From Paracoccus aerodenitrificans (lineage in GTDB: Bacteria > Pseudomonadota > Alphaproteobacteria > Rhodobacterales > Rhodobacteraceae): 64,000 nucleotides of DNA. The stretch is from NCBI RefSeq assembly GCF_027913215.1, contig NZ_CP115780.1, forward strand, positions 124,001 to 188,000, read 5' to 3'. How positions within the stretch are numbered: the stretch's first letter is position 1; the number at the start of each line of letters is the position of its first letter. The position numbers and the translations under genes were made by a program. A model generated the notes under the pieces. The model was given only the letters and a program-made list of their open reading frames with translations, made no database searches and was not told the origin of the DNA. Of the stretch, positions 1-64,000 are shown in pieces.

Positions 1-2195
1 AGTGCTGCCACGGCGGGGCTGATGATCAACGGATAAAACACCCCTGCCGCCATCGGAAAGGCGACCACGTTGTAAGCCACGGCCCAGAACAGGTTCTGGT
101 GCATCTTGCGCAAGGTGGCGCGCGACAACTCGATGGCCCCCACGACATCGTAGGGATCGCTTTTCATCAGCACGACATCGGCGCTTTCCATCGCCACGTC
201 GGTGCCCGCACCGATGGCAAATCCGACATCGGCCTGGGTCAACGCGGGTGCGTCGTTGACACCGTCACCGACCATGCCGACCTTCTTACCCTGGGCCTGA
301 AGCTCTTTGACCTTCTCGGCCTTTTGGCCCGGAAGAACATCTGCCAGCACAATGTCGATGCCCAGCTCGCCCGCGATCCGCCTTGCGGTACCTTCGTTGT
401 CGCCGGTCAGCATCGCCACCTCGACGCCGCGTGCGCGCAGCTTGGCCACGGTGGCCTTGGCGCTCGGACGCGGCGCATCAGCGATGGCGATCAGGCCCAG
501 CATCCGTCCGCCCTGCGCCACATGCACAACCGTGCGGCCCTCGTCCTTCAGGCGCTCGGCCTCCGCCGTCAGGGTGCCGACGTCGATACCCTCCTCGTCC
601 ATCAGGCGCCGATTGCCGACCAGCACGGTCTTGCCTGCGACTTCGGCGCGCGCGCCGCGGCCTTCGAGGTTGAGAAACTCGGCCATCTGCGGGACGTCGA
701 GGTCCGCCGCGCGTTCGACAATGGCGAGCGCCAGCGGGTGGTCCGAGCCGCGATCGACGGCCGCCGCAGCACGCAGCGCGTCATCTTCGGTGCTGTCCTC
801 AGCAGCCACGACTTCGACCACGCGCGGTTCGCCCATCGTCAACGTGCCGGTCTTGTCGAAGATGATCACGTCAAGCTTTGTCGCGCCTTCCAGCGCACCC
901 GCATTCTTGAACAGGATACCGTGCTGCGCCCCTAAGCCTGTGCCCACCATCACCGCCATCGGCGTAGCAAGCCCAAGCGCGTCCGGGCAGGCGATAACGA
1001 AGACGGTGATCGTCAGCGTCAGTGCGAACAAAAGCGGAGAGCCGATCCACCAGAACCAGACCGCGAAGGTTGCAAGTCCGATCACGACGGCGATCAGCAC
1101 CAGCCATTGTGAGGCTTTGTCGGCCAGAAGCTGGGCGGGTGCCTTGGAGTTCTGCGCCTCCTGCACCAGCTTGACGATCTGCGCCAGCGCGGTGTCGGCC
1201 CCGACCTTGGTGGCGCGGTAACGGAAACTGCCGCTCTTGTTGATGGTGGCGCCAATCACGGTGTCGCCAACGATCTTGTTGACCGGCATGGACTCGCCTG
1301 TCAGCATGGATTCGTCGACCAGTGATGCGCCTTCGACAACCTCGCCATCCACAGGGATCTTGTTGCCGGGCCGGATCAGCACGATCTCGCCCTCAAGTAC
1401 TTCGGAGGTAGGCACCTCGACGTCTTGCCCGTCGCGGATAACGGTCGCCATCGGCGGCGCAAGATCGAGAAGCGCCCGGATCGCCGCCGAGGCCCCTGCC
1501 CGCGCGCGCATCTCCAGCCAGTGACCCAACAGGATGAACACCAGCAGCACCGCCACCGCCTCGTAGAATTGCACGCCCGGAAAGAAGAAGGTAGACCCGA
1601 CGCTGAACACATAACCGGTGCCAACCGACAGCACGACCAGGACCGCCATGTTCAGGATGCCGTTGCGCAAGGCGCGCCAGGCGGCGACGAAGAACGGCCA
1701 GCTTGGCCAGATAATCGCGGCACTACCCAGGAAGAACAGCCACAGATCCAGTTCCAGCCCGAAGGGCGGCGCGGGTGGCGTGAACAGGCCACCCATTGGC
1801 GAATAAGTGAAGATCGGGATGGTGAACAGCAGCGCCACCCAGAAGCGGTTGCGCATGTCGCGGACCATGCTGGCCATGTCCATGCCACCGCCGTGGCCCA
1901 TCTCGTGCGCCATCGCGTCGTGGCCAGCCGGGGCCTCTGCGCCAGACATTTGATGGTCGGCATGGCAGACATGGTTCGGAACCCGCTCCCCGGCGCAGTG
2001 GAATCTGCAGGCCTCAACCGTGTTGCGCAGCTCTTCCTCGCCCACTGCCGTCTCGTCGTATTGGACTGTCACGCTTTCCGATGCCGGGTTCGCTTCGGCT
2101 CTGTGCACTCCGTCGAGAGCTGACAAATGGCGTTCGACCGCGAGATGATCGAGTTCCTCGAACAGCCCGCGGACCTCAAGGGTCAATGATTTCAT
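1..2195 (-). CDS. P1B-type heavy-metal (copper-like) translocating ATPase, C-terminus cut by window edge
   Basis: Pumps a transition metal across the inner membrane using ATP. The reverse strand reads openly from an ATG at 2195 to base 1, giving 731 residues; the end of the last membrane helix is outside the window. In order: an N-terminal HMA-like fold (about 1-75) with no CxxC but a CRFHC, a Met/His-rich stretch (about 78-110), membrane helices, an actuator domain with TGES, the membrane motif Cys-Pro-Asp at 403-405, the phosphorylated Asp447 in DKTGT, and the GDGVND hinge. The layout suits Cu-type pumps, but CPD replaces the usual CPC or CPH, so the metal is uncertain. It is transcribed away from the patatin gene and lies near the complex I-like operon that carries heavy-metal-binding domains. 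Family is certain; copper as substrate is inference. Confidence 0.93.
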
Positions 2196-2351
2196 GTTGG
2201 CTCCTGTCCACTTTCCTTGCGATCGAGAACGACCGTTTAGGTAAATAGACGTTGCCCACTCTCTGACGTTACAACGTTGGTTGGCAAAAATCGTTACGGT
2301 TTGATTTTTTGGCGTGTTCCACCTTCTCGAGTAAGTGACCGAGATACGTCA

Positions 2352-2371
2352 GTTACAATTCATTTCGTAAC
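2352..2371. promoter_or_regulatory. Inverted repeat in the copA-like/patatin divergent intergenic region
   Basis: GTTAC and GTAAC arms are separated by 10 bases. They lie in the 264-base AT-richer gap between the metal ATPase start (2195) and the patatin start (2460). Further CGTTAC-type words occur at about 2260-2300. Nothing resembles a CueR-type site. This is only a candidate operator. Confidence 0.2.
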
Positions 2372-2459
2372 GATATCCCTCGTTCAGCGTCTATTTCGAT
2401 GCAGGGTTTAAGCGAACATGCGGCTGCTGTATGCGTTTTTCGAACATGAAGGCTGAACA

Positions 2460-3365
2460 TTGACGGATTTCACGAAACCAGTCGGCAAGACGCACAAATC
2501 CTTTGCCCTCGTGTTAAGTGGTGGCGGGGCGAGAGGCCTGTCACACGCCGGTGTCCTACGCGCCCTCGTCGCAAGGGGCTATACCCCGAGCGCGATCGTA
2601 GGGGTGTCCATGGGTGCGGTCGTCGGCACCACATACGCCATGAACGACGATTGGTTCGACGCATTGGTCGCCATGGACACCAGCGGGTTTCCGGCAACCC
2701 CGGACTTTCGCTTGCCAGGTCTAACCGCTCGGATGAAAGGCCTTCGAACCGCTTTGCTTGCCGCGCGGGACATGTACTTTGGCTGGGGAGTTGGAGCGCC
2801 TACCGAGACATGGGGCCGCAGCGTCCTGTCCAGTCTGACGCAAGGTAAAAATCTTGAGAATGGTCGCATCCCGATCTTTGTCTGCGCGACGGATATGCTG
2901 ACCGGGAAACGTGTGGTTTTCGGCAAGGGGAATGCCACAGATTACATCTATGCAAGCGCGGCGCTCGCCGGAATATTGCCACCCCTGGTCGATGGACCGC
3001 ATGTGCTGATGGACGGGGCTTACGCAGACATAGCGCCGGTCGACGTTGCGAGGGCTACAAGTGCCGAGATCGTGATCGCCGTCGACCCAAGCCAGCGCGA
3101 AAACACCATTGGCCCGAAAAACGGGATGCAGGCGATGCTGCGATCCATAGAAGTCTGCCAGTATGAACATGCACGGTTGCGGTTCGCGCAGGCGGATCTG
3201 GTGATCCGGCCTGAATTCGGACGGTCGATCGGCACACTTGAATTCGGTCTAAAGCGCCACTGTATCGCGGCTGGGGCCGTGGCCACCCGCCGCGCTTATG
3301 GTGATATCGAGACGCTGCTTAATCCCGGGAATGCGGAGCGAATGGCCGAGCCGCTGGCAGGCTAG
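2460..3365 (+). CDS. Patatin-like phospholipase family protein (RssA type)
   Basis: A predicted serine hydrolase acting on acyl esters or phospholipids. The 301-residue protein has the patatin oxyanion motif GGGARG at 21-26, the nucleophile motif GVSMG with Ser50, and the partner aspartate in DGA at residue 185. These form the Ser-Asp dyad of the family. There is no clear signal peptide, so it is probably cytoplasmic or peripherally membrane-bound. The start is TTG, supported by a GAAGG ribosome site about 7 bases upstream; the nearby ATG at 2445 hits a stop after five codons, and the next in-frame Met is already inside the GVSMG motif. It stands alone on the plus strand, facing the nuo-like operon tail-to-tail. 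Substrate unknown. Confidence 0.88.
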   Translation: MTDFTKPVGKTHKSFALVLSGGGARGLSHAGVLRALVARGYTPSAIVGVSMGAVVGTTYAMNDDWFDALVAMDTSGFPATPDFRLPGLTARMKGLRTALLAARDMYFGWGVGAPTETWGRSVLSSLTQGKNLENGRIPIFVCATDMLTGKRVVFGKGNATDYIYASAALAGILPPLVDGPHVLMDGAYADIAPVDVARATSAEIVIAVDPSQRENTIGPKNGMQAMLRSIEVCQYEHARLRFAQADLVIRPEFGRSIGTLEFGLKRHCIAAGAVATRRAYGDIETLLNPGNAERMAEPLAG

Positions 3366-3414
3366 GATAGCAAGATCACCACTTTGACCGACTGGCACAA
3401 AACCGCGCCTTAAG

Positions 3415-4773
3415 TCAGCCGGGAAACACTCCCGCAAATAGCCCCATCAGCGCCGTGACCAGCGCGGTCGCCCAGAGAACGACCAACAGCGGCGGCGCCA
3501 TCTCAGTCCGGCCCGCATCGCCCTCGCGCGCCTGATACATCGACACCACTATGCGCAGATAGACCGCCAGCGCCAGCACACTGTTGAGGATGCCGATCAC
3601 CGCCAGCCACAGATAGCCGGTCTCGATCGCGGCGCCGAACAGCAGCACCTTGCCGACAAAGCCGAAGAGCGGCGGAATGCCGGTGAGCGACAGCAGGAAC
3701 ACGACCATCGCCACGCCGACCACCGGTCGCGCGCGGCCGAACCCCTTGAAATCGTCCAGATTGCGGCCCGCGATCATTATGACTGCAAAGGCTCCCAGGT
3801 TCATCGCCACATAGGCCGCACCAAACACGATTACCGAAGGCAGGGCCAGCGCGCTGGTACCGAGCGCCACGATCCCCATCATGAAATAGCCCGCCTGCGC
3901 AACCGAAGAATAGGCCAGCAGCCGCACGGCATTGGTCTGCACCAGAGCCGCCAGATAGCCGAGTGTCATCGTCACTGCCGCGATCAGCGCGACGACGAAC
4001 GGCCAGCCGGTGGCTACCGGCAGATCGCGCAGCACCTGCGCAAAGGCGAAGATCGCGGCAACCTTGGTGATGACCGACAGGAACGCCGCGACCGAGACCG
4101 GCGCGCCGTCATAGGCGTCCGGTGCCCAGAACTGGAACGGCACCAGCGCCGCCTTGTAGCCCAGCCCGATCAGCACCGCGACCAGCCCCGCCAGCGCGAT
4201 CAGCGGCTTGCCATCGAGCGCCCCGAGCTCGGAAAAGAGCGTCGACCCGGCCCCACCGAACCAGAAGGTCAGCCCGTAGATCATCACCGATCCGGTGACG
4301 GCGCCGAACACCAGATATTTCATCGCCGCCTCGGTCGCGGCATCGTTGCGCGGCCAGGCCACCATCGCGAAGGAGCCGAGGCCCGTCAGGACCACGCCCA
4401 GGACCAGCAGCATCATGTCGCCACCGCCCGCCAGCATCAGCGCCCCCAGCGTCACCAGGCACAGCAGCACATAAACGCTGCCCTCGCGGTCCTTCCCGGC
4501 GATCTCGGCCCGCGTCATCAAAAGCGCCAGCGCGGTGCCCGGCAGCAAGATCAACTTGGCCCAGCCGGACAGCAGATCGACGCGGTAGGTGCCGCCAAAG
4601 ACGCTGGTGTCGGCCTCCAGCAGCGGAAGGGTCAGCGCGGTGGACAGACCCAGCCCGATCAGCCCGAACGCCAACGCCAGACGGGGCGCGCGCAGCATCT
4701 CGGCCACCAGCATCAGCACGACAGTGGAGGCCAGCATCAGCTCGGGAAACAGAAAGGACAGGTCGCGCGCCAT
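3415..4773 (-). CDS. nuoN: NuoN-like antiporter subunit of a complex I-like assembly
   Basis: A multi-helix membrane subunit of the Mrp/Nuo proton-channel family, 452 residues. The region FQFWAPDAYDGAPVSV keeps the NuoN pattern around the half-channel, and the Lys in FLSVITK is present, but the normally conserved His before the Trp is Gln. I place the start at the ATG at 4773, where MARDLSF matches a NuoN N-terminus; its ATG shares one base with the nuoM stop (TAATG). The longer upstream reading lies inside nuoM and is not native. It is the last gene of the eight-gene operon, with no terminator hairpin evident in the 49 bases before the patatin stop. It probably conducts protons or Na+ within the assembly. 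Confidence 0.92.
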   Translation of the reverse strand: MARDLSFLFPELMLASTVVLMLVAEMLRAPRLALAFGLIGLGLSTALTLPLLEADTSVFGGTYRVDLLSGWAKLILLPGTALALLMTRAEIAGKDREGSVYVLLCLVTLGALMLAGGGDMMLLVLGVVLTGLGSFAMVAWPRNDAATEAAMKYLVFGAVTGSVMIYGLTFWFGGAGSTLFSELGALDGKPLIALAGLVAVLIGLGYKAALVPFQFWAPDAYDGAPVSVAAFLSVITKVAAIFAFAQVLRDLPVATGWPFVVALIAAVTMTLGYLAALVQTNAVRLLAYSSVAQAGYFMMGIVALGTSALALPSVIVFGAAYVAMNLGAFAVIMIAGRNLDDFKGFGRARPVVGVAMVVFLLSLTGIPPLFGFVGKVLLFGAAIETGYLWLAVIGILNSVLALAVYLRIVVSMYQAREGDAGRTEMAPPLLVVLWATALVTALMGLFAGVFPG

Positions 4774-6233
4774 TAGAATTGCAGTGCCCGCATCGTCGCG
4801 TCGATCATGCCCAGCAACCAGGACGGCGCGACCCCGATAAGGATGATGAGGATGAGCAGCGGCACGACGGCCTGCATCTCGCCGCGGTCCAGATCGGGCA
4901 TCGCCGCCCATTTCTCGTTCGGCTCGCCCAGAAATACCGCCGCGATCGCGCGCAGGTAAAGCCCCGCCGTCACCACAATGGCGATAATCGCCACGATGGC
5001 CCAGGGCTGAGCATTCAGCGTGGCCAGGAAGATCTGAAATTCAGCCGGGAAATGCGCCAACCCCGGCAGCCCGAGCGAGGCAAAGGCCGACAGCACGAAG
5101 GCCCAGCCCAGCCATGGCACCTGCCCCAGCAGCCCGCCGAACGCGGTCATCTCGCGTTCGTGGGCGCGCGACTGCAACATGCCGACGAGAAAGAACAACG
5201 CCCCGGTGACGACGCCGTGGCTGACCATCTGCAAGGTCGCACCATTGAGCGCGACCGCCCGCAAGTCAGGGTCCAGCGTCAGCGCCGCCACCGCGACGCC
5301 GATCACCACATAGCCCATGTGGTTCACCGACGTATAGGCGATCATCTTCTTCAGATCTGACTGCGCCAGCGCCACGAAGGCACCGTAAAGGGCGCTGAAT
5401 ACGCCAAAGGCCAGCACCACCTGACCGGCCTGCGCAAAGGCGTCGGGCGTCATCTGTAAGGCGAAACGCACAAGGCCGTATGTGCCGAATTTCAGCATCA
5501 CCCCGGCGAGGATCACGCTGCCCACGGTCGGGGCCTGCACGTGGGCCGCGGGCAGCCAAGTATGCACTGGAAAGGACGGGATCTTGACCGCGAAGGTGAA
5601 CAGCATCGCGATCAGCGCCAGCATCGCCGCCAGCCCAGTCAGTGGCGGCGCCTCGATCCACAGCCGCATGTCAAAACTTCCCGTGGCCAGATACAGCCCG
5701 ATGATCGCCAGCAACAGCGGCAGCGAGCCTAGCAGCGTGTAGATGAAGAACATCAGCCCGGCGCGCTGGCGTTCTTCATAGCCCCAGCCGACGATCATGA
5801 AGTACATGCCGACCAGCGACACTTCAAAGAAGACGTAGAACAGGAGCGCGTCCAGCGCCGCGAAAGTGCCGATCGACGCGGTCTCCAGCATCAGCATCAG
5901 CGCGACAAAGACCGCCGGGCGGTCGGTGATCCGCGCCGCATAGATTGCCGACAGGAAAAACAGCAGCGAGGTCAGCAGGATCAGCGGCAGGCTTAGCCCG
6001 TCGATGCCCAGCCGGTAGGCCGCGCCGATGGCCGGGATCCATGCGATCTCCTCGACCTGCGCGAAACCGCCTGGCAGCGTGCCCCGCGCCCAGATCGCCA
6101 GCGTCACCACGAAGGTCAGCCCGGTGGTGGCGATGGAAACGCCATGGGCGATGCGCGCCGACTTGTTTGGCAGGGCCATCAGCAGCACGCCACCAAGAAG
6201 CGGCAAAAAGACGGAGACCGAGAGAAGGGGCAT
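4773..6233 (-). CDS. nuoM: NuoM-like antiporter subunit of a complex I-like assembly
   Basis: Proton-channel membrane subunit, 486 residues, close to normal NuoM length. It keeps the functional residues of pumping NuoM: the helix-5 glutamate in FYVFFEVSL, the helix-7 lysine in AVKIPSFPVHTWL, and the discontinuous-helix sequence HVQAPTVGSVILAGVMLK with its lysine. Residues for ion translocation therefore look intact even though the operon lacks the redox module. It ends in TAATG with nuoN and lies 17 bases after nuoL. Expected in the inner membrane between NuoL and NuoN. Confidence 0.94.
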   Translation of the reverse strand: MPLLSVSVFLPLLGGVLLMALPNKSARIAHGVSIATTGLTFVVTLAIWARGTLPGGFAQVEEIAWIPAIGAAYRLGIDGLSLPLILLTSLLFFLSAIYAARITDRPAVFVALMLMLETASIGTFAALDALLFYVFFEVSLVGMYFMIVGWGYEERQRAGLMFFIYTLLGSLPLLLAIIGLYLATGSFDMRLWIEAPPLTGLAAMLALIAMLFTFAVKIPSFPVHTWLPAAHVQAPTVGSVILAGVMLKFGTYGLVRFALQMTPDAFAQAGQVVLAFGVFSALYGAFVALAQSDLKKMIAYTSVNHMGYVVIGVAVAALTLDPDLRAVALNGATLQMVSHGVVTGALFFLVGMLQSRAHEREMTAFGGLLGQVPWLGWAFVLSAFASLGLPGLAHFPAEFQIFLATLNAQPWAIVAIIAIVVTAGLYLRAIAAVFLGEPNEKWAAMPDLDRGEMQAVVPLLILIILIGVAPSWLLGMIDATMRALQF

Positions 6234-6250
6234 GGCGGGGTCGTCTTTCT

Positions 6251-8146
6251 TCAGGAGGACATCGGTAAGATCAGCAGCACCGCCGCGATGACGGCAATGC
6301 CCATGACGGTCAGGGCGAGTTCGCGGTGGATGAGCCCGCTTTGCAGCAGGCGCAGGCGGCGGCCGGCGGCAATTGTCCGGTCGACAAGGCCGAAGATCAG
6401 CCCGTCGATGCCTTTTGTGTCGGTGGTCTCGGCGCTGTCACCCAGGCGCAGGTTCATCCGGCCCACCTGAAGGGTCGCGGCATAAAGCCGGTTGTCTGAA
6501 CGCTCGGCACTGGATGCGGTGCCAAGGCTCAAGATCCGCACAAGGCCAAGTTGCGACGCCAGCAGACGCCGTTCGAAACCTTCACAGGCGGCGGCAAAAG
6601 CCAGCGACGGGCGCAGCACCAGCCCGTCCATACCGCCCGCGACGGCAAAGCCGCGCTGCGCCATCGGCAGAACCGGCCCCATCAGGCGAGTAGGTTGGAT
6701 GAACCAGCCCAGCACCAGGCCGCTCAGCGCCGCCATAAGCCCGAGGATCATCGCGGTTCCTTCCGGCGGCAGTTCGGCCTCAAGCAGATGTTCCAGCGGC
6801 GTGAAGGCGAACCCAAGCCCCGCCGCCAGCGCCGTCAGCACCGCCATGCCCGCACCCATCCAGCCCATCCCCTTGCCCAGAACGGGCTGGGCCTCGCCCT
6901 GCCACAGCACCCGCAGCGCCCGCGCCATATAGGCCCCGGTCAGCACCGTGCCTGCCAGCGCCAGCGGCGCGAGCCATACGACCCCGGGGGCCGCCAGCGC
7001 GGCGGCAAGGATCGCGTCCTTGGAAAAGAACCCCGCCAGCGGCGGGATCCCCGCCAGCGCCAAAGCAGCAATGCCGAAAGCGGCCAGCACCAGCGGTCGT
7101 GCCCGGCCCGCGCCCGCGACCGCATCCATGTCGGTGCTGTCGCGATCATGCTGGAACACACCCGCCCCCAGAAAAAGCGTGCTCTTTATCGCCGCGTGGG
7201 CGATAAGGTGCAGCAGCGCCGCCACCGGCACCCCCGCGCCAATGGCCAGCAGCATCAGCCCGTACTGGCTGGAGGTCGAGGCGGCCAGCAGCCGCTTCAG
7301 GTCCCGCTCGGCCAGCGCGATCAGGCCGGCAACGACGGCGGTGACGCCGCCCACCAGCCCGACCGCAATCAGCGCGCCTGCGGGCAGCATCGGGGTCACG
7401 CGGATCAGCAGGATCGCCCCCGCCGCCACCAGAGTCGCGGAATGCAGCAAAGCGGAGACCGGCGTCGGGCCGGCCATGGCGCGCTGCAACCAGTCCTGCA
7501 ACGGCACCTGCGCCGACTTGCCCATCGCGCCGATCAGCAACAGCAACCCGGCGACCAGTGCGGGCGTGCCGGTGATATCCAACGTGGCCGAGATTTCCGC
7601 GGTGCCGGCCCAGCCGATCAGCACGAAAATCCCCAGATAAAGCCCCAGATCGGCGCTGCGGGTATACAGAAACGCCCGCATCGCGGCACCGGGCACGCCG
7701 TCACGCCCATGCCAGAACCCGATCAGCAGATAGCTGGAAAAACCGATCAGTTCCCACGCCGCCAGCACGGTGATCCAGTCGCCCGCCAGAACCAGCGCCT
7801 GCATCGCGGCGACAAACAGCAGCAGGATCCCGAAAAAGCGCGGCTTCTCGGGGTCGCTGCGCATGTAACCGACAGCGTAGATCAGCACACAGGCCGCCAC
7901 CGTCGCCACCATGGCCGAAAACACCGCCGTCAGCGGCGTCGCGACCAACCGCAGCGGCATCTGCGGCAGCCCCGGCAGGACCAGTTGCATGGTGCCACCG
8001 GAAACGATCCCCGCCAGCAACGCCATCGCCGCGACAAACCCAAGGCCGACGCCCGCCAGTGCAATCGCTTCGGGTGCGCGGCGCAGCACAAGCGCCGCGA
8101 GACCCGCCAGCAGCGGCGCAAGGATAATGAGCGCCAGCATCGTCAT
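6251..8146 (-). CDS. nuoL: NuoL-like antiporter subunit of a complex I-like assembly
   Basis: The distal proton-channel subunit, 631 residues. It keeps the helix-5 glutamate (WELIGFSSYLLIGFWH), the helix-7 lysine in GKSAQVPLQDWL and the lysine in GFFSKDAIL. In the helix-7/8 loop the usual His is Gln and the usual Asp is Arg (QDWLQRAM), a departure from respiratory NuoL. The C-terminal part beyond about residue 480 is shaped like the NuoL lateral arm and extra helix. The start overlaps the nuoK stop in an ATGA, which signals translational coupling. Related NuoL-like proteins also work outside complex I, for example with DabA or in Mrp antiporters, so family membership does not prove a respiratory role. 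Confidence 0.93.
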   Translation of the reverse strand: MTMLALIILAPLLAGLAALVLRRAPEAIALAGVGLGFVAAMALLAGIVSGGTMQLVLPGLPQMPLRLVATPLTAVFSAMVATVAACVLIYAVGYMRSDPEKPRFFGILLLFVAAMQALVLAGDWITVLAAWELIGFSSYLLIGFWHGRDGVPGAAMRAFLYTRSADLGLYLGIFVLIGWAGTAEISATLDITGTPALVAGLLLLIGAMGKSAQVPLQDWLQRAMAGPTPVSALLHSATLVAAGAILLIRVTPMLPAGALIAVGLVGGVTAVVAGLIALAERDLKRLLAASTSSQYGLMLLAIGAGVPVAALLHLIAHAAIKSTLFLGAGVFQHDRDSTDMDAVAGAGRARPLVLAAFGIAALALAGIPPLAGFFSKDAILAAALAAPGVVWLAPLALAGTVLTGAYMARALRVLWQGEAQPVLGKGMGWMGAGMAVLTALAAGLGFAFTPLEHLLEAELPPEGTAMILGLMAALSGLVLGWFIQPTRLMGPVLPMAQRGFAVAGGMDGLVLRPSLAFAAACEGFERRLLASQLGLVRILSLGTASSAERSDNRLYAATLQVGRMNLRLGDSAETTDTKGIDGLIFGLVDRTIAAGRRLRLLQSGLIHRELALTVMGIAVIAAVLLILPMSS

Positions 8147-8454
8147 CCCTTCAACTCGCGCGCTTCTTCCATCTCAACCGACCCGCGCACCCGGAACCGC
8201 GCGATGGCGATGGCAAAGCCGACCGCCATTTCGACCGCCATCACCGCCATCACGATCAGCACGAACATCTGACCGGCCGGTTCATCGGGATGCAGATAGC
8301 GCCAGAAGGCCACCAGATTGACCAGTGCTGCGGCCAAAATCAGCTCGACCCCCATGATGATCATCACCAGGTTCGTCTGGCTCAGCGCGCCGTAAAGACC
8401 GATACCAAACAGCCCCGCGCCGACGCTGAGCGCGATCATCATCTCCACAATCAT
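8143..8454 (-). CDS. nuoK: NuoK-like membrane subunit
   Basis: A small three-helix membrane subunit, 103 residues, the usual NuoK/MrpC length. The buried glutamate in MGVELILAAALVNLVAF (helix 2), needed for proton translocation in complex I, is present. A second acidic residue lies in VMAVMAVEMAVGFAI (helix 3). Both ends overlap their neighbours by four bases (ATGA), so it is translated with nuoJ and nuoL. In complex I it sits between NuoJ and NuoN and carries part of the hydrophilic axis. Confidence 0.94.
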   Translation of the reverse strand: MIVEMMIALSVGAGLFGIGLYGALSQTNLVMIIMGVELILAAALVNLVAFWRYLHPDEPAGQMFVLIVMAVMAVEMAVGFAIAIARFRVRGSVEMEEARELKG

Positions 8455-8966
8455 TTGCTCTGCTCCGCGTTGGGGACGATGGCCACCATCGTGGCCGCAA
8501 CCATGGCCGTCAGGATGGTCAGCCCTGCCGACTGGAAGATGAACATTGACCGGCCCAGCAATTCGCGGCCCAGATCGGCGGCCTGTTCATGCGCACCCGG
8601 CACAGACAGGGCGACCGGACCCCAATCGGGCAGCCAGACCAGCAGCAGCGCCGCCAGCAGCCCAATGCCCCCGGCCCAGAGCGACAGGCGTTTCTGGTGG
8701 GTCATGTCCATTTTGCCCATGCCGCCGGGATCCATCATGAACATCACCATGAAAATCGCCATCACGCTCATTTCCGTGGCCATCATCATGATCTGCAACA
8801 CGCCCAGAAACTCGGCCTGCATGACCAGAAACATCGCCCCTATCGCGGTTTGCGAAAACAGCAGCGCCAGCGCCGAGCGCACCATCGAATGGGTGCGGAA
8901 AACCACGACGCCGAACCACACCGCCGCGCCGCCGAAGAACGCCAAGAAGATCATCTGAACCGTCAT
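8451..8966 (-). CDS. nuoJ: NuoJ-like membrane subunit
   Basis: Membrane subunit of 171 residues that in complex I forms part of the junction to the quinone chamber. The start is the ATG at 8966 (MTVQMIFLAFF), which makes an ATGA overlap with the nuoH stop. The longer upstream reading is nuoH coding sequence in another frame. The conserved first helices read FLAFFGGAAVWFGVVVFRT and SALALLFSQTAIGAMFL, with the helix-3 region LQIMMMATEMSVMAIFMVM rich in Met. The Met richness resembles metal-exposed membrane proteins but may be chance. Confidence 0.92.
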   Translation of the reverse strand: MTVQMIFLAFFGGAAVWFGVVVFRTHSMVRSALALLFSQTAIGAMFLVMQAEFLGVLQIMMMATEMSVMAIFMVMFMMDPGGMGKMDMTHQKRLSLWAGGIGLLAALLLVWLPDWGPVALSVPGAHEQAADLGRELLGRSMFIFQSAGLTILTAMVAATMVAIVPNAEQSK

Positions 8967-9862
8967 ATCGGCACCACCAGCGCGATCACGCCCACGACAA
9001 AGATATTGGCCAGCGCCAGCGAGATCCCTAGCTTCCAGCTCAGCGCCAGGTAACGCGCTTCGCGGATGCGCGGCATATAGCGCCCGACGCTCAGCATGGC
9101 CGCGGCCACGGCCAGGATCTTGATCGCGCTCCAGGCCCACGCGGGCAGCCACGGGCCCAGCCAGCCGCCCAGATAGAAGGTCACGGTCGCCCCCGCCAGC
9201 GCCAGGATAATGACCATCCGCGCCAGCCGCAGCACTGCCAGCCGCACGCCGGTATATTCCGCCTCGACCCCGCCGGCCAATTCGCCGGTCGCATCGGGCA
9301 GGTCCAGCGGCGGCAGCCAGGCCAGCCCCATCGCCGCCACGACGAACAGGACAAACCCCATCGGCTGGTACAGCACGTTCCAGAGCTGCGCCTGCGAGGC
9401 GACGATCTCAACCGTCGAGAGCGACTCCGCCCGCATGGCGACGGCGGTGATCGGCATCACGATCAGCATGGCATAGGCAATGAACTGGCCCAGGAACCGC
9501 CAGCCCGCGATCATGGCGTAGGCCCCGTTCGGCCCCCAGCCCGCCATGATCAGCGCCACCAGCACATAGGCCAGCGCAGCGTTCAAAAACAGCGCTCCGG
9601 TCGCCAGGTCGGTGATGATAAGCCCCGGCGCCAGCGGGATCACTGCCACCGCCATCAGCCCCGCCACCAAAAGCAGCACCGGCCCAAGCTCAAAGAACAA
9701 CCGGTCAGATTTGCGCGCCAGCAGCGATTCCCGCCCCATAAGCGCCAAGGCGGCCCAGGCCGGACCGGTCAGGCTCAGGTGCCCATGCACGGCCCATCGT
9801 TCGATGACGGCCAGCGCATAGGCCCCGGCGGCGAGCGACAGGAGAACGACAAGAATGCTCAT
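8963..9862 (-). CDS. nuoH: NuoH-like membrane subunit, altered quinone-site loop
   Basis: Membrane subunit of 299 residues that in complex I links the quinone cavity to the proton channels. The acidic loop remains recognisable as DLPDATGELAGGVEAEYTG, but the usual preceding ENRxPFD signature is lost (here LAWLPPLDLPD). The first cytoplasmic loop, normally PNRVGP, is not recognisable either. This agrees with loss of the quinone residues in the fused NuoD-like partner. It starts with an ATGA overlap on the fusion gene and ends in an ATGA overlap with nuoJ. Overall it looks like a NuoH kept for coupling, not quinone chemistry. Confidence 0.9.
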   Translation of the reverse strand: MSILVVLLSLAAGAYALAVIERWAVHGHLSLTGPAWAALALMGRESLLARKSDRLFFELGPVLLLVAGLMAVAVIPLAPGLIITDLATGALFLNAALAYVLVALIMAGWGPNGAYAMIAGWRFLGQFIAYAMLIVMPITAVAMRAESLSTVEIVASQAQLWNVLYQPMGFVLFVVAAMGLAWLPPLDLPDATGELAGGVEAEYTGVRLAVLRLARMVIILALAGATVTFYLGGWLGPWLPAWAWSAIKILAVAAAMLSVGRYMPRIREARYLALSWKLGISLALANIFVVGVIALVVPI

Positions 9863-11925
9863 CCACGCACCTCCCAGGGCGACAGGTCGAGCGAGGCAAC
9901 GGCGCTCAGGGCATCGCCCAGTTCCTGCTGCGCCGTCACCGTTTCGACAAGGGCGATGTTCACGTCTGTCGGCGTGTCGAGATCGGCCTCGACCACCTTG
10001 CCATTGGCCAGCTTCACGCGCAGCGACGCCGTGCCGCGCGGTGTTTCGATGCGAGCCTCGCCCTCGCCCGACACCCTGTCCACATCCGGCACCTGCGGCA
10101 CAGCAATCATCCCGGCGGCCGCGATCAGGTCGAGGCTTTGGGCGATCTCGTCGCAGCGCAGCCGCAGCCGCGCCAGCGCATCGCCGCCGTTGCGGACGCG
10201 CATTTCGAACCCGAGATCCTTCAGCGTTGGATCACCCGTTCGGGCATCCGATCCGCCACCTCGCGCCCGGTCCACCGGGCCGCTGGCCGGGGCGTCATTG
10301 CCGATGCGCGCGATGCGTCTAAGCCGCATCCGCATCAGCGGGGCCGCCTGCACCCGGCGCGACAGCCGCCGGATCGCCCCAGCCTGCGTGGCAATCCCGG
10401 CAACGTCGGCACCTTGAACGGCCAGTTGCAACGCCCCAGCGCGCGCGGCGAGCCACAAAAAACCCGACTGAAGGCCGAACTCGGCCAGCCAGTTCAGGTG
10501 GCTGGCGATCCGCTCGCGTTCCACGGCGGCGGCGCGGCCACGGCGCGCGTCATGGTCGGGCTCGACGCCGGCGGCCACCTCAATCGCAGCGCAAGCCAGC
10601 GCGCGATAGGACACGCTGCTGAGCGGCATCATGGTGGCCAGACGCTCGACGAAATCGGCCACCCTCATCTGCGGCCCATCCATCAAATCCGTCGCGCCGA
10701 CAAGGCTCGTGGCGTCGCTGGCCGCAACGGTATCGCCATCCAGCGTCAACGTCAGCCGCAGCCCAGCCGGCAGGCCGGGAAAGAACGGCCCGAACGGCAC
10801 CTTGATCCAGTCCATCTGTAACCCGTCGCTGCTGCGCGGCTGGTCCTTGGTCATCTCGACCATCGACATGAAATGCGGCTCGATCCCGTCGATAGTGGCC
10901 TTGGAGTGGCCGCCATGTCCGGCATGCCCATCGTGGCCGGAATGGTCCTGCTGTTTGCCATGACCGCCGTGACCGCCATGCCCGTGACCGTGACCGGGAC
11001 CGTGGCTTTCCACCTCCTCCGCCTTCACCAGGTTCATGCCGCATTTAGGGCACTTGCCCGGTGCATCGCTGATCACCTCGGGGTGCATCGGGCAACTATA
11101 TGCCCCCGACCCGCCCGCCTTGTCGTCGTGACCGGCATGATCGCCATGCGCGGAGGGCGCGTGGCTTGCGTGCCCATGCCCATGCCCATGCCCGTGACCG
11201 TGGCTTTCCACCTCCTCCGCCTTCGCCAGGTTCATGCCGCATTTGGGGCACTTGCCCGGTGCGTCGCTGATCACCTCGGGGTGCATCGGGCAAGTGTATG
11301 CCCCCGACCCGCCCGCGTCGTGAGCGTGGCCCGCATGTGCGTGATCGGCGGGGTTTGGCCTGTCCTCCCGGGGCATGTCGTGGCCACCGTGCCCACCATG
11401 TCCATCGGACGCTGTTTCGCGCGGCACCAGCGTCATGCCACATTTGGGGCAGTCTCCGGGGGCGTCGCGGACGATTTCGGGGTGCATCGGGCAAGTGTAT
11501 TCCACGCGCACCTCAAGAGCGGGGGCGTTAAACTCCCCGCTGTCAGCGCGAAACGCGCCCGCGGCGATCACGCGGCGCAGATCGGCCAGCCCGGCCCGTG
11601 TCAGCGGGGCCGACACGTCCGCATCGGGCAACGGGGCGATGTCGCCTGCGCCCAGTGCCAGGATCGCGCGGGGGCGCGGCATCTGCGCGTAGGTGACGGC
11701 GGCGGCATCGCGCAGACCGTCCGGAATCGGGCCGACGACGATGAGAACGTCGGCATGGCGCGGGGTGCCTACAACACGCAGGTGCGCATTGGCAAGGTCG
11801 ATCCCCATCGACCGCGCGACAGACGGGCCGGGCAGCACAAAGGCCGTCAGATCGCGCGCCATGGCCGCCGCGACCGCCCGCCTGATCCCGTACATCGCGC
11901 CCTCTCGCGCCCCGGCTATGGTCAT
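9859..11925 (-). CDS. NuoB-like / triple heavy-metal-binding domain / NuoD-like fusion protein
   Basis: A 688-residue fusion at the place where nuoB-nuoC-nuoD would lie. Residues 1-about 120 resemble NuoB (VVGTPRHADVLIVVGPIP, then AQMPRPRAILALGAGD). Three heavy-metal-binding domains follow at about 143-166, 210-233 and 276-299, each with CPMHPE and CPKCGM, joined by His/Gly-rich linkers. From about 350 to the end it resembles NuoD (FGPFFPGLPAGLRLTLTLDGD, later an ERERIASHLNWLAEFGL helix). The NuoB part has no cysteine, so it cannot ligate cluster N2. The NuoD part lacks the quinone-binding His and Tyr. The start is the ATG at 11925, overlapping the nuoA stop as ATGA; reading further upstream runs into nuoA. 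I infer a metal-responsive or metal-carrying peripheral arm on a membrane ion pump. The actual reaction is unknown. Confidence 0.85.
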   Translation of the reverse strand: MTIAGAREGAMYGIRRAVAAAMARDLTAFVLPGPSVARSMGIDLANAHLRVVGTPRHADVLIVVGPIPDGLRDAAAVTYAQMPRPRAILALGAGDIAPLPDADVSAPLTRAGLADLRRVIAAGAFRADSGEFNAPALEVRVEYTCPMHPEIVRDAPGDCPKCGMTLVPRETASDGHGGHGGHDMPREDRPNPADHAHAGHAHDAGGSGAYTCPMHPEVISDAPGKCPKCGMNLAKAEEVESHGHGHGHGHGHASHAPSAHGDHAGHDDKAGGSGAYSCPMHPEVISDAPGKCPKCGMNLVKAEEVESHGPGHGHGHGGHGGHGKQQDHSGHDGHAGHGGHSKATIDGIEPHFMSMVEMTKDQPRSSDGLQMDWIKVPFGPFFPGLPAGLRLTLTLDGDTVAASDATSLVGATDLMDGPQMRVADFVERLATMMPLSSVSYRALACAAIEVAAGVEPDHDARRGRAAAVERERIASHLNWLAEFGLQSGFLWLAARAGALQLAVQGADVAGIATQAGAIRRLSRRVQAAPLMRMRLRRIARIGNDAPASGPVDRARGGGSDARTGDPTLKDLGFEMRVRNGGDALARLRLRCDEIAQSLDLIAAAGMIAVPQVPDVDRVSGEGEARIETPRGTASLRVKLANGKVVEADLDTPTDVNIALVETVTAQQELGDALSAVASLDLSPWEVRG
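11001..11316. repeat. Two near-identical 118-bp repeats encoding heavy-metal-binding domains 2 and 3
   Basis: Bases 11001-11118 and 11199-11316 match at all but a few positions, with a period of 198 bases (66 codons). Each unit encodes the CPMHPE...CPKCGM domain plus the adjacent linker. The first domain (about 11428-11499) is clearly diverged, so domains 2 and 3 come from a recent in-frame duplication. The sequence between them is low-complexity GGH/HGH coding DNA, which could promote further copy-number change. Confidence 0.9.
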
Positions 11926-12284
11926 TGCCGCCTCAACGCGCCCTGGCTCCAGCCATAGAGCAGGCCCAGGAACAGGATTGAGAGGAAAACGCCCATGTCG
12001 AGCAATGCGATCAGCCCTTCTTCGCGGTAGACGACCGCCCACGGATACATGAACGCCATCTCCATGTCGAAGGCCAGAAACAGCAGCGCATAACCGGCAT
12101 AGCGCGCATGATAGCGGACCCAGACCGGATCGCGCGACAAGGTACCGGCCGTGGCGGGCACGTCCTTGCCCGGTTCCGAGCGCGTGCGCCCGATGGCCCG
12201 GGCGAGCCCGTAAAGGCTTAGCACGAAACCGAACACACCGACACTCAGCCCGAAAAGGATCGCGTATTGGGAAAGCTCGCTCAT
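11922..12284 (-). CDS. nuoA: NuoA-like membrane subunit, first gene of the complex I-like operon
   Basis: Three-helix membrane subunit, 120 residues. The diagnostic motif LFLAFDMEMAFMYPWAV with its acidic pair is intact. The loop before it, where complex I has the redox-sensitive ECG cysteine, instead reads GTLSRDPVWVRYHARYAG with no Cys. A good ribosome site (GAAGGAGG on the coding strand, around 12292-12299) precedes the ATG at 12284. The gene leads the eight-gene minus-strand operon, whose promoter should be in 12285-12540. Most junctions down to nuoN overlap by one or four bases. Confidence 0.93.
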   Translation of the reverse strand: MSELSQYAILFGLSVGVFGFVLSLYGLARAIGRTRSEPGKDVPATAGTLSRDPVWVRYHARYAGYALLFLAFDMEMAFMYPWAVVYREEGLIALLDMGVFLSILFLGLLYGWSQGALRRQ

Positions 12285-12456
12285 CCGTGTTACCTCCTTC
12301 GGGTGCTCGACTCTCTAAAGTGTTAAGGGTTTAAGCAGAACGGCACAATCAAACTAACGCCAGCGGCCATGCTGCCGTTATGCACAGACGCTTTGAGCTG
12401 CGGATCATTACAGCTCTCCGAAAATTCCGGGCTTGGGACTTCAAGAACACAGGTCT

Positions 12457-12478
12457 CCAATTGGTTTCTTCCAATTGG
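12457..12478. promoter_or_regulatory. Duplicated CCAATTGG palindrome upstream of nuoA-like operon and DUF6629 gene
   Basis: CCAATTGG occurs twice with a 6-base spacer (TTTCTT), so the unit is both a direct and an inverted repeat with 14-base periodicity. It lies in the 256-base divergent region between the nuoA-like start (12284) and the DUF6629 start (12541). That is the position expected of an operator controlling either or both. The regulator is unknown. Confidence 0.35.
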
Positions 12479-12540
12479 GTGGCCGGTGATTTAGCGTTGC
12501 ATGATTGACGATCCGAACAAACAGGACAGAGGGAAGTCAA

Positions 12541-13227
12541 ATGTGCCTGTCCGCTCAAGTCAGCTTTGCCGCCAGTGTTTTTCTTGTTGGCGGCGGCACG
12601 GCCATTTCAATTGTGGCTTGGCGGCGCAACAAACGCTATCTCCCGCTTGCCCTGATGCCGCTTTTCGCCGGACTGCAGCAGTTTACCGAGGGTTTTGTCT
12701 GGGTCGGCATGAACGGAAACGATCCCCTGACGGTTTTGTGGGGGGCAATGGGGTTCATCTTTTTCACCTGGTTCATGTGGCCGATCTGGGTCCCCTTCTC
12801 GGTCTACGTGCTTGAACCGGACGACAGCCCCCGAAAGCGGTTGTTCCGCCTCATGGCGTTGATCGGGCTGGCTTTCGGACTGCTGCTTTACATACCGCAC
12901 GGGCTAAACAGTGACATGGTGGTGGTCGAGGTCAACAATCAGTCTCTGGCCTATGAAAAATCCATGTGGCTGGATTTCATGATGCCACGCTGGCTGACCA
13001 ATACAATCTATGTGACCCTTATCACCCTCCCGCCAGCGCTGTCGCATTACAAACATATGCGCCATTTCGCCCTGACGCTGGTGGCGGTGATCGTGATCGA
13101 TATCGCCTTTCTCCAGTTTGCCTACATTTCGTTTTTCTGCCTGCTGGCGGGGCTCGCAACGCTGCATCTGGTGTACATCATTTTGACCAACAAATGCGCC
13201 CGTGAATGCCCTGAATTGTTCGCCTGA
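12541..13227 (+). CDS. DUF6629 family integral membrane protein
   Basis: A predicted seven-helix-like inner-membrane protein of 228 residues and unknown function. The N-terminus MCLSAQVSFAAS and the motif FAGLQQFTEGFVWVGM are characteristic of the DUF6629 family (usually MCFSAxASF...QQxxEGFVW). I chose the ATG at 12541 because a GAGGGAAG ribosome site lies a few bases upstream and the family signature begins there. A longer reading from 12505 is possible but lacks a signal. A cysteine-containing tail (NKCARECPELFA) ends the protein. It is divergent from the complex I-like operon and may share its regulation. Confidence 0.82.
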   Translation: MCLSAQVSFAASVFLVGGGTAISIVAWRRNKRYLPLALMPLFAGLQQFTEGFVWVGMNGNDPLTVLWGAMGFIFFTWFMWPIWVPFSVYVLEPDDSPRKRLFRLMALIGLAFGLLLYIPHGLNSDMVVVEVNNQSLAYEKSMWLDFMMPRWLTNTIYVTLITLPPALSHYKHMRHFALTLVAVIVIDIAFLQFAYISFFCLLAGLATLHLVYIILTNKCARECPELFA

Positions 13228-13273
13228 TTCCGTCGCCTAGCTTTGCTTGTCGCAGTAGGGGATCGCTTCGGCG

Positions 13274-13456
13274 CTAGACTGGGCAGTAGCAATCATCGGG
13301 ATCCTCCAGGCAGCAGGCTCCACAATGGTATTGGATCGCCTCGCGCAGAGCAGCGCGCGCCCTGTGCAGCCGAACGCCAAGGGCATTGCGGTTCAACCCC
13401 ATATCGGCGGCCACGATTTTCCGATCCTCTTCACCGAAATCGATCCGCCGGATCAA
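13274..13456 (-). pseudogene. C-terminal remnant of an ECF-type RNA polymerase sigma factor with Cys-rich tail
   Basis: About 60 codons encode the end of a sigma region 4: EEDRKIVAADMGLNRNALGV, followed by RLHRARAALREAI, which is the usual recognition helix and RLHRAR motif. A tail with five cysteines follows (CGACCLEDPDDCYC). The upstream half is replaced by the IS256 element, whose transposase reading frame ends at 13453, exactly at the junction. The fragment converges on the DUF6629 gene. It is presumably dead, though it may mark a lost regulator of this metal island. Confidence 0.6.
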
Positions 13457-14628
13457 TTTGGCTCCTCCTTGTCGATTTGGGCGAAGGCTTCGACCATCAT
13501 GTATCGGCTAGAGGTCTGCCATTCGTCATTCTGCTCGAACAGCACGGCGCCGATCAGGCGCATGATGGAAGCCTCGTTCGGGAAGATCCCGACAACATCG
13601 GCACGCCGCTTCACCTCCTTGTTCAGCCTCTCGATTGGATTCGTGCTGTGAAGCTTGGTGCGATGCTGGCGAGGGAAGGACATGTAGGCCAGCACGTCAT
13701 GCTCGCTGGCGTCCATCAGATCGGCCAGCTTGGGCCATCGCGGACGCAGCTGCTCGGACACCTTGTGCCAGGTCTCGCCCGCATGGGCGCGGTCGGGCTG
13801 GTCGAAGGCTTGCCGGATCGCGGCGGCGACCACGGTGTGCTGGCCGCGCGAGACGTGTGCCAGCGCGTTGCGCATCCAGTGAACGCGACACCTTTGCCAA
13901 GTGGCTTCGAACACGCGGGCGATGGCGGCCTTGAGACCGGTATGGGCGTCGCTGATGACCAGCCGGACGCCACCGAGACCCCGGGCCCGCAGCGAGCGCA
14001 GGAACTCGGTCCAGAACGTCTCGGCCTCGGATGGGCCGATGCCCAGACCGATGATTTCGCGGCGTCCTTCGGTGTTGGCGGCGACAGCGATTATGGCCGC
14101 GACTGGCACGATCCGGCCGCCCTGACGCACCTTGAGATAGGTGGCATCCAGCCAGACATAGGGCCACTCCCCGCTCAGCGGGCGGTTCAGGAACTCACCG
14201 ACCCGCTCATCGATGTCCTTGCACAGCTTGGACACCGTGCTCTTCGAGATGCCGCTCAGCCCCATTGCCTGCACCAACTCGTCGACGCGGCGGGTGGAGA
14301 CGCCGCCGATCCACGCCTCCTGGATCACGGCCACCAACGCCTGCTCGGATGTCTTGCGGGCCTCCAGGAAGCCCGGGAAGTAGCTGCCTTGGCGCAGCTT
14401 CGGCACCCGCAGGTTCAGCGTGCCCAAACGGGTATCGAGAGCGCGCTCTCGATACCCGTTCCGCCAGGTCGTCCGTTCGCCGCTGCGCTCGTGGCGACCG
14501 GCGCCGATGATACCTTCCACATCGGTCTCCATGATCAGCTGCAGCACGGCCTCGGCTATGCCGCGCAGAAAGTCTCCCTGATCGTGCTTGGCCAGAAGCT
14601 CGGACAGGTCCATGTTCGTCTTGGTCAT
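13453..14628 (-). CDS. IS256-family (mutator-type) transposase
   Basis: A 391-residue transposase with a DDE catalytic core. It has the N-terminal ERTTWRNGYRER motif, the family YVWLDATYLK with catalytic Asp, VISDAHTG with the second Asp, and TNPIERLNKEVKRR carrying the Glu. The start is the ATG at 14628 (MTKTNMDLSELL); an open stretch continues upstream to 14706 but is non-homologous. The C-terminus ends abruptly at EEPN, where the sigma remnant begins, so a few residues and the left terminal repeat are probably missing. The right end lies somewhere in 14690-14750, and I could not match it to a left partner. The element is possibly still expressed but probably immobile by itself. Confidence 0.9.
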   Translation of the reverse strand: MTKTNMDLSELLAKHDQGDFLRGIAEAVLQLIMETDVEGIIGAGRHERSGERTTWRNGYRERALDTRLGTLNLRVPKLRQGSYFPGFLEARKTSEQALVAVIQEAWIGGVSTRRVDELVQAMGLSGISKSTVSKLCKDIDERVGEFLNRPLSGEWPYVWLDATYLKVRQGGRIVPVAAIIAVAANTEGRREIIGLGIGPSEAETFWTEFLRSLRARGLGGVRLVISDAHTGLKAAIARVFEATWQRCRVHWMRNALAHVSRGQHTVVAAAIRQAFDQPDRAHAGETWHKVSEQLRPRWPKLADLMDASEHDVLAYMSFPRQHRTKLHSTNPIERLNKEVKRRADVVGIFPNEASIMRLIGAVLFEQNDEWQTSSRYMMVEAFAQIDKEEPN

Positions 14629-14869
14629 CGGGGTCTCCGTAAGGTGCGTGGTTGAAGCGTCGAAACTCCACCTCGATCTTACACCTCGATGGCCACCCGG
14701 GATCACACCGCTGGCGGCGATGAAATTACACCACGTCCGCGGACGCTAACTAAACCTCCGTCCGCACCCATCCGACCGCTTCAGCCTCGTCAACCAGCGC
14801 GACAAATCTCGCTTCCAGTGCCTCTTGGCAATCCAGCTCACGGTCAGGATAGGGGCCGAGCCGCTTTGG

Positions 14870-15356
14870 GCCTGTCAGTCGAGGTGTCGATCTGCTGCTC
14901 GACCGCTTCTTCCTCGTCACCTCGATCTCGCGCTTCCAGATGAAGGGGCAGGCCCTGCTGGACCATTATCGCCAGCGCGGCAAAGCAGAAGGCCACATGG
15001 GCGAGCTGATGGACGTGCTGTCTCCAGCGCTGTCCTCCACCAATCGCGCCAAGACCCATCTGCGCGGCAAGAAGCCGAAATCGGTCACGCCCCCCATCGA
15101 TGCCTTCGCCTGCAACGAAGTCCGGTTGCTCGTCGCCATGCTCGCCTACCAGATCATGCACGTGGCGCGCCGGGCCATGGCGCGCGCCACGAAAGCCCCT
15201 TGGAGCCTGCGCCGCCTGCGGGAACGCGTGCTGCGCGCCGGCGCTCGTCTCATCATTTCAGGCCGGCGCATGACCTTGATACTTGCCGCAACGGCCGCGC
15301 CCTACTGGGCCGCCATCTGGCCGCAGATCCAGATGCTACGCGGGGCCGACCCATAA
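14870..15356 (+). pseudogene. IS1380-family transposase, C-terminal remnant
   Basis: The open frame ending at 15356 encodes the IS1380 C-terminal third: DLLLDRFFLVTS, then MKGQALLDHYRQRGKAEGHM (catalytic Glu region), HLRGKKPKSVTPPIDAFACN and WSLRRLRERVLRAGARLI. The N-terminal two thirds are absent; the sequence left of about 14870 is not recognisably IS1380 and abuts IS256. ISL3 copy 1 begins three bases after the stop codon. Confidence 0.8.
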
Positions 15357-15359
15357 TCG

Positions 15360-17047
15360 GGCTCTGCCTCACTTTGTGTGGCGCAACTATCCTGAAACTG
15401 GAAAATTCAGGAGGGATAGTTGTGGGTTCGAAGAAGCACTGGTCACCCGGGATCGATGTTGCCGTTCAAAGCGTGGAGCGAAGTGAACGCGGCGGGTGGC
15501 TTGTATTCGGCGTCTTGGCGCCCAACGGCATCTGCCCAGACTGTGGATTCCATTCACGCCGACGTCACGGCTGGCGGCGTCGGCGGCTTCAGGATTATCC
15601 CGCGCATGGAAACAAGGTAACGGTTGATCTCGCGATTTGCCGTTGGCGATGTCAGGCACCCGCTTGCCCACGCCGGACTTTCTCGGACCAGATCGCCTCG
15701 ATTGCGCATCCATTTGCACGTCGGACTTCGCGTGTCGGGGAGATTGTCAGTCATCTGGGGCATGCGACCGGCGGACGACCTGCCGAGAGGTTGTTGCATC
15801 GTTTGGGCCTTGGGGTCAGCGATGACACGGTGCTCAGGCATCTGAAACAGTGTGCTCACGGCGCCGGCGAGGCGCCAACGGTCATCGGGATCGACGACTG
15901 GAGCTGGCGGAAGTCGCAAACCTACGGCACGATCATTGTGGATCTGGAGCGTCGCGTGGTGATCGACATTCTCGAGGATCGAGATGTCGTCACCTGCACC
16001 GACTGGCTGAGGCGTCATCCTGAGCTTGAGGTGATCAGCAGAGATCGGTGTGGTCTCTACGCCCAGGCCGCACGGCAAGGGGCACCGCAGGCGAAGCAGG
16101 TCGCTGACCGGTTCCATATCGTGCAAAACCTGCGGCAGGCCATCGAGGAGCAAATGAACCTCCACGGCCGTGCGACCGGCAGGGCGCTGCTGTCCGACGC
16201 AGACAATATCACCGCAGCCGGCAGGCTTCTGAAGTCACGCCTTGCGCACAGGACGTCTCGGGAAGAGATTTTCACCACCATCCATGCGCTCCGAAATCAG
16301 GGGCTTTCCTGCAGCGAGATCGGGCGGCGAACCGGGTTTCCGCGTCGCAGCATCGCGAAATGGCTGCAGTTCGAGACGCCGCCAGACCGCAGGCGGGCCG
16401 CTTTGAAGCGGACTTCCCCATGGTATTTTGAAAAGTTTCTGAAGCAATCCTGGAAGGACGGCATTCGAACTGGAAGCGCCCTGTTCCGTCTGATCCAAGA
16501 GCGTGGTTACGAGGGGAGTCAAACGCATTTGCAGCGGTTGCTGGCGGGTTGGCGCAGAGCCGAACAGCAAGCGACCGACCCCAAGGTAGAGCACGCGATA
16601 CTTAAGCCAGTCCGGGACCCGGAAACGGGGCACGCGATTTCCCCGGTCATCGCGGCTGCCCTGTGCGTTAAACCCCGCGGAAAGCTCACCCCGGATCAGG
16701 TGCGGAAAGTCGACGCGCTCAAGGCCGGTTCTCCCGCCTTCGCAACGATGCGCAGCCTCGCCATGCGGTTCAATGGTATCATTCGCGGTCGCCAGGCAGA
16801 CCCGCTCCCTGCATGGATCGACGACGCGATTGAAACCGATCTGGCGCCCATCGTGCGCTTTGCCCGTACCTTGAACCGGGACTTCGATGCGGTCAAAAAT
16901 GCAATCGAGATGCTCTGGAGCAACGGCCAGGCAGAAGGTCAGATCAACCGCCTGAAGACCCTCAAACGCGCAATGTACGGTCGCGCCGGTCCAGAATTGT
17001 TGCGGGCGAGAATGCTACCGTTCCGCCACACAAATTGAGGCAGAGCC
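15360..17047 (+). mobile_element. ISL3-family insertion sequence, copy 1 (intact-looking)
   Basis: A transposase gene is bounded by 24-base imperfect inverted repeats at 15360-15383 and 17024-17047, both beginning GGCTCTGCCTCA and ending TTGTGTGGCG when read inward. No clear 8-base target duplication flanks it. The sequence outside the right end is shared with copy 3 (see repeat entry), so the true end may extend further. Confidence 0.8.
15422..17038 (+). CDS. ISL3-family transposase, full length
   Basis: 538 residues. It has the N-terminal zinc-finger pattern (CPDCGFHSRRRHGW and [15 protein letters not shown]), the catalytic DDE core starting with [20 protein letters not shown], a second Asp region [18 protein letters not shown], and the terminal motif [17 protein letters not shown] with the catalytic Glu. 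The start is GTG at 15422 (VGSKKHWSPG); an in-frame upstream extension reads through IS1380 DNA and is not native. This is the only one of three copies in the window with no stop or truncation, so it could mobilise the others. Confidence 0.92.
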   Translation: MGSKKHWSPGIDVAVQSVERSERGGWLVFGVLAPNGICPDCGFHSRRRHGWRRRRLQDYPAHGNKVTVDLAICRWRCQAPACPRRTFSDQIASIAHPFARRTSRVGEIVSHLGHATGGRPAERLLHRLGLGVSDDTVLRHLKQCAHGAGEAPTVIGIDDWSWRKSQTYGTIIVDLERRVVIDILEDRDVVTCTDWLRRHPELEVISRDRCGLYAQAARQGAPQAKQVADRFHIVQNLRQAIEEQMNLHGRATGRALLSDADNITAAGRLLKSRLAHRTSREEIFTTIHALRNQGLSCSEIGRRTGFPRRSIAKWLQFETPPDRRRAALKRTSPWYFEKFLKQSWKDGIRTGSALFRLIQERGYEGSQTHLQRLLAGWRRAEQQATDPKVEHAILKPVRDPETGHAISPVIAAALCVKPRGKLTPDQVRKVDALKAGSPAFATMRSLAMRFNGIIRGRQADPLPAWIDDAIETDLAPIVRFARTLNRDFDAVKNAIEMLWSNGQAEGQINRLKTLKRAMYGRAGPELLRARMLPFRHTN

Positions 17048-17052
17048 CATTT

Positions 17053-17068
17053 AAGGGCAACGCGACAC
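17053..17068. repeat. 16-bp sequence shared outside the ends of ISL3 copies 1 and 3
   Basis: Bases 17053-17068, read on the minus strand, give gtgtcgcgttgccctt. The identical word sits at 58015-58030, in both cases just outside GGCTCTGCC of the ISL3 end on the transposase 3' side. ISL3 copy 2 lacks it. It may be part of a longer IS terminus or a preferred target. Confidence 0.5.
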
Positions 17069-18273
17069 TAGCCGACCAGCGCCGAGATGATCAGCGCGTT
17101 GACGATATCGATGAAAAAGCCGCAGACCAGCGGCACGATCACAAAGGCCCGGTGCGCCGCGCCATGTTGCTGCGCCACGGCGGTCATATTGGCGATGGCG
17201 GTGGCGGTTGAGCCGAGCGTGATAGCGCCAAACCCGGCCGAGATCACCGCCGCCTCATAATCGCGCCCCATCGCGGGGAACACGACCCAAATCGTGAATC
17301 CGACCGTCAGCAGGATCTGCATCACAAGGGCGGCGGTAATGAACAGAAGGACGCCGTTCAGCTCCCAGACCTGCAGGCCCATCAGCGCCATGATCAGGAA
17401 AAGCCCGAGTGACAGATCCGAGATCAGCGCCAGCGCATCATCGACCCCAGGCCAGATCCGCCGCACTAACCGCCTCGGGGCCAGCGGCAAAAGGTTGCGC
17501 AGCACGATCCCCGCGACAAGGCAGCTGACAAAGGCTGGAAGCGTGACGCCGGCCGCCGTGATCGCCTCATGCAGCGCCAGCCCGATCAGCACGGTGACAT
17601 TCAGCGCCAGGATCGACCAGAGGATGCAGAAGTAATCCATCCGGACCGCGCGCCCCTCATTCGGAACGCCGATGTCCAGATCGCGCTTGTTTTCCGCCTT
17701 CAGCCCGCCCCGCCGGATCAGGAGCGCCGCAATCGGCCCGCCGATCACACAGGCCGCGATTAGCCCGACAGTATTGGCCGCGACCCCCAGTTCCAGCGCA
17801 TTCGTGATCCCCAGCTTTTCGGCGAATATCGGTGCCCAGGCCAGCGTGGTGCCAACGCCGCCGGTCAGCGAAACCGAGCCGACCATCAGCCCGGCCTTCG
17901 GCTCCATTCCAAAGAGCCTCGCCAGCCCCATCCCCGCGAAGTTCTGCAAAAGGATGAAGCTGGTCGCAAGGATCAACAGGATCACCAACGGCCTGCCCCC
18001 CGCAAGCAGCGTGCGGATATCGGATTTCAGCCCGATACCGGCAAAGAACACCAGCAGCAGGAAATCACGGATCCCCACCTCGAATGAGACCTTCAGATCG
18101 AACAGCGCCCAGAGGAGCCCCGTTACCGCGATACAGAGAAAGCCGCCCGCCACCGGCTCGGGGATCGAATAGCGGCGCAGAAGATCAATGTTCAGGGTCA
18201 GGATCTTGCCCGCGATCAGCAAGACCACGGCAAGATTGAAGGAATGGAAGGGATGAACCGTAAAGAAGGTCAC
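17068..18273 (-). CDS. gltS: Sodium/glutamate symporter GltS
   Basis: Inner-membrane Na+-coupled glutamate importer, 401 residues, the normal GltS length. Family features are present throughout: the N-terminal HSFNLAVVLLIAGK, the pore loop SVSLTGGVGTTLAWAP in the first half, and the matching AGFGAITLGSTATAIANM re-entrant loop in the second half. The protein is hydrophobic with paired inverted repeats. It is on the same strand as the fabI-ackA-pta-phaC operon and starts 92 bases after the fabI stop, so it may be read through from that operon. It ends right against the ISL3 copy 1 flank but is complete. Glutamate import could serve osmotic or redox balance; that is inference. Confidence 0.92.
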   Translation of the reverse strand: MTFFTVHPFHSFNLAVVLLIAGKILTLNIDLLRRYSIPEPVAGGFLCIAVTGLLWALFDLKVSFEVGIRDFLLLVFFAGIGLKSDIRTLLAGGRPLVILLILATSFILLQNFAGMGLARLFGMEPKAGLMVGSVSLTGGVGTTLAWAPIFAEKLGITNALELGVAANTVGLIAACVIGGPIAALLIRRGGLKAENKRDLDIGVPNEGRAVRMDYFCILWSILALNVTVLIGLALHEAITAAGVTLPAFVSCLVAGIVLRNLLPLAPRRLVRRIWPGVDDALALISDLSLGLFLIMALMGLQVWELNGVLLFITAALVMQILLTVGFTIWVVFPAMGRDYEAAVISAGFGAITLGSTATAIANMTAVAQQHGAAHRAFVIVPLVCGFFIDIVNALIISALVG

Positions 18274-18365
18274 GCGGCGGCGCCTGTCAGAATGCTGTCA
18301 ACTGATGTTGATTCCGCTTTGCCCCGGATCCGCCTTCCGGTCAAGGGCGGGGCCCCGCGCCTGCC

Positions 18366-19130
18366 TCAGGCGGTGGTGTGAAATCCGTTATCGGCATAGA
18401 CCACCGATCCGCTCATGGGACTTGCGGCCTCGGTTGCCAGAAAGGCCGCCAGCGTACCGATCTCTTCGATGCTTACCAGTTTTCCCGCAGGCGTACGGGC
18501 GCGAATCTTATCCATCAGCGCATCGAACCGGTCGATCCCCGAGGCGGCGCGGGTCTTGACCGGACCGGTTGAAAGCGAAAAGGCACGAATCCCTTCGCCC
18601 GCCAGATCGGCCGCCGCATAGCGGACCGAAGCCTCCAGCGCGGCCTTTACCGGACCCATGAGGTTGTAATTCTCGACCACCCGATCCGCGCCGTAAAAGC
18701 TGACCGTGATCAGCGAACCACCCGCCTGCATCAAAGGCCGCGCCAGCCGCGCCATGCGCAGGAAGGAGTGGCAAGAGATATCCATCGCCGTCGCAAAACC
18801 TTCGGCCGAAGCGTTGACAACGCTGGTGTGCAGATCCTCGCGCGGGGCGAAGGCGATGGCATGAAGCAGAAAATCAAGCCGCCCCCATTCAGCGGTAATG
18901 CGGTCAAACACGGCTTCCAACTGGCCGGGTTCACGCACATCGCAAGGAAGGAACAGCGGCGCACCCACTTCCTGCGCCACGGGTTCGACCCATGGCCGGG
19001 CCTTTTCATTAAGAAAGGTCAGCGCCAGCTCTGCCCCCGCCGCGCGAAAGGCCCTGGCGCAACCGGCGGCGATGCTGGCCTCATTCGCCACGCCAACCAC
19101 GAGGCCGCGTTTGCCTTTCAGATCAATCAT
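18366..19130 (-). CDS. fabI: Enoyl-[acyl-carrier-protein] reductase FabI-type
   Basis: NAD(P)H-dependent reductase for the last step of fatty-acid elongation, a 254-residue short-chain dehydrogenase fold. The glycine-rich cofactor motif GVANEASIAAG near the N-terminus is the FabI variant, and the catalytic Tyr-x6-Lys is seen in YNLMGPVK. It is the fourth gene of phaC-pta-ackA-fabI, with an ATGA overlap onto ackA, so it is co-translated. Being tied to phosphotransacetylase and PHA synthase suggests an accessory paralogue acting as an electron sink when oxygen is low, not the housekeeping enzyme. That role is inference. Confidence 0.9.
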   Translation of the reverse strand: MIDLKGKRGLVVGVANEASIAAGCARAFRAAGAELALTFLNEKARPWVEPVAQEVGAPLFLPCDVREPGQLEAVFDRITAEWGRLDFLLHAIAFAPREDLHTSVVNASAEGFATAMDISCHSFLRMARLARPLMQAGGSLITVSFYGADRVVENYNLMGPVKAALEASVRYAAADLAGEGIRAFSLSTGPVKTRAASGIDRFDALMDKIRARTPAGKLVSIEEIGTLAAFLATEAASPMSGSVVYADNGFHTTA

Positions 19131-20296
19131 GTCGCTGCCTCTTCGCTGACGGCCTCCTGGGCGATGATGCTTTCCTCATCGGTCGGAATGACAAGAAGCT
19201 GCACCCGGCTGGCGGCGGTGCTGATCCTGCGCGACCCTGCTTCATTGGCATCGGGGTCAAGCTCTGCCCCAAGCCAGGCCAGCCGCGCGGCGACACGGGC
19301 GCGGATACCGGGCTGATGCTCGCCGATTCCTGCCGTGAAGACCAGCGCATCGATCCCGCCCATGCTGGTCGCCAACCGTGCCACCTCGCCCGCGATGCGC
19401 AGGCAAAAGAGGTCGATCGCCTCGGCAGCCTCTGGGCGCGTGCTGGCCATCAGCTCGCGGCTGTCAGCCTCGAAACCCGACACGCCCAGAAGGCCGCTTT
19501 CACGATAGAGCATGGTCTCGACCTGTTTCAGGCTTTGCCCCATTTCGCCCATCAGATGCAGGATCACGCCGGGGTCCAGCGCACCCGAACGCGTCGCCAT
19601 CGGGATGCCGTCCAGCGTCGAAAACCCCATCGAGCTGTCGATGCTCTTGCCGCCCCGGATCGCACAAAGGCTTGCGCCGCTGCCCAGATGTGCGGCGACC
19701 ACCTTTGCATCGGTGGCCAGATCGCCCAGTTGCCCGGCGATATAGCGGTAGGAGAGACCATGAAAGCCATAGCGCTTGATCCCCTGATCATAAAGCGCGC
19801 GCGGCAGGGCAAAGCGGCGGATCAGGGGCGGGTTGGTGGCATGAAACGCCGTGTCGAAAGAGGCTGTCTGTGGCACATCGGGGTAAAGCCCCCGCATCGC
19901 CCGGATCAGCGCAAGGCTTTGCGGCTGATGCAGCGGCGCAAGCCGCGCCAGCGCGTCGATCTGCGCGATCACCTGATCGGTGATCCGGGCTGGTCCTGTG
20001 AAGACATCGCCGCCATGCACAACCCGATGGCCGATCACCGCAAGGCGCGAAAGATTGAAATGCCCGGCCAGCCAGGCAAAAGCCTGGTTCAGCACGGCTG
20101 TCAGATCGCCGGGATCCGCTGTGATCGGGCCTGAAAAGGTCTTGCCCTCGCGCGTCAGGCGCACTTCGAAAGGCTCATCGCGGAAATCGATCACGCCCGA
20201 GGCCAGCGGGCGCGGCGCGGCGGCCTCCAGTGCGTAAAACCCCAGCTTGATAGTCGAGGATCCGGTGTTGAATGTCAGGATCAGATCGCGGGTCAC
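19127..20296 (-). CDS. ackA: Acetate kinase
   Basis: Converts acetyl phosphate and ADP to acetate and ATP, 389 residues. Signature motifs are present: NTGSSTIKLG near the N-terminus, IGHRVVHGG, the substrate loop FDTAFHAT, FHGLSYRYI, and GFSTLDGIPMATRSGALDPG, followed by TAGIGEH near the end. Both ends overlap neighbours by four bases, placing it between the Pta fusion and fabI. It should complete the Pta-AckA overflow route, giving ATP from acetyl-CoA in oxygen-limited cells. The upstream FNR box at 23501 fits that. Confidence 0.95.
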   Translation of the reverse strand: MTRDLILTFNTGSSTIKLGFYALEAAAPRPLASGVIDFRDEPFEVRLTREGKTFSGPITADPGDLTAVLNQAFAWLAGHFNLSRLAVIGHRVVHGGDVFTGPARITDQVIAQIDALARLAPLHQPQSLALIRAMRGLYPDVPQTASFDTAFHATNPPLIRRFALPRALYDQGIKRYGFHGLSYRYIAGQLGDLATDAKVVAAHLGSGASLCAIRGGKSIDSSMGFSTLDGIPMATRSGALDPGVILHLMGEMGQSLKQVETMLYRESGLLGVSGFEADSRELMASTRPEAAEAIDLFCLRIAGEVARLATSMGGIDALVFTAGIGEHQPGIRARVAARLAWLGAELDPDANEAGSRRISTAASRVQLLVIPTDEESIIAQEAVSEEAAT

Positions 20297-21687
20297 GCCT
20301 TCCCCTCCGCTTTGCGGACCGCGACCAGCTTGGCCAGCGCAGCCGAGGCGATGCGGGCCGATAAAGGATCCGCCCGGCTTGTCAGAACGATTGGCACCCG
20401 TGCGCCCAGAACCAGCCCCGCGGCCGTGGCGCCCGCGAAATAGATCAGCTGTTTGGCAAGCATGTTCCCGGCCTCGAGATCCGGCACCAGAAGAATATCG
20501 GCCTCGCCCGCCACCTGCGAGACGATGCCCTTCGTCGCCACCGCCTCGGGGCTGATCGCATTGTCGAAGGCCAGCGGCCCGTCAACCAGCGCGCCCGTGA
20601 TCTGGCCTCGAGCCGCCATCACCGTCAGCGCGGCGGCATCCAGCGTGGCGGGCATCGTCGCGTTCACCGTCTCGACCGCCGCCAGCACCGCGACCTTCGG
20701 CTGATCGCGCCCCAGAAGCCGCATCAGATCGACGGCATTCTGGCAGATGTCGCGCTTATGCTCTAATGTCGGTGCGATATTGATCGCGGCATCGGTGACG
20801 ATCACCGGCTTGCGATAGGCGGGCACATCCATCGCATAGACATGGCTGATCCGGCGTTCGGTGCGCAGGCCGCCGCTTTTCGAAACCACCGCCGCAAGCA
20901 GTTCATCGGAATGCAGGCTGCCCTTGACCAGCACCTGGACCTTGCCACAGGCCGCCAGTTCCACCGCCCGCGCCGCCGCTGCATGGCTGTGCTCTGTCTC
21001 CTCGATCCGGAAGCCGTCAAGCGAGACCCCGGCCTCGGCGGCCGCCGCGCGAATCTTTGCGCCGGGACCGATCAGGATCGGGTCAAGCAGGCCTTCGTCG
21101 CGCACCTCGATCGCGCCAAGGATCGCGGATTTCGAACAGGGATGCACCACCGCCGCCCGCACCGGGGGCAATGCGCGGGCCTCTTCGACAAAGCCCTGCC
21201 AGCGCCCCTTCGGCAGGACCACCGCCTCGGGAAGGTCACCCGGCACCCAGGTCACCTGCTCGACCGGGGCCAGCACCAGCGCCTCGCCCGAAAGCACCAC
21301 CTCGCCCCGCTGATTGCGGGCGGTGGTCGTCAGGCGGACACGGTTCTTGCCCTCGATCAGCTCGGCCACTTCAACTTCGGCGGTGATGGTATCGCCTGGC
21401 GAAACCGGCTTGTTAAAGCGGATCTGCTGGTCGAGATAGATCGTCCCCGGCCCCGGCAGGCGGGTGCCCAGCACCGCCGAAATCAGCGCCGCAGTCCACA
21501 TGCCGTGCACCACGACATGGCCAAACGGCCCATGGGCGGCGAAACCGGCATCCAGATGCGCGGGGTTGGCGTCGCCGGAAACAGCGGCGAACAATTCAAT
21601 ATCCTTGGGACCGACGTGGCGGACAAGACTGGCGCGGTCGCCGATTTTCATCTGGTGAAACAGATAGTTGGTCAGAGTGCCGGTCAT
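20293..21687 (-). CDS. pta: Bifunctional MaoC-like enoyl-CoA hydratase / phosphate acetyltransferase
   Basis: A 464-residue fusion. The first 150 residues are a MaoC-type hot-dog domain with the hydratase segment DANPAHLDAGFAAHGPFGHV and VVHGMWTAAL. The remainder is a phosphate acetyl/butyryl transferase, with LVKGSLHSDELLAAVV, VTDAAINIAPTLEHKRDICQ and the C-terminal ADILLVPDLEAGNMLAKQL. The start is the ATG at 21687, six bases after the phaC stop, preceded by AGAGGTG; earlier in-frame codons lie inside phaC. It converts acyl-CoA to acyl phosphate for AckA. The hydratase half may connect hydroxyacyl-CoA and the PHA pool to that route. Confidence 0.92.
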   Translation of the reverse strand: MTGTLTNYLFHQMKIGDRASLVRHVGPKDIELFAAVSGDANPAHLDAGFAAHGPFGHVVVHGMWTAALISAVLGTRLPGPGTIYLDQQIRFNKPVSPGDTITAEVEVAELIEGKNRVRLTTTARNQRGEVVLSGEALVLAPVEQVTWVPGDLPEAVVLPKGRWQGFVEEARALPPVRAAVVHPCSKSAILGAIEVRDEGLLDPILIGPGAKIRAAAAEAGVSLDGFRIEETEHSHAAAARAVELAACGKVQVLVKGSLHSDELLAAVVSKSGGLRTERRISHVYAMDVPAYRKPVIVTDAAINIAPTLEHKRDICQNAVDLMRLLGRDQPKVAVLAAVETVNATMPATLDAAALTVMAARGQITGALVDGPLAFDNAISPEAVATKGIVSQVAGEADILLVPDLEAGNMLAKQLIYFAGATAAGLVLGARVPIVLTSRADPLSARIASAALAKLVAVRKAEGKA

Positions 21688-21691
21688 CTTG

Positions 21692-23449
21692 TCACCTCTG
21701 GAAAACATATGTGCCGGGCGCATCTGCCAGCGCGTTGCCCATTGCGGGCGGCGTGGCGGGGGCACCCGAACGCGCGGCAAGCCAGGCCTGCCAGGGCGTC
21801 CACCACGAACCCTCGGTTGCAGGATTGGCCTCGACCCAGGTCTCGGGCGGCAAAAGCGCGTCGTCATGGGCGCGGGTCGCCAGCCGGTAGCGGCGGCGCG
21901 GGTGACCGGGAGGAGAGACGATCCCCGCATTATGCCCGCCCGACGTCAGCGCGAAAGTCACCTCGCAATCGGTGAACTGGTGGATTTTGTAGACCGACTT
22001 CCAGGGTGCGACATGATCGCGCTCGGTCCCGACGGCAAAGATCGGCACCCGGATGTTCTGCAACAGAACTGTCTTGCCCCCGGCGGTGAAGCGTCCCGAA
22101 GAAAGCTCATTATTCAGATAAAGCCTGCGCAGATATTCGGCATGCATCCGATAGGGCATCCGGGTGCTGTCGGCATTCCAGGCCATGAGATCATTCATCG
22201 CCGTCCGCTCGCCCATCATGTAATCGCGCACCATCCGGGACCAGATGAGGTCATTCGAGCGCAAAAGCTGAAACGCCCCCGCCATCTGATCGGCAGAGAG
22301 ATAGCCGCGGTTCCACATCATGCTTTCAAGAAGATGCAGCTGGCTTGGGTCGATGAACAACGCAAGCTCGCCCGGTTCGGCGAAATCGACCTGCGCGGCA
22401 AGCAGCGTCAGCGAGGCGAGACGCGCGTCCCCCTTCCCCGCCATGGCAGCCGCCGCGATCGACAGCAAAGTGCCACCCAGACAATAGCCGGTGGCGTGGA
22501 TTTTCTGATCGGGCATTAGACGGGTGATCTCATCCAACGCGGCCATCACGCCCAGCCGGCGATAATCCTCCAGCGTCAGATCACGATCCTCTGCACCCGG
22601 ATTGCGCCAGGAAATGGCGAAAACCGTGTGGCCCTGCGCCACCAGCCAGCGGATCAGTGAATTCTCCGGGCTGAGGTCGAGGATATAGTATTTCATGATC
22701 CAGGCCGGAACGATCAGCACCGGCTCGGGGTGCACGGTTTCTGTCGTGGGCGTATACTGGATCAGTTCGATCAGGTGGTTGCGGAAGATTACCTTGCCCG
22801 GCGTCACCGCCACATCGCGACCCGGTGTAAAGGCCTCGACACCCTCTGGCGGCTCCTGCCGGATCTGGCGGACGACGTCCTGCAGCCAGTTCTGCCAGCC
22901 CTTCACAAGGTTCATGCCTCCGGTAGCCCAGGTCCGTGCCACAACCTCGGGATTGGTAAAAGGGTTGTTCGAAGGCGCACAGACATCAAGGATCTGTTTC
23001 GCGGCAAAAGACACCACATCCTCGTGGTGCTTCGTCACGCCCGGAACCTCATGGGTGACGTTATGCAGCCATTGCTGCTGCAGCAGGAAAGCCTGCGACA
23101 TCCAGCTGAAGGGCGGTTTCGCCCAGGCTTCACCGGCGAAACGGCGGTCGCCCGGCAAGGGCGTGATGACCGGCGCGGCCTGCGGATCCATCGCCGAGGC
23201 CATCAGATGCGCCATGAGACGCTGCCATTTGCGGCCCGCCTTGACGCCCAGTTCCATCTGCTTGCCCGGTGCCTGCGCCAGATGAAAGGCCCAGTCGACA
23301 TAGGCCATCATCAGCGAGCCGGGCGAGACCCCGCCGCTGAGCTGTCCCGAGAGCGCCTCTCGTATGCGGTCAACGGCCTGAAAAGCCTCGATGCCAAGGC
23401 TTTCATCGCCGGTTGCACCCGAGCCATCTGATTTGGGAGTAAGGGCCAT
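21692..23449 (-). CDS. phaC: Poly(3-hydroxyalkanoate) synthase, class I type
   Basis: Polymerises hydroxyacyl-CoA to polyester granules, 585 residues, the normal class I length. The lipase-like box holds the catalytic Cys in GYCLGG. The Asp in VGTERDHVAPW and the His in TSGGHNAGI complete the triad. An N-terminal PhaC domain precedes the alpha/beta-hydrolase core. It is the first gene of the phaC-pta-ackA-fabI operon, 52 bases downstream of a perfect FNR box. PHA made under oxygen limitation would store carbon and reducing power. Another phaC elsewhere in the genome is likely but not visible here. Confidence 0.94.
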   Translation of the reverse strand: MALTPKSDGSGATGDESLGIEAFQAVDRIREALSGQLSGGVSPGSLMMAYVDWAFHLAQAPGKQMELGVKAGRKWQRLMAHLMASAMDPQAAPVITPLPGDRRFAGEAWAKPPFSWMSQAFLLQQQWLHNVTHEVPGVTKHHEDVVSFAAKQILDVCAPSNNPFTNPEVVARTWATGGMNLVKGWQNWLQDVVRQIRQEPPEGVEAFTPGRDVAVTPGKVIFRNHLIELIQYTPTTETVHPEPVLIVPAWIMKYYILDLSPENSLIRWLVAQGHTVFAISWRNPGAEDRDLTLEDYRRLGVMAALDEITRLMPDQKIHATGYCLGGTLLSIAAAAMAGKGDARLASLTLLAAQVDFAEPGELALFIDPSQLHLLESMMWNRGYLSADQMAGAFQLLRSNDLIWSRMVRDYMMGERTAMNDLMAWNADSTRMPYRMHAEYLRRLYLNNELSSGRFTAGGKTVLLQNIRVPIFAVGTERDHVAPWKSVYKIHQFTDCEVTFALTSGGHNAGIVSPPGHPRRRYRLATRAHDDALLPPETWVEANPATEGSWWTPWQAWLAARSGAPATPPAMGNALADAPGTYVFQR

Positions 23450-23500
23450 GTCGCGTCTCCAATTTACCGGCGGAAGTTAGCACAGAACTATCAACGAGTG

Positions 23501-23514
23501 TTGATTGAAATCAA
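23501..23514. promoter_or_regulatory. Perfect FNR/FnrL-type box upstream of phaC operon
   Basis: TTGATTGAAATCAA matches the consensus TTGAT-N4-ATCAA without a mismatch. It is centred about 58 bases before the phaC ATG, in the gap 23450-23767, which otherwise holds no recognisable gene. A second partial palindrome (ATCAAC-GAGT-GTTGAT) overlaps its left side at 23490-23505. This predicts activation under low oxygen by an FNR, FnrL, FixK or Dnr-type regulator. Confidence 0.75.
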
Positions 23515-23517
23515 AGA

Positions 23518-23537
23518 GTTCAAGATTTTTCTTGAAC
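23518..23537. promoter_or_regulatory. Perfect inverted repeat next to the FNR box
   Basis: GTTCAAGA-TTTT-TCTTGAAC has exact 8-base arms and a 4-base loop. It lies three bases from the FNR box, on the far side from phaC. It is followed on the minus strand by the box, not by a gene end, so an operator is more likely than a terminator. The rest of 23538-23767 shows nothing further. Confidence 0.4.
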
Positions 23538-23767
23538 ATAGGCATTGCGCCCAAGGCCCGATGCCGACGACATGTCGTAAAGCGCCGTCAAACCGCCGAA
23601 ACAGCCGCCCCCGGACTGAACAGGCAAAGCATCGGCGTCCGGCGGCGGACACGGAATCCCCTGTCCCTGCCCTGATCATCATGGACGATTACCGGCAAAA
23701 CGGCGCGACGTCGAGGCCATGACCCGGCCAATGCCGCTGGCACCAACGCCGGGCCAAGGCCGCGGCC

Positions 23768-24847
23768 TCAATCCGCCAGCACATCACCGATGCCAGTGAA
23801 GACACCACCGACCTGATTGAAGACAAAGGCCCCCGCCAAGCGTACCTCACCGAAAAGGGTGTTTTCAACCACAGCCCCGGCCTCGCCGGAAAGCAGGCCG
23901 ACATAGCGGCTGTGGGCGGGATCATCGGTCGGAATATCGGTAATATCCACGATCCGTATTCCGGTCGCGACCGCCAGGCGCTGGACCGCCGGATCACGCA
24001 CATCGACAAGCCCAAGCCGTATCCGACGTGCCGAAAGCTGCGACGACAGTTTCAGCGCCAGATCGTCCGAGGAGACGAGCACCGTGATGGGATGCTTCAT
24101 CGGCCCAAGGCTGACCATCTGGGCGCGGAAAAGATCGATATCAATATCCGGGGCGGCAAGGATGACCTCGATCCGGTCCAGCACATCGTCCCGCCCGGCA
24201 AGACGCAGTTGCACCAGCGTCTCCATCGTCAGCCGCGCGCCCATGCTGTGAGCCAGCACCGGCACCGCGTCGGAAGCGGACCGACCCTTTGTCAAAAGCC
24301 GCAGCAGATCGGCAAGCGCCGCGCGGGAAAAGTCAGACGCGTCACGATCAGCCAGATAGGCGCCCGGATAGCCTGCCGAGGGCCATGTAAAAAGGACGGG
24401 CTTTTCCTCGATATGCGCATCGACCGAAAGCTGCGCGGTGCGGAACAAGGCCTCATGAAAGCGGGTGTTGAAGCCGTGGACATAAAGCCCGACCCCCTCG
24501 CGCGAGAGACGCTTTGCAAAGGCGTCACGGCTAAGCGTCTGCCGGCTGCGCACCACGAAATTCCGGTCGGCGCTGCTGCCATTGCGATCCGGCCATTCAA
24601 TCTTTCCCGGCCGATGGCCAGGCGGCACCGAGACCGCGTATTCCAGCCAGCTTGGCCGGATGGAGCGAGAGTCGCCAAAGGCCCCCGGCAGATTTGCCTC
24701 GGGCGCGCGGGTGGTCATGGTCAGCACCCGGACAAGGCGGGCGCCCTCGGGCAGGGCACCGGCATCGGGGGCCAGAACTTCCGGCCCCGGACGCGCAGCG
24801 CAGCCTGCAAGCGCAAGCGTCAGGATCAGAAGCAGGCGGCCCAACAT
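23768..24847 (-). CDS. Alpha/beta-hydrolase lipoprotein (DUF900 family)
   Basis: A 359-residue predicted lipoprotein. It begins with a signal peptide ending in a lipobox, LALAGCAARP, with Cys16 as the lipid anchor. The DUF900 esterase core follows: YVHGFNTRFHEALFR, FTWPSAGYPGAY, and the nucleophile elbow LAHSMGARL with its Ser. The substrate is unknown. It is on the same strand as the ABC exporter genes and starts 5 bases after the ABC-2 permease stop, so it is likely the last gene of that transcript (hlyD, rbbA, permease, hydrolase). Expected location is the cell envelope. Confidence 0.85.
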   Translation of the reverse strand: MLGRLLLILTLALAGCAARPGPEVLAPDAGALPEGARLVRVLTMTTRAPEANLPGAFGDSRSIRPSWLEYAVSVPPGHRPGKIEWPDRNGSSADRNFVVRSRQTLSRDAFAKRLSREGVGLYVHGFNTRFHEALFRTAQLSVDAHIEEKPVLFTWPSAGYPGAYLADRDASDFSRAALADLLRLLTKGRSASDAVPVLAHSMGARLTMETLVQLRLAGRDDVLDRIEVILAAPDIDIDLFRAQMVSLGPMKHPITVLVSSDDLALKLSSQLSARRIRLGLVDVRDPAVQRLAVATGIRIVDITDIPTDDPAHSRYVGLLSGEAGAVVENTLFGEVRLAGAFVFNQVGGVFTGIGDVLAD

Positions 24848-24852
24848 ATGCC

Positions 24853-25965
24853 TTACCGCAGGAATTTCTTGAATCGTATCAGTGCCAGCCAGAACAGCGC
24901 CACCCCGATCGCCGCCAGCGCCGCGAACTGGGGCCAGACCACGTCAAGCCCCGCACCTCGGAACAAGATGCCCTGCGAGAGGATGATGAAATGCGTGTTG
25001 GGGGCTGCAAGCATGATGGTCTGGATGATCTCTGGCATGGATTCCCGCGGCGTCATCGCGCCTGACAGCACCTGCAGCGGCAAAAGCGCCATCATCAGCA
25101 AAAGCGCGAATTGCGGCATCGACCCGGCGATGGTGGCAAGGAAAATTCCAAGCCCCGTCATGGCGAAAACCATCAGCACCGCGCCCGCAAGAAACAGCAC
25201 GACCGAGCCCTGCACCGGAACCGCCATCAGCGCCTGCACCACAACACTTAGCGAAAAGATCGACCCCAGCAGCACCACCAGCCCCATCGACCAGATCTTG
25301 GAAAACATGATCTCGGTCGCGGTGACGGGCATGACCAGCAGGTGCTCGACCGTGCCATGTTCCTTTTCGCGGATCAGCGCCGCGCCGGTCAGCACCAGCG
25401 ACAGCATGGTGATCGACTGGATCACGGCGGAAATCGCCCCGAACCACTTCGGATCCAGCGAGGGATTATACCGCGCGCGGAGCGCCAGATCGACCGGCAG
25501 CGCGGTCTCGGCCCGGTAGCCCGCCACATATTCCGAAACCTCGGAGGACACGATCTGCTGGATATAGCCGCCGCCGGTGAAGGCCTGGCTCATCCTTGTC
25601 GCGTCGATATTCAGCTGGATCGCCGGGTTTTTCCCGGCCAGCACATCGCGCGCGAAATCCGGTGGGATGTTCAGCGCAAAAGTATCCAGCCCCTGATCCA
25701 TCCGCCGATCCATCTCGGCCGTCGTGGTCATCTGCGGCTCGACAAAATAGGGCGGATAAAAGGCCGAGGTGATGCGGGCGGAGAGATGCGACTGATCCTC
25801 ATCCACGATCGAGATCGCGGCATTCATCAGCGCCTCGGGCGAGGCGTTCGCAGAGGTCCAGATCGAGAGCGAAAAGGAATAGACGATCAGCACCAGCATC
25901 ACCGGATCGCGCCAGAGCCCGCGCAATTCCTTGACGCCCAGATTGAAGGTGTTGCGCAGGTTCAT
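24853..25965 (-). CDS. ABC-2 type transporter permease (YhhJ-like)
   Basis: A 370-residue membrane permease. The N-terminus NLGVKELRGLWRDPVMLVLI begins with a transmembrane anchor, a large extracytoplasmic domain follows (about 50-180), and then five hydrophobic helices including the EKEHGTVEHLLVMPVT coupling motif of ABC-2 permeases. It lies 7 bases after rbbA on the same strand. Together with RbbA and the HlyD-type subunit it forms the YhiI-RbbA-YhhJ type of exporter. The cargo is not known. Confidence 0.9.
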   Translation of the reverse strand: MNLRNTFNLGVKELRGLWRDPVMLVLIVYSFSLSIWTSANASPEALMNAAISIVDEDQSHLSARITSAFYPPYFVEPQMTTTAEMDRRMDQGLDTFALNIPPDFARDVLAGKNPAIQLNIDATRMSQAFTGGGYIQQIVSSEVSEYVAGYRAETALPVDLALRARYNPSLDPKWFGAISAVIQSITMLSLVLTGAALIREKEHGTVEHLLVMPVTATEIMFSKIWSMGLVVLLGSIFSLSVVVQALMAVPVQGSVVLFLAGAVLMVFAMTGLGIFLATIAGSMPQFALLLMMALLPLQVLSGAMTPRESMPEIIQTIMLAAPNTHFIILSQGILFRGAGLDVVWPQFAALAAIGVALFWLALIRFKKFLR

Positions 25966-25972
25966 CCGCCCC

Positions 25973-28711
25973 TCACTTCGCCTGTTTTTTCAGGAAGGCC
26001 GCCGCCAGCCCGATAATCACCGGAATGGCGATGCCCATGGCCAGCATCGGCCCGGCCAGTTCCGCCATTCCGAAGGCCTTGGAGAAAGCCCCCCGCGCGG
26101 CGGTGATAAACCAGGTCGAGGGGTAGATCTCGCCCAGAACCCGGCCAAAACCCGACAACGAAGAGACCGGGTCGATCAAACCCGAATAGCTGACCGCCGG
26201 GATCATCGTCAGCATGGCGGTCGCGAACAGCGCCGCGACCTGACTTGCGATGAAGACCGACACCAGAAAACCAAGCGCCGTGGTCGCGGTGACATAGATC
26301 AGCGCCGAAAGGGTAAAGCCCAGAAAACTGCCGTTGAAGGGCACTGCGAAGAATGTGACCGCCATGGCCATCATCAGGAAGAAATTCAGCATGGCCAGCG
26401 CGATATAGGGCAGCTGTTTGCCAAGCAGAAATTCCAGCCGCGTCACCGGCGTGACGTAGAAATTGATGATCGAGCCCAGTTCGCGTTCACGCGCGACCGA
26501 AAGCGTGGTCAGGATCGCCGGGATCATCAGCAAAAGCAGCGGGATGATCGCCGGGACCATCGCATTCAGGCTGCGCACGTCGGGGTTGTAGCGGTATCGG
26601 GTCACCAGTTCGAAACTGCCGCCGCTCGCCTTGTCACCGTAAAGCTGACGCGCCTGACGTGTGATCCAGTCGGCATGCATGCCCTGCACATAGCCCTGCA
26701 CCGTATTGGCGCGGCTGGGGTTGGCGCCGTCGAACCAGGCCCCGACCTGCACATCCCTGCCTGCCGCGATATCGGCGGCAAAGCCGGGCGGGATCTCGAT
26801 CGCCAGCGCCAGCTCGCCCGAGCGCATTCTTGCGTCGATCTCGTCGTAACTTGTCAGGGCCGGCTGTTCGATGAAATAGCGCGATCCCGCAATATCGGCG
26901 ATATAATTGCGGCTGGTGGTGGTCTGGTCGCGGTCAAGGGCGGCGAAGGTCAGATCCTCGACATCCATGTTGATGCCCAGCCCCACCACGATCATCAGAA
27001 GAAGGCTGCCGACCAACGCCATGGTCAGCCGGATCGGATCGCGCTGCAATTGCAGGCTTTCCAGCTGCGAATAGCTAAGCAGTCGCCGCAGGCTGAAGCC
27101 GGATTGCTGCGCGTGATGGGTCACCCCGGCTGCGGGGGCCTCGGGCGCGGCCTCGGGCGCAGCGGCGGGGGCGGGTGCCGTCTCGCCAATCGCCTCTTCA
27201 AGATAGGCGATGAACGCGTCTTCCAGCGTGGCGCAACCTTTGGCTTTCGTGATCCCCTCGGCGGTGTCCGAGACCAGCACCTTGCCCGCATGCATCAGGC
27301 TGATGCGGTCGCACCATTCCGCCTCGTTCATGAAATGGGTCGAGACAAAGATCGTCACGCCATCCTTGCGCGAAAGTTCCGCCAGAATGCGCCAGAAGCC
27401 GTTGCGCGCCACCGGGTCCACCCCCGAGGTCGGCTCGTCAAGGATCAGGATCTCGGGCGCATGGATCATCGCCACCGCCAGCGAAAGCCGCTGGCGGATA
27501 CCCAGCGGCAACGCCTCGGGCAGGCTGTCGGTCACGTCGCCCAGATCGAACCGGGCGATCATCTCGTCAACCCTGGCGGGGATCTTCTCGGCCGCCATAT
27601 CGAAAAGCCGCGCGTGCAGATCAAGGTTCTGACGCACCGTCAGCTCGGAATAGAGCGAGAAGGCCTGCGACATGAACCCGACCCGGCGGCGCACCGACAG
27701 ATCGCTTGCATCGACCTCATGGCCGAAAAGCTTTGCCCGGCCCTCACTCGGCTCCAGAAGCCCGGTGAGCATCTTCATCGTCGTCGTCTTGCCGCAGCCG
27801 TTCGAACCCAGAAAGCCGAAAATCTCACCCCTGGGGATGCGGAAGGAAACATTGTCGACCGCCACGAAATCGCCAAAGCGCTGCGTCAGCCCCTCGGCCT
27901 CGATGGCGATATCGCTGTCATCGGTGGTCCGCGGCGGGATCACCACGGCACTGTCTTCGCCCCGGTCTTCTTCGGGCAAAAGCGCGATGAAGGCTGCATC
28001 AAGCGTGTCGGCCCCGGTCCGCGACAGCAGATCGCTGGTGGTGCCGGTGGCCAGCACCCGGCCCGCATTCATCGCAACCAGCCAGTCGAAGCGCGCGGCC
28101 TCTTCCATATAGGCGGTGGCGGTGATCACGCTCATCCCCGGCCGTGTCGCGCGGATGCGGTCGATCAGATCCCAGAACTGGCGGCGCGACAGCGGATCGA
28201 CGCCGGTGGTCGGCTCGTCAAGAATCAGGAAATCGGGATCATGGATCAGCGCGCAGCACAGACCCAGCTTTTGCTTCATGCCGCCCGACAGCTTTGACGC
28301 CGGGCGCGACCGGAACGGCGTCATGCCGGTCGCAGCCAGCAGATCGGTGATCCGCCGCTCGCGTTCGGCCTTGTCATGACCGAAAAGCGAGCCGAAGAAA
28401 TCAAGGTTCTCTTCGACCGAAAGCGTCGGGTAGAGGTTCTTGCCCAGACCCTGCGGCATATAGGCGGTGCGGGGGCAGACGCGGTTGCGATGCGCCACAT
28501 CGCGCATATCGCCGCCCAGAACCTCGACCTTGCCCTGCTGGATCACACGTGCCCCGGCCAGCAGCGACAGAAGGCTGGACTTTCCGACCCCGTCTGGCCC
28601 GATCAGCCCGACCATGCGCCCCTCAGGGATCTCCAGCGTCACATTGTCAAGCGCCGTGACCTTGCCATAGCGCAGCGTCAGGCCGGAGACCCCGGCAACT
28701 GAGCCGGTCAT
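25973..28711 (-). CDS. rbbA: RbbA-type ABC transporter: two ATPase domains fused to ABC-2 permease
   Basis: A 912-residue fusion. ATPase domain 1 (about 8-240) has Walker [10 protein letters not shown], signature [11 protein letters not shown] and Walker [13 protein letters not shown]. Domain 2 (about 270-510) has GSNGCGKTT, a weaker signature [11 protein letters not shown] and [13 protein letters not shown] Pro/Ala-rich linker (about 520-540) precedes an ABC-2 permease (about 550-912) that also carries the [16 protein letters not shown] coupling motif. The name comes from E. coli RbbA; the ribosome association reported there cannot be judged here. It overlaps hlyD by four bases. With the downstream permease it probably makes the heterodimeric membrane part of an exporter. 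Confidence 0.92.
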
Positions 28712-29775
28712 TTCACGACATTGGAAAGAAAGTCAGGCCAGGCGGCATCCGGATCAAGCCGCAGATAGGCCATGCCCGGCAGGCCGGTTTTGACATATTC
28801 GATATGCCGCGACAGCAGCTCGGGGTCGATGCGGGCACGGACGCGGAACATCAGCTTTTCGCGCTCATCGGCGGTCTCGACCGTCTTTGGCGTGAACTGC
28901 GCCACATCGGCAACATAGGAAACCGTGGCCGGGATCACGAATTCCCGCGCCGCATCCATGACAAGGCGCACCTCTGATCCGACCTGCACCCGGCCGACCT
29001 GCGATGTCGGCAGAAAAACCGTCATATAGACATCGCCCAGATCGACAAGGCTGAGGATCCGCCCGCCAGAGCCGACAATCTCGCCCTCTTGTGCGATGCG
29101 ATACTGGATCCGGCCCGTGCGCGGCGCTTTCAGCGTGGCGTCGTCCAGAGAGGCCTGGATCGCATCAATCGACGCCTTTGCCGCCTCGACGGCCGCACTT
29201 GCATCGACCACCTGCGCCTGCGCGCTGCTGACCCCCGCCAGCGCTGCCGCATGGCTGGCTTCGGCCGAGGCCACACCGGCGCGGGCCTGGGCGTCCCGGG
29301 CGCGGTCATCATCCAGCACTTGCTGCGAGATCGCACTGGTCTTTGCAAGCTGCTCAGAGCGTTCAAGCCTGCGCGACGCGGCATCGGCAACCGAGCCTGC
29401 CTGATCAACCGCGGCCCGGGCCGCGCGCTCTTGTGCCTCGGCCTGAGCGACCAGCGCCCTTGCTGTCTCGACGCCGATTTCGGCGCGGGCAAGCTGCGCT
29501 TCGGCCTGACGTTTTTGTGCGTTCAGCTGCACCACGTCCATCTGCACCAGCACATCGCCTGCGCTGACCATGTCACCTTCGGCAGCGGTGATTTCGGCGA
29601 TTCGGCCGCCGGTGAGCGCCGCGATATCCACCTCGGTCGCCTCGATCCGGCCATTGGCGCTGGCAAAACCCGCCGGCAGACCGGCGGGTTGCAGCCGGTC
29701 CCAGGCCAGCCAGCCAAGCACGGCGACAACGGCCAGGCCGCCCAGAATAATGGTGTTTCTGCCGGGCTTTGCCAT
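28708..29775 (-). CDS. HlyD-family periplasmic adaptor (YhiI-like)
   Basis: A membrane-fusion protein of 355 residues. It has one N-terminal transmembrane anchor ([18 protein letters not shown]), a biotinyl-lipoyl-like half motif ([18 protein letters not shown]), a long Ala/Gln-rich coiled coil (about 100-210), and a beta-barrel domain with [14 protein letters not shown]. The start is the ATG at 29775 with AGAGGC upstream; the longer open frame to 30105 overlaps the divergent TetR gene and is not native. It is the first gene of the exporter operon and is divergent from the TetR regulator, which probably controls it. Confidence 0.9.
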
Positions 29776-30034
29776 GATCTGCCTCTGATTGCTGTGCTGA
29801 TGGATGCTTCGCGCATGTCCCGATGCGGTCTTCGCCCTACGCTCCCCTGTTGTCAACGCTCGATGACAGGGTAAAAACCTGTATTGTCGCGCAAAAGCGG
29901 CTGCTGGTTGTTTGCTGTTGAAAAACCAGCTAAACAACACGACCCGGTCTGGGCTGCACCTTGCCGCACCTCTGCTCCGGGGCAGCATTTTCAGTTTCTT
30001 CGCGTCGAAGCCACCGGACGAACACAAGCCACCC

Positions 30035-30661
30035 ATGCCAAGGACGCTCAACTCAGCCAACTCGACCGACCGCATGCCGGGGCAGGCAACCGGGAAAGAA
30101 CGCATTCTTGCATCGGCGATGCTGCTTTTCGCGCGGATGCCCTATTCCGACACCAGCCTGCGCGACATCGCCGCCGCGGCTGGGGTCGATGTGGCCTATG
30201 TCCATCGCGCCTTCGGGTCGAAGGCTGAGATATTCCGTCAGGCCTTGCTGGCGCTTGCGCCCCTCGATGACATCGCCGCAGGGGACCCCGATGGCGCGAC
30301 CATGATCAACCGGATCTGCGATCTGGCCTTCCTGCGTGATCCGCGCAAGGTAGAAGATGTCAGGCCGCTTCATTTACTGACACAGTCCAGCCTCTGCAGC
30401 GAGGCGCGGGCGATCATTGCGCAATTCTTTGGCACGTCACTAGCCCTGCCTCTAAGCAGGGCGTTTGGCCATGCGGATCCGGGACGGGCGCATTTCGCGC
30501 TTAGCCTTCTCAGCGGTTTCGTGACCCATCGTGCGATTTTCGGGCCTGCGGATTTGCTGGCTATCCCCGAGGCGGATCAGCGACAGATGCTGCAAACCGC
30601 CCTGATGAACGCAATGCTGCCTGGTTGTTCAGATGGGGTATTCGGCTGGCGTCCCATCTAG
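30035..30661 (+). CDS. TetR/AcrR-family transcriptional regulator
   Basis: A 208-residue repressor-type regulator. The N-terminal helix-turn-helix is at about 25-70 (ERILASAMLLFAR, TSLRDIAAAAGVDVAYVHRAF). The remainder is an all-helical ligand domain of no recognised specificity. The start ATG at 30035 gives a normal TetR N-terminal arm; a second Met at 30074 is an alternative. It is divergent from the hlyD-rbbA operon across about 260 bases, the standard layout for local control of an exporter. Confidence 0.88.
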   Translation: MPRTLNSANSTDRMPGQATGKERILASAMLLFARMPYSDTSLRDIAAAAGVDVAYVHRAFGSKAEIFRQALLALAPLDDIAAGDPDGATMINRICDLAFLRDPRKVEDVRPLHLLTQSSLCSEARAIIAQFFGTSLALPLSRAFGHADPGRAHFALSLLSGFVTHRAIFGPADLLAIPEADQRQMLQTALMNAMLPGCSDGVFGWRPI

Positions 30662-31239
30662 ACCACTATCCAAGTCAGCTTGCCAACTGCGATCCTGTAT
30701 AAGTCATGTTGGGATTTCCGCGTTTCGTGCGGAGATTTCAACACGATTGATCGGACGCCTCAGGTGCTTTCAGGCGGCTATATACGGTCGGTCAGATGGC
30801 CGCTTGGATCGAGTGTCGGTCTCGTAGGTTGCGCGCCCCCGCAACCAATACATATTTGCTCTTGGGCACTGATCACGCGCCGGATGCGGGTCAGAGTATT
30901 GTCTTTGCAAGTGCGAAACAGTTCGCAGATCCTGTCCCCGCAACCAAAAAATCCCCTATGATCAAAAGCTTGGATGATGACTGAAACAGTCGGGCGTCCC
31001 CATCCCCGTTTTGCATCAACGCCACATCAACGTTTGCGAAGGCCGGTGGCGAAACCGATGCCATTCAGTAAGGGCACTCCGGTTTGGGACGCAGGACATC
31101 GTCGCAAGTCGCTCGTCCGAGCGCCACATCCTCTCCCGCTTCAGTCAAGGTCGCGATTAGCAATCCGTTCAAGTGAAGTGGTCCTAGGAATCCGGACAGT
31201 CGGCTAAGGTGTATCCCAAACCTTTGAAGGGATACGAGA
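30662..31239. other. Gene-free stretch with two tRNA-3'-end-like motifs
   Basis: I see no supported gene here. Two words, CCCCCGCAACCA (30836-30847) and TCCCCGCAACCA (30935-30946), look like the acceptor end of a methionine-type tRNA. The second follows ACAG-TTCG-like bases resembling a decayed T-arm. A whole tRNA cannot be folded: the only matching 5' acceptor (TGCGGG at 30885) is too near. They may be att-site scars. Confidence 0.35.
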
Positions 31240-31269
31240 ATGGCGAAGCGCCGGAACTTTACCCTGTGA
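31240..31269 (+). pseudogene. Possible IS3-type orfA start remnant
   Basis: Nine codons (MAKRRNFTL) followed by TGA resemble the start of IS3-family OrfA proteins. They are preceded by an IS-like leader with CTTTGAAGGGATACGAGA. No further homology follows. This is a guess from a short match. Confidence 0.3.
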
Positions 31270-31289
31270 ATCCCTTTTGTCAACACGGC

Positions 31290-31991
31290 CTAAACCGCGA
31301 CCCCAAATAGTTTCCCGATAGCGGCGGTCACTGCCATCGCGGCACCGCCCCAGAAGACCACACGCAGTGTTGGTCGCAACAACTTGGCTCCGCCGGCCCA
31401 AGCCCCGAGAGCCCCGAGAACGGCAAGCGCGAGCAGCGTTGTCACAGTAACCACGACGGCGACAGTTTCTGCGGGTGAGACGAGCGCAGCAACCATCGGC
31501 ACAGCCCCGGCCAAAGTGAACGTGAGCCCAGAGGCAAAGGCAGCCTGTAAGGGATTGGCGCTATGCACCTCAGAGAGGCCGAGTTCATCGCGCACATGGG
31601 CCCCAAGCGCGTCAGCTTCGGTCAACTCGCGCGCGACAAGCGCTGCCGTCGCGGGCGAGAGACCTCGGCTCTCCCAGATAGAAGCCAGTTCCGCCTCCTC
31701 CTCCGCGGGTGTCTCGCGCAGAGCCTGCGCCTCACGGGCGATGTCAGCACCTTCAATATCCGATTGTGAGCTGACCGAGACATACTCCCCCGCCGCCATC
31801 GACATCGCCCCGGCGGCCAATCCCGCGGCGCCTGCGATGAACACCGCCTCTGCGGAAGGATTGGCGACCGCCACGCCCACGATGAGCGCCGAGATCGAGA
31901 CGATCCCATCGTTGGCGCCGAGCACCGCGGCCCGCAACCAACCGCTGCGGTTGACGAAATGTACTTCTTCATGGGCTGACTGATAGGTCAT
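31290..31991 (-). CDS. VIT/CCC1-family Fe2+/Mn2+ transporter
   Basis: A 233-residue membrane protein of the VIT1/CCC1 superfamily. It has the hallmark GANDGIVSISALIVGVA in helix 1, then AGAMSMAAGEYVSVSSQSD in helix 2 with its Met-x-x-Gly-Glu metal-binding region. The cytoplasmic acidic helical segment (about 75-125) holds the Glu-rich residues that bind iron in plant VIT1. Three more helices follow. It is expected to export or sequester Fe2+ or Mn2+. It is divergent from the P1B-4 ATPase, and the intergenic region carries twin FNR-like boxes. Confidence 0.9.
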   Translation of the reverse strand: MTYQSAHEEVHFVNRSGWLRAAVLGANDGIVSISALIVGVAVANPSAEAVFIAGAAGLAAGAMSMAAGEYVSVSSQSDIEGADIAREAQALRETPAEEEAELASIWESRGLSPATAALVARELTEADALGAHVRDELGLSEVHSANPLQAAFASGLTFTLAGAVPMVAALVSPAETVAVVVTVTTLLALAVLGALGAWAGGAKLLRPTLRVVFWGGAAMAVTAAIGKLFGVAV

Positions 31992-32133
31992 GGCCGTCCC
32001 GCTCCAATTTCATACTGTCGATCTGACCCTGTAGATTCCAGGCCGCGCCAAGGCTTCACCGCTCATCCACGCTCGATGGATTGAAACGCTGACGAGGCCA
32101 TCGACTTCCTTAAACTTCCGGTAACAATGTAGG

Positions 32134-32166
32134 GTGACCCAGATCATTGCAATTGATCTGGGTCAT
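32134..32166. promoter_or_regulatory. Twin FNR-like boxes forming a large inverted repeat
   Basis: TGACCCAGATCA (32135-32146) and TGATCTGGGTCA (32154-32165) are exact 12-base inverted arms around a 7-base spacer. Each arm with its edge bases reads as an FNR-type box, for example TTGAT-CTGG-GTCA. They lie about 80 bases before the P1B-4 ATPase start and 143 bases before the divergent VIT start. This suggests shared low-oxygen control. Confidence 0.6.
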
Positions 32167-32245
32167 AGCCGACGTTGGACGGAATGAATTATCGGCTCCT
32201 CATGCGCCGAACCCGCCGCATGCGTGTCAACACAGGAAGCTTCCT

Positions 32246-34201
32246 ATGCCCAGCACCGCCCCTGTAAGTCTTGAAGAACGCCTCATGTTTCCCCTCACGC
32301 TCGCGGCGAGTTTCGGCATGGCGGCCGCCTTCTTCGGCACCTTCGTGCTGCCGGGGATCTGGCTCACGGCAGGGCTTGCACTTGTCTATCTTGCGGCCGG
32401 GCTTCCGACGGGGCTGCGCGCGCTTGGTGCACTTTTCAAGGACCACGTGCTCGACATAGACCTGTTGATGATCATCGCGGCTTTGGCCGCGCTTGCCGTC
32501 GGCGCCCCGCTGGAGGGGGCCGTTCTCCTCACACTCTTCAGCATTTCGGGCACGCTGGAGCATCGCGCTATGGGCCGCGCCCGCCGCGCGATCGAGGCGC
32601 TGATGGCGCTGCGCCCCGAGACTGCACTGCGGCTGAGCGCCACGGGCGCGACAGAGGAAATCCCCGTCGCGGCGCTTCGCGAGGGGGATTTGCTTGTCCT
32701 GCGTCCGGGCGCGCGCGTGCCCGTGGATGGCGTGCTTGTCACCGGCGAAGGCACGGTCGACGAGGCGACGATCACCGGAGAGTCGATGCCCGTCTCAAAG
32801 GTGCCCGGAGCGAAGCTTTTCGAGGCGACGGTCAACCTCAATTCCGTGCTGACCATGCGCGCAAGCGCCACCGTCGAAAGCAGCACCGTGGCGCGGATGA
32901 TCGACATGGTGACCGAGGCCCAAGCCGCCCGCGCGCCTTCCGAGACCTTCAGCGCCTGGTTCGGGCAGCGCTACACCGTGGCCGTGCTTTTGGGGGCCAT
33001 GCTGGCCTTTGTGGTTCTGTGGGGGATGGGGGCTTCCGCCTCCGACGCCCTCTACCGCGCTGCGGTGCTGCTGGTGGCGGCAAGCCCTTGCGCCGTGGTG
33101 ATCTCGGTGCCCGCCGCCATGCTGTCGGCGCTGGCGGCTGCGGCACGGGGCGGCGTGTTGTTCAAAGGTGGCGCGGCGCTTGAAGCCTTGGCAGAAGTGA
33201 AGAGCTTTTCCTTTGACAAAACCGGCACCCTGACCACCGGAGTTGCAGAGGTCACCGACCTCACCTCAGAGATCCCCGAGGGGCGCATGCTGGCGCTGCT
33301 CTCGGGTTTGGAGGCGCAGTCCGAGCATCCGATCGCCGCCGCGATCCGGCGCCGGGCAGAGGCCGAGGGGCTTGCCCCCGCCGCCATCCGGGATGTCGTG
33401 ACCCATCCCAGTGAGGGCATCACCGGGATCGACGAAGAGGGGCCGATCTGGGCCGGAAACCAGCGCATGCTGGAGCGGATGGGGGCGCGGGTCGATACGG
33501 CCGGGGCGCAGCGGCTGAAGGCCTCGGCCCAAACCGTCACCTGGATCGGGCGTGGCGAGCAGCTGATCGGCGGCGTCACGGTGGCAGACCGCCCGCGGCC
33601 AAGCTCTGCCGCCGGGCTTTCGCAACTGCGTGCGGCGGGGGTGGCGCAGCTGGCCCTGATGACCGGGGATCGCCGCCCGGTGGCCGAACGGATCGGGCGG
33701 GAGCTCGGCTTTTCCGATGCGGAGATCCACGCCGAATTGTTGCCGGAAGACAAGGTCAAACTGGTTGCCGCGCTTGCCGAAAAGGGCCGGACGGCCTTCG
33801 TCGGCGACGGGGTGAATGATGCCGCTGCCCTTGCCCGGGCGGATGTCGGCGTCGCCATGGGGGTTGCGGGCAGCGAAGTGGCGCTGCAGGCCGCAGATGT
33901 GGCGCTTCTGTCCGAGGACATGACCCGCCTTGCCGCCGCCCGGACACTGGCCTTGCGTACCCGCCGGATCATCCGGCAGAACCTCGGCTTTGCCTTGGCG
34001 ATGATGGTGCTTCTGGTGGTCTCGGCGCTATTTTTCGAGCTGCCTTTGCCGCTTGCCGTCATCGGCCATGAAGGGGGCACGGTTCTGGTGGTGCTAAACG
34101 GGTTGCGGCTGCTCGCCGATCCGATCCGCAATGATCGCGGCGCGGCGCGAAAAGCGGCCTCGCATCCCTCCTCCCAACCTCAAGAGGTTTCTCATGTATA
34201 A
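32246..34201 (+). CDS. P1B-4-type metal ATPase (SPC motif), Co2+/Fe2+ efflux class
   Basis: ATP-driven efflux pump in the inner membrane, 651 residues. It has no N-terminal metal-binding domain and few membrane helices, typical of the P1B-4 (CtpD/CoaT) class. Diagnostic residues are Ser280-Pro281-Cys282 in the membrane motif, phosphorylated Asp324 in DKTGT, GDGVND, and HEGGT starting at His608 in the last helices. The start ATG at 32246 has AGGAAGC upstream; earlier in-frame starts lie in the promoter region. Family work links this class to Co2+ or Fe2+ export, which suits the divergent VIT iron transporter. A truncated uspA overlaps its end by eight bases. Confidence 0.93.
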   Translation: MPSTAPVSLEERLMFPLTLAASFGMAAAFFGTFVLPGIWLTAGLALVYLAAGLPTGLRALGALFKDHVLDIDLLMIIAALAALAVGAPLEGAVLLTLFSISGTLEHRAMGRARRAIEALMALRPETALRLSATGATEEIPVAALREGDLLVLRPGARVPVDGVLVTGEGTVDEATITGESMPVSKVPGAKLFEATVNLNSVLTMRASATVESSTVARMIDMVTEAQAARAPSETFSAWFGQRYTVAVLLGAMLAFVVLWGMGASASDALYRAAVLLVAASPCAVVISVPAAMLSALAAAARGGVLFKGGAALEALAEVKSFSFDKTGTLTTGVAEVTDLTSEIPEGRMLALLSGLEAQSEHPIAAAIRRRAEAEGLAPAAIRDVVTHPSEGITGIDEEGPIWAGNQRMLERMGARVDTAGAQRLKASAQTVTWIGRGEQLIGGVTVADRPRPSSAAGLSQLRAAGVAQLALMTGDRRPVAERIGRELGFSDAEIHAELLPEDKVKLVAALAEKGRTAFVGDGVNDAAALARADVGVAMGVAGSEVALQAADVALLSEDMTRLAAARTLALRTRRIIRQNLGFALAMMVLLVVSALFFELPLPLAVIGHEGGTVLVVLNGLRLLADPIRNDRGAARKAASHPSSQPQEVSHV

Positions 34202-34270
34202 GCACATCCTTATCACCACCGATGGCTCTGAGAACGCGGGCCTCGGCCTTGAGCATGGCATTGCACTGGT
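34194..34270 (+). pseudogene. uspA: uspA universal stress protein gene, truncated by IS6
   Basis: ATG at 34194 opens MYKHILITTDGSENAGLGLE, the usual UspA first strand and start of helix 1. After about 25 codons the sequence becomes IS6 terminal DNA and stops at 34283-34285. It overlaps the ATPase stop, so it was translated with it. UspA genes commonly accompany FNR-controlled clusters. The rest of the gene is not elsewhere in the window. Confidence 0.8.
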
Positions 34271-35047
34271 GTTGTCACGTTAACCGAAGGGTTGGCTGGC
34301 AAGGCCGTAAATGAAGGTCTTAGGCGATGCTGGCTGCTACTTTCCACGTGCGGAGAGCTTCCATCCGGTGGTAGCGAATGGTCAGGGCGGCGCGTCGGCG
34401 AGCTGGAACGGAGAAACAATTGCGGACGGCTGAATGGATGGACACGAAGCGTTGCAGGCCGCCTGGCGAGCGATGACCCTGCATCACGCGCTCTCGCTTT
34501 CGGAACGGTAAATGGCTGTTCTCGGCACGATTGTTGAGCCCCTTATGCGACCAGTGATCCAGATCGGGCAGGAGTTCGCGCTTGGCCGCGCCATATGAGC
34601 GGAGCTTGTCCGTTATAATCCGCTTGGGAACAGACCCCGCGCGTTTCATCAGCTTGCGCAAAAGCCGTTTGGCGGCCCGTTTGTCCCGCCGGGACTGGAG
34701 GATCTCGTCCAGAACAACGCCGCGTTGATCAACGGCGCGCCAGAGCCAGAACGTCTTGCCGGAAATCTTCACCACGACTTCGTCAAGATGCCAGATGTCG
34801 CCGGGGCGGCGCTGGCATCGCCGCAAGTTTCTCGCGATCTGCGGCCCGAATTTGGCCGTCCAGCGCCGAACCGTTTCATAGGAGACGTCGATGCCACGTT
34901 CGAGCAGCATCTCCTCAACCTCCCGCAGGCTCAGATTGAACCGGACGTACAGCCAGACCGCGTGGGCAATGATCGAAGGCGGGAACCGGTGCCGCTTGTA
35001 GCTGATGGAAGGTGTCTGCATCGCCGTGACCTACGTAGCAAACAGCA
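34270..35047. mobile_element. IS6-family insertion sequence
   Basis: A transposase gene is bounded by imperfect ends: GGTGTTGTCACGTTAA at the left, and on the minus strand GCTGTTTGCTACGTAG at the right. It interrupts uspA on the left and an IS21 istB remnant on the right, so no target duplication can be seen. The different flanks suggest replicative cointegrate formation and deletion, as IS6 elements do. Confidence 0.7.
34320..35021 (-). CDS. IS6-family transposase
   Basis: A 233-residue DDE transposase of normal IS6/IS26 length. It has the start [20 protein letters not shown], the helix-turn-helix [20 protein letters not shown], catalytic [11 protein letters not shown] (first Asp), [14 protein letters not shown] (second Asp) and [17 protein letters not shown] (Glu). 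The frame is complete with no stop. It is probably active, given the clean truncations on both sides. Confidence 0.93.
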
Positions 35048-35058
35048 AGGAGGCAATC

Positions 35059-35333
35059 GCTACTTGCCGTTCAGCGCGTCAGGAGGCGCCTTGCTCTTCC
35101 ATCTGCTGAGCAAGCTCTACGAGCGCACCAGCGTGATCATCACCACGAACCTCAGCTTCAGCGAGTGGGCCACAGTGTTCGGTGACGCCAAGATGACCAC
35201 CGCGCTTCTCGATCGGCTGACCCATCGCTGCCACATCCTCGAGACCGGAAACGACAGCTTCCGCTTCAAGGACAGCGCGGCTGCAGCAACGCGGAAAAAG
35301 AGGGAGGGAAGCCATGTCTTGACCCAATCATGA
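35059..35333 (+). pseudogene. istB: IS21-family helper ATPase IstB, C-terminal remnant
   Basis: About 90 codons encode the end of Ist[41 protein letters not shown] and [20 protein letters not shown]. The AAA+ Walker motifs upstream are gone, replaced by the IS6 element. The following 35334-35530 holds no gene; it contains the IS21-like terminal words GGGTCACTTCTC and GGGTCAGTTCTGG, then filler up to the nuclease gene stop. Confidence 0.85.
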
Positions 35334-35530
35334 CCCGCTCAGCATAATTCAAGGTGGGTCACTTCTCGATGGAAACCCCGGGTCAGTTCTGGGTGGAAAT
35401 CAACAGAAAATGGGTTTTCCAACCGACTGGCGTACACGACCGGTCTGGAACCCATAAACGGCCACACCCCAAACGCCCGCCCCAAAGGAGCGAACGTCAA
35501 ATCTCGGCCAGAGCTAGGACAACCTCCTCT

Positions 35531-36712
35531 TCAGCTGGAGACGAGGCTGGCCTTCTCCGGGTCATACCGAAACTTGGTAATCGTGCCGTCCTTGATCTTC
35601 TGGACCGCCTCGTCGATGACGAATAGCGGCACCAGGAACCACTCTCGGGGCATCACGGGACGGCCGAACCGATCCGGAATTTCGATGTCGAGCTGTGCAG
35701 TTCCGAAAATCCGGTGGATCAGGTTTTCAAGCCGGGTCTGGTTGATGTTGTAGAGCTCATAGGTCGCCACAACCTCGACCGGCGCCATCAGGAACGTCGG
35801 TTGAAGATGCGCACCGGCAATCCTCTTCTCGACACCCAATGTGGTCACGCCAATCTTGTGCACCAAGTCCCGGTTCTCGGACACCATCGGATGATCGGAC
35901 TTGCTGCGCAGAACATAGATCGTGCCGGTGGTGCTGTCGCCTTCTTCGGGGGCGTCCGCGAACAACGGCCCCGCGACGGACTCGGTGATCCTCCGACCGG
36001 ATTCATCCTTGTTCAAAGCTCGTTGGAGCGAACGCATCAGCATTCTGCTTTCCGTGCCATTGTCGAAAATCACGCGCAGACGGGCATCTGTCCGTCCTTG
36101 ATCAGTGAGAGTCTCCTCGCCCATCTCCGCGACATAGGCTTTTTGCCCCTCAACGATGAAGAAACGGCCCTTCTGGATCTCGGCCTTCAGCTCGAAGGGG
36201 CGGGTTTCACGCTGCCCGGAATCCAGTTCACGCTGCACCTTCTCGAATAGCGGTTGGAAGGTCTCGAAATCCTCACATCGCTGACGGTTCGCGATGTCCT
36301 CCGCCTCCTTGCGTTCGGCGTTCGAGCGGACATGCTTCAACTCGGTGATAGGGGAGGCTTCGACCTCGACACCAAGCGCGGCAAGCAACGCATCATCATC
36401 CAGATCGTCGGCAACTGGCGTCATCTCGGCTCCGGACAGAAGGCCACCAGCGTCGAGGTCGGCAAGAAGGTCAGCGGCTTCCGGCAGCTCCCGCAGCCGT
36501 TGAAGACGCACGGCATAAAGGCGTTCGAAAATATCGCCGTCCTCGGAATGCTGAGGCAGGCGTCCATGCTCGGCGACGAATTTCTGGATGTCCTCGAAGC
36601 CCGCAATGATCCGTTCCTCGCGGGGCGTCCGCGTGACTTGCTTCTTCTTCTCGACCTCGATCCCCAGCTCGGACAGCAGGGCGTCGTCATCATCGGTGAA
36701 CATGTTAGCCAT
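35531..36712 (-). CDS. GIY-YIG nuclease family protein (T5orf172 domain), YeeC-like
   Basis: A 393-residue protein and the last gene of the restriction-like operon. The N-terminal 200 residues are charged and contain two acidic DDDALLAxLGxEVE repeats (around 9-22 and 104-118). A T5orf172-type GIY-YIG domain follows at about 265-345, seen as TIYVLRSK, then HKIGVTT and EKRIAGA with an Arg, and a later Glu in TRLENLIHRIF. The start overlaps the helicase stop by eight bases. In B. subtilis the YeeA-YeeB-YeeC operon also ends with such a nuclease, so I infer this is the cleaving or targeting subunit. The repeats may bind the helicase. Confidence 0.8.
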   Translation of the reverse strand: MANMFTDDDDALLSELGIEVEKKKQVTRTPREERIIAGFEDIQKFVAEHGRLPQHSEDGDIFERLYAVRLQRLRELPEAADLLADLDAGGLLSGAEMTPVADDLDDDALLAALGVEVEASPITELKHVRSNAERKEAEDIANRQRCEDFETFQPLFEKVQRELDSGQRETRPFELKAEIQKGRFFIVEGQKAYVAEMGEETLTDQGRTDARLRVIFDNGTESRMLMRSLQRALNKDESGRRITESVAGPLFADAPEEGDSTTGTIYVLRSKSDHPMVSENRDLVHKIGVTTLGVEKRIAGAHLQPTFLMAPVEVVATYELYNINQTRLENLIHRIFGTAQLDIEIPDRFGRPVMPREWFLVPLFVIDEAVQKIKDGTITKFRYDPEKASLVSS

Positions 36713-38747
36713 TCATCGACTCCTGCTTCATGCGCGTGAGGAAGGCCACGCCTTCGGCCATGCGTTTCTCCCAGGCATCTGTGGAGGTCAATGACGGCAG
36801 CCGCCCGCGCTCCTGCTTGAACTTCACAGCACGCTTGGCGAGGTCTCGGGCTTCCTCCGGGGACAGCTTGATCTTCTTGGCCTCGATCACCGCGGCCACC
36901 TCTTTCAGGCTCTCCTCGCTCATGGTCTTGGCAAGGATTGCATAGGCTTCGCTGAACGGATTGATCCGGTCGATCAGGTCGATATCCAGCTCCTTGACGC
37001 TCATGGCGAACTGGCGAACGCCATCGACAAAAGCGGTGTTGGATGGCGCATCGGTGCCATCCCCCAACAGCGTCTTCTTGGCCTGCTGCGTGAAATTCAT
37101 CGCGGCAATGGCGTGTTGGCGCACGGCCTCCTGATCCGCCTCGTCCAGCTCGGGATACTTGTCGCGAACGATCTTGCCCATTTTCACCTGGGTCAGCTCT
37201 TCCGGCACCATTTCCTCATCGAACAGCCCGCGCTCGATCGCGGTCTTGTCCTGCACGAAGGCTGTAATGACCTCGTTCAGATCGTTCTCGCAGATACGGT
37301 TGGCTTCGGGGCTCTTGGGCTGGGTCAGGCCCTTGATCTCGATCTGGAACGTGCCCTTCTGCTCGTTGAAGCCCACATTGCACTTGCTGTCGTCGTAGCC
37401 GTTCTCGCCATAATCGAAGCCGTCCTGCGCCGTGTTGGCCGGAGTCTTCGGCTTGAACTCGAACTTGGGCGTCAGCACCTGCTCCATCAGCAAGCTCGCC
37501 GCGATGGCCTTCAGCGTGTCGTTGACGGCTTCGCGCACCGCTTCCTCCGAGGCATCAGGTTCGGCGATCAGGTTGGTGAATCGCGCGTGCGTCTTGCCCT
37601 TTGCATCCCGCGTGGCCCGTCCGATGATCTGCACGATCTCCGTCAGACTCGACCGATAACCCACGGTCAGGGCGTGCTCACACCAGATCCAGTCGAAGCC
37701 TTCCTTCGCCATCCCAAGCGCGATGATGATGTCCACATGATCGCGATTGTTCTTCTGGCTCGGGTCCTTGAGAGAGGCGGAAACCTTGTCCCGCTTGGCC
37801 GGGTCATCATCCACCAGGTCGGCGATCCTCAACACCTTGCCATCGGGGCGCTTCACCAGTTGGAAGCCCGTGGCCGGATCGGTGCCCTGCCAATCGCCCA
37901 AGGCGTCGATGATATGCTCGACCTCCCTATGCTTGTCCTTCGTGCTTTCGCGCGAATTGACGTTCGGGATGTGCAGGATCGTCTTCTCGGTCGGGTCCAG
38001 CACCTTCAGCAGCTCGTCGGCATAGGAGCCGCTGTAGAAGAAATACCCGATGTCGAGCGTCTTCAGGTAGGTGTAGCCGCTGAGCTGTTCGTAATAGGTG
38101 TAGGTCACGGTCTCGAACCGCGCCTCATCCTCGGGCGACAGAACGGCCTCGGTGTCACCACGGAAATACGATCCGGTCATCGCGACCACATGCGCCTTGT
38201 CACGGGCGATCAGGGTGCCAAGATGCGCCCCCAGCTTGTTGACAGGGTTGGCCGAGACATGGTGGAACTCGTCCACCGCGATCAGCCGGTCATCGAAGGC
38301 CTCGATCCCGAACTTGTCGACGGCAAAGCGGAAAGTGGCGTGGGTGCAAACGAGGATCTGGTCGTCGCCTTCCAGAAACTTGCCGACCGCCCCGACCTTG
38401 CCGCTGTCACCACCGGGCGCGTTGCAGAGGTTCCAGCGCGGCGCGACGGTCCAGTCGGCCCAGAAGCCGAACTTCGACAGCGGCTCATCGGCGAAGCTCG
38501 ATCCGATCGACTTCTCCGGCACCACGATGATGGCCTGCTTCAGACCCTGATTGTGCAGCTTGTCTAGCGCGATGAACATCAGCGCCCGGCTTTTCCCCGA
38601 GGCGGGCGGCGACTTGATCAGCAGGTATTGCTCCCCCCGCTTTTCATAGGCGCGCTCCTGCATGGTGCGCATTCCAAGCTCGTTGGACTTGGTGGAGCTG
38701 CCATTGGCCGGATAGGAAACGGAAACAGAGGGAACAGACTTGGTCAT
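36705..38747 (-). CDS. DEAD/DEAH-box helicase of a restriction-like operon, YeeB-like
   Basis: A 680-residue superfamily 2 helicase related to type III restriction Res subunits. Walker A is SPPASGKS with Lys52, the DExH box is VDEFHHV with Asp159, and motif VI is QIIGRATRD. The C-terminal 250 residues are helical with no clear nuclease motif. The start is the ATG at 38747 (MTKSVPSVSVSY), which makes an ATGA overlap with the small gene upstream; the longer open frame to 38804 lies inside that gene. It should translocate on DNA using ATP and work with the methyltransferase and nuclease. Confidence 0.88.
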   Translation of the reverse strand: MTKSVPSVSVSYPANGSSTKSNELGMRTMQERAYEKRGEQYLLIKSPPASGKSRALMFIALDKLHNQGLKQAIIVVPEKSIGSSFADEPLSKFGFWADWTVAPRWNLCNAPGGDSGKVGAVGKFLEGDDQILVCTHATFRFAVDKFGIEAFDDRLIAVDEFHHVSANPVNKLGAHLGTLIARDKAHVVAMTGSYFRGDTEAVLSPEDEARFETVTYTYYEQLSGYTYLKTLDIGYFFYSGSYADELLKVLDPTEKTILHIPNVNSRESTKDKHREVEHIIDALGDWQGTDPATGFQLVKRPDGKVLRIADLVDDDPAKRDKVSASLKDPSQKNNRDHVDIIIALGMAKEGFDWIWCEHALTVGYRSSLTEIVQIIGRATRDAKGKTHARFTNLIAEPDASEEAVREAVNDTLKAIAASLLMEQVLTPKFEFKPKTPANTAQDGFDYGENGYDDSKCNVGFNEQKGTFQIEIKGLTQPKSPEANRICENDLNEVITAFVQDKTAIERGLFDEEMVPEELTQVKMGKIVRDKYPELDEADQEAVRQHAIAAMNFTQQAKKTLLGDGTDAPSNTAFVDGVRQFAMSVKELDIDLIDRINPFSEAYAILAKTMSEESLKEVAAVIEAKKIKLSPEEARDLAKRAVKFKQERGRLPSLTSTDAWEKRMAEGVAFLTRMKQESMNG

Positions 38748-39157
38748 GCGGAAATCCTGTAGTCTTGCAAATAGGTGATGGCCCATGCTGGCGGGCTGGG
38801 CCAACTGCGGAAACCTTTGTCATGCCAAGTCACGCTGGCATCCCCGATCAGTCCATTCGTCTCCAGATGCCGAACAAAGGCATCATGGTCATAGAGATAG
38901 GCCTCATCGCCGTGCAGGAAGGCGACGTAGATCTGCTTGCCGAGGTACTTCCGGTCGATGACCAGTCGCCCCTTCAACTGCACCTTGAGGAAGGTTTCAC
39001 CATCGATGTGAACCGCGATGAAATCGGCCCCCTGCCAATCATCCGTCAGGCGAATGCAATTGAAGCCGTAATCCGCCAAGCGGGCCGCAAGCTTGTGAAA
39101 GTTGTAGTTTTCCCGCTGTCGGGAGTTGAGGTCGGCATAGGGGACACGGGCGAACAT
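38744..39157 (-). CDS. Small protein with a PD-(D/E)xK-like core, unknown function
   Basis: A 137-residue soluble protein lying between methyltransferase and helicase genes. Residues 43-62 read GADFIAVHIDGETFLKVQLK. With Asp45 followed by the Gln60-Leu61-Lys62 triad, this has the spacing of a restriction-endonuclease-like fold (D...xK). The N-terminal helix NYNFHKLAARLADYGFNCIR would be the usual first helix of that fold. It starts one base before the methyltransferase stop ends and overlaps the helicase by ATGA, so it is part of the system. It may be a nuclease or DNA-binding subunit; the fold call is from pattern only. Confidence 0.65.
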   Translation of the reverse strand: MFARVPYADLNSRQRENYNFHKLAARLADYGFNCIRLTDDWQGADFIAVHIDGETFLKVQLKGRLVIDRKYLGKQIYVAFLHGDEAYLYDHDAFVRHLETNGLIGDASVTWHDKGFRSWPSPPAWAITYLQDYRISA

Positions 39158-39158
39158 C

Positions 39159-41894
39159 TCAGGCCGGAACCTTCGTCGTCATCTTGGTGTACATGTCGAA
39201 GAGCTTTTCGAGGCGTTCGGTGTCGTTCTTGAAGCGGCGGCCAATGTAGATGCGTTCCAGGGTCTCGTCGTTGCGGTCATGGGCTGCGCGGAGGTTGGCA
39301 GGCATCTTTTCGGGGTCGTAGAGGTCCGCGATGGTGGCCGGGAAATGCGCCTCGCGCGCCAGAAGGATGTCTTCTGCGCAGCGGGTCAAGTCTTCGCGGT
39401 TTTTCTCGGTCAACTTGGGCACGGGGAAGGTGTTCCACACCAATGTACTGGAGTATCGGTAGTCGGACTTAATCCTACCGGCTACCGCACGAACCCAAAC
39501 CATATGAAGACTAGATGATACGACAGAAAAGTCGAACATCTTTGATCCGTATATAGCGGATGCAGAATCCGCTATAACCTGATGCTTGCCGTTCATGATA
39601 CCAGCGGTCACATAGTCTCTGCGCTCAGAAAAATGCCTAGGAATAACCATGCTCATTTGAGTGGTGTGAGGCGTGAACACAAATCGATGCGGGGTATTTG
39701 CATTTTGGTTTGCTTGCTGGCCCCTGCTCTCAAATCGAAGGTGAAAAACAGCATCTAACCGACGGCGAACTTCCGGAATATCCTCGGCATACTTCCGCTG
39801 CCGATCCTCAATCCATAGGCAAAATCTTCGCGTTCCCCTGATATATTCAGCGGAACCTATGTACTCTCGAATAAATTCTTTCGCTTCGGGATGGCTTGAG
39901 ATCAATGCGTCTCTCTCGTCGCCACTAAGGATTAAATTGCCACCGTCCGTTGGCTTGTTTCCATAGTCCATCTTCGAAAGATCATGGATAGCTTTGGTGG
40001 ACTTTTTCACCACAACCTTTGATCCTGGGACTAAGTAAGGGCCAATTACTGAAACTTCTTGAACCTGATCACCCGAGTATAGCTTGGAAATTTGTCTCCC
40101 GTATGGGGACAAGCCTACGATCACGACCGTTACTGCCGCCTTATTGCTAGCAAGGTTACTCCATAGGAAGGAGGTATGTGCAAAATGAATATGGTTATCC
40201 TCATGGAAAATAAGCGGCCACAGCATAGCAACCTGCTCGCCCTGAGTGATAGAATTCGTCGTAACAAAAGCTGATGACGATCCGCTTACTCTGTTGAAGA
40301 TAGCCGCTTTATACATGAAGGCAGCAACATAATCCAAATCTTTGTACTTTTTGAAGACATCCTCAAAAATCCTTCTCATATCCTCCTTTTGATCGGTCGT
40401 TTGGTTAACACTTCCTTGGTAGGGAGGATTTGCACAAATGTATGTCTCACCGCCTTCGTTCTCAAAATCAATCTGCGCCTGATCCAATGGCGTCTGAAAC
40501 AGATCGTCCGCGCTCACCTTTACACCCGTCCCGGTCGGCGGACAGATCGACAGCCAGTCGAGCCGAAGCGCGTTGCCGCAAGTGATCCAGTTCTGACTGT
40601 CCAGCGGCAGGAACTCGGCCAAGGCTTCTTTCTGACCGCGATAGGTCACGTCGCACTGGTATTCCGCGATGATCAGCGCCAGACGGGCGATCTCGGCCGA
40701 GAAATCCCGAATCTCGATGCCGCGAAAATTGGTCAGGGGGATGTCCGTCTTGCGATCGGCCTCGCCCCGGCGGCGGTTGATCTCGGCCTCGATCGCACGG
40801 AGCTGCTTGTAGGCGATGACAAGGAAGTTGCCCGACCCGCAGGCGGGGTCGAACACCCTGATCTTGGCAATGCGACCCCGCAGGTTCGAGAGCTTGCGGG
40901 CATTTTCGCCCGCCTCCTCCAGCGCGGCGTTCAGGTCATCGAGGAAAAGCGGGTTCAGCACCTTCAGGATGTTCGGCACGGAGGTGTAGTGCATGCCCAA
41001 GACAGAGCGTTCGCCCTCATCCGCGACCGCCTGGATCATCGAGCCGAAGATGTCGGGGTTGATCTTGGTCCAGTCCAGCCCGCCGATATGGCTGAGGTAA
41101 CGCTGCGCGATCTTGGAGAAACGCGGCACCTCGGTCGAGCCGGAGAACAGCCCGCCGTTCACATAGGGGAAGGCATCGGCCCAGCGGGGCAGGTTGGCGC
41201 TGGCGCGGTCCTTTGTCGCCACGTTCATCGCGCGGAAAATCTCGCTGATGACCTCATGCGTGTTCGTGCCGTCCCGGTTCGACATGCGGTCGATCGTGCC
41301 GGTGAACAGGTCGGCGGTGGTGATGATGTCGGTATCTTCCGCGAAGAAGCAGAAGATCAGCCGCGCCATGAAGTGGTTCATGTCATGCCGACGCTCAGCC
41401 TTGCCCCAATCGGGGTTGTCCTTCAACAGCTCGACATAGAGGCGGTTCAAGCGGCCCGTCGCCTTGATGTCAAAGGCGCTTTCCTTGATTTGCTTGACGG
41501 TCGAAATGCCCGCGAGGGGAAGGAAGACGCCAAAGCTGTCGGGGAAGTCCTTGTAAGCGCAGGCCACGGTGTCGCCACCGATCAGGTCTTCGGCCTCGAA
41601 GGTCTGGCCGTCGGTGGCGAGGATGAACTTGGCCTTGTGTTTGGTCGTTGCGGGGCTGTCCTTCAGCGCGGCGAGGGTCTGGGAGACCTCACCCGGCGCG
41701 CAAGTTGCCATGTGGATGTTGTTGCGTTGCAGAACGCCGCCCAAGTCCGACTTGTTGGTGTCGCCCTTGCGCAGCTTCTTGATCTCAGTCGCCTTGCGCC
41801 CGAAGGCCTCAAGGAAGGCATAGGGAAATTCCGCCGCATCAAACGGAGCCTCGGCTAGGTCAGAAATGGCCTGTTCGATTTCAACCGGGTTCAT
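39159..41894 (-). CDS. Large SAM-dependent adenine DNA methyltransferase, YeeA/MmeI-like
   Basis: A 911-residue modification enzyme. SAM-binding motif I is FDPACGSGNFLV (from Phe348), and the catalytic motif IV is NPPY (from Asn489), the amino-methyltransferase signature for N6-adenine. About 340 N-terminal residues form a helical domain with AEDTDIITTADLF. The C-terminal 400 are probably the target-recognition part (KMFDFSVVSSSLHMVWVRA region). The length and layout fit YeeA/MmeI-type enzymes; I see no PD-ExK nuclease motif at the N-terminus, so cleavage is probably done by partner proteins. It overlaps the HigA-like gene by ATGA. Codon use in the recognition part (39400-40450) looks more AT-rich than its surroundings. 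Confidence 0.9.
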   Translation of the reverse strand: MNPVEIEQAISDLAEAPFDAAEFPYAFLEAFGRKATEIKKLRKGDTNKSDLGGVLQRNNIHMATCAPGEVSQTLAALKDSPATTKHKAKFILATDGQTFEAEDLIGGDTVACAYKDFPDSFGVFLPLAGISTVKQIKESAFDIKATGRLNRLYVELLKDNPDWGKAERRHDMNHFMARLIFCFFAEDTDIITTADLFTGTIDRMSNRDGTNTHEVISEIFRAMNVATKDRASANLPRWADAFPYVNGGLFSGSTEVPRFSKIAQRYLSHIGGLDWTKINPDIFGSMIQAVADEGERSVLGMHYTSVPNILKVLNPLFLDDLNAALEEAGENARKLSNLRGRIAKIRVFDPACGSGNFLVIAYKQLRAIEAEINRRRGEADRKTDIPLTNFRGIEIRDFSAEIARLALIIAEYQCDVTYRGQKEALAEFLPLDSQNWITCGNALRLDWLSICPPTGTGVKVSADDLFQTPLDQAQIDFENEGGETYICANPPYQGSVNQTTDQKEDMRRIFEDVFKKYKDLDYVAAFMYKAAIFNRVSGSSSAFVTTNSITQGEQVAMLWPLIFHEDNHIHFAHTSFLWSNLASNKAAVTVVIVGLSPYGRQISKLYSGDQVQEVSVIGPYLVPGSKVVVKKSTKAIHDLSKMDYGNKPTDGGNLILSGDERDALISSHPEAKEFIREYIGSAEYIRGTRRFCLWIEDRQRKYAEDIPEVRRRLDAVFHLRFESRGQQANQNANTPHRFVFTPHTTQMSMVIPRHFSERRDYVTAGIMNGKHQVIADSASAIYGSKMFDFSVVSSSLHMVWVRAVAGRIKSDYRYSSTLVWNTFPVPKLTEKNREDLTRCAEDILLAREAHFPATIADLYDPEKMPANLRAAHDRNDETLERIYIGRRFKNDTERLEKLFDMYTKMTTKVPA

Positions 41895-42169
41895 GGGGTC
41901 TGCCTCATAAATGGCTGGACTTCGATCTCATGGGCGCGCGCCATGACCGTCTCCAGCTCGTGGTTCATTTGTCGTTCCATCCAGGAGCGGGCTGAGGTGC
42001 CGAACGCCTTCTCAAGGCGAAGCGCCATCTCTGGCGAGATGCCAGATCGCCCGTTCAGGAGGTTGCTGAGGGTCTGACGGTTGCATCCGAGCACCTGTGC
42101 GGCGTCGGTGACGGACAAGCCGTTGGGGTCAAGACATTCTTGGCGAACAAGGATTCCGGGATGGGTCAC
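41891..42169 (-). CDS. HigA-family HTH regulator without a HigB partner
   Basis: A 92-residue XRE-type protein of the HigA/VapI class: THPGILVRQECLDPNGLSVT, then the helix-turn-helix AAQVLGCNRQTLSNLLNGRS and GISPEMALRLEKAFG. The start is GTG at 42169, chosen because AGGAG stands five bases before it and the family signature begins there; an ATG at 42220 would place the promoter palindrome inside the gene. No toxin gene is adjacent. It overlaps the methyltransferase start by four bases, so it probably controls the restriction operon, as controller proteins do, by binding the palindrome at 42177-42199. Confidence 0.8.
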   Translation of the reverse strand: MTHPGILVRQECLDPNGLSVTDAAQVLGCNRQTLSNLLNGRSGISPEMALRLEKAFGTSARSWMERQMNHELETVMARAHEIEVQPFMRQTP

Positions 42170-42176
42170 GTCAGCT

Positions 42177-42220
42177 CCTACAGTTGACACGACTGTAGGG
42201 TGACAATTGACGGTTATCAA
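42177..42220 (-). promoter_or_regulatory. Promoter and palindromic operator of the restriction-like operon
   Basis: Read on the minus strand, TTGATA (42220-42215) and TACAGT (42197-42192) are separated by 17 bases, a good sigma-70-type promoter. The second hexamer lies in an exact palindrome, CCTACAGT-N7-ACTGTAGG, at 42177-42199. Protein bound there would block the -10 element. It ends 7 bases before the GTG of the HigA-like gene. Confidence 0.6.
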
Positions 42221-42388
42221 TCCAGCTTCAGGGTTGCTTAGGATCTCTAAATGATGGCGTATTTGCGTACTTCATTGCGCGCAATAGGTAGCCAAATGCA
42301 GCAGAGATAACGGGATGCAACAAATACTCAAGCGGGAAGCATAAGATGACTAACAAGGTGCGGGATTCGAACGCCGCAACGCAGTCCC
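42221..42388. other. Gene-free junction segment
   Basis: No coding feature is supported between the promoter of the restriction operon and the IS66 remnant. The base composition is AT-richer than the window average, like the HigA-like promoter region, and marks the edge of the acquired defence module. Confidence 0.4.
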
Positions 42389-42481
42389 TATCTCAAGGCA
42401 ACCCTGACAGCCATCGCCAACGGCCACCCGCAAAGCCGCATCGACGACCTGCTGCCATGGAACTTCAAACCGTCAAGCTAA
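42389..42481 (+). pseudogene. IS66-family transposase, last 30 codons
   Basis: The frame YLKATLTAIANGHPQSRIDD followed by LLPWNFKPSS and TAA matches the C-terminus of IS66 TnpC proteins, which end in a helix and a LLPW motif. Nothing of the upstream gene is present, so the element was deleted up to the defence module edge. Confidence 0.7.
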
Positions 42482-42759
42482 GCCGACCGTGATGTCCTGC
42501 GAACGCTTACGAAGGTCGCGACCTCGTACACCTCGGCTTGGCCGATACGCAGCAGGTCCGCAAGCGCACGCAGATGCGCCGCCGAGATGTGCCCATGCGT
42601 GCGCTGAAGCGCGTGGAGGTGTTCGATCAGGCGATCCCGCACAGGCTCCGCGTCGATGAGCGCGCGGACCTCGGACAGCGCCGCCTCGTCCAGCATCCGG
42701 CCCCGGGTCTTGGCGACGGATCGCCCCTCTCGCGGCAGGCCCGCGGCCAGTTCCGTCAT
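42478..42759 (-). pseudogene. NuoE/FdsG-like subunit, N-terminal remnant
   Basis: About 93 codons from an ATG at 42759 (ribosome site AGGGAG). They encode the helical N-terminal domain of the 24 kDa-type [2Fe-2S] subunit: LIEHLHALQRTHGHISAAHL, ALADLLRIGQAEVYEVATF. The four iron-sulfur cysteines that should follow are missing because the reading frame runs into the IS66 junction. It most resembles the gamma subunit of NAD-dependent formate dehydrogenases. It is unlikely to serve the nuo-like operon 30 kb away. Confidence 0.65.
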
Positions 42760-42841
42760 CAGAAGCTCCCTTGCTCCGGATGCAGGCGGAGAAGATCTGT
42801 CGCCTTGGCCCTGTCCGGCCCGAGGGTGCACTCCGCCTGCG

Positions 42842-44755
42842 TCATCGAACCTGTGCAGGACGCGATTTACCCAGTGCAAACCAAGCCGCAGCGCCGATAG
42901 CGATCGCAGCACCGATCAGGTCGATCAACAGAGTAGCCGGAAACATCAGCGCGAGCCCTCCTACCGCGAAGAGAATCCGCTGCGGTATGCTGACTGGGCC
43001 TGGCACCGGCGTCGCGGCTTGGAGTGAGATTGCGAGCAAGACGCTACCAACCCCATACAGCACGGTCTTATAAACGATGTCGCCCCACGGGCCGTAGAGT
43101 AGCAGTTCAGGAACATAGACGAAGCTGAACGGCATCAACACGAGCGTCGCACCAAATTTGAGTGCAGCGAAACCGGTGCGCATCGGCGGCGCTCCTGCAA
43201 TTGCCGCACCGGCGAAAGCCGAGACGCAGACGGGAGGCGTGATATTCGACAGGCAGGCCGCGTAGAACACGGCCAGATGCGCCGCGATCGTAGGTACGCC
43301 GAGTTGGATCAGTGCGGGCGCAGCCACCACCGAAAGGATGATGTAGGAGCCCGTCGTCGATGAGCCCATCCCGATGATGATGGAGACGAGGGTCACTAGG
43401 CAGAGCGCGAGGAAGAGATTGCCGCCCGAGAACTCGATGAGCACGGCCGAGAACTTGAGCCCAAGTCCGGCGAGGACGATGCCGCCGATAATAATGCCAA
43501 GCGTCCCGATCGCAGCCCCCGCAGCCGCGTTGCTTTGGGCGCCTCCGATGAGGCCCTGCACAACTGCTGTCGGACCCATCCGCGTCGACTTGTGGCGCCA
43601 AGAGAGAACAGCGGCGCTGACGGTGCCCCAGAAGGCGCAGAACTCGGGGGAATAGCCTACGAAGAGCAAGCCGATCACAGCCACGAGCGGCAGAAAGAAG
43701 TGCCACCCACGGGCGAGCACCTTGCGGACGCTCGGGATCTCGGCGGGCGGAAGCCCTTTGAGGCCAAGTCGAACCGCCTCGAGATCGACCATCGTCAGGA
43801 GAAAGATGAAGAATACGGACGCCGGGATGACGTTGATGAGCGCGATCGTGAGATAGCTGGTCTCGGTCAAGGTTGCGAGGATGAAAACCCCGGCTCCCAT
43901 GACGGGCGGCATGAACTGGCCGCCGGTGGAGGCGATGGCCTCGATCGCACCAGCGTCATGGGGTCGGTAGCCCGTGCGCTTCATGAGAGGAATGGTAAAG
44001 GAGCCGGTCGTCACGACGTTCGCGACGGAAGAGCCGGAGATCGATCCGAAAAACGCCGAGGTCATTACCGCGATCTTGGCCGGTCCGCCCCGCCAGCGTC
44101 CCGCTATGGCCGTTCCGAGATCCATGAAAAATGCGCCTGCACCCGAGCGCTCGAGAAAGGCCCCGAAAATCATGAACGGAAAAACGAAGGTCGCAAAAGT
44201 TGCCGTGACCACGCCAAAGAGGGCTTCTTGGGTGGAGTAGGTGAATTCGAGGGTGCGTTCTACTGACATGCCTGGATGTGCAAGCTGCCCCGGCAGATAA
44301 CTGCCGTAGTAGAGCTGAAGTAGAAAGACGATCGCGATCGTCGAGATGACGGGCCCAAGCGCGCGACGGCTCGTTTCCAGCATGACCGCGATGGCGATTG
44401 CCCCCATTGCCAAGTCCCACTGGTTCGGAGCCGAAACGCGGAAGATCGCGTAGCTCACATACTGGTGGATCCAATAGCCCACAGATGCGATCGTGAGGGC
44501 AATCAGCACGATGTCGACGATGCTTGGGCGATCCGTTGGCGACCTTCTTGTCGCCGGATAAAGCAGGAAGACCAGCACCGAGGTCAGCATCAGGTAGACG
44601 CCACGGTTGCTTTCTGTCGACACTAAGCCGAAGCCGGACGTGTACAGATAGAAGAGCGAGAATCCCGCCGCCGTAAGATTGAAGGCGAGCGCATAGAGGC
44701 CGGTGAGCGTGCGGCGGGCCCCTTCGACCCGGAACAGCCAGGGGAAGTTGTGCAT
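42842..44755 (-). CDS. TRAP transporter fused permease (TAXI type)
   Basis: A 637-residue inner-membrane protein combining the small (DctQ-like) and large (DctM-like) TRAP permease domains, as in 4TM/12TM fusions. The large domain has the family loops GSISGSSVANVVTTGSFTIP and GMGSSTTGSYIILSVVAAPA with the DctM-like NITPPVCVSAFAGAAIAG. It takes up organic acids with Na+ or H+ using the TAXI-binding protein encoded 77 bases upstream. Its 3' end is at 42842, and a NuoE-like remnant follows after 82 bases. Confidence 0.92.
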   Translation of the reverse strand: MHNFPWLFRVEGARRTLTGLYALAFNLTAAGFSLFYLYTSGFGLVSTESNRGVYLMLTSVLVFLLYPATRRSPTDRPSIVDIVLIALTIASVGYWIHQYVSYAIFRVSAPNQWDLAMGAIAIAVMLETSRRALGPVISTIAIVFLLQLYYGSYLPGQLAHPGMSVERTLEFTYSTQEALFGVVTATFATFVFPFMIFGAFLERSGAGAFFMDLGTAIAGRWRGGPAKIAVMTSAFFGSISGSSVANVVTTGSFTIPLMKRTGYRPHDAGAIEAIASTGGQFMPPVMGAGVFILATLTETSYLTIALINVIPASVFFIFLLTMVDLEAVRLGLKGLPPAEIPSVRKVLARGWHFFLPLVAVIGLLFVGYSPEFCAFWGTVSAAVLSWRHKSTRMGPTAVVQGLIGGAQSNAAAGAAIGTLGIIIGGIVLAGLGLKFSAVLIEFSGGNLFLALCLVTLVSIIIGMGSSTTGSYIILSVVAAPALIQLGVPTIAAHLAVFYAACLSNITPPVCVSAFAGAAIAGAPPMRTGFAALKFGATLVLMPFSFVYVPELLLYGPWGDIVYKTVLYGVGSVLLAISLQAATPVPGPVSIPQRILFAVGGLALMFPATLLIDLIGAAIAIGAAAWFALGKSRPAQVR

Positions 44756-44832
44756 GGAGCGGGAATCCAGAAACGTAGGTGCGGATAGCCCCGGCCGAAG
44801 TGGGGCCGGGGCAGCATTACTTCTTTGAAGGG

Positions 44833-45789
44833 TCAGCCTTCAGGCCACAGGCCTTCTTGGCGGTAGTAGGCCTCGGCGCCTGGGTGCATCGGCGCCCCGA
44901 GATTCTGGAAGTTCTCTACGTCGGGCTTCATCTGCGCCCAAGCCTTGTGACCCTCCGCCAGCGTGTCCTGCTTCTCGTAGGCCGCTGCGACCATACGTTT
45001 GACCACGTCCTCCGGCACCCGCTCATGCGCGACCCAGTACACGGTCGTGTACGGCATCTCGGTCGCAGGCACTCCACTGTAGGTGCCTTCAGGCATCGTC
45101 CCGGAGTGATAGAAGGGGTAGGTTTCGTTGATCGTCGCAAGCTGCTCCTCGGTATAGTTGAGGATGCGGATGTCTTGCGTCTCGGCCAGTTCGGTGACGG
45201 CCGCCGCGGGCGAAGACGATTGGCAGAACGCGTCGATCTGCCCGTTTCCGAGCGCACGGCCGGCATCGGCGAAGGTCATCAGTTGAGGCTCAACCTGATC
45301 CAGCAGCCCAAGCGCAGTAAGGATATTGGAGCAGTTGAACACCGTTCCGGATCCCGGCGGCCCAAGTGCAACGGTCTTATCCGCGAGATCGCCGATGTTC
45401 TCGATCTCTTCGCCTTCGAGCGTGACGAAGTACGTCGGCCCTTCGTAAGCCATCGCGACACCACGCAGCATGTCGCCCTTCTCGCTGTTGGCGAAGGGAC
45501 CTTCCTGGTTCTGCGCCATGTAGACGTGACTGCCGTACACGATGCCCATGTCGAGCTCGCCTTTGACAAGGCGCAGAGCATTTTCCGTCGATCCGCCGGT
45601 CGTCACCTGAGTGATGTTGACGTCGGGCAGGTCCTTTCCCAGTTCGGTCCCGGCGACGCCCACCATATAGTACATCACCCCACCGGGGCTTGATCCGCCC
45701 CAAGCCACCTCGGTCGAATCCTGAGCCAAGACTCCGGCAGGCAACGTAGCCGCCGACGCCGCGCAAAGCGCATAGAGTGTCCGTTTCAT
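44833..45789 (-). CDS. TAXI-family TRAP transporter solute-binding protein
   Basis: A periplasmic binding protein of 318 residues. The start is the ATG at 45789 (GGAGGAG upstream), giving a Sec signal peptide (MKRTLYALCAASAATLPAGV, cleaved near VLAQD). The TAXI hallmark is the N-terminal GGSSPGGVMYYMVGVAGTELG and the mid-region ALGPPGSGTVFNCSNILTAL. The ligand is not predictable; family members bind glutamate, dicarboxylates or other acids. It is transcribed with the fused permease and lies next to the fumarylacetoacetase-family gene. Confidence 0.92.
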   Translation of the reverse strand: MKRTLYALCAASAATLPAGVLAQDSTEVAWGGSSPGGVMYYMVGVAGTELGKDLPDVNITQVTTGGSTENALRLVKGELDMGIVYGSHVYMAQNQEGPFANSEKGDMLRGVAMAYEGPTYFVTLEGEEIENIGDLADKTVALGPPGSGTVFNCSNILTALGLLDQVEPQLMTFADAGRALGNGQIDAFCQSSSPAAAVTELAETQDIRILNYTEEQLATINETYPFYHSGTMPEGTYSGVPATEMPYTTVYWVAHERVPEDVVKRMVAAAYEKQDTLAEGHKAWAQMKPDVENFQNLGAPMHPGAEAYYRQEGLWPEG

Positions 45790-45871
45790 GCAGTCTCCTC
45801 CTCTGATTTCAACGGGCCGTTTGGCCCGATGACAAGCCCCTTCTGACGAGGGCGCGTAACAGCCGCGGCCA

Positions 45872-46741
45872 TCAACCGTGGCGGCGGCATTCGTTTTTGA
45901 GCGTGCCGATTCCGTCGATCTCAACCGTTACCACGTCCCCCTCACGCAGATACTTCGGAGGGTTGGATCCGATCCCCACCCCTGCGGGCGTACCAGTGGC
46001 GATCACGTCGCCGGGTTGCAGCGTTACACCGGCCGAGATCGTTTCAATGATGGTGGGAATGTCGAAGATGAGCAGGCCGGTGTTCGAGTTCTGGCGCGTC
46101 TCGCCGTTCACGTCGCACCGGATCGCGGTATCCGCAATATCCAGCTCGTCATGCGTCACCGCCCAAGGGCCCATGGGACAGAACGTGTCTTGCGACTTGC
46201 CGATCAGCCACTGGCTGAACCTGCCTTGGAGATCACGCGCCGTGACATCGTTGACGATCGTGTAGCCCCAGACATGATCGAAAGCGTCGTCTTTGCTGAT
46301 GCCGCGACCGGGTTTGCCGATAATCACGGCAAGTTCCGCCTCGTAGTCGATCGCCTCTGACACAGCAGAGTCGATGAGGATAGGCTCTCCGGTCGCGATG
46401 ACAGTCTCGGGGACCTTGGAAAAAATGATCGGGTTCTCGGGCACGGCACCCTTCGCGGCACTGGAATCGAAGCCGCTATTCGCGAACTCGTGCGCATGCT
46501 CATGGTAGTTCTTGCCCACGCAGAAGATGTTGCGCGCCGGGCGCGGTATAGGCGCCTCCACTGTTACGTCAGCCAACGGCACAGTGGCCTTGCGCGCTGG
46601 CATCTCATCACGACCGATCAGGCAGATGACGCCCTGTTCAGCTTCAGCTCGCGGCAGATCGAACGGGACCACGACGCCCTCGGCTTCGTTGACTTCACCG
46701 ACGATCCGTTCGCCGTTGTGCCTAAATGTACCGACCTTCAC
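45872..46741 (-). CDS. Fumarylacetoacetate hydrolase family protein
   Basis: A 289-residue enzyme of the FAH superfamily (acylpyruvate hydrolases, 2-oxo-hept-3-ene-dioate isomerases/decarboxylases). The C-terminal two thirds carry the metal-binding and fold motifs: FCVGKNYHEHAHEF, DYEAELAVIIGKPG with the acidic ligands, VNDVTARDLQ, and the end GDVIATGTPAGVG. It probably cleaves or decarboxylates a ring-fission product imported by the adjacent TRAP system. It starts the FAH-SBP-permease transcript, and a GntR regulator is divergent. Confidence 0.9.
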   Translation of the reverse strand: MKVGTFRHNGERIVGEVNEAEGVVVPFDLPRAEAEQGVICLIGRDEMPARKATVPLADVTVEAPIPRPARNIFCVGKNYHEHAHEFANSGFDSSAAKGAVPENPIIFSKVPETVIATGEPILIDSAVSEAIDYEAELAVIIGKPGRGISKDDAFDHVWGYTIVNDVTARDLQGRFSQWLIGKSQDTFCPMGPWAVTHDELDIADTAIRCDVNGETRQNSNTGLLIFDIPTIIETISAGVTLQPGDVIATGTPAGVGIGSNPPKYLREGDVVTVEIDGIGTLKNECRRHG

Positions 46742-46788
46742 TGGTTCTCCCCAAGGCTACCAATTTTGTATCGAAGTAGACCAATACC

Positions 46789-46816
46789 TACCACTGGTGC
46801 AACATTGAATGTGGTA
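46789..46816. promoter_or_regulatory. Candidate operator between FAH and GntR genes
   Basis: TACCAC and GTGGTA form exact inverted arms 16 bases apart in the 134-base divergent gap. Two ACCAAT words at about 46759 and 46780 form a direct repeat. Either could be the GntR-family site; neither matches a known consensus exactly. Confidence 0.25.
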
Positions 46817-46875
46817 AATTCCGGAAGAATCCTGTATTGGATCACCATTGGATCATTACGGGCGGATAGAGTGAG

Positions 46876-47550
46876 ATGACCCGAGGCAACTCCGACTTCG
46901 TCGCAGCCCAACTGCGACAGCGGATAAAGGAGGGAGCGTGGCCTGACGGTGGCCGCCTCCCCACAGAACGCGCGATCGCCGAGGAACTGGGTGTCGCCCG
47001 GAACACGGTGAGGCGTGCGCTGGACCAATTGGGTCACGACGGCCTGCTCGTCCGCCATGTTGGACGCGGCACCTATCTGCGCGAGTTGCCGCATTCTGAT
47101 CCGATCCTCGAGAGCACGCAGCGCATGCATGGCGCTTCGCCGGCCGACATGATGGAGTTGCGCGTCCTGCTGGAGCCCTCTGCTGCGGCATTTGCTGCCA
47201 TAAATGCGAGCGCGGGTGATCTGGAGAAGATCCGGCAGGTCCATGAGCATGGTGTCGCGGCCGCCACAATGCTCGAGTTCGAGGAGTGGGATGCTGCCTT
47301 GCATCGGCTTATCCTCTCCTGCACCCGCAACAGTCTGCTACGTGAGATTCACGCAATTCTCGGCACGCTCAGGGAGCAGCCGTCATGGTACGAGTTGAAG
47401 CAAAGATCTTTCTCACCAGAGAGGCGGCAGATCTATTGCGAGCAGCATCAAGAGATTACTCGAGCTCTCGAGCGGCGCCTCGCTGATGACGCAGAGGCGG
47501 CAATGCGCACCCATCTCAGAACGGTACAGATGAACATGATCGCTCGGTGA
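46876..47550 (+). CDS. GntR-family regulator with FCD ligand domain
   Basis: A 224-residue regulator. The winged helix is at about 5-70 (FVAAQLRQRIKEGAWPDGGR, LPTERAIAEELGVARNTVRR). The FCD all-helical effector domain follows at 90-215, with the metal-ligand pattern Asp in EEWDAALH and two His residues later (EQHQEI, MRTHLRTVQ). Such regulators respond to organic acids. Its position, divergent from the FAH-TRAP transcript, indicates it controls that module. Confidence 0.9.
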   Translation: MTRGNSDFVAAQLRQRIKEGAWPDGGRLPTERAIAEELGVARNTVRRALDQLGHDGLLVRHVGRGTYLRELPHSDPILESTQRMHGASPADMMELRVLLEPSAAAFAAINASAGDLEKIRQVHEHGVAAATMLEFEEWDAALHRLILSCTRNSLLREIHAILGTLREQPSWYELKQRSFSPERRQIYCEQHQEITRALERRLADDAEAAMRTHLRTVQMNMIAR

Positions 47551-47902
47551 ACTTACGCGATTGGATCCTGAGCAACGCATGTGCAGGTAGAAGGGCTCAA
47601 GGCTTCATCTTCCACCACTTTATCCTCAAGCGCACACCAAATCTGATTTCGACCGCCGTGGCGGGATGTCGGCGACAGCCGCCGCTCCAAGGGCGACAAA
47701 ATCCACCGTTTTTGACCATATGGTCGCAAGCTGACATTGGTTGACGCGCAGCGAACGCTCACTTTGTCCGCGATGCTGCCGCTCCGGCAGGCTGCGGCGG
47801 GAATGTCGCAATTGGCACGATCGCAGGGAGTGACCGAAGATACGCTTCAAGCTGATCTCATCATGCTCTAGGTGGGTTATGAGCGAGTAAAACAGGTCAT
47901 CC
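47551..47902. other. Gene-free stretch left of ISL3 copy 2
   Basis: No reading frame here has homology I recognise, and the short open frames have no ribosome sites. The right edge (47879-47902) is the decayed terminal repeat of ISL3 copy 2, recognisable only from CCTCAATCTGTGTGGCGG. Confidence 0.5.
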
Positions 47903-49483
47903 TCAATCTGTGTGGCGGAATGGGAGCATTCTCGCCCGCAACAATTCTGGACCGGCGCGACCGTACATTGCGTGTTTGAGGGTTTTTAGGCGGTTGATCT
48001 GACCTTCTGCCTGGCCGTTGCTCCAGGGCATCTCGATTGCGTTTGTGACGGCGTCGAAGTCCCGGTTCAAGGTACGGGCAAAGCGCACGATGGGCGCTAA
48101 GTCGGTTTCGATCGCATCGTCGATCCATGCAGGGAGCGGGTCTGCCTGGCGACCGCGAATGATACCATTGAACCGCATGGCGAGGCTGCGCAGCGTTGCG
48201 AAGGCGGGAGAACCGGCCTTGAGCGCGTCGACTTTCCGCGCCTGATCCGAGGTGAGCTTTCCACGGGGTTTGATGCACAGCGCGGCCGCGATGACCGGGG
48301 AAATCGCGTGCCCAGTTTCCGGGTCCCGGACTGGCTTAAGGATTTCGTGCTCTACCTTGGGGTTGGTCGCTTGTTGTTCGACTCTGCGCCAACCCGCCAG
48401 CAGCCGCTGCAAATGCGACAGACTCCCCGCGCAACCACGCTCTTGGATCATACGGAACAGGGCGCTTCCAGTTTGGATGCCGTCCTTCCAACTTTGGCTC
48501 AGAAACTCTTCAAAGTACCACGGCGATGTCGGCTTCAGGGCGGCCCGCCTGCGGTCCGGTGGCGTCTCGAACTGCAGCCATTTCGCGATGCTGCGACGCG
48601 GGAACCCGGTCCGCCTCTGGATCTCGCTGCAGGAAAGTCCTTGCCGTCGAACGGCATGGATGGTCGTGAAAATCTCTTCCCGAGATGTCCTGTGCGCCAG
48701 GCGTGACTTCAGAAGGTTGCCAGCTGCGGTGATGTTGTCTGCTGTGGACAGCAGCGCCCTGCCGGTCGCACGGCCGTGGAGGTTCATTTGCTCCTCGATG
48801 ACCTGCCGCAGGTTTTGCACGATATGGAACCGGTCAGCGACCTGCTTCGCCTGCGGTGCCCCTTGCCGTGCAGCCTGGGCGTAGAGACCGCAGCGATCTC
48901 GGCTGATCACGGCCACCTCGGGGTGTCGCCTCAGCCACTCGGTGCAGGTGACCACATCACGATCCCCGAGGACATCAAGAACCGTTCGGCGCTCCAAATC
49001 GATGATGATCGTGCCATAGGTCTGCGACTTTCGCTAGCTCCAGTCATCGATTCCGATGACCCGTGCGCTACGGCCACTCTTCCGAGCCCCCCGCAGCAGC
49101 TGACGGAGTATCGTGTCATCACTGACCTGAATTCCCAGTCGACGTAATATCCGTTCGGCCGGGCTGCCGCCTGCAGCATATGCCATATGACCCAGAAGCT
49201 GTGCTTGCCGCGAGGTGCGGCGGGCGAACGGTGCCGCGACCGACGGATCGCGATCAGAAAAGGTATGCCGGCCACAGTTCGAGTTTGAGCACCGCCACCG
49301 ACAAACCCTCAGTTCGACCCAGACAGCCTGACCCTGTGCGGGAAAATCCTCGATCCGACGACGCCTCCATCCATGTCTTCGACGCGAAGGCGATCCGCAT
49401 TCCGGGCAGATGCCTCTTGGTGCCAGTATGCCCGACACAACCCATCCCCCGGCGTCGGTTCGGCCAACGTGCTGGACAAACAC
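47903..49483 (-). pseudogene. ISL3-family transposase copy 2, interrupted by an amber codon
   Basis: The reading frame is the same from 49483 to 47903 but is stopped by a TAG at 49036-49034. There copy 1 has TGG for Trp in DDWSWRKS, within the first catalytic motif. The two halves (N-terminal zinc-finger part and C-terminal catalytic part) otherwise align end to end with copy 1, but with clear divergence, especially in the first 170 residues. About 15 N-terminal residues and the right terminal repeat are also absent next to the iolC end. Confidence 0.85.
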
Positions 49484-49520
49484 TTCCTTCCCGGGGTCAG
49501 CAGGTCACATCGACATCACG

Positions 49521-51461
49521 TCAATCCGTATGCGGCTTCACCATCGGTCGACATGACCCAAGGCGCGCGCGGTCCCACAATTCGGACAGGCGGGCATAGC
49601 GTTCGGCCATCTGTTCGACGGCGGCGTCATCGTCAATCTGCCCCTGCAACCAGCCACGCGCCACCGCACCGAAGATCGTGCGCCCGACGGCGAAGCCGCG
49701 CACCAGTTCGAAGCCCGCCGCGACCTCGAAGCTGGCCTGCAATTCGGCCTCGGGGGCATCCAGGCCCAGGACTACGATGCCGCGCGTATGGCGGTCATGT
49801 TCCTCGATGGCGGCGATGGCGTTCTGCCAGCCTTCGCGGGTCTTCATCGGCTCCAGCTTCCACCAGTCGGGATAGACGCCCGCGGCATAGAACTGGCGGA
49901 TCAGCGTGGCGGTGGTGGTGTCGTCGACCGGACCGACCTTGGACGGGATCACCTCCAGCAGGAATTCCAGCTGGTTGCGGCGACCGGCCTCGAACAGGCG
50001 CTTGACCGTGGCCTCTTGCGCGGCGCGGGTCTGGGCGTCGTCGTCGGGGTGGCAGAAGCACAGGACCTTGATGACGTTCTCGCGCGCCCATTCGACCAGC
50101 GTACCGCAATCGCTGCCCAGTTCGGGTTCCAGCTGCAGCGGGCGCGACCCCGGCCATTCGCAGGGGCGCCCGATCCACAGCCCGCTGCCGCTGGCGCGGT
50201 GCAGGGCGCTGCGGCCGATGCGGTTGTCGCACAGGATGCCGTATCCCGGGCCGCCATCCGCGACCCGCAACGCCGCGTCCAGGCACAGTTCCTTGAACCG
50301 CGCGCCCTTGGCTTGGTCATAACCGGGCATTTCTTCCAGCTGCAGGCGGTGGTCGAAGGCGAAGACGCGCATCTCGGACCAGTCGCCGGCGTTGCGACTG
50401 GCGCGGGTCGTGGACCAGTGGATCTGTTCCAGTTCGGGATCGTTGCGCAGATCGGGGCGCGTGACGCCGCGTTTCAGGAAGAAGTCCAGCTCCGCAAGGC
50501 TGGGATAGGCTGGGGTGCAGCCGTGGCGGCTGACCGCGAAGGCCCCGCAGGCATTGGCGTATTTCAACGCGGTCGGCCAGTCGGCATCCTCCAGCCAGCC
50601 CTTCATCAGCCCCGAGAAGAACCCGTCGCCCGCGCCCAGCACGTTGAACACCTCGATCGGGAAACCCGGACCAGCCTCGCCATCGTCGAGGCTGTCGGGG
50701 ATCTGGCCGGTAAAGGCCACGGCCCCCTGCGCACCCCGCTTGCAGACCAGCGTGGCGCCCGAGACCGCGCGCACCGCCCGCAGCGCCACGACCGTGTCGG
50801 TGGTGCCGCCCGCGATGTGGAATTCCTCTTCGGTGCCGACGATCAGGTCGAACAGGTGCAGCGTGCCCTGTAGCTTGGCGGTGACGGCGGCGCTTTCGAC
50901 AAAGCGGCTTTCGCCGTCGCCATGGCCCGCGACGCCCCACAGGTTCGGGCGGTAATCGATGTCCAGCGCGGTCCGCGCGCCATGCTTGCGCGCAAGTTCC
51001 AGCGCCTTCAGCACGGCGGCCTCGGTCTGCGGATGGCTCAGGTGAGTGCCCGTCGCCAGAACGCTACGGGCCTGCGCGATGAACCCCTCGTCGATATCGT
51101 CGGGCGACAGGGCCATGTCGGCACAGTTTTCGCGATAGAAGATTAGCGGAAACTGGTCCTCGTCGCGGATGCCCAGCAGGACCAGCGCGGTCAGGCGTTC
51201 GGGATCGGTCGCGACGCCCGCGGTCTCGACCCCCTCGCGGACCAACTGCTCGCGGATGAAGCGGCCCATATGCTCGTCGCCGACCCGTGTGATCACGGCC
51301 GAACGCAACCCCAGCCGCGCCGTCCCGCAGGCGATGTTCGTCGGGCTGCCACCGATATATTTCGCGAAGGAGCCCATGTCCTCCAGGCGGCCACCGACCT
51401 GCTGACCATAGAGATCGACCGACGAACGGCCGATCGTGATCACGTCAAGAGTCTTTGTCAC
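49521..51461 (-). CDS. iolC: Bifunctional 5-dehydro-2-deoxygluconokinase / aldolase-like (IolC with DUF2090)
   Basis: Inositol catabolism enzyme, 646 residues. The N-terminal 320 residues are a PfkB sugar kinase: IGRSSVDLYGQQVGGRLEDM, FAKYIGGSPTNIACG, and the catalytic NVLGAGDGFFSGLMKGW with its Asp. The C-terminal half is the DUF2090 (IolJ-type aldolase) domain with VFAFDHRLQLEEM and WWKLEPMK. The start is GTG at 51461 (VTKTLDVITIGRS) with GGAAAG upstream; the earlier ATG at 51557 adds a non-homologous leader. No other iol gene is in the window. The last ten residues may derive from ISL3-adjacent DNA. An RpiR regulator lies upstream on the same strand. Confidence 0.9.
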   Translation of the reverse strand: MTKTLDVITIGRSSVDLYGQQVGGRLEDMGSFAKYIGGSPTNIACGTARLGLRSAVITRVGDEHMGRFIREQLVREGVETAGVATDPERLTALVLLGIRDEDQFPLIFYRENCADMALSPDDIDEGFIAQARSVLATGTHLSHPQTEAAVLKALELARKHGARTALDIDYRPNLWGVAGHGDGESRFVESAAVTAKLQGTLHLFDLIVGTEEEFHIAGGTTDTVVALRAVRAVSGATLVCKRGAQGAVAFTGQIPDSLDDGEAGPGFPIEVFNVLGAGDGFFSGLMKGWLEDADWPTALKYANACGAFAVSRHGCTPAYPSLAELDFFLKRGVTRPDLRNDPELEQIHWSTTRASRNAGDWSEMRVFAFDHRLQLEEMPGYDQAKGARFKELCLDAALRVADGGPGYGILCDNRIGRSALHRASGSGLWIGRPCEWPGSRPLQLEPELGSDCGTLVEWARENVIKVLCFCHPDDDAQTRAAQEATVKRLFEAGRRNQLEFLLEVIPSKVGPVDDTTTATLIRQFYAAGVYPDWWKLEPMKTREGWQNAIAAIEEHDRHTRGIVVLGLDAPEAELQASFEVAAGFELVRGFAVGRTIFGAVARGWLQGQIDDDAAVEQMAERYARLSELWDRARLGSCRPMVKPHTD

Positions 51462-51575
51462 GGCAGGTATCTTTCCTTCAAGCAGTCGAATGCGGTTGTG
51501 CGGTGAAAACTTGAATGCACATCCTTTTTTGAAACAGATGTTCTGTCTTGGTGTCAATGGGGAATTTTTATTCCG

Positions 51576-52424
51576 CTATTTATCCGTTTCGACACTTGAC
51601 CGCAGTCTTCGCTTCTCGGCGATCGCTACACTCAACGCCATTACAAGTGTCATCGCTGCCGCCGAAGTCCTGAAGCCTGCGAAGTCGGATTCATTCAAAA
51701 GGATACGAGCTGCAGAATTCGCGACGATGGGCGAAAGCAGGGTGTCTGTGATTGCAAGGACTGGTACCTGCTGCCCGCAGAGCTGCTTGTCGGCTTCGAG
51801 CGCCTGATCCGAATACGGCGCGAAGCTTATGATGATCGCGGCATCAGCAGGCCTCGCAAAGGTCAGGAGGTCGGTGTCGATACCAATGCTTGAACCGCAG
51901 ATCTCACTGCGAAGTCCAAGCTTGGCAAACGCATAGCGCAACTGAACCAACGGAGGAAAGGCGCGTCGTCGCCCAACCAGATAGATTGTCTCCGCTTTGC
52001 CAAGCAGTTCGACCGCCGCCTCGAACTGTTCAACGTCAAGTTCGCGACTCAGCGCCTCTAGCGATTGCTGGCCTGCCGCGATGAAGCCGGTCAGAATTGT
52101 TTTGACTGGATCGGAGGCGTTGGCGTCGATGGCGCCAAGCCTAGTGAGATACGATTGATCGCGATATCGCAGCTTCTCGCGAAACAGGGTTTGTAGCTCG
52201 CTGAAGCCATCGAAACCGTTCGCCTTGGCGAAGCGGATCAGGGTCGATGGCTGGACACCTGCTGCTTCGGCGATGCTGGACGTCGTGCCGAAAGCGACTT
52301 CATCCGGATGGGATAGCAGATACCTTGCCGTCTGAGCGAGCCGCTTCGGGAGTGCCTGATGCTCTGCCGCCAGCTTCTCACAAAACTCCGCATAGTTCGC
52401 GGCACGGGAGGAGGGAATGGTCAT
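51576..52424 (-). CDS. RpiR/MurR-family transcriptional regulator with SIS domain
   Basis: A 282-residue regulator of sugar metabolism. The N-terminal HTH (about 25-80: TARYLLSHPDEVAFGTTSSI, AEAAGVQPSTLIRFAKANGF) precedes a SIS sugar-phosphate domain (about 125-260: AETIYLVGRRRAFPP, DAAIIISFAPYSDQ). The gene lies 114 bases upstream of iolC on the same strand and is divergent from the idonate/mannitol-type dehydrogenase operon. It could control either or both; RpiR proteins control inositol genes in several Rhizobiales. Confidence 0.9.
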   Translation of the reverse strand: MTIPSSRAANYAEFCEKLAAEHQALPKRLAQTARYLLSHPDEVAFGTTSSIAEAAGVQPSTLIRFAKANGFDGFSELQTLFREKLRYRDQSYLTRLGAIDANASDPVKTILTGFIAAGQQSLEALSRELDVEQFEAAVELLGKAETIYLVGRRRAFPPLVQLRYAFAKLGLRSEICGSSIGIDTDLLTFARPADAAIIISFAPYSDQALEADKQLCGQQVPVLAITDTLLSPIVANSAARILLNESDFAGFRTSAAAMTLVMALSVAIAEKRRLRSSVETDK

Positions 52425-52583
52425 GAAATTAGTCTCGATGTTCGAATGTGACCGTCAGGCTATCCCATAGGAGGTGGCAAACCAACGAGGTTCCGGCCCC
52501 TGCAATGTATATTTTCTTCTTGCATAAAATGAAACAAACATTCTACACCAAGGTGGGACGAGAGAGCCGAGGGGGAAGGAACG

Positions 52584-53621
52584 ATGCGCGCATGCGTTAT
52601 CCGTGCCGCGAAAGAGTTGCACGTTCAGCCATGGGACGAGCGCGAGCTTCAGCCCGGCGAGGTCCGACTGAATTTTGCATGGGGAGGGATCTGCGGATCA
52701 GACCTTCATTACTATCATCACGGCCGTGTCGCGAATTCGATCCTGCGCGAGCCGATGATCCTGGGTCATGAGTTCAGCGGATATGTAAGCGAGATCGGAC
52801 CGGACGTATCTGGGCTTTCCGTAGGAACAGCTGTCGCCGTAAACCCTTCCCGCCCCTGCAATACATGCGATCAATGTGTCTCTGATCTGACGCACCTGTG
52901 CCGCAACATGCGATTCATGGGTAGTGCGGCACATCACCCGCACACGAACGGCGGATTTGCCGAACGTCCCGTCGTGCTTGCAGCACAATGTGTGCCATTG
53001 CCGCAGGACTTCGATCCGATGCTTGCGGCGCTTAGCGAGCCCTATGCCGTTGCACTTCATGCCGTCGCACTTGCGCAGCTCACGGCGGGGGCTACCGTTC
53101 TGGTGACGGGGGCGGGAACGATAGGCAGTCTCATTGCCATAGCAGCCCGCAAGGCTGGTGCCGGCCGCCTGATCGTGACTGATATCGCTGAACGAGCGCT
53201 TCGGCGTATTGCAAGGGTCGCCGATGCCGAGACTTATGTCGTCGGCTCACCAAAGGCGGATGAGGCGGCGGAAAAGGCGATCGGCGAGGTCGACGTGGTT
53301 CTGGAGGCCGCAGGGGTCGCCTCGGCGCTGGAAATGGCAATTCGATGCACAAAGCCCCGCGGCCGTATCGTGCAGGTTGGTTTCTTGCCTCCTGATTCCG
53401 GCCTGTCGCTTTCAGGGTTGTTGATCCGTGAAATCACCTTAGTCGGGGCCTATCGCTTTCTGGAGGAGTTCGACGAGGCAGTTCGCCAGATCTCCACGGG
53501 TGAAGTGGATCTCGCTCCTTTCGTGACCGCCCGGTTCAGCATAGAAGAGGTAGAGGCGGCCTTTGCCGCGGCTGGTGATCGGACTTCGAACGTCAAGGTC
53601 TTGATCAGCTTCGGAGAGTAA
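52584..53621 (+). CDS. Zinc-dependent L-idonate 5-dehydrogenase-like alcohol dehydrogenase
   Basis: A 345-residue medium-chain dehydrogenase. The catalytic zinc site is WGGICGSDLHYYHHG with GHEFSGYV, the structural zinc cysteines are in CNTCDQCVSDLTHLC, and the Rossmann motif is TGAGTIGSLIA followed by VTDIAERAL, whose Asp favours NAD. The family oxidises idonate, sorbitol or related polyols. It is the first gene of a five-gene plus-strand operon with a mannitol-type dehydrogenase and a TRAP transporter, divergent from RpiR. Confidence 0.88.
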   Translation: MRACVIRAAKELHVQPWDERELQPGEVRLNFAWGGICGSDLHYYHHGRVANSILREPMILGHEFSGYVSEIGPDVSGLSVGTAVAVNPSRPCNTCDQCVSDLTHLCRNMRFMGSAAHHPHTNGGFAERPVVLAAQCVPLPQDFDPMLAALSEPYAVALHAVALAQLTAGATVLVTGAGTIGSLIAIAARKAGAGRLIVTDIAERALRRIARVADAETYVVGSPKADEAAEKAIGEVDVVLEAAGVASALEMAIRCTKPRGRIVQVGFLPPDSGLSLSGLLIREITLVGAYRFLEEFDEAVRQISTGEVDLAPFVTARFSIEEVEAAFAAAGDRTSNVKVLISFGE

Positions 53622-53625
53622 CGTC

Positions 53626-55020
53626 ATGACGCCCTCTGCCATTCTTCATATCGGGCCAGGCGCTTTTCACCGCGCGCACCAAGCCGTCTACGCCGCTGCA
53701 TTGATTGATGCTGGCCATCCCGAGGCGCGGATCCGCGAGGTGTGCCTTTTCCCGCCACGGATCGGTCACTCCCTCGATGTGCAAAAAGGGGCCTATCACG
53801 TCCTGTTTCGTGATGCCGCTGGCCAAGAATTGCGGCGCATCACGTCCATTGGTGAGGTTCTTGACAAGCCGCACGAGGACTTTCTGTCCGATCCAGCGCT
53901 GCGTCTTGTGACCATGACGCTGACCGAAAAGGGCTACTGCCATCTGCCCGGCACGCGCAAGCTGGACCCCTCGGCGATCGCGTCCGATCTGGAAGACCCG
54001 CTGCAGCCCCGGACGGGCATCGGCTGGTTGGCCCTGGGGTTGGCCCGTCGGCAAAAGGCTGGACTGCCGGGTTTGACGCTGGCCAGCTGCGACAATATCC
54101 CAGCCAATGGTCGACTGTTGCAGGCAGTCCTTTCGGAATTCGTCGACCAGGCTTGGCCTGCGCTAGCCAGCTGGATGGCACGGAACGTCTCTTTTCCAGT
54201 CTCGATGGTTGACCGTATCGTTCCTCGCGTTGACGATGAAGCTTCTGAAACGATAAGCCAGCTTGCCGGCGAACGGGATATGCTTGGGGTTGCCGCCGAA
54301 CCGTTCGGCCAGTGGGTGTTGGAGAATGACTTCGCGCTGCCGATTCCGCCGCTCGATAAGGTGGGCGTGCAGATCGTCGAGGACGTTCGACCCTATGAAC
54401 TGATGAAGCACCGTATCCTGAACGGCGCCCAGACGGCGATCGCCCATCTGGGCGCTCTGTCAGGCTTCGAGACCAGCTGCCAAGCCGCAAACGACCCGGT
54501 CATGGGTTCCTGGCTCGCCCGATTTTGCGCGGCACAGGCCAGGACGTTGACCTGTCCGCCCGGTGAAAATCTGGATGCCTATGTTCGAACCACTCTGGAA
54601 CGCCTGCGCAATCCGCATATCCGGCATTCCTTGGTCCAGATTGGCACCGACAGCTCGTTCAAGATGGGCCAAAGAATCGTGGAGGCAGCGGTGCACCATG
54701 TGGACGGACCGGAAGCTGAACTTTACGCGCTGACCATCGCGGCATGGCTGCAATACAATACCGGGCGAAACGCCGATGGGGCGGTCATCCCGGTGTCAGA
54801 CCCGCTGGCCGATCGGTTTCGCATGATCGTTGCGAATGCAGACGGGAATGCACGCGCGTTGGTAGAGGGCTTCATGGAGCTTGACCTGTTCGAGGGGCGA
54901 CTGCGGCACCATCGGGATTTCAAAGAGCGTCTGGTCACTCTTTACTCCATGCTGGAGCGGCAATCCCCCCGCGACCTGATGATGGCCACCGAGACTAGCA
55001 AGCCAGAGGAAGAGAGATGA
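53626..55020 (+). CDS. Mannitol dehydrogenase-family oxidoreductase (fructuronate reductase-like)
   Basis: A 464-residue polyol or hexuronate dehydrogenase. The N-terminal Rossmann region begins ILHIGPGAFHRAHQAVY, the family hinge reads LASCDNIPANGRLL, VSMVDRIVPRVDDE is the usual MVDRIVP motif, and the catalytic lysine lies in TDSSFKMGQRIV. NAD(P)-dependent interconversion of D-mannonate/fructuronate or D-arabinitol-type polyols is possible. It starts 4 bases after the idonate-type gene and overlaps dctQ by four. Confidence 0.88.
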   Translation: MTPSAILHIGPGAFHRAHQAVYAAALIDAGHPEARIREVCLFPPRIGHSLDVQKGAYHVLFRDAAGQELRRITSIGEVLDKPHEDFLSDPALRLVTMTLTEKGYCHLPGTRKLDPSAIASDLEDPLQPRTGIGWLALGLARRQKAGLPGLTLASCDNIPANGRLLQAVLSEFVDQAWPALASWMARNVSFPVSMVDRIVPRVDDEASETISQLAGERDMLGVAAEPFGQWVLENDFALPIPPLDKVGVQIVEDVRPYELMKHRILNGAQTAIAHLGALSGFETSCQAANDPVMGSWLARFCAAQARTLTCPPGENLDAYVRTTLERLRNPHIRHSLVQIGTDSSFKMGQRIVEAAVHHVDGPEAELYALTIAAWLQYNTGRNADGAVIPVSDPLADRFRMIVANADGNARALVEGFMELDLFEGRLRHHRDFKERLVTLYSMLERQSPRDLMMATETSKPEEER

Positions 55021-55514
55021 TATCGTCATTAAAGGGACGCTCGGTAGAGGAATGGCTTGGTGTTGTGCTGATGACCATAGTCCTGGTTCTGCTGAGTGCA
55101 CAGGTTATCGGTCGTTATGTCCTCGGCTGGTCCTTTGCCTGGATTGAGGAGGTGTCACGTTTCGCCTTCGTATGGTCGGTCTACTTCGGGTTCATCCTTG
55201 CTGCAGAGAAAGATCGTCATATCAGGGTGTCCGTCCAGCTATCCATGCTTTCCTCACGGGCGCAGAAGATCGCCTTGACCCTTGCCGATCTGATCTGGTT
55301 GGCCTTCAATGCCATCGTCATCTGGTTCGGCGTAATCTACATCGCCGACATGTTCAGCTTCCCAATGGTTTCACAGACAACAGGGATCAATATCGCGTGG
55401 ATCCAGTTGATCGTTCCCCTTGGGTTCCTCCTGCTCAGCGTCAGGGTCATTCAGGTGATGATCCGTCGCTGGAAACATGACGAGGGTGTCATCGACACTC
55501 GCTTGGACGACTGA
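55017..55514 (+). CDS. dctQ: TRAP transporter small permease (DctQ)
   Basis: A 165-residue four-helix membrane subunit of a tripartite transporter. The DctQ motif RYVLGWSFAWIEEVSRFAFVW is present, with AAEKDRHIRVS after helix 2. The ATGA overlap with the dehydrogenase stop and the two-base gap to dctM indicate co-translation. The substrate is likely the polyol or sugar acid handled by the two dehydrogenases. Confidence 0.93.
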   Translation: MISSLKGRSVEEWLGVVLMTIVLVLLSAQVIGRYVLGWSFAWIEEVSRFAFVWSVYFGFILAAEKDRHIRVSVQLSMLSSRAQKIALTLADLIWLAFNAIVIWFGVIYIADMFSFPMVSQTTGINIAWIQLIVPLGFLLLSVRVIQVMIRRWKHDEGVIDTRLDD

Positions 55515-55516
55515 TC

Positions 55517-56809
55517 ATGAGTGCACCTATCATCCTTACAATAGCCTTTCTGGTCTTTCTGATCATGGGGGTTCCCGTCGCCGTCTCTATCGGCCTTGCT
55601 GCCATTGCGGGTATGGTCGCCGCCGGCATCCCGTTATCATATGTCGTACAGGCCGCCTACTCCGCCGTGAACGACTTTCTGATCATTGCGGTGCCGATGT
55701 TCGTGCTGGCCGGCGTCCTGATGGAGAAGGGCGGCCTGACGTCGCGGCTCATCGCCTTTTCCCGAACCCTGGTCGGCAAATCGCCCGGTGGCCTTGCAAG
55801 CGTGACGATCGTGGCATGCACCTTCTTCGCCGCGATATCCGGATCAGGGCCGGCAACCGCCGCAGCAATCGGATCCATCATGATCCCGACGATGATCAAG
55901 GAAGGCTATCACAAGTCTTTTGCTGCAGCGATCACCTCGAATGCGGGCGGCATTGGCGTCGTCATTCCACCCTCGATACCGATGATCATCTACGGGATCA
56001 CAGCCGAGGTTTCGATCACGGGTCTATTCATTGCCGGCGTCATCCCCGGCATGCTTCTCGCGGTCGCCCTGACGGCAGTGTCGCGTATCATATCCACTCG
56101 ACGCGGCTACGCGGTGGCAAACCCCGAGGGGCGTAATCTCAAGCGTATCGGCGCCGCTGCATGGGAGGCTAGGTGGGCACTCCTGGCTCCGATCATCATC
56201 CTCGGGGGGATATACAGCGGGATATTCACCGTGACCGAAGCTTCGGTTGTCGCTGTTCTCTATTCTCTTTTCGTCGGCATCTTCATCTATCGTGCGATCA
56301 CCCTTCCGGGCTTCGTCGATGCCATGTCCTATGCCGTCAGGCTGACAGGTGTGGTTCTGTTCGTCCTGGTCAGCGGGCGGCTACTCGGACGAGTCCTGAC
56401 GATCTTCCAGGTGCCCCAGCAATTCTCGAGCTTCATGATCACGACGTTCGAAAGTCCGGTTGCCCTGATCCTTCTGATCATTCTTCTACTGATCTTCGTC
56501 GGAATGTGGATGGAAACTCTGACCCAGTTGATCATCCTGACGCCATTGTTGTTGCCCGTTGCAGTTAGTGCCGGTATCGATCCCATCCAGTTCGGAATCA
56601 TGTTCGTCATCGCATGCGAGATCGGCTATTCGACGCCGCCGCTTGGCGTCAATCTGTTCGTTGCCAGCGAGATAAGTAACGAAACGGTCGAGCGGGTCAG
56701 CAAGGCGGCTCTGCCTTTGATCGCAGCCGAAATCTTTGTCCTGTTGCTGGTGACGTTCATTCCCCAGCTGACCATGTTCCTGCCGCGCCTGATGGGGCTG
56801 GTCTACTGA
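55517..56809 (+). CDS. dctM: TRAP transporter large permease (DctM)
   Basis: A 430-residue permease of twelve helices. The family hairpin AISGSGPATAAAIGSIMIPT is present, with NAGGIGVVIPPSIPMIIYGI and EIGYSTPPLGVNLFVA. It couples Na+ entry to solute import with DctQ and DctP. It sits between dctQ and dctP. Confidence 0.95.
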   Translation: MSAPIILTIAFLVFLIMGVPVAVSIGLAAIAGMVAAGIPLSYVVQAAYSAVNDFLIIAVPMFVLAGVLMEKGGLTSRLIAFSRTLVGKSPGGLASVTIVACTFFAAISGSGPATAAAIGSIMIPTMIKEGYHKSFAAAITSNAGGIGVVIPPSIPMIIYGITAEVSITGLFIAGVIPGMLLAVALTAVSRIISTRRGYAVANPEGRNLKRIGAAAWEARWALLAPIIILGGIYSGIFTVTEASVVAVLYSLFVGIFIYRAITLPGFVDAMSYAVRLTGVVLFVLVSGRLLGRVLTIFQVPQQFSSFMITTFESPVALILLIILLLIFVGMWMETLTQLIILTPLLLPVAVSAGIDPIQFGIMFVIACEIGYSTPPLGVNLFVASEISNETVERVSKAALPLIAAEIFVLLLVTFIPQLTMFLPRLMGLVY

Positions 56810-56839
56810 CGATACGAATCTTTCTTGAGGAGGAAAAAT

Positions 56840-57829
56840 ATGCTGAAAGCCACTCTTACCGCCACCGCTCTCACCATGACGCTGGCATCTCTAGCATCTG
56901 CGCAGGAGTTCACCATGCGTCTGTCGCATGGCGACAACGAGAGTAACCCCACCCATCTAACTGCCGTCAAGTTCCAGGAACTAGTCAGCGAATATACCGA
57001 CGGTCGCGTGGCCGTTCAGATTTTTCCGAGCAACTCGCTCGGGACCGAGACCGAAGTCGCGCAGGCCCTGCGCATGGGTTCTATCGAAGCCGAGATCCTG
57101 TATACGGGAAATCTTGTTCCTCTGGCTCCCTCTGCCGGTGTCCTGATGCTGCCTTATGCGTATCAGACAACCGAACAAGCCCACGCGGCAATGGATGAAC
57201 TTCTCGATCCGCTGAATGAGCGCCTTGTACCGGAAGCCGGTGTCCGGGCATTGGGTCTCCTTGAAAAAGGTTTCCGGGTTCTGACGACGAGCCAGCCCGT
57301 AGAGGCCCTGGATGATCTGCAGGGTCTGAAGATCAGGGTGTCGCCGAACGATATCGCGATCAAGACTTTCCAGTCGTGGGGCATTGAGCCTTTGCCTATG
57401 GATTGGGCCGAGGTTTTCCCTGCGTTGCAGCAGGGTGTTATCGACGGACAGGAGAACCCCTATACGACCGCAATCTCATCGCGGTTCTATGAAGTCCAGA
57501 GTGACATCACCGAGATCCATTACATGATGTGGACCGGACCTCTGCTGATCAGCGAGCGCGTGTTCCAGAAGTATCCCGAGGACATTCAGGAAGCCGTCGC
57601 GCGGGCAGGCCGTGAATCCGTAGAATACGGACGCCAAGTTTCAAGCGATCTGACCGAAGAGGCGAAAGCCGAACTCGTGGAACGTGGGATGACCCTGCAC
57701 GGGGCGCCGCAAGATGAGGCCAAGTGGGCCGACGCTGCTCAAGCGTTGTGGCCTGACTTCTATTCGCAGGTCGGCGGCGAAGAGTGGGCGACGCAGGCGA
57801 TCAAAATAATCAACTCCTCCACCGAGTAA
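56840..57829 (+). CDS. dctP: TRAP transporter solute-binding protein (DctP)
   Basis: A 329-residue periplasmic binding protein. The signal peptide is MLKATLTATALTMTLASLAS, with an AQEF cleavage site. The DctP pattern VQIFPSNSLGTETEVAQALR and the ligand-binding arginine in LKIRVSPND followed by QGVIDGQENPY are present. The ATG at 56840 has GAGGAGG upstream. It is the last gene of the operon; 57830-58035 beyond it holds no gene, and no strong terminator hairpin is seen. Confidence 0.93.
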   Translation: MLKATLTATALTMTLASLASAQEFTMRLSHGDNESNPTHLTAVKFQELVSEYTDGRVAVQIFPSNSLGTETEVAQALRMGSIEAEILYTGNLVPLAPSAGVLMLPYAYQTTEQAHAAMDELLDPLNERLVPEAGVRALGLLEKGFRVLTTSQPVEALDDLQGLKIRVSPNDIAIKTFQSWGIEPLPMDWAEVFPALQQGVIDGQENPYTTAISSRFYEVQSDITEIHYMMWTGPLLISERVFQKYPEDIQEAVARAGRESVEYGRQVSSDLTEEAKAELVERGMTLHGAPQDEAKWADAAQALWPDFYSQVGGEEWATQAIKIINSSTE

Positions 57830-58014
57830 CAACGAATAGTGGATGCATCGTAATGGCGGTGCATTCACGCTGGTAGTGTCGCTTCTGATATTCCGGCCTG
57901 CATCGGGTATGCGCGCGGTCCAGGAAAACCGTCAACGCGGGCGTATCTGATCGGCGCGGCGGAGGTCTTTCGCGACAATGCCGCTCAGACAATGCTGCCT
58001 TCAATCGTTCCCGG

Positions 58015-58030
58015 GTGTCGCGTTGCCCTT
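58015..58030. repeat. 16-bp sequence shared outside the ends of ISL3 copies 1 and 3 (second site)
   Basis: gtgtcgcgttgccctt is identical to the minus-strand reading of 17053-17068. Both are followed by TWAAT-like bases and then the GGCTCTGCC end of ISL3. Confidence 0.5.
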
Positions 58031-58044
58031 TAATCGGCTCTGCC

Positions 58045-59502
58045 TCAATCTGTGTGGCGGAGGGGCAGCATTCTTGCCCTCAACAGTTCTGGCCCGGCTC
58101 GGCCGTACATGGCGCGTTTGAGGGTCTTCAGACGATTAATCTGACCTTCTGCTTGGCCGTTGCTCCAGGGCATCTCGATAGCGTTTTTTACCGCATCGAA
58201 ATCCCGGTTCAATGTGCGTGCGAAGCGCACGATGGGCGCCAGGTCGGTTTCGATCGCGTCGTCGATCCATGCAGGGAGCGGGTCTGCCTCGCGGCCACGC
58301 AGGATACCGTTGAACCGCATGACGAGGCAGCGCATCGTTGCGAAGGCGGGAGAGCCAGCCTTGAGCGCATCGACTTTCCGCGCCTGATCCGGGGTGAGTT
58401 TTCCGCGGGGTTTGATACACAGCGCTGCCGCGATGACCGGGGAGATCGCGTGCCCCGTTTCCGGGTCCCGGACCGGTTCCAGGATCTGGTGCTCCAAGGC
58501 AGGGCCCTTCGCTTGCTTTTCGGCTCTGCGCCACCCCGCCAGCAGCCGCTGCAAATGCGTCGGGCTCCCCTCGTAGCCACGCTCTCGGATCAGACGGAAC
58601 AGGGCGCTTCCAGTTCGAATTCCGCCCTTCCAGCTTTGGCTCAGGAACTCTTCAAAGTACCACGGCGAAGTCGGCTTCAAAGCTGCCCGCCTGCGGTCCG
58701 GCGGCGTCTCGAACTGCAGCCATTTCGCGATGCTGCGACGAGGGAACCCTGTTCGCCGCCCAATCTCGCTGCAGGTAAGCCCCTGATTTCGAAGCGCATG
58801 GATGGTGGTGAAAATCTCTTCCCGAGACGTCCTGTGCGCAAGGCGGGACTTCAGAAGGCTTCCCTCTGCGGTGATATTGTCGGCGTCGGACAGCAGCGCC
58901 CTGCCGGTCGCACGGCCGTGAAGGTTCATCTGCTCCTCGATAGCCTGCCGCAGGTTCTGCACGATATGAAACCGGTCGGCGACCTGTTCCGCTTGCGGCG
59001 CGCCTTGCCGGGCAGCCTGGGCGTAGAGACCGCAGCGATCTCTGCTGATCACTTCCACCTCGGGATGTCGTTTCAGCCAGTCGGTGCAGGTGACCACATC
59101 ACGGTCTTCGAGAACATCGATGACCGCGCGACGCTCCAGATCGACGATGATCGTGCCGTAGGTCTGCGACTTCCGCCAGCTCCAGTCGTCGATCCCGATG
59201 ACGGTCGGCGGCTCGGCAGTGTCTTGAGCACGGTTCTTCAGCTGCCTAAGCACCGTGTCATCACTGACCCCAAGGCCCAAGCGGTGCAAGAGCCGCTCGG
59301 CAGGCCGCCCGCCGGTCGCGTGCCCAAGATGGCTGACAATTTCCCCGACACGCGAAGTGCGCCGCGCAAAAGGACGCGCAATCGAGCCGATCTGGTCCGA
59401 GAAAGTCCGGCGCGGGCAGGCGGGTGCCAAACATCGCCAACGGCAAACCCAGAGGGTTACCGTAACCCCGTCACCATGGGCGGGATAATCCTGCAGCCGG
59501 CA
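58045..59502 (-). pseudogene. ISL3-family transposase copy 3, N-terminus deleted
   Basis: Copy 3 matches copy 1 closely from LQDYPAHG to the last residues, including an intact [16 protein letters not shown] and [16 protein letters not shown]. The first 60 or so codons, with part of the zinc-finger, are replaced by unrelated DNA beyond about 59502. The 24-base terminal repeat after the gene remains at 58036-58059, with the shared 16-base word next to it at 58015-58030. The missing N-terminal zinc finger probably makes it inactive. Confidence 0.85.
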
Positions 59503-59665
59503 CCATCGATCTGCATATCCGCCCTCGCGCCCTCCACCCAGGGCCCGCGCCAGAACCACAATCCCCATAGCGCCATTCACCTCGCGGGTTCGCTCAATTC
59601 GGCTTCAATGAGGTCCGCCGGTACCCGTGCGGCGGCATCGGCGTTGCGCCCGCGAACCTCACAGA
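59503..59665 (-). pseudogene. Remnant of two overlapping genes beside ISL3 copy 3
   Basis: On the minus strand a frame entering near 59660 ends EAELSEPAR and a TGA at 59579-59577. It is followed directly by ATG (59576-59574), opening [20 protein letters not shown] before ISL3 begins. TGAATG spacing is typical of translationally coupled genes. The products are not recognised; the second might be a membrane-protein N-terminus. Confidence 0.3.
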
Positions 59666-59712
59666 ACCCTCCAGATTCCCATATTGAGCGCGAAGTGATT
59701 CAAGGTTGCCAA

Positions 59713-60093
59713 ATGGAGGTGACCTTGATCCGCATGACCTTGACCGATCCGCAATGGGCGCTCATCGGCCCGCACTGCCTTGGCCGGGAATGTGATCCCG
59801 GTCGCACGGGCCCTGACCCTCGGCTCTTCGTCGAGGCGGTGCTGTGGATCGCCCGGACGGGCTGTCCGTGGCGTGACCTGCCTGAGGAGTTCGGTAAATG
59901 GAACTCGGTGTTCAAGCGGTTCCGCAGATGGGTTAAGGCGGATGCTTTCTACAGGATATTCAGAGCCTTGGCCGAAGACACCGACTTCGAATACGCCATG
60001 ATCGACGGCACTATCGTCAAGGTCCACCGCCATGGACAGGGCGCAAAAGGGGGACTCAGAGCCAGGCCATCGGACGCTCGCGCGGCGGCGTGA
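59713..60093 (+). CDS. IS5-family transposase, first frame (OrfA)
   Basis: 126 codons from ATG 59713; a second Met at 59734 ([14 protein letters not shown]) is the usual IS427 start. It holds the N-terminal DNA-binding part, [20 protein letters not shown], and the first catalytic Asp in [10 protein letters not shown]. At 60045-60053 the run AAAAGGGGG allows a -1 shift to the second frame. Confidence 0.88.
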
Positions 60094-60476
60094 CGACCAA
60101 GATCATGGCCCTGGCCGACGCACTCGGCAACCTGATCGATTTCCGTCTGCTGCCGGGGCAGGCTCACGATCTGCGTGGAACAGCAGCGCTGCTCGAAGGG
60201 TTGACCTGCGGCCAGTTCCTCGCCGACAGGGCGTTTGATGCCGATTGGGTGCGAGACGCCCTAACCGAGAAGGGGATCGAGGCAGTAATCCCGCCAAAGT
60301 CCAACCGCCGCTTCCCGGCGGAGTTCGACCGCGACACCTACAAGTGGCGTCACCTGATCGAGAACTTCTTCGGGAAACTGAAGGAATACAGAGGGATCGC
60401 CATGCGGTGCTGCAAGACAGACAGCAGCTTCTCAGCCTTCGTCGCCATCGCTGCAACCATCATTCGGCTGCGGTGA
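60054..60476 (+). CDS. IS5-family transposase, second frame (OrfB)
   Basis: About 140 codons reached by the -1 shift; the joined reading [20 protein letters not shown] is the normal IS427 sequence. It has [20 protein letters not shown], the second Asp in [16 protein letters not shown] and the Glu in [19 protein letters not shown]. The combined transposase is complete. Confidence 0.88.
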
Positions 60477-60537
60477 ACGTCAACAGACCCTAGCCGACCA
60501 CCGCAAGTTCCTTGAGTTGGTAATGATGGGGGGGCCG

Positions 60538-61068
60538 ATGGGACAGCACAAGAATCCGTTCAAGCGGCATCGTTTTCCTCGGGAGATCATCCTTCTAGCG
60601 GTGCGCTGGTACTGTCGCTACCCGCTGTCGTGCCGCGACGTCCGCGATTTGCTGGCCGAGCGCGGGGTGACAGTCGATGCCTCCACAATCCACCGCTGGG
60701 TCAGGAAGTTCGGCCCCGAGATCCGCAAACGGGCCTATGGTGGCCATCGTTCCTGGCGCGGGCAGCAGTGGCATGTCGATGAGACCTACATCCGCGTCGG
60801 TGGACGCTGGTGTTATCTATGGCGCGCCGTCGATCAGCTCGGCCAGTTGATCGATTTTCGGCTGACGGCGCGGCGAAATGCCAAGGCTGCAAGGGCGTTT
60901 CTGCGGCAAGCCCGAGAGACCGTTCGCCTGTATCAGCCCCTGGTCCAGGGCGTGCCCCTGCACATGTTGCAGCGCTGGCTCGGCCATGCACAGCTCAGCA
61001 CGACGGCGATCTACGCCGATGCCGTCGGCCGCGAAGAGCAGGACATTGCCGCCCGGATGTGGCGGTAG
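60538..61068 (+). pseudogene. Chimera: IS6 transposase N-terminus fused in frame to a tyrosine-recombinase C-terminus
   Basis: 176 codons. Residues 1-about 134 are an IS6-family transposase (FKRHRFPREIILLAVRWYCR, HVDETYIRVGGRWCYLWRAV) with the first catalytic Asp only. From about 60940 the frame becomes a site-specific integrase end: VPLHMLQRWLGHAQLSTTAI and YADAVGREEQDIAARMW, with the LGH His and the nucleophile Tyr. The join lies where IS6 normally reads YQPLTIVTDKAP. The rest of neither gene is nearby, so the product is probably inactive. Confidence 0.8.
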
Positions 61069-61275
61069 GGGCGCGAATTCGTTGGCCGCGCCAGCGAAAG
61101 GCGAAGAAGGACTGCCGATTTAAGGTGCCGCGCCCCAGTGCTGCAGACCGATCATGTCTGCAGCCCAGGTTCGCGTTCAGCGCGTCCTTACATCCGCTGT
61201 ACCTGCTCCCGATCCTGCGACATCATCTTCGAAAACGCTCCTCACACATCTCGCGAAAATATCGGTGTTCCAAAC

Positions 61276-61620
61276 GTGCTCCAGCCCCGTGTTCTGACCC
61301 GACGCAATCTGTATGACCTCGTCTGGAGCAAACCGATGACGACGCTGGCGCAGGAATTCGGCATCTCCGACAGAGGGCTGGCGGAGGTTTGCAGTCGCCA
61401 CCGCATCCCCGTCCCGCCGCGGGGATACTGGGCGAAAGTTGCGGCCGGAGAGACCCCGCCCGTCCCGCCGTTTCTCGAGTTGAAGGACCCTCGCATGGAT
61501 CGCGTCAGCATCCGGGGGGCCACCTCTGCGCTTCCAGAAAGCGTCAAGAGGCTCGCACATGAGCAGCGGGCAGAGCGCGAAAAGCGGGTGCCGAAGAGAG
61601 AGAGGCCTCCGACGCGGGAC
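61276..61620 (+). pseudogene. Small helix-turn-helix-like protein gene, 3' end lost
   Basis: About 115 native codons from GTG 61276: LTRRNLYDLVWSKPMTTLAQ, EFGISDRGLAEVCSRHRIPV and PPRGYWAKVAAGETPPVPPF. Proteins starting this way occur widely in Alphaproteobacteria near integrases and islands; their function is unknown to me. The reading frame continues to 61758, but from about 61620 the DNA is IS6-like, so the native end is lost. Confidence 0.55.
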
Positions 61621-61623
61621 TTC

Positions 61624-61931
61624 AGGAGGTCACCACCCCGCATGCCGTCGTGGCGAAGACCGCGAAATTCCTGCGCGGCAGATCCGGGCGGCGAACTGCC
61701 GGCCAAAGCGCGCGACCCAGTTCCGCACGGTCTCGTAAGAAACGCGGGCCCCGCGTGAGGCGAGGAGATCTTCGACACCCCGCAGGCTGAGAGCGAACCG
61801 ATGATACGCCCAGACGGCGTAACCGACCACGGCGCGCGGAAATCGGAAGCCCTTGATACGGGACAGGTCGGATAGATTCAGCATGGCCATTCGCTATCCG
61901 GCGATCGGGCGGCCTGCAACCTGACAAAGCC
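61624..61931 (-). pseudogene. IS6-family transposase N-terminal remnant
   Basis: Minus-strand frame from 61890: IKGFRFPRAVVGYAVWAYHR, FALSLRGVEDLLASRGARVS and YETVRNWVARFGRQFAARI, the DNA-binding part of an IS6 transposase. Homology ends near 61680, and the catalytic residues are absent. A terminal repeat (minus strand GGGCTTTGTCAGGTTGC) marks its right end at about 61931. It is a different IS6 element from the one at 34 kb and from the chimera. Confidence 0.75.
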
Positions 61932-61996
61932 CTACCACCTATGCCGTTCAGCATGATGCGTCGCCTCGCCCCGGATCGAGGCGAGGCGAGGGCTGC

Positions 61997-63301
61997 CTAC
62001 TTCGAGAACATCAGGGAGGGCAGAAAGGAGATGATGCCGGGGAAGACCGAAATCAGGATCAATCCGACGATCAGCAGGCCGAAGAACGGCAATGCCGCCT
62101 TTGACAGAAAGAGGATGTCGCGCCCTGTCATGCCCTGAAGAACAAAGAGGTTCAGACCCACCGGCGGCGTCAGTTGCCCCATTTCCACCACCAGCACGAG
62201 GAAGATGCCGAACCAGATCGGGTCGATCCCCGCCTGCAGGACCGTCGGCAGCAACACGGCAGTGGTCAGCACCACGATGGACACGCCATCGAGAAAGCAC
62301 CCCATGAGAATGAAGAACACCGTCAGCGCGGCCAACAGGGCCGCATTGCTGAGCCCGAGATCGCCGATCCAGCCGGCCACCCGCGCGGGCAGGCCGGAAT
62401 AGCCCATCGCAACCGTCAGAAAGGCGGCCCCCGCCATGATGAAGGCGATCATCGCCGACGACAAGGTGGCGGCCATCAGGCTTTCCTTGAACATCTTCCA
62501 GTTCAGATCGCCGAACCACCAGCTCAGACCCAGGGCCAGAACCACCCCCACCGCGGCGGAATCGGTCGGGCTGGCGATGCCCAGATAGATCGACCCGATC
62601 ACCCCGAGGATCAGCAAGCTGATCGGGATGAGCGTTCCGGTGCCGCGGATCCGCTCCAGTAGCGGCAGCGGCGGATCCTTTTCCGGCACCTTCGACGGGT
62701 TCAGGATCGACCACAGGGCGATATACGCGGCATAGAGGGCAAAGATCATGAGCCCGGGCATGATCCCGGCGATGAACAGCCGGGCGATCGACAGTTCCGC
62801 GGCAACCCCGTAGACGATCAGAATGACAGAGGGCGGGATCATCAGCCCCAGTGTGCCAGATCCCGCGATCGCCCCCAGCACCAGCTTTTCGTCATAGCCC
62901 CGTTTCTTGAGTTCGGGCAGCGCCACCTTGGCGACGGTGGCGCAGGTCGCCGCCGAGGATCCGGAAACAGCGGCGAAGATCCCCGAGGCAAAAATCCCGA
63001 CATGGCTCAGCCCGCCGGGCAGGCTGCGCAGCCAGGGCGCCAGCCCGGTGAACAGATCCGACGACACCCGGGACCGGAACAGGATCTCTCCCATCCAGAT
63101 GAACAAGGGCAGCGCCGCCAGCGACCATTCGGCAGAGCTTGACCAGACATTGGTGGCCAGGGCGCTGGTCAGCGGCGCGTTGGAAAACATCAAGATACCG
63201 ACCGCGCCGCTCAGGAACAGCGCGATGGACACCCAAAGACCGAGCGCCAGCGAGCCAAGCAGCGTCACCAGCAGCAGAACGGACATCACGACTTCATTCA
63301 T
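61997..63301 (-). CDS. dctM: TRAP transporter large permease (DctM)
   Basis: A 434-residue TRAP permease. It has the hairpin AAVSGSSAATCATVAKVALP, then GSGTLGLMIPPSVILIVYGV and VEMGQLTPPVGLNLFVLQGM. The start is the ATG at 63301 (MNEVVMSVLLLVTLL), overlapping the DctQ stop by eight bases; the upstream reading to 63340 lies within dctQ. It ends just before IS6 debris and is complete. It is diverged from the DctM at 55.5 kb, so it serves another substrate. Confidence 0.93.
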   Translation of the reverse strand: MNEVVMSVLLLVTLLGSLALGLWVSIALFLSGAVGILMFSNAPLTSALATNVWSSSAEWSLAALPLFIWMGEILFRSRVSSDLFTGLAPWLRSLPGGLSHVGIFASGIFAAVSGSSAATCATVAKVALPELKKRGYDEKLVLGAIAGSGTLGLMIPPSVILIVYGVAAELSIARLFIAGIMPGLMIFALYAAYIALWSILNPSKVPEKDPPLPLLERIRGTGTLIPISLLILGVIGSIYLGIASPTDSAAVGVVLALGLSWWFGDLNWKMFKESLMAATLSSAMIAFIMAGAAFLTVAMGYSGLPARVAGWIGDLGLSNAALLAALTVFFILMGCFLDGVSIVVLTTAVLLPTVLQAGIDPIWFGIFLVLVVEMGQLTPPVGLNLFVLQGMTGRDILFLSKAALPFFGLLIVGLILISVFPGIISFLPSLMFSK

Positions 63302-63851
63302 TGTGGGCGTCCTCCAGCGCGGCATCCTCGACAAGGGCATCCGACCGCCCTGTCAGGATCATCTCGGCGAAAGTGTGCAGCGATGAGATGAAAAACACCG
63401 CGATGCCAAACAGCATGACGACCTGCGGAACCCAGAGCGGCGTGCGGATCAGCCCCGAGGCGCGATCCCCCCATTGCCAGGACTCCCAGGCCAGATGACC
63501 GAAGCTCCACGCCATCAGGCCGGCGATGGCCATCCCGGTCGCGGACACCAGGATCAGGGTGCTGCGCCGCAGGGCTTTCGGCAGGCGGCTCTCGATCAGG
63601 GTAACCCGGATATGGGCGGCGCGCCTAAAGCCAAGTCCAAGCGACAGGAAGGTCGCAAACCCAAGGGCATAGCCCGCGAATTGCGCGTAGGACGGGATCA
63701 GCAACCCAAGGCTGCCCCCGACCAGCCAGCCGGCGATGAAATCGATCAGATTGAACACCACCTGCGTGAAGACGATCAGCGCAATAGCAAGTAACGAGCA
63801 GGCGGCGAGCCCGCCGCTAAAACGATAGAGCAGTTCCAAAGCCTGTTTCAT
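63294..63851 (-). CDS. dctQ: TRAP transporter small permease (DctQ)
   Basis: A 185-residue four-helix membrane subunit. The start is the ATG at 63851 (MKQALELLYRFSGGLAAC) with GGAGG upstream. The family motif region SYAQFAGYALGFATFLSLGL is followed by FRRAAHIRVTLI after helix 2. It overlaps dctM by eight bases and follows the binding-protein stop by 56 bases. Confidence 0.9.
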   Translation of the reverse strand: MKQALELLYRFSGGLAACSLLAIALIVFTQVVFNLIDFIAGWLVGGSLGLLIPSYAQFAGYALGFATFLSLGLGFRRAAHIRVTLIESRLPKALRRSTLILVSATGMAIAGLMAWSFGHLAWESWQWGDRASGLIRTPLWVPQVVMLFGIAVFFISSLHTFAEMILTGRSDALVEDAALEDAHNE

Positions 63852-63907
63852 CGGACCTCCGGCGTGAACGGTGTCGGGGCCGGAAACACCGACCCCGACG
63901 TCAGGCG

Positions 63908-64000
63908 TCATTTGGAATTCTGGTAAGTTTCCAGGATGGCCACGCCTTCGGCGCCAGCCTCTTTCGACCATTCCGCCGCCATCTGCGCCCCGACCTCCAT
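63908..64000 (-). CDS. dctP: TRAP transporter solute-binding protein, C-terminal end only
   Basis: The last 30 codons of a gene that enters from the window edge: MAAEWSKEAGAEGVAILETY then QNSK and TGA. The helix and its place before dctQ fit the C-terminus of a DctP binding protein. The rest is not visible. Confidence 0.6.
   Translation of the reverse strand: MEVGAQMAAEWSKEAGAEGVAILETYQNSK

Follow-up and report, generated by a model that had tools for sequence, protein, structure and literature searches.

The window analysed here, 64,000 nucleotides of Paracoccus aerodenitrificans, contains a complex I-like operon in which NuoB and NuoD are fused around three heavy-metal-binding domains (HMBDs). 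What can such a machine do? The original prediction was that of an ion-motive machine tied to the movement or sensing of transition metals. We consider, with a probability of about one half, that the operon encodes a proton-coupled translocase for metals of the Cu(I)/Ag(I) type, built from the membrane arm of complex I.

Gene content of the operon

The operon covers positions 3415-12284 of the minus strand. Its eight genes are nuoA, the NuoB-like/3xHMBD/NuoD-like fusion, nuoH, nuoJ, nuoK, nuoL, nuoM and nuoN. Pfam matches and reading frames bore out this gene set, its order and its frames as predicted, and Pfam found none of nuoC, nuoE, nuoF, nuoG and nuoI among the eight genes, as had also been claimed. 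The nuoA-like gene (11922-12284) matched PF00507 with 82 bits, and the nuoH-like gene (8963-9862) matched PF00146 with 171.7 bits and was placed in a NuoH tree. The nuoK-like gene (8143-8454) matched PF00420. PF00361 was matched by the antiporter-type subunits nuoL (6251-8146, 203 bits) and nuoM (4773-6233, 222 bits). The nuoJ-like gene (8451-8966; 171 aa, including 20 Met) matched PF00499 with 69.8 bits and the nuoN-like gene (3415-4773; 452 aa) matched PF00361, both as longer frames; their corrected starts are at 8966 and 4773.

The fusion protein (9859-11925, 688 aa) was identified by Pfam and modelled with AlphaFold2. Its start is most likely the ATG at 11925, in an ATGA overlap with nuoA. 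Over the whole fusion, Pfam gave 145 bits for three copies of PF19335, 38.8 bits for PF00346 (NuoD) and 21.6 bits for PF01058 (NuoB). The three HMBD matches exceeded the curated cut-off of PF19335, and the NuoB match was below the 27 bits required for PF01058. TIGR01957 and NF005012 also matched the NuoB part, both under their cut-offs.

Loss of redox sites from the fusion protein

The NuoB-like domain (11506-11925) was weak by HMM and could be aligned through its PRH...QMPxPR core. The model of the fusion had a mean pLDDT of 75. Its top PDB match was the 49-kDa subunit of complex I (E 3e-15), and it also matched the fold of E. coli HycE. For a fusion from the sister branch (described below), the structure matches listed were confined to the NuoD part. 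Thus, the NuoB assignment rests on sequence rather than fold.

Among 121 fusion proteins, 117 N-terminal and 118 C-terminal domains were kept for alignment. In the 116 HMBD-type NuoB-like domains counted, no cysteine was found at any of the four N2 columns. In the sister branch, at most two of 115 sequences had one at any column, and 19 of 115 had a cysteine within two columns of the third N2 site. The NuoD-like domain (9859-10812) has no quinone-site His and no NiFe cysteines. The His was absent from all 118 HMBD-type domains (Phe in 117, Ile in one) and present in 8 of 115 sister sequences. The equivalent of Nqo4 Tyr87 was also lost in the alignment. When the count was restricted to proteins 400 aa or longer that start with M, V or L (78 of 120 HMBD-type and 115 of 120 sister proteins), we found a NiFe-type CxxC in the last 330 aa of two of the 78 and none of the 115. 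At the aligned NiFe ligand columns, Cys did not rank among the four most frequent residues. The idea of a [NiFe]-hydrogenase relative whose NiFe site still works was rejected. As judged from sequence, the peripheral arm is redox-dead, having lost its N2 (Fe-S), NiFe and quinone-site residues.

Group 4 [NiFe]-hydrogenase-like complexes share a NuoD-like large subunit with the operon, as the HycE match illustrates. However, the operon lacks the NiFe cysteines, the Fe-S small subunit and the ferredoxin subunit, and has NuoA, NuoJ and NuoK in addition. In one group 4-like example, on Azospirillum AZO_p2, the cluster includes a gene for an aldehyde ferredoxin oxidoreductase. Ehr complexes have a hydrogenase-like large subunit without NiFe ligands, together with an Fe-S small subunit. 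The operon differs from Ehr in having no N2-type cysteines.

In front of the NuoD core lies a Met-containing motif, FMSMVxxTxxxPxSxDGLxM (10813-10872). Its residues F352, M353, S354, M355, D367, G368, L369 and M371 were invariant in 57 sequences. Under the same length and start filter, the pattern M.M(4-16)DGL was found in 73 of the 78 HMBD-type proteins and in 111 of the 115 from the sister branch.

Methionine columns in the membrane arm

For the membrane subunits, orthologues with 97% identity or more to ours, with less than 45% identity or with coverage below 70% were omitted from the conservation counts. Family-specific Met columns numbered three in NuoA, 11 in NuoJ and four in NuoK, or 18 over 394 residues, against none in NuoH, NuoL and NuoM and two in NuoN (1,868 residues together), with canonical comparison sets of three or four sequences for NuoA, NuoL, NuoM and NuoN. 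In NuoA, the segment FDMEMAFM adjoins the E-channel carboxylates, and M76 and M79 were present in 31/31 family members versus 0/4 canonical sequences. NuoK has both channel Glu residues and has gained M31, M69, M72 and M76.

The third transmembrane helix (TM3) of NuoJ carries a methionine ladder at residues 60-78 (8733-8789), with the sequence MMMATEMSVMAIFMVMFMM. The NuoJ signature of the family can be written MMxxEMxxMxxxM[VI]M. All 26 family members, and none of 32 canonical NuoJ, had Met at 61, 62, 66, 69, 73, 77 and 78. The helix contained 11-12 Met in each of these 26, compared with 2-5 in the 32 canonical proteins. When another 120 relatives of a Pseudonocardia NuoJ were examined, a loose form of the motif fitted 119 and a strict form 18; the loose form was found in 0/32 canonical NuoJ. 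M62 aligns with the gate Tyr, which is Tyr in 32/32 canonical sequences. M66 aligns with the Val four residues past it, which we take to be V63 in E. coli numbering. NuoJ V63 is named as a path-blocking residue in the relevant passage of a review (PMC10212512). M62, M66, M69, M73 and M77, a chosen subset, share one face of the helix (P = 0.003); when all nine TM3 Mets were put through a moment test, no one-sidedness was seen (P = 0.71). The methionine ladder, which the original prediction had missed, is the most telling feature of the operon.

Proton-channel residues of the antiporter-type subunits were mostly retained, with the key Glu/Lys/Lys present in NuoL and Glu/Lys/Glu in NuoM. The TM5 Glu of NuoN is missing here and was absent from every sequence listed (21 of the 24 HMBD-type and all six sister sequences), and the SYE Glu of NuoH is missing in the operon of this window. 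The claim that the membrane subunits keep their ion-pump residues therefore stands for most of them, but not for these two. If the reading proposed below holds, the family is also a natural test case for coupling in complex I: most proton-channel residues persist although N2, quinone chemistry and the NuoJ Tyr/Val gate have been lost, so that one can test which steps the membrane arm needs.

The metal-binding array and the family

The three HMBDs lie at 11422-11499 (CPMHPE...CPKCGM; PF19335, 59.7 bits), 11221-11298 (57.4 bits) and 11023-11100 (57.2 bits). By motif count, the 120 homologues listed had 1-11 copies. The two best solved-structure matches of the HMBD were the copper ATPases 8ovl and 3rfu. 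The CPMHPE...CPxCGM domain is common to the fusion and to HMBD-bearing copper proteins (LpCopA, 3rfu; 8ovl; the CusB family model), but in the fusion it sits within a complex I-type peripheral arm.

In a sister branch the operon is the same but lacks any HMBD, and a His-rich or Gly/Met-rich (GMMGG/PMAM) linker occupies the same position. Therefore, the HMBD fusion does not define the family, which is a change from the original prediction. The concern that the metal domains are sporadic inserts in a working complex I was not borne out.

Gene order was conserved across two phyla, Pseudomonadota and Actinomycetota, and the family formed one separate clade in the NuoH tree (support 97/94). It is a discrete, sporadic, horizontally mobile and redox-inactive branch of complex I. 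Several carriers originate from marine samples. As judged from the homologue matches listed, the operon of Paracoccus marcusii CGMCC 1.8602 is identical to the one in this window.

Metal genes near the operon

A heavy-metal P-type ATPase gene adjoins the operon and runs off the window (1-2195, minus strand). It encodes a His/Met-rich N-terminus and the motif ACPDALG, and its product shares 98.8% identity with the ATPase annotated at another operon locus, L082. The motif is CPD here and CPC in the ATPases of sister loci, which we counted against a copper reading. Copper-type genes were found near 12 of 33 HMBD loci (three of the 12, L018, L025 and L031, on a single weaker marker, and some of them near-copies of each other), 8 of 10 sister loci and 0 of 20 chromosome control windows. 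The plasmid counts are not independent, since the scan queries were drawn from annotated operon loci. A core metal gene also occurred in three of eight other windows of carrier plasmids. The remaining 21 HMBD loci had no copper-type gene in their flanks (1.3-13.4 kb, both sides summed). In an unselected sample of Rhodobacteraceae, a metal ATPase was nearby in four of nine genomes, one of them at 34% identity, and a fifth genome had a CueR-like match alone. The suggestion that metal ATPases always accompany the operon thus failed in both samples.

Multicopper oxidase and cytochrome c genes were seen near several copies of the operon. A cyclopropane fatty acid synthase (CFA) gene was near three of the nine unselected genomes' operons and two of 19 HMBD loci, and in 0/28 control windows. 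Near the same 19 loci we found SulP three times, ETHE1 twice and CTI twice, and none of these in the 28 control windows. An enrichment of sulfur and lipid genes (SulP, ETHE1, CFA, CTI) is possible. We considered such a context as the common theme, but it is less widespread than copper-type genes.

A possible proton-coupled metal translocase

In the mechanism we propose, cytosolic metal would first be captured by the array that separates the NuoB-like from the NuoD-like domain, made up of the HMBDs here and of stretches rich in His or Met in the sister branches. The metal would then be handed to the conserved Met motif that precedes the NuoD core, close to what was once the quinone site, and might enter the former E-channel, where the Mets of NuoA, NuoJ and NuoK stand beside conserved carboxylates and the NuoJ TM3 Mets form a stripe. 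Proton flow through NuoL, NuoM and NuoN would power the cycle, taking over the role of quinone chemistry. Metal binding, the identity of the metal, its transit and its coupling are what we infer; the putative translocase would probably export a soft metal ion, with Cu(I) or Ag(I) as the leading candidates. Against transit, the E-channel extends laterally within the membrane with no evident periplasmic exit, and the Met path is a candidate route. For the predicted tie between ion-motive force and metals, the NuoA/J/K Mets and the loss of redox centres give indirect support, and the copper neighbourhood agrees in part only. Tentatively, and with some doubt, we propose that the complex is a new kind of metal transporter, a Cu(I)/Ag(I) pump that runs on protons, with peripheral metal capture in place of quinone reduction and a Met-lined E-channel. 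If so, cells would have an energised copper route alongside P-type ATPases and RND pumps. A machine known for linking proton movement to electron transfer or ion exchange would have been rebuilt to move or respond to metal. It would also re-explain published 'marine adaptation' genes and provide a marker for mobile metal tolerance.

It is possible, but rather unlikely, that the complex is instead a metal-gated pump or antiporter, in which copper on the array and on the NuoA/J/K Mets switches the flow of H+ (or Na+/K+) through NuoL/M/N as part of a stress response, without any metal passing through the membrane. Metal-binding arrays that vary in composition yet keep one position, together with the mostly retained antiporter residues, would suit such a switch, and Mrp-type antiporters are redox-free relatives. 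However, a sensor has no obvious need for an invariant run of Met along a transmembrane helix. In Mrp antiporters and DabAB, NuoL-type subunits work without redox chemistry, but with other partners and without the set of NuoA/H/J and NuoB/D-like subunits. No MrpE, MrpF or MrpG was found by Pfam among the eight operon proteins, and no DabA-type domain among ten proteins scanned.

The operon might also be a partial NDH-1 for salt or pH adaptation, its membrane arm holding a proton or sodium gradient and its metal domains being accessory; we regard this as improbable. Such a role is proposed for Salinispora, Kocuria and Streptomyces in the relevant passages (Penn and Jensen 2012; Ian 2014; Sun 2018; PMC6676996), where the genes are taken to encode a pump that moves protons or sodium in seawater. 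In these passages, Penn and Jensen (2012) and later authors count the same seven nuo genes (nuoA, H, J, K, L, M and N) among marine-adaptation genes, and the marine carriers noted above agree. By gene set alone, these loci are probably the actinobacterial branch of our family. The relevant passages make no mention of a NuoB/NuoD-like gene, the word 'copper' is absent from the main text of PMC3314556 and PMC4018334, and we found no published copper link for partial NDH-1 operons in the open-access literature. Yet the passages of the same literature give the source of one carrier as 'copper miner' (as printed), and imply that a carrier came from copper-rich mine fluid. Moreover, an arm without redox centres has no evident driving reaction, and the Met columns and HMBDs are left unexplained.

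Less probable still is a copper:quinone oxidoreductase, in which pumping is driven by electron exchange between quinone and copper bound in the HMBD/Met region. The cavity-forming NuoH and NuoA and the NuoB/D scaffold are retained (Pfam; models), and the multicopper oxidases and cytochromes c mentioned above also speak for such an enzyme. But the quinone-site His and the Nqo4 Tyr87 equivalent are lost, and the cofactor chain is absent.

Compared with respiratory complex I (NDH-1), the proposed translocase has the whole NuoA/H/J/K/L/M/N membrane arm (all seven by Pfam), NuoB-like sequence, a NuoD-like fold and most channel carboxylates and lysines, but a fused NuoB-NuoD, Met-rich NuoA/J/K, no Fe-S or quinone-site ligands and no NuoC/E/F/G/I. 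That it is an ordinary complex I with an odd insert, borrowing NuoC/E/F/G/I from the chromosomal operon on contig C5, is scarcely conceivable and was rejected: these genes exist there, but that operon also encodes NuoB and NuoD of its own, and N2 ligands, quinone site and gate residues are lost in our family, which forms a separate clade. A genome-wide search for the NuoB, NuoC and NuoE families returned the canonical operon on C5, which also has NuoF, NuoG and NuoI, the fusion, and one NuoE-type fragment. Dedicated partners elsewhere, raised as an objection by the original prediction, were thus not seen for NuoB, NuoC or an intact NuoE. The fragment (PF01257, 42505-42639) spans 45 of 145 profile positions in a 144-aa frame and was rejected as evidence of a partner. 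This frame adjoins a TRAP transporter.

Architecture and loss of redox sites

The operon occupies window positions 3415-12284 on the minus strand, where eight abutting or overlapping genes, all placed by Pfam, follow the order nuoA, fusion gene, nuoH, J, K, L, M and N. The ATG at 11925, which overlaps the nuoA stop, is the likely start of the fusion. The predicted architecture, a NuoB-like domain followed by three heavy-metal-binding domains (HMBDs, PF19335) and a NuoD-like domain, was borne out, with a weak match for the NuoB-like part (21.6 bits, the cut-off being 27) and 38.8 bits for the NuoD-like part. The latter was modelled confidently by AlphaFold2 from residue 381 onward (pLDDT 77-98 in 10-residue blocks), and among solved structures it best matched complex I 49-kDa subunits and E. 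coli HycE. For the HMBD, copper ATPases (8ovl and 3rfu) were the top two such matches.

At the four N2 columns of NuoB, all 116 HMBD-type sequences lacked cysteine, and among 115 sequences from sister operons, which lack HMBDs, no more than 2 had it at any column; in 19 of the 115, a Cys lay two columns or fewer from the third N2 site. In NuoD we compared two columns, which we take to be the quinone-site His and the equivalent of Nqo4 Tyr87. Among 118 HMBD-type sequences the former was Phe in 117 and Ile in one, and the latter was Pro in 115; of the 115 sister sequences, 8 kept the His. The NiFe-type CxxC was absent except in 2 of 78 HMBD-type proteins.

NuoC, E, F, G and I are missing from the fusion operon. 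The canonical complex I operon, on another contig of the genome, has its own NuoB, NuoC and NuoD, and NuoF, NuoG and NuoI are present there. Genome-wide searches with the NuoB, NuoC and NuoE families revealed no dedicated partners for the fusion operon, since NuoC had a single match and the second NuoE-type match was only a short fragment inside the window. This partial match (2Fe-2S thioredoxin fold; 144-aa frame at 42478-42912, minus strand) adjoins a TRAP transporter and looks like a remnant. With no electron source and no quinone site, the energy input of the complex I arm must come from elsewhere.

Proton-path residues, methionines and proposed function

The original prediction that ion-pump residues are kept held for the most part. 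Among the listed sequences, the Glu/Lys/Lys of NuoL, the Glu/Lys/Glu of NuoM (the first Glu being Asp in 6/6 sister sequences) and the NuoN lysines (one replaced by Glu at locus L136) were retained, as were, in the sequences shown, the paired Glu residues of NuoK and the paired acidic residues of NuoA. The NuoN TM5 Glu was missing from all listed sequences. The NuoH SYE Glu was missing from the HMBD-type sequences shown and from 7 of 10 sister sequences, and was retained in three actinobacterial ones.

We called a Met column family-specific when 90% or more of the family sequences (26-31 per subunit) had Met there and no more than 10% of the canonical set did (50 NuoJ, 54 NuoK, 52 NuoH, and only 3-4 each of NuoA, L, M and N). 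NuoJ had 11 such columns, NuoK four and NuoA three (the last against only 3-4 canonical sequences); NuoH, L and M had none and NuoN two (L, M and N also against only 3-4). Met was the commonest family-specific residue of NuoJ (11 of 26 columns). The TM3 stretch of NuoJ is QIMMMATEMSVMAIFMVMFMMD in the window operon, FFMMAVEMTVMALFMVMFMMN in Halomonas and LMMIIEMVIMAVFMVMFMMN in Pseudonocardia. The loose form of this motif was present in 119 of 120 further NuoJ relatives (strict form, 18) and in 0/32 canonical sequences. Only the chosen subset of Mets 62, 66, 69, 73 and 77 shares one helix face (P = 0.003); all nine TM3 Mets together do not (P = 0.71). The E-channel is described as built of NuoA, J, K and part of NuoH (PMC10212512, PMC13324432).

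Putative metal-binding arrays occupy one fixed place across the family. The linker between the NuoB- and NuoD-like domains, which holds the HMBDs in the window operon, is His-rich in actinobacterial relatives and contains GMMGG...PMAM in Halomonas. Ahead of the NuoD core, 73/78 HMBD-type and 111/115 sister proteins carry a Met motif and then DGL. The NuoJ proteins of Roseivivax and Acuticoccus end in long His-rich tails (C-termini at loci L134 and L138). The Pseudonocardia linker contains a long GEH repeat (L135, 13250-14725; each locus has its own coordinates).

Predicted metal capture by the peripheral arm and the restriction of the Mets to the three small E-channel subunits point to a soft metal ion that moves through, or acts on, the E-channel. 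Protons would pass via NuoL, M and N while the metal ion would use or affect the E-channel. Proton-coupled Cu(I)/Ag(I) translocation is our first-ranked proposal, with a probability of about 0.5. Metal gating of an ion pump ranks second and seems rather unlikely.

Genomic neighbourhood

Copper-type genes (metal ATPases, multicopper oxidases, CsoR, CueR, CopB/C/D and cupredoxins) were near 8/10 sister loci and 12/33 HMBD-type loci, three of these 12 resting on one weaker marker and several loci being near-copies. None occurred in 20 control windows (19.9 kb each, drawn from four genomes). Of eight other windows on the carrier plasmids, three matched as well. The query proteins came from annotated operon loci, so the plasmid counts lean towards the copper hypothesis. 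Of nine unselected Rhodobacteraceae genomes, four carried a metal ATPase close to the operon (identity in one case only 34%), and another one had a CueR-like match.

The P-type ATPase adjoining the window operon (1-2195, minus strand) has ACPDALG, not CPC, and a His/Met-rich N-terminus. ATPases of this type are also next to the operon at L082 (24794-27160), L086 (6659-9043), L003, L004 and L008; all five ATPases checked from sister operons and Rubrobacter have CPC and CASC domains. The replicon has another P-type ATPase-like gene, a more distant one, at window 32147-34201 (plus strand). An additional NuoN-like gene piece was seen near the Sulfitobacter dubius operon (L086, 9777-11000, minus strand).

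Our search of the open-access literature found no paper linking copper to this operon family. Published partial NDH-1 operons, which by their descriptions we infer to be of the same family, include the seven-nuo-gene operon of Salinispora, presented as a marine adaptation (Penn and Jensen 2012, PMC3314556), an idea taken up by Ian 2014 (PMC4018334), Sun 2018 (PMC6002675), PMC6676996 and PMC8622039. Sun 2018 and PMC6676996 both invoke osmotic stress. The former names a carrier, Kocuria marina SO9-6, with its source printed as 'copper miner', and the latter implies that Streptomyces albidoflavus SM254, from copper-rich mine fluid, carries the operon too.

The window's contig (198 kb) has 15.4 kb at 99.5% identity in common with plasmid p2 of Paracoccus sp. 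SCSIO 75233, typed conjugative. Locus L019 (688-9259) is a mosaic copy, with nuoA, nuoH and the fusion start 89-98% identical to the window operon and nuoJ to nuoN only 60-75%. In the Afipia birgiae copy (L006, 12996-16065), nuoJ and nuoM are cut and nuoK and nuoL were not found.

Loci without copper-type genes occasionally had genes for SulP, fatty-acid cis/trans isomerase (CTI), cyclopropane fatty acid (CFA) synthase or thiol redox, none of which occurred in 28 control windows. SulP transporters are beside HMBD-type operons at L013 (529-2313), L020 (7836-9578) and L122 (1269-3050), accompanied by an ETHE1-type gene in the last two. The membrane-lipid enzymes, CFA synthase and CTI, are at L009 (18554-19882), L022 (7343-8659), L011 (3483-5987) and in genomes G466, G485 and G544; CFA synthase was near the operon in 3/9 unselected Rhodobacteraceae genomes. 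A DUF6629 gene diverges from the window operon (12505-13227, plus strand), adjoins several alphaproteobacterial copies and was near 8/33 HMBD-type loci. A patatin-like phospholipase gene lies between ATPase and operon (window 2460-3365, plus strand) and also in L082. In Halomonas KO116, the genes immediately after the operon are egtB/egtD, for ergothioneine (L133, 21865-24137), and L127 and L128 have genes matching them in length and place.
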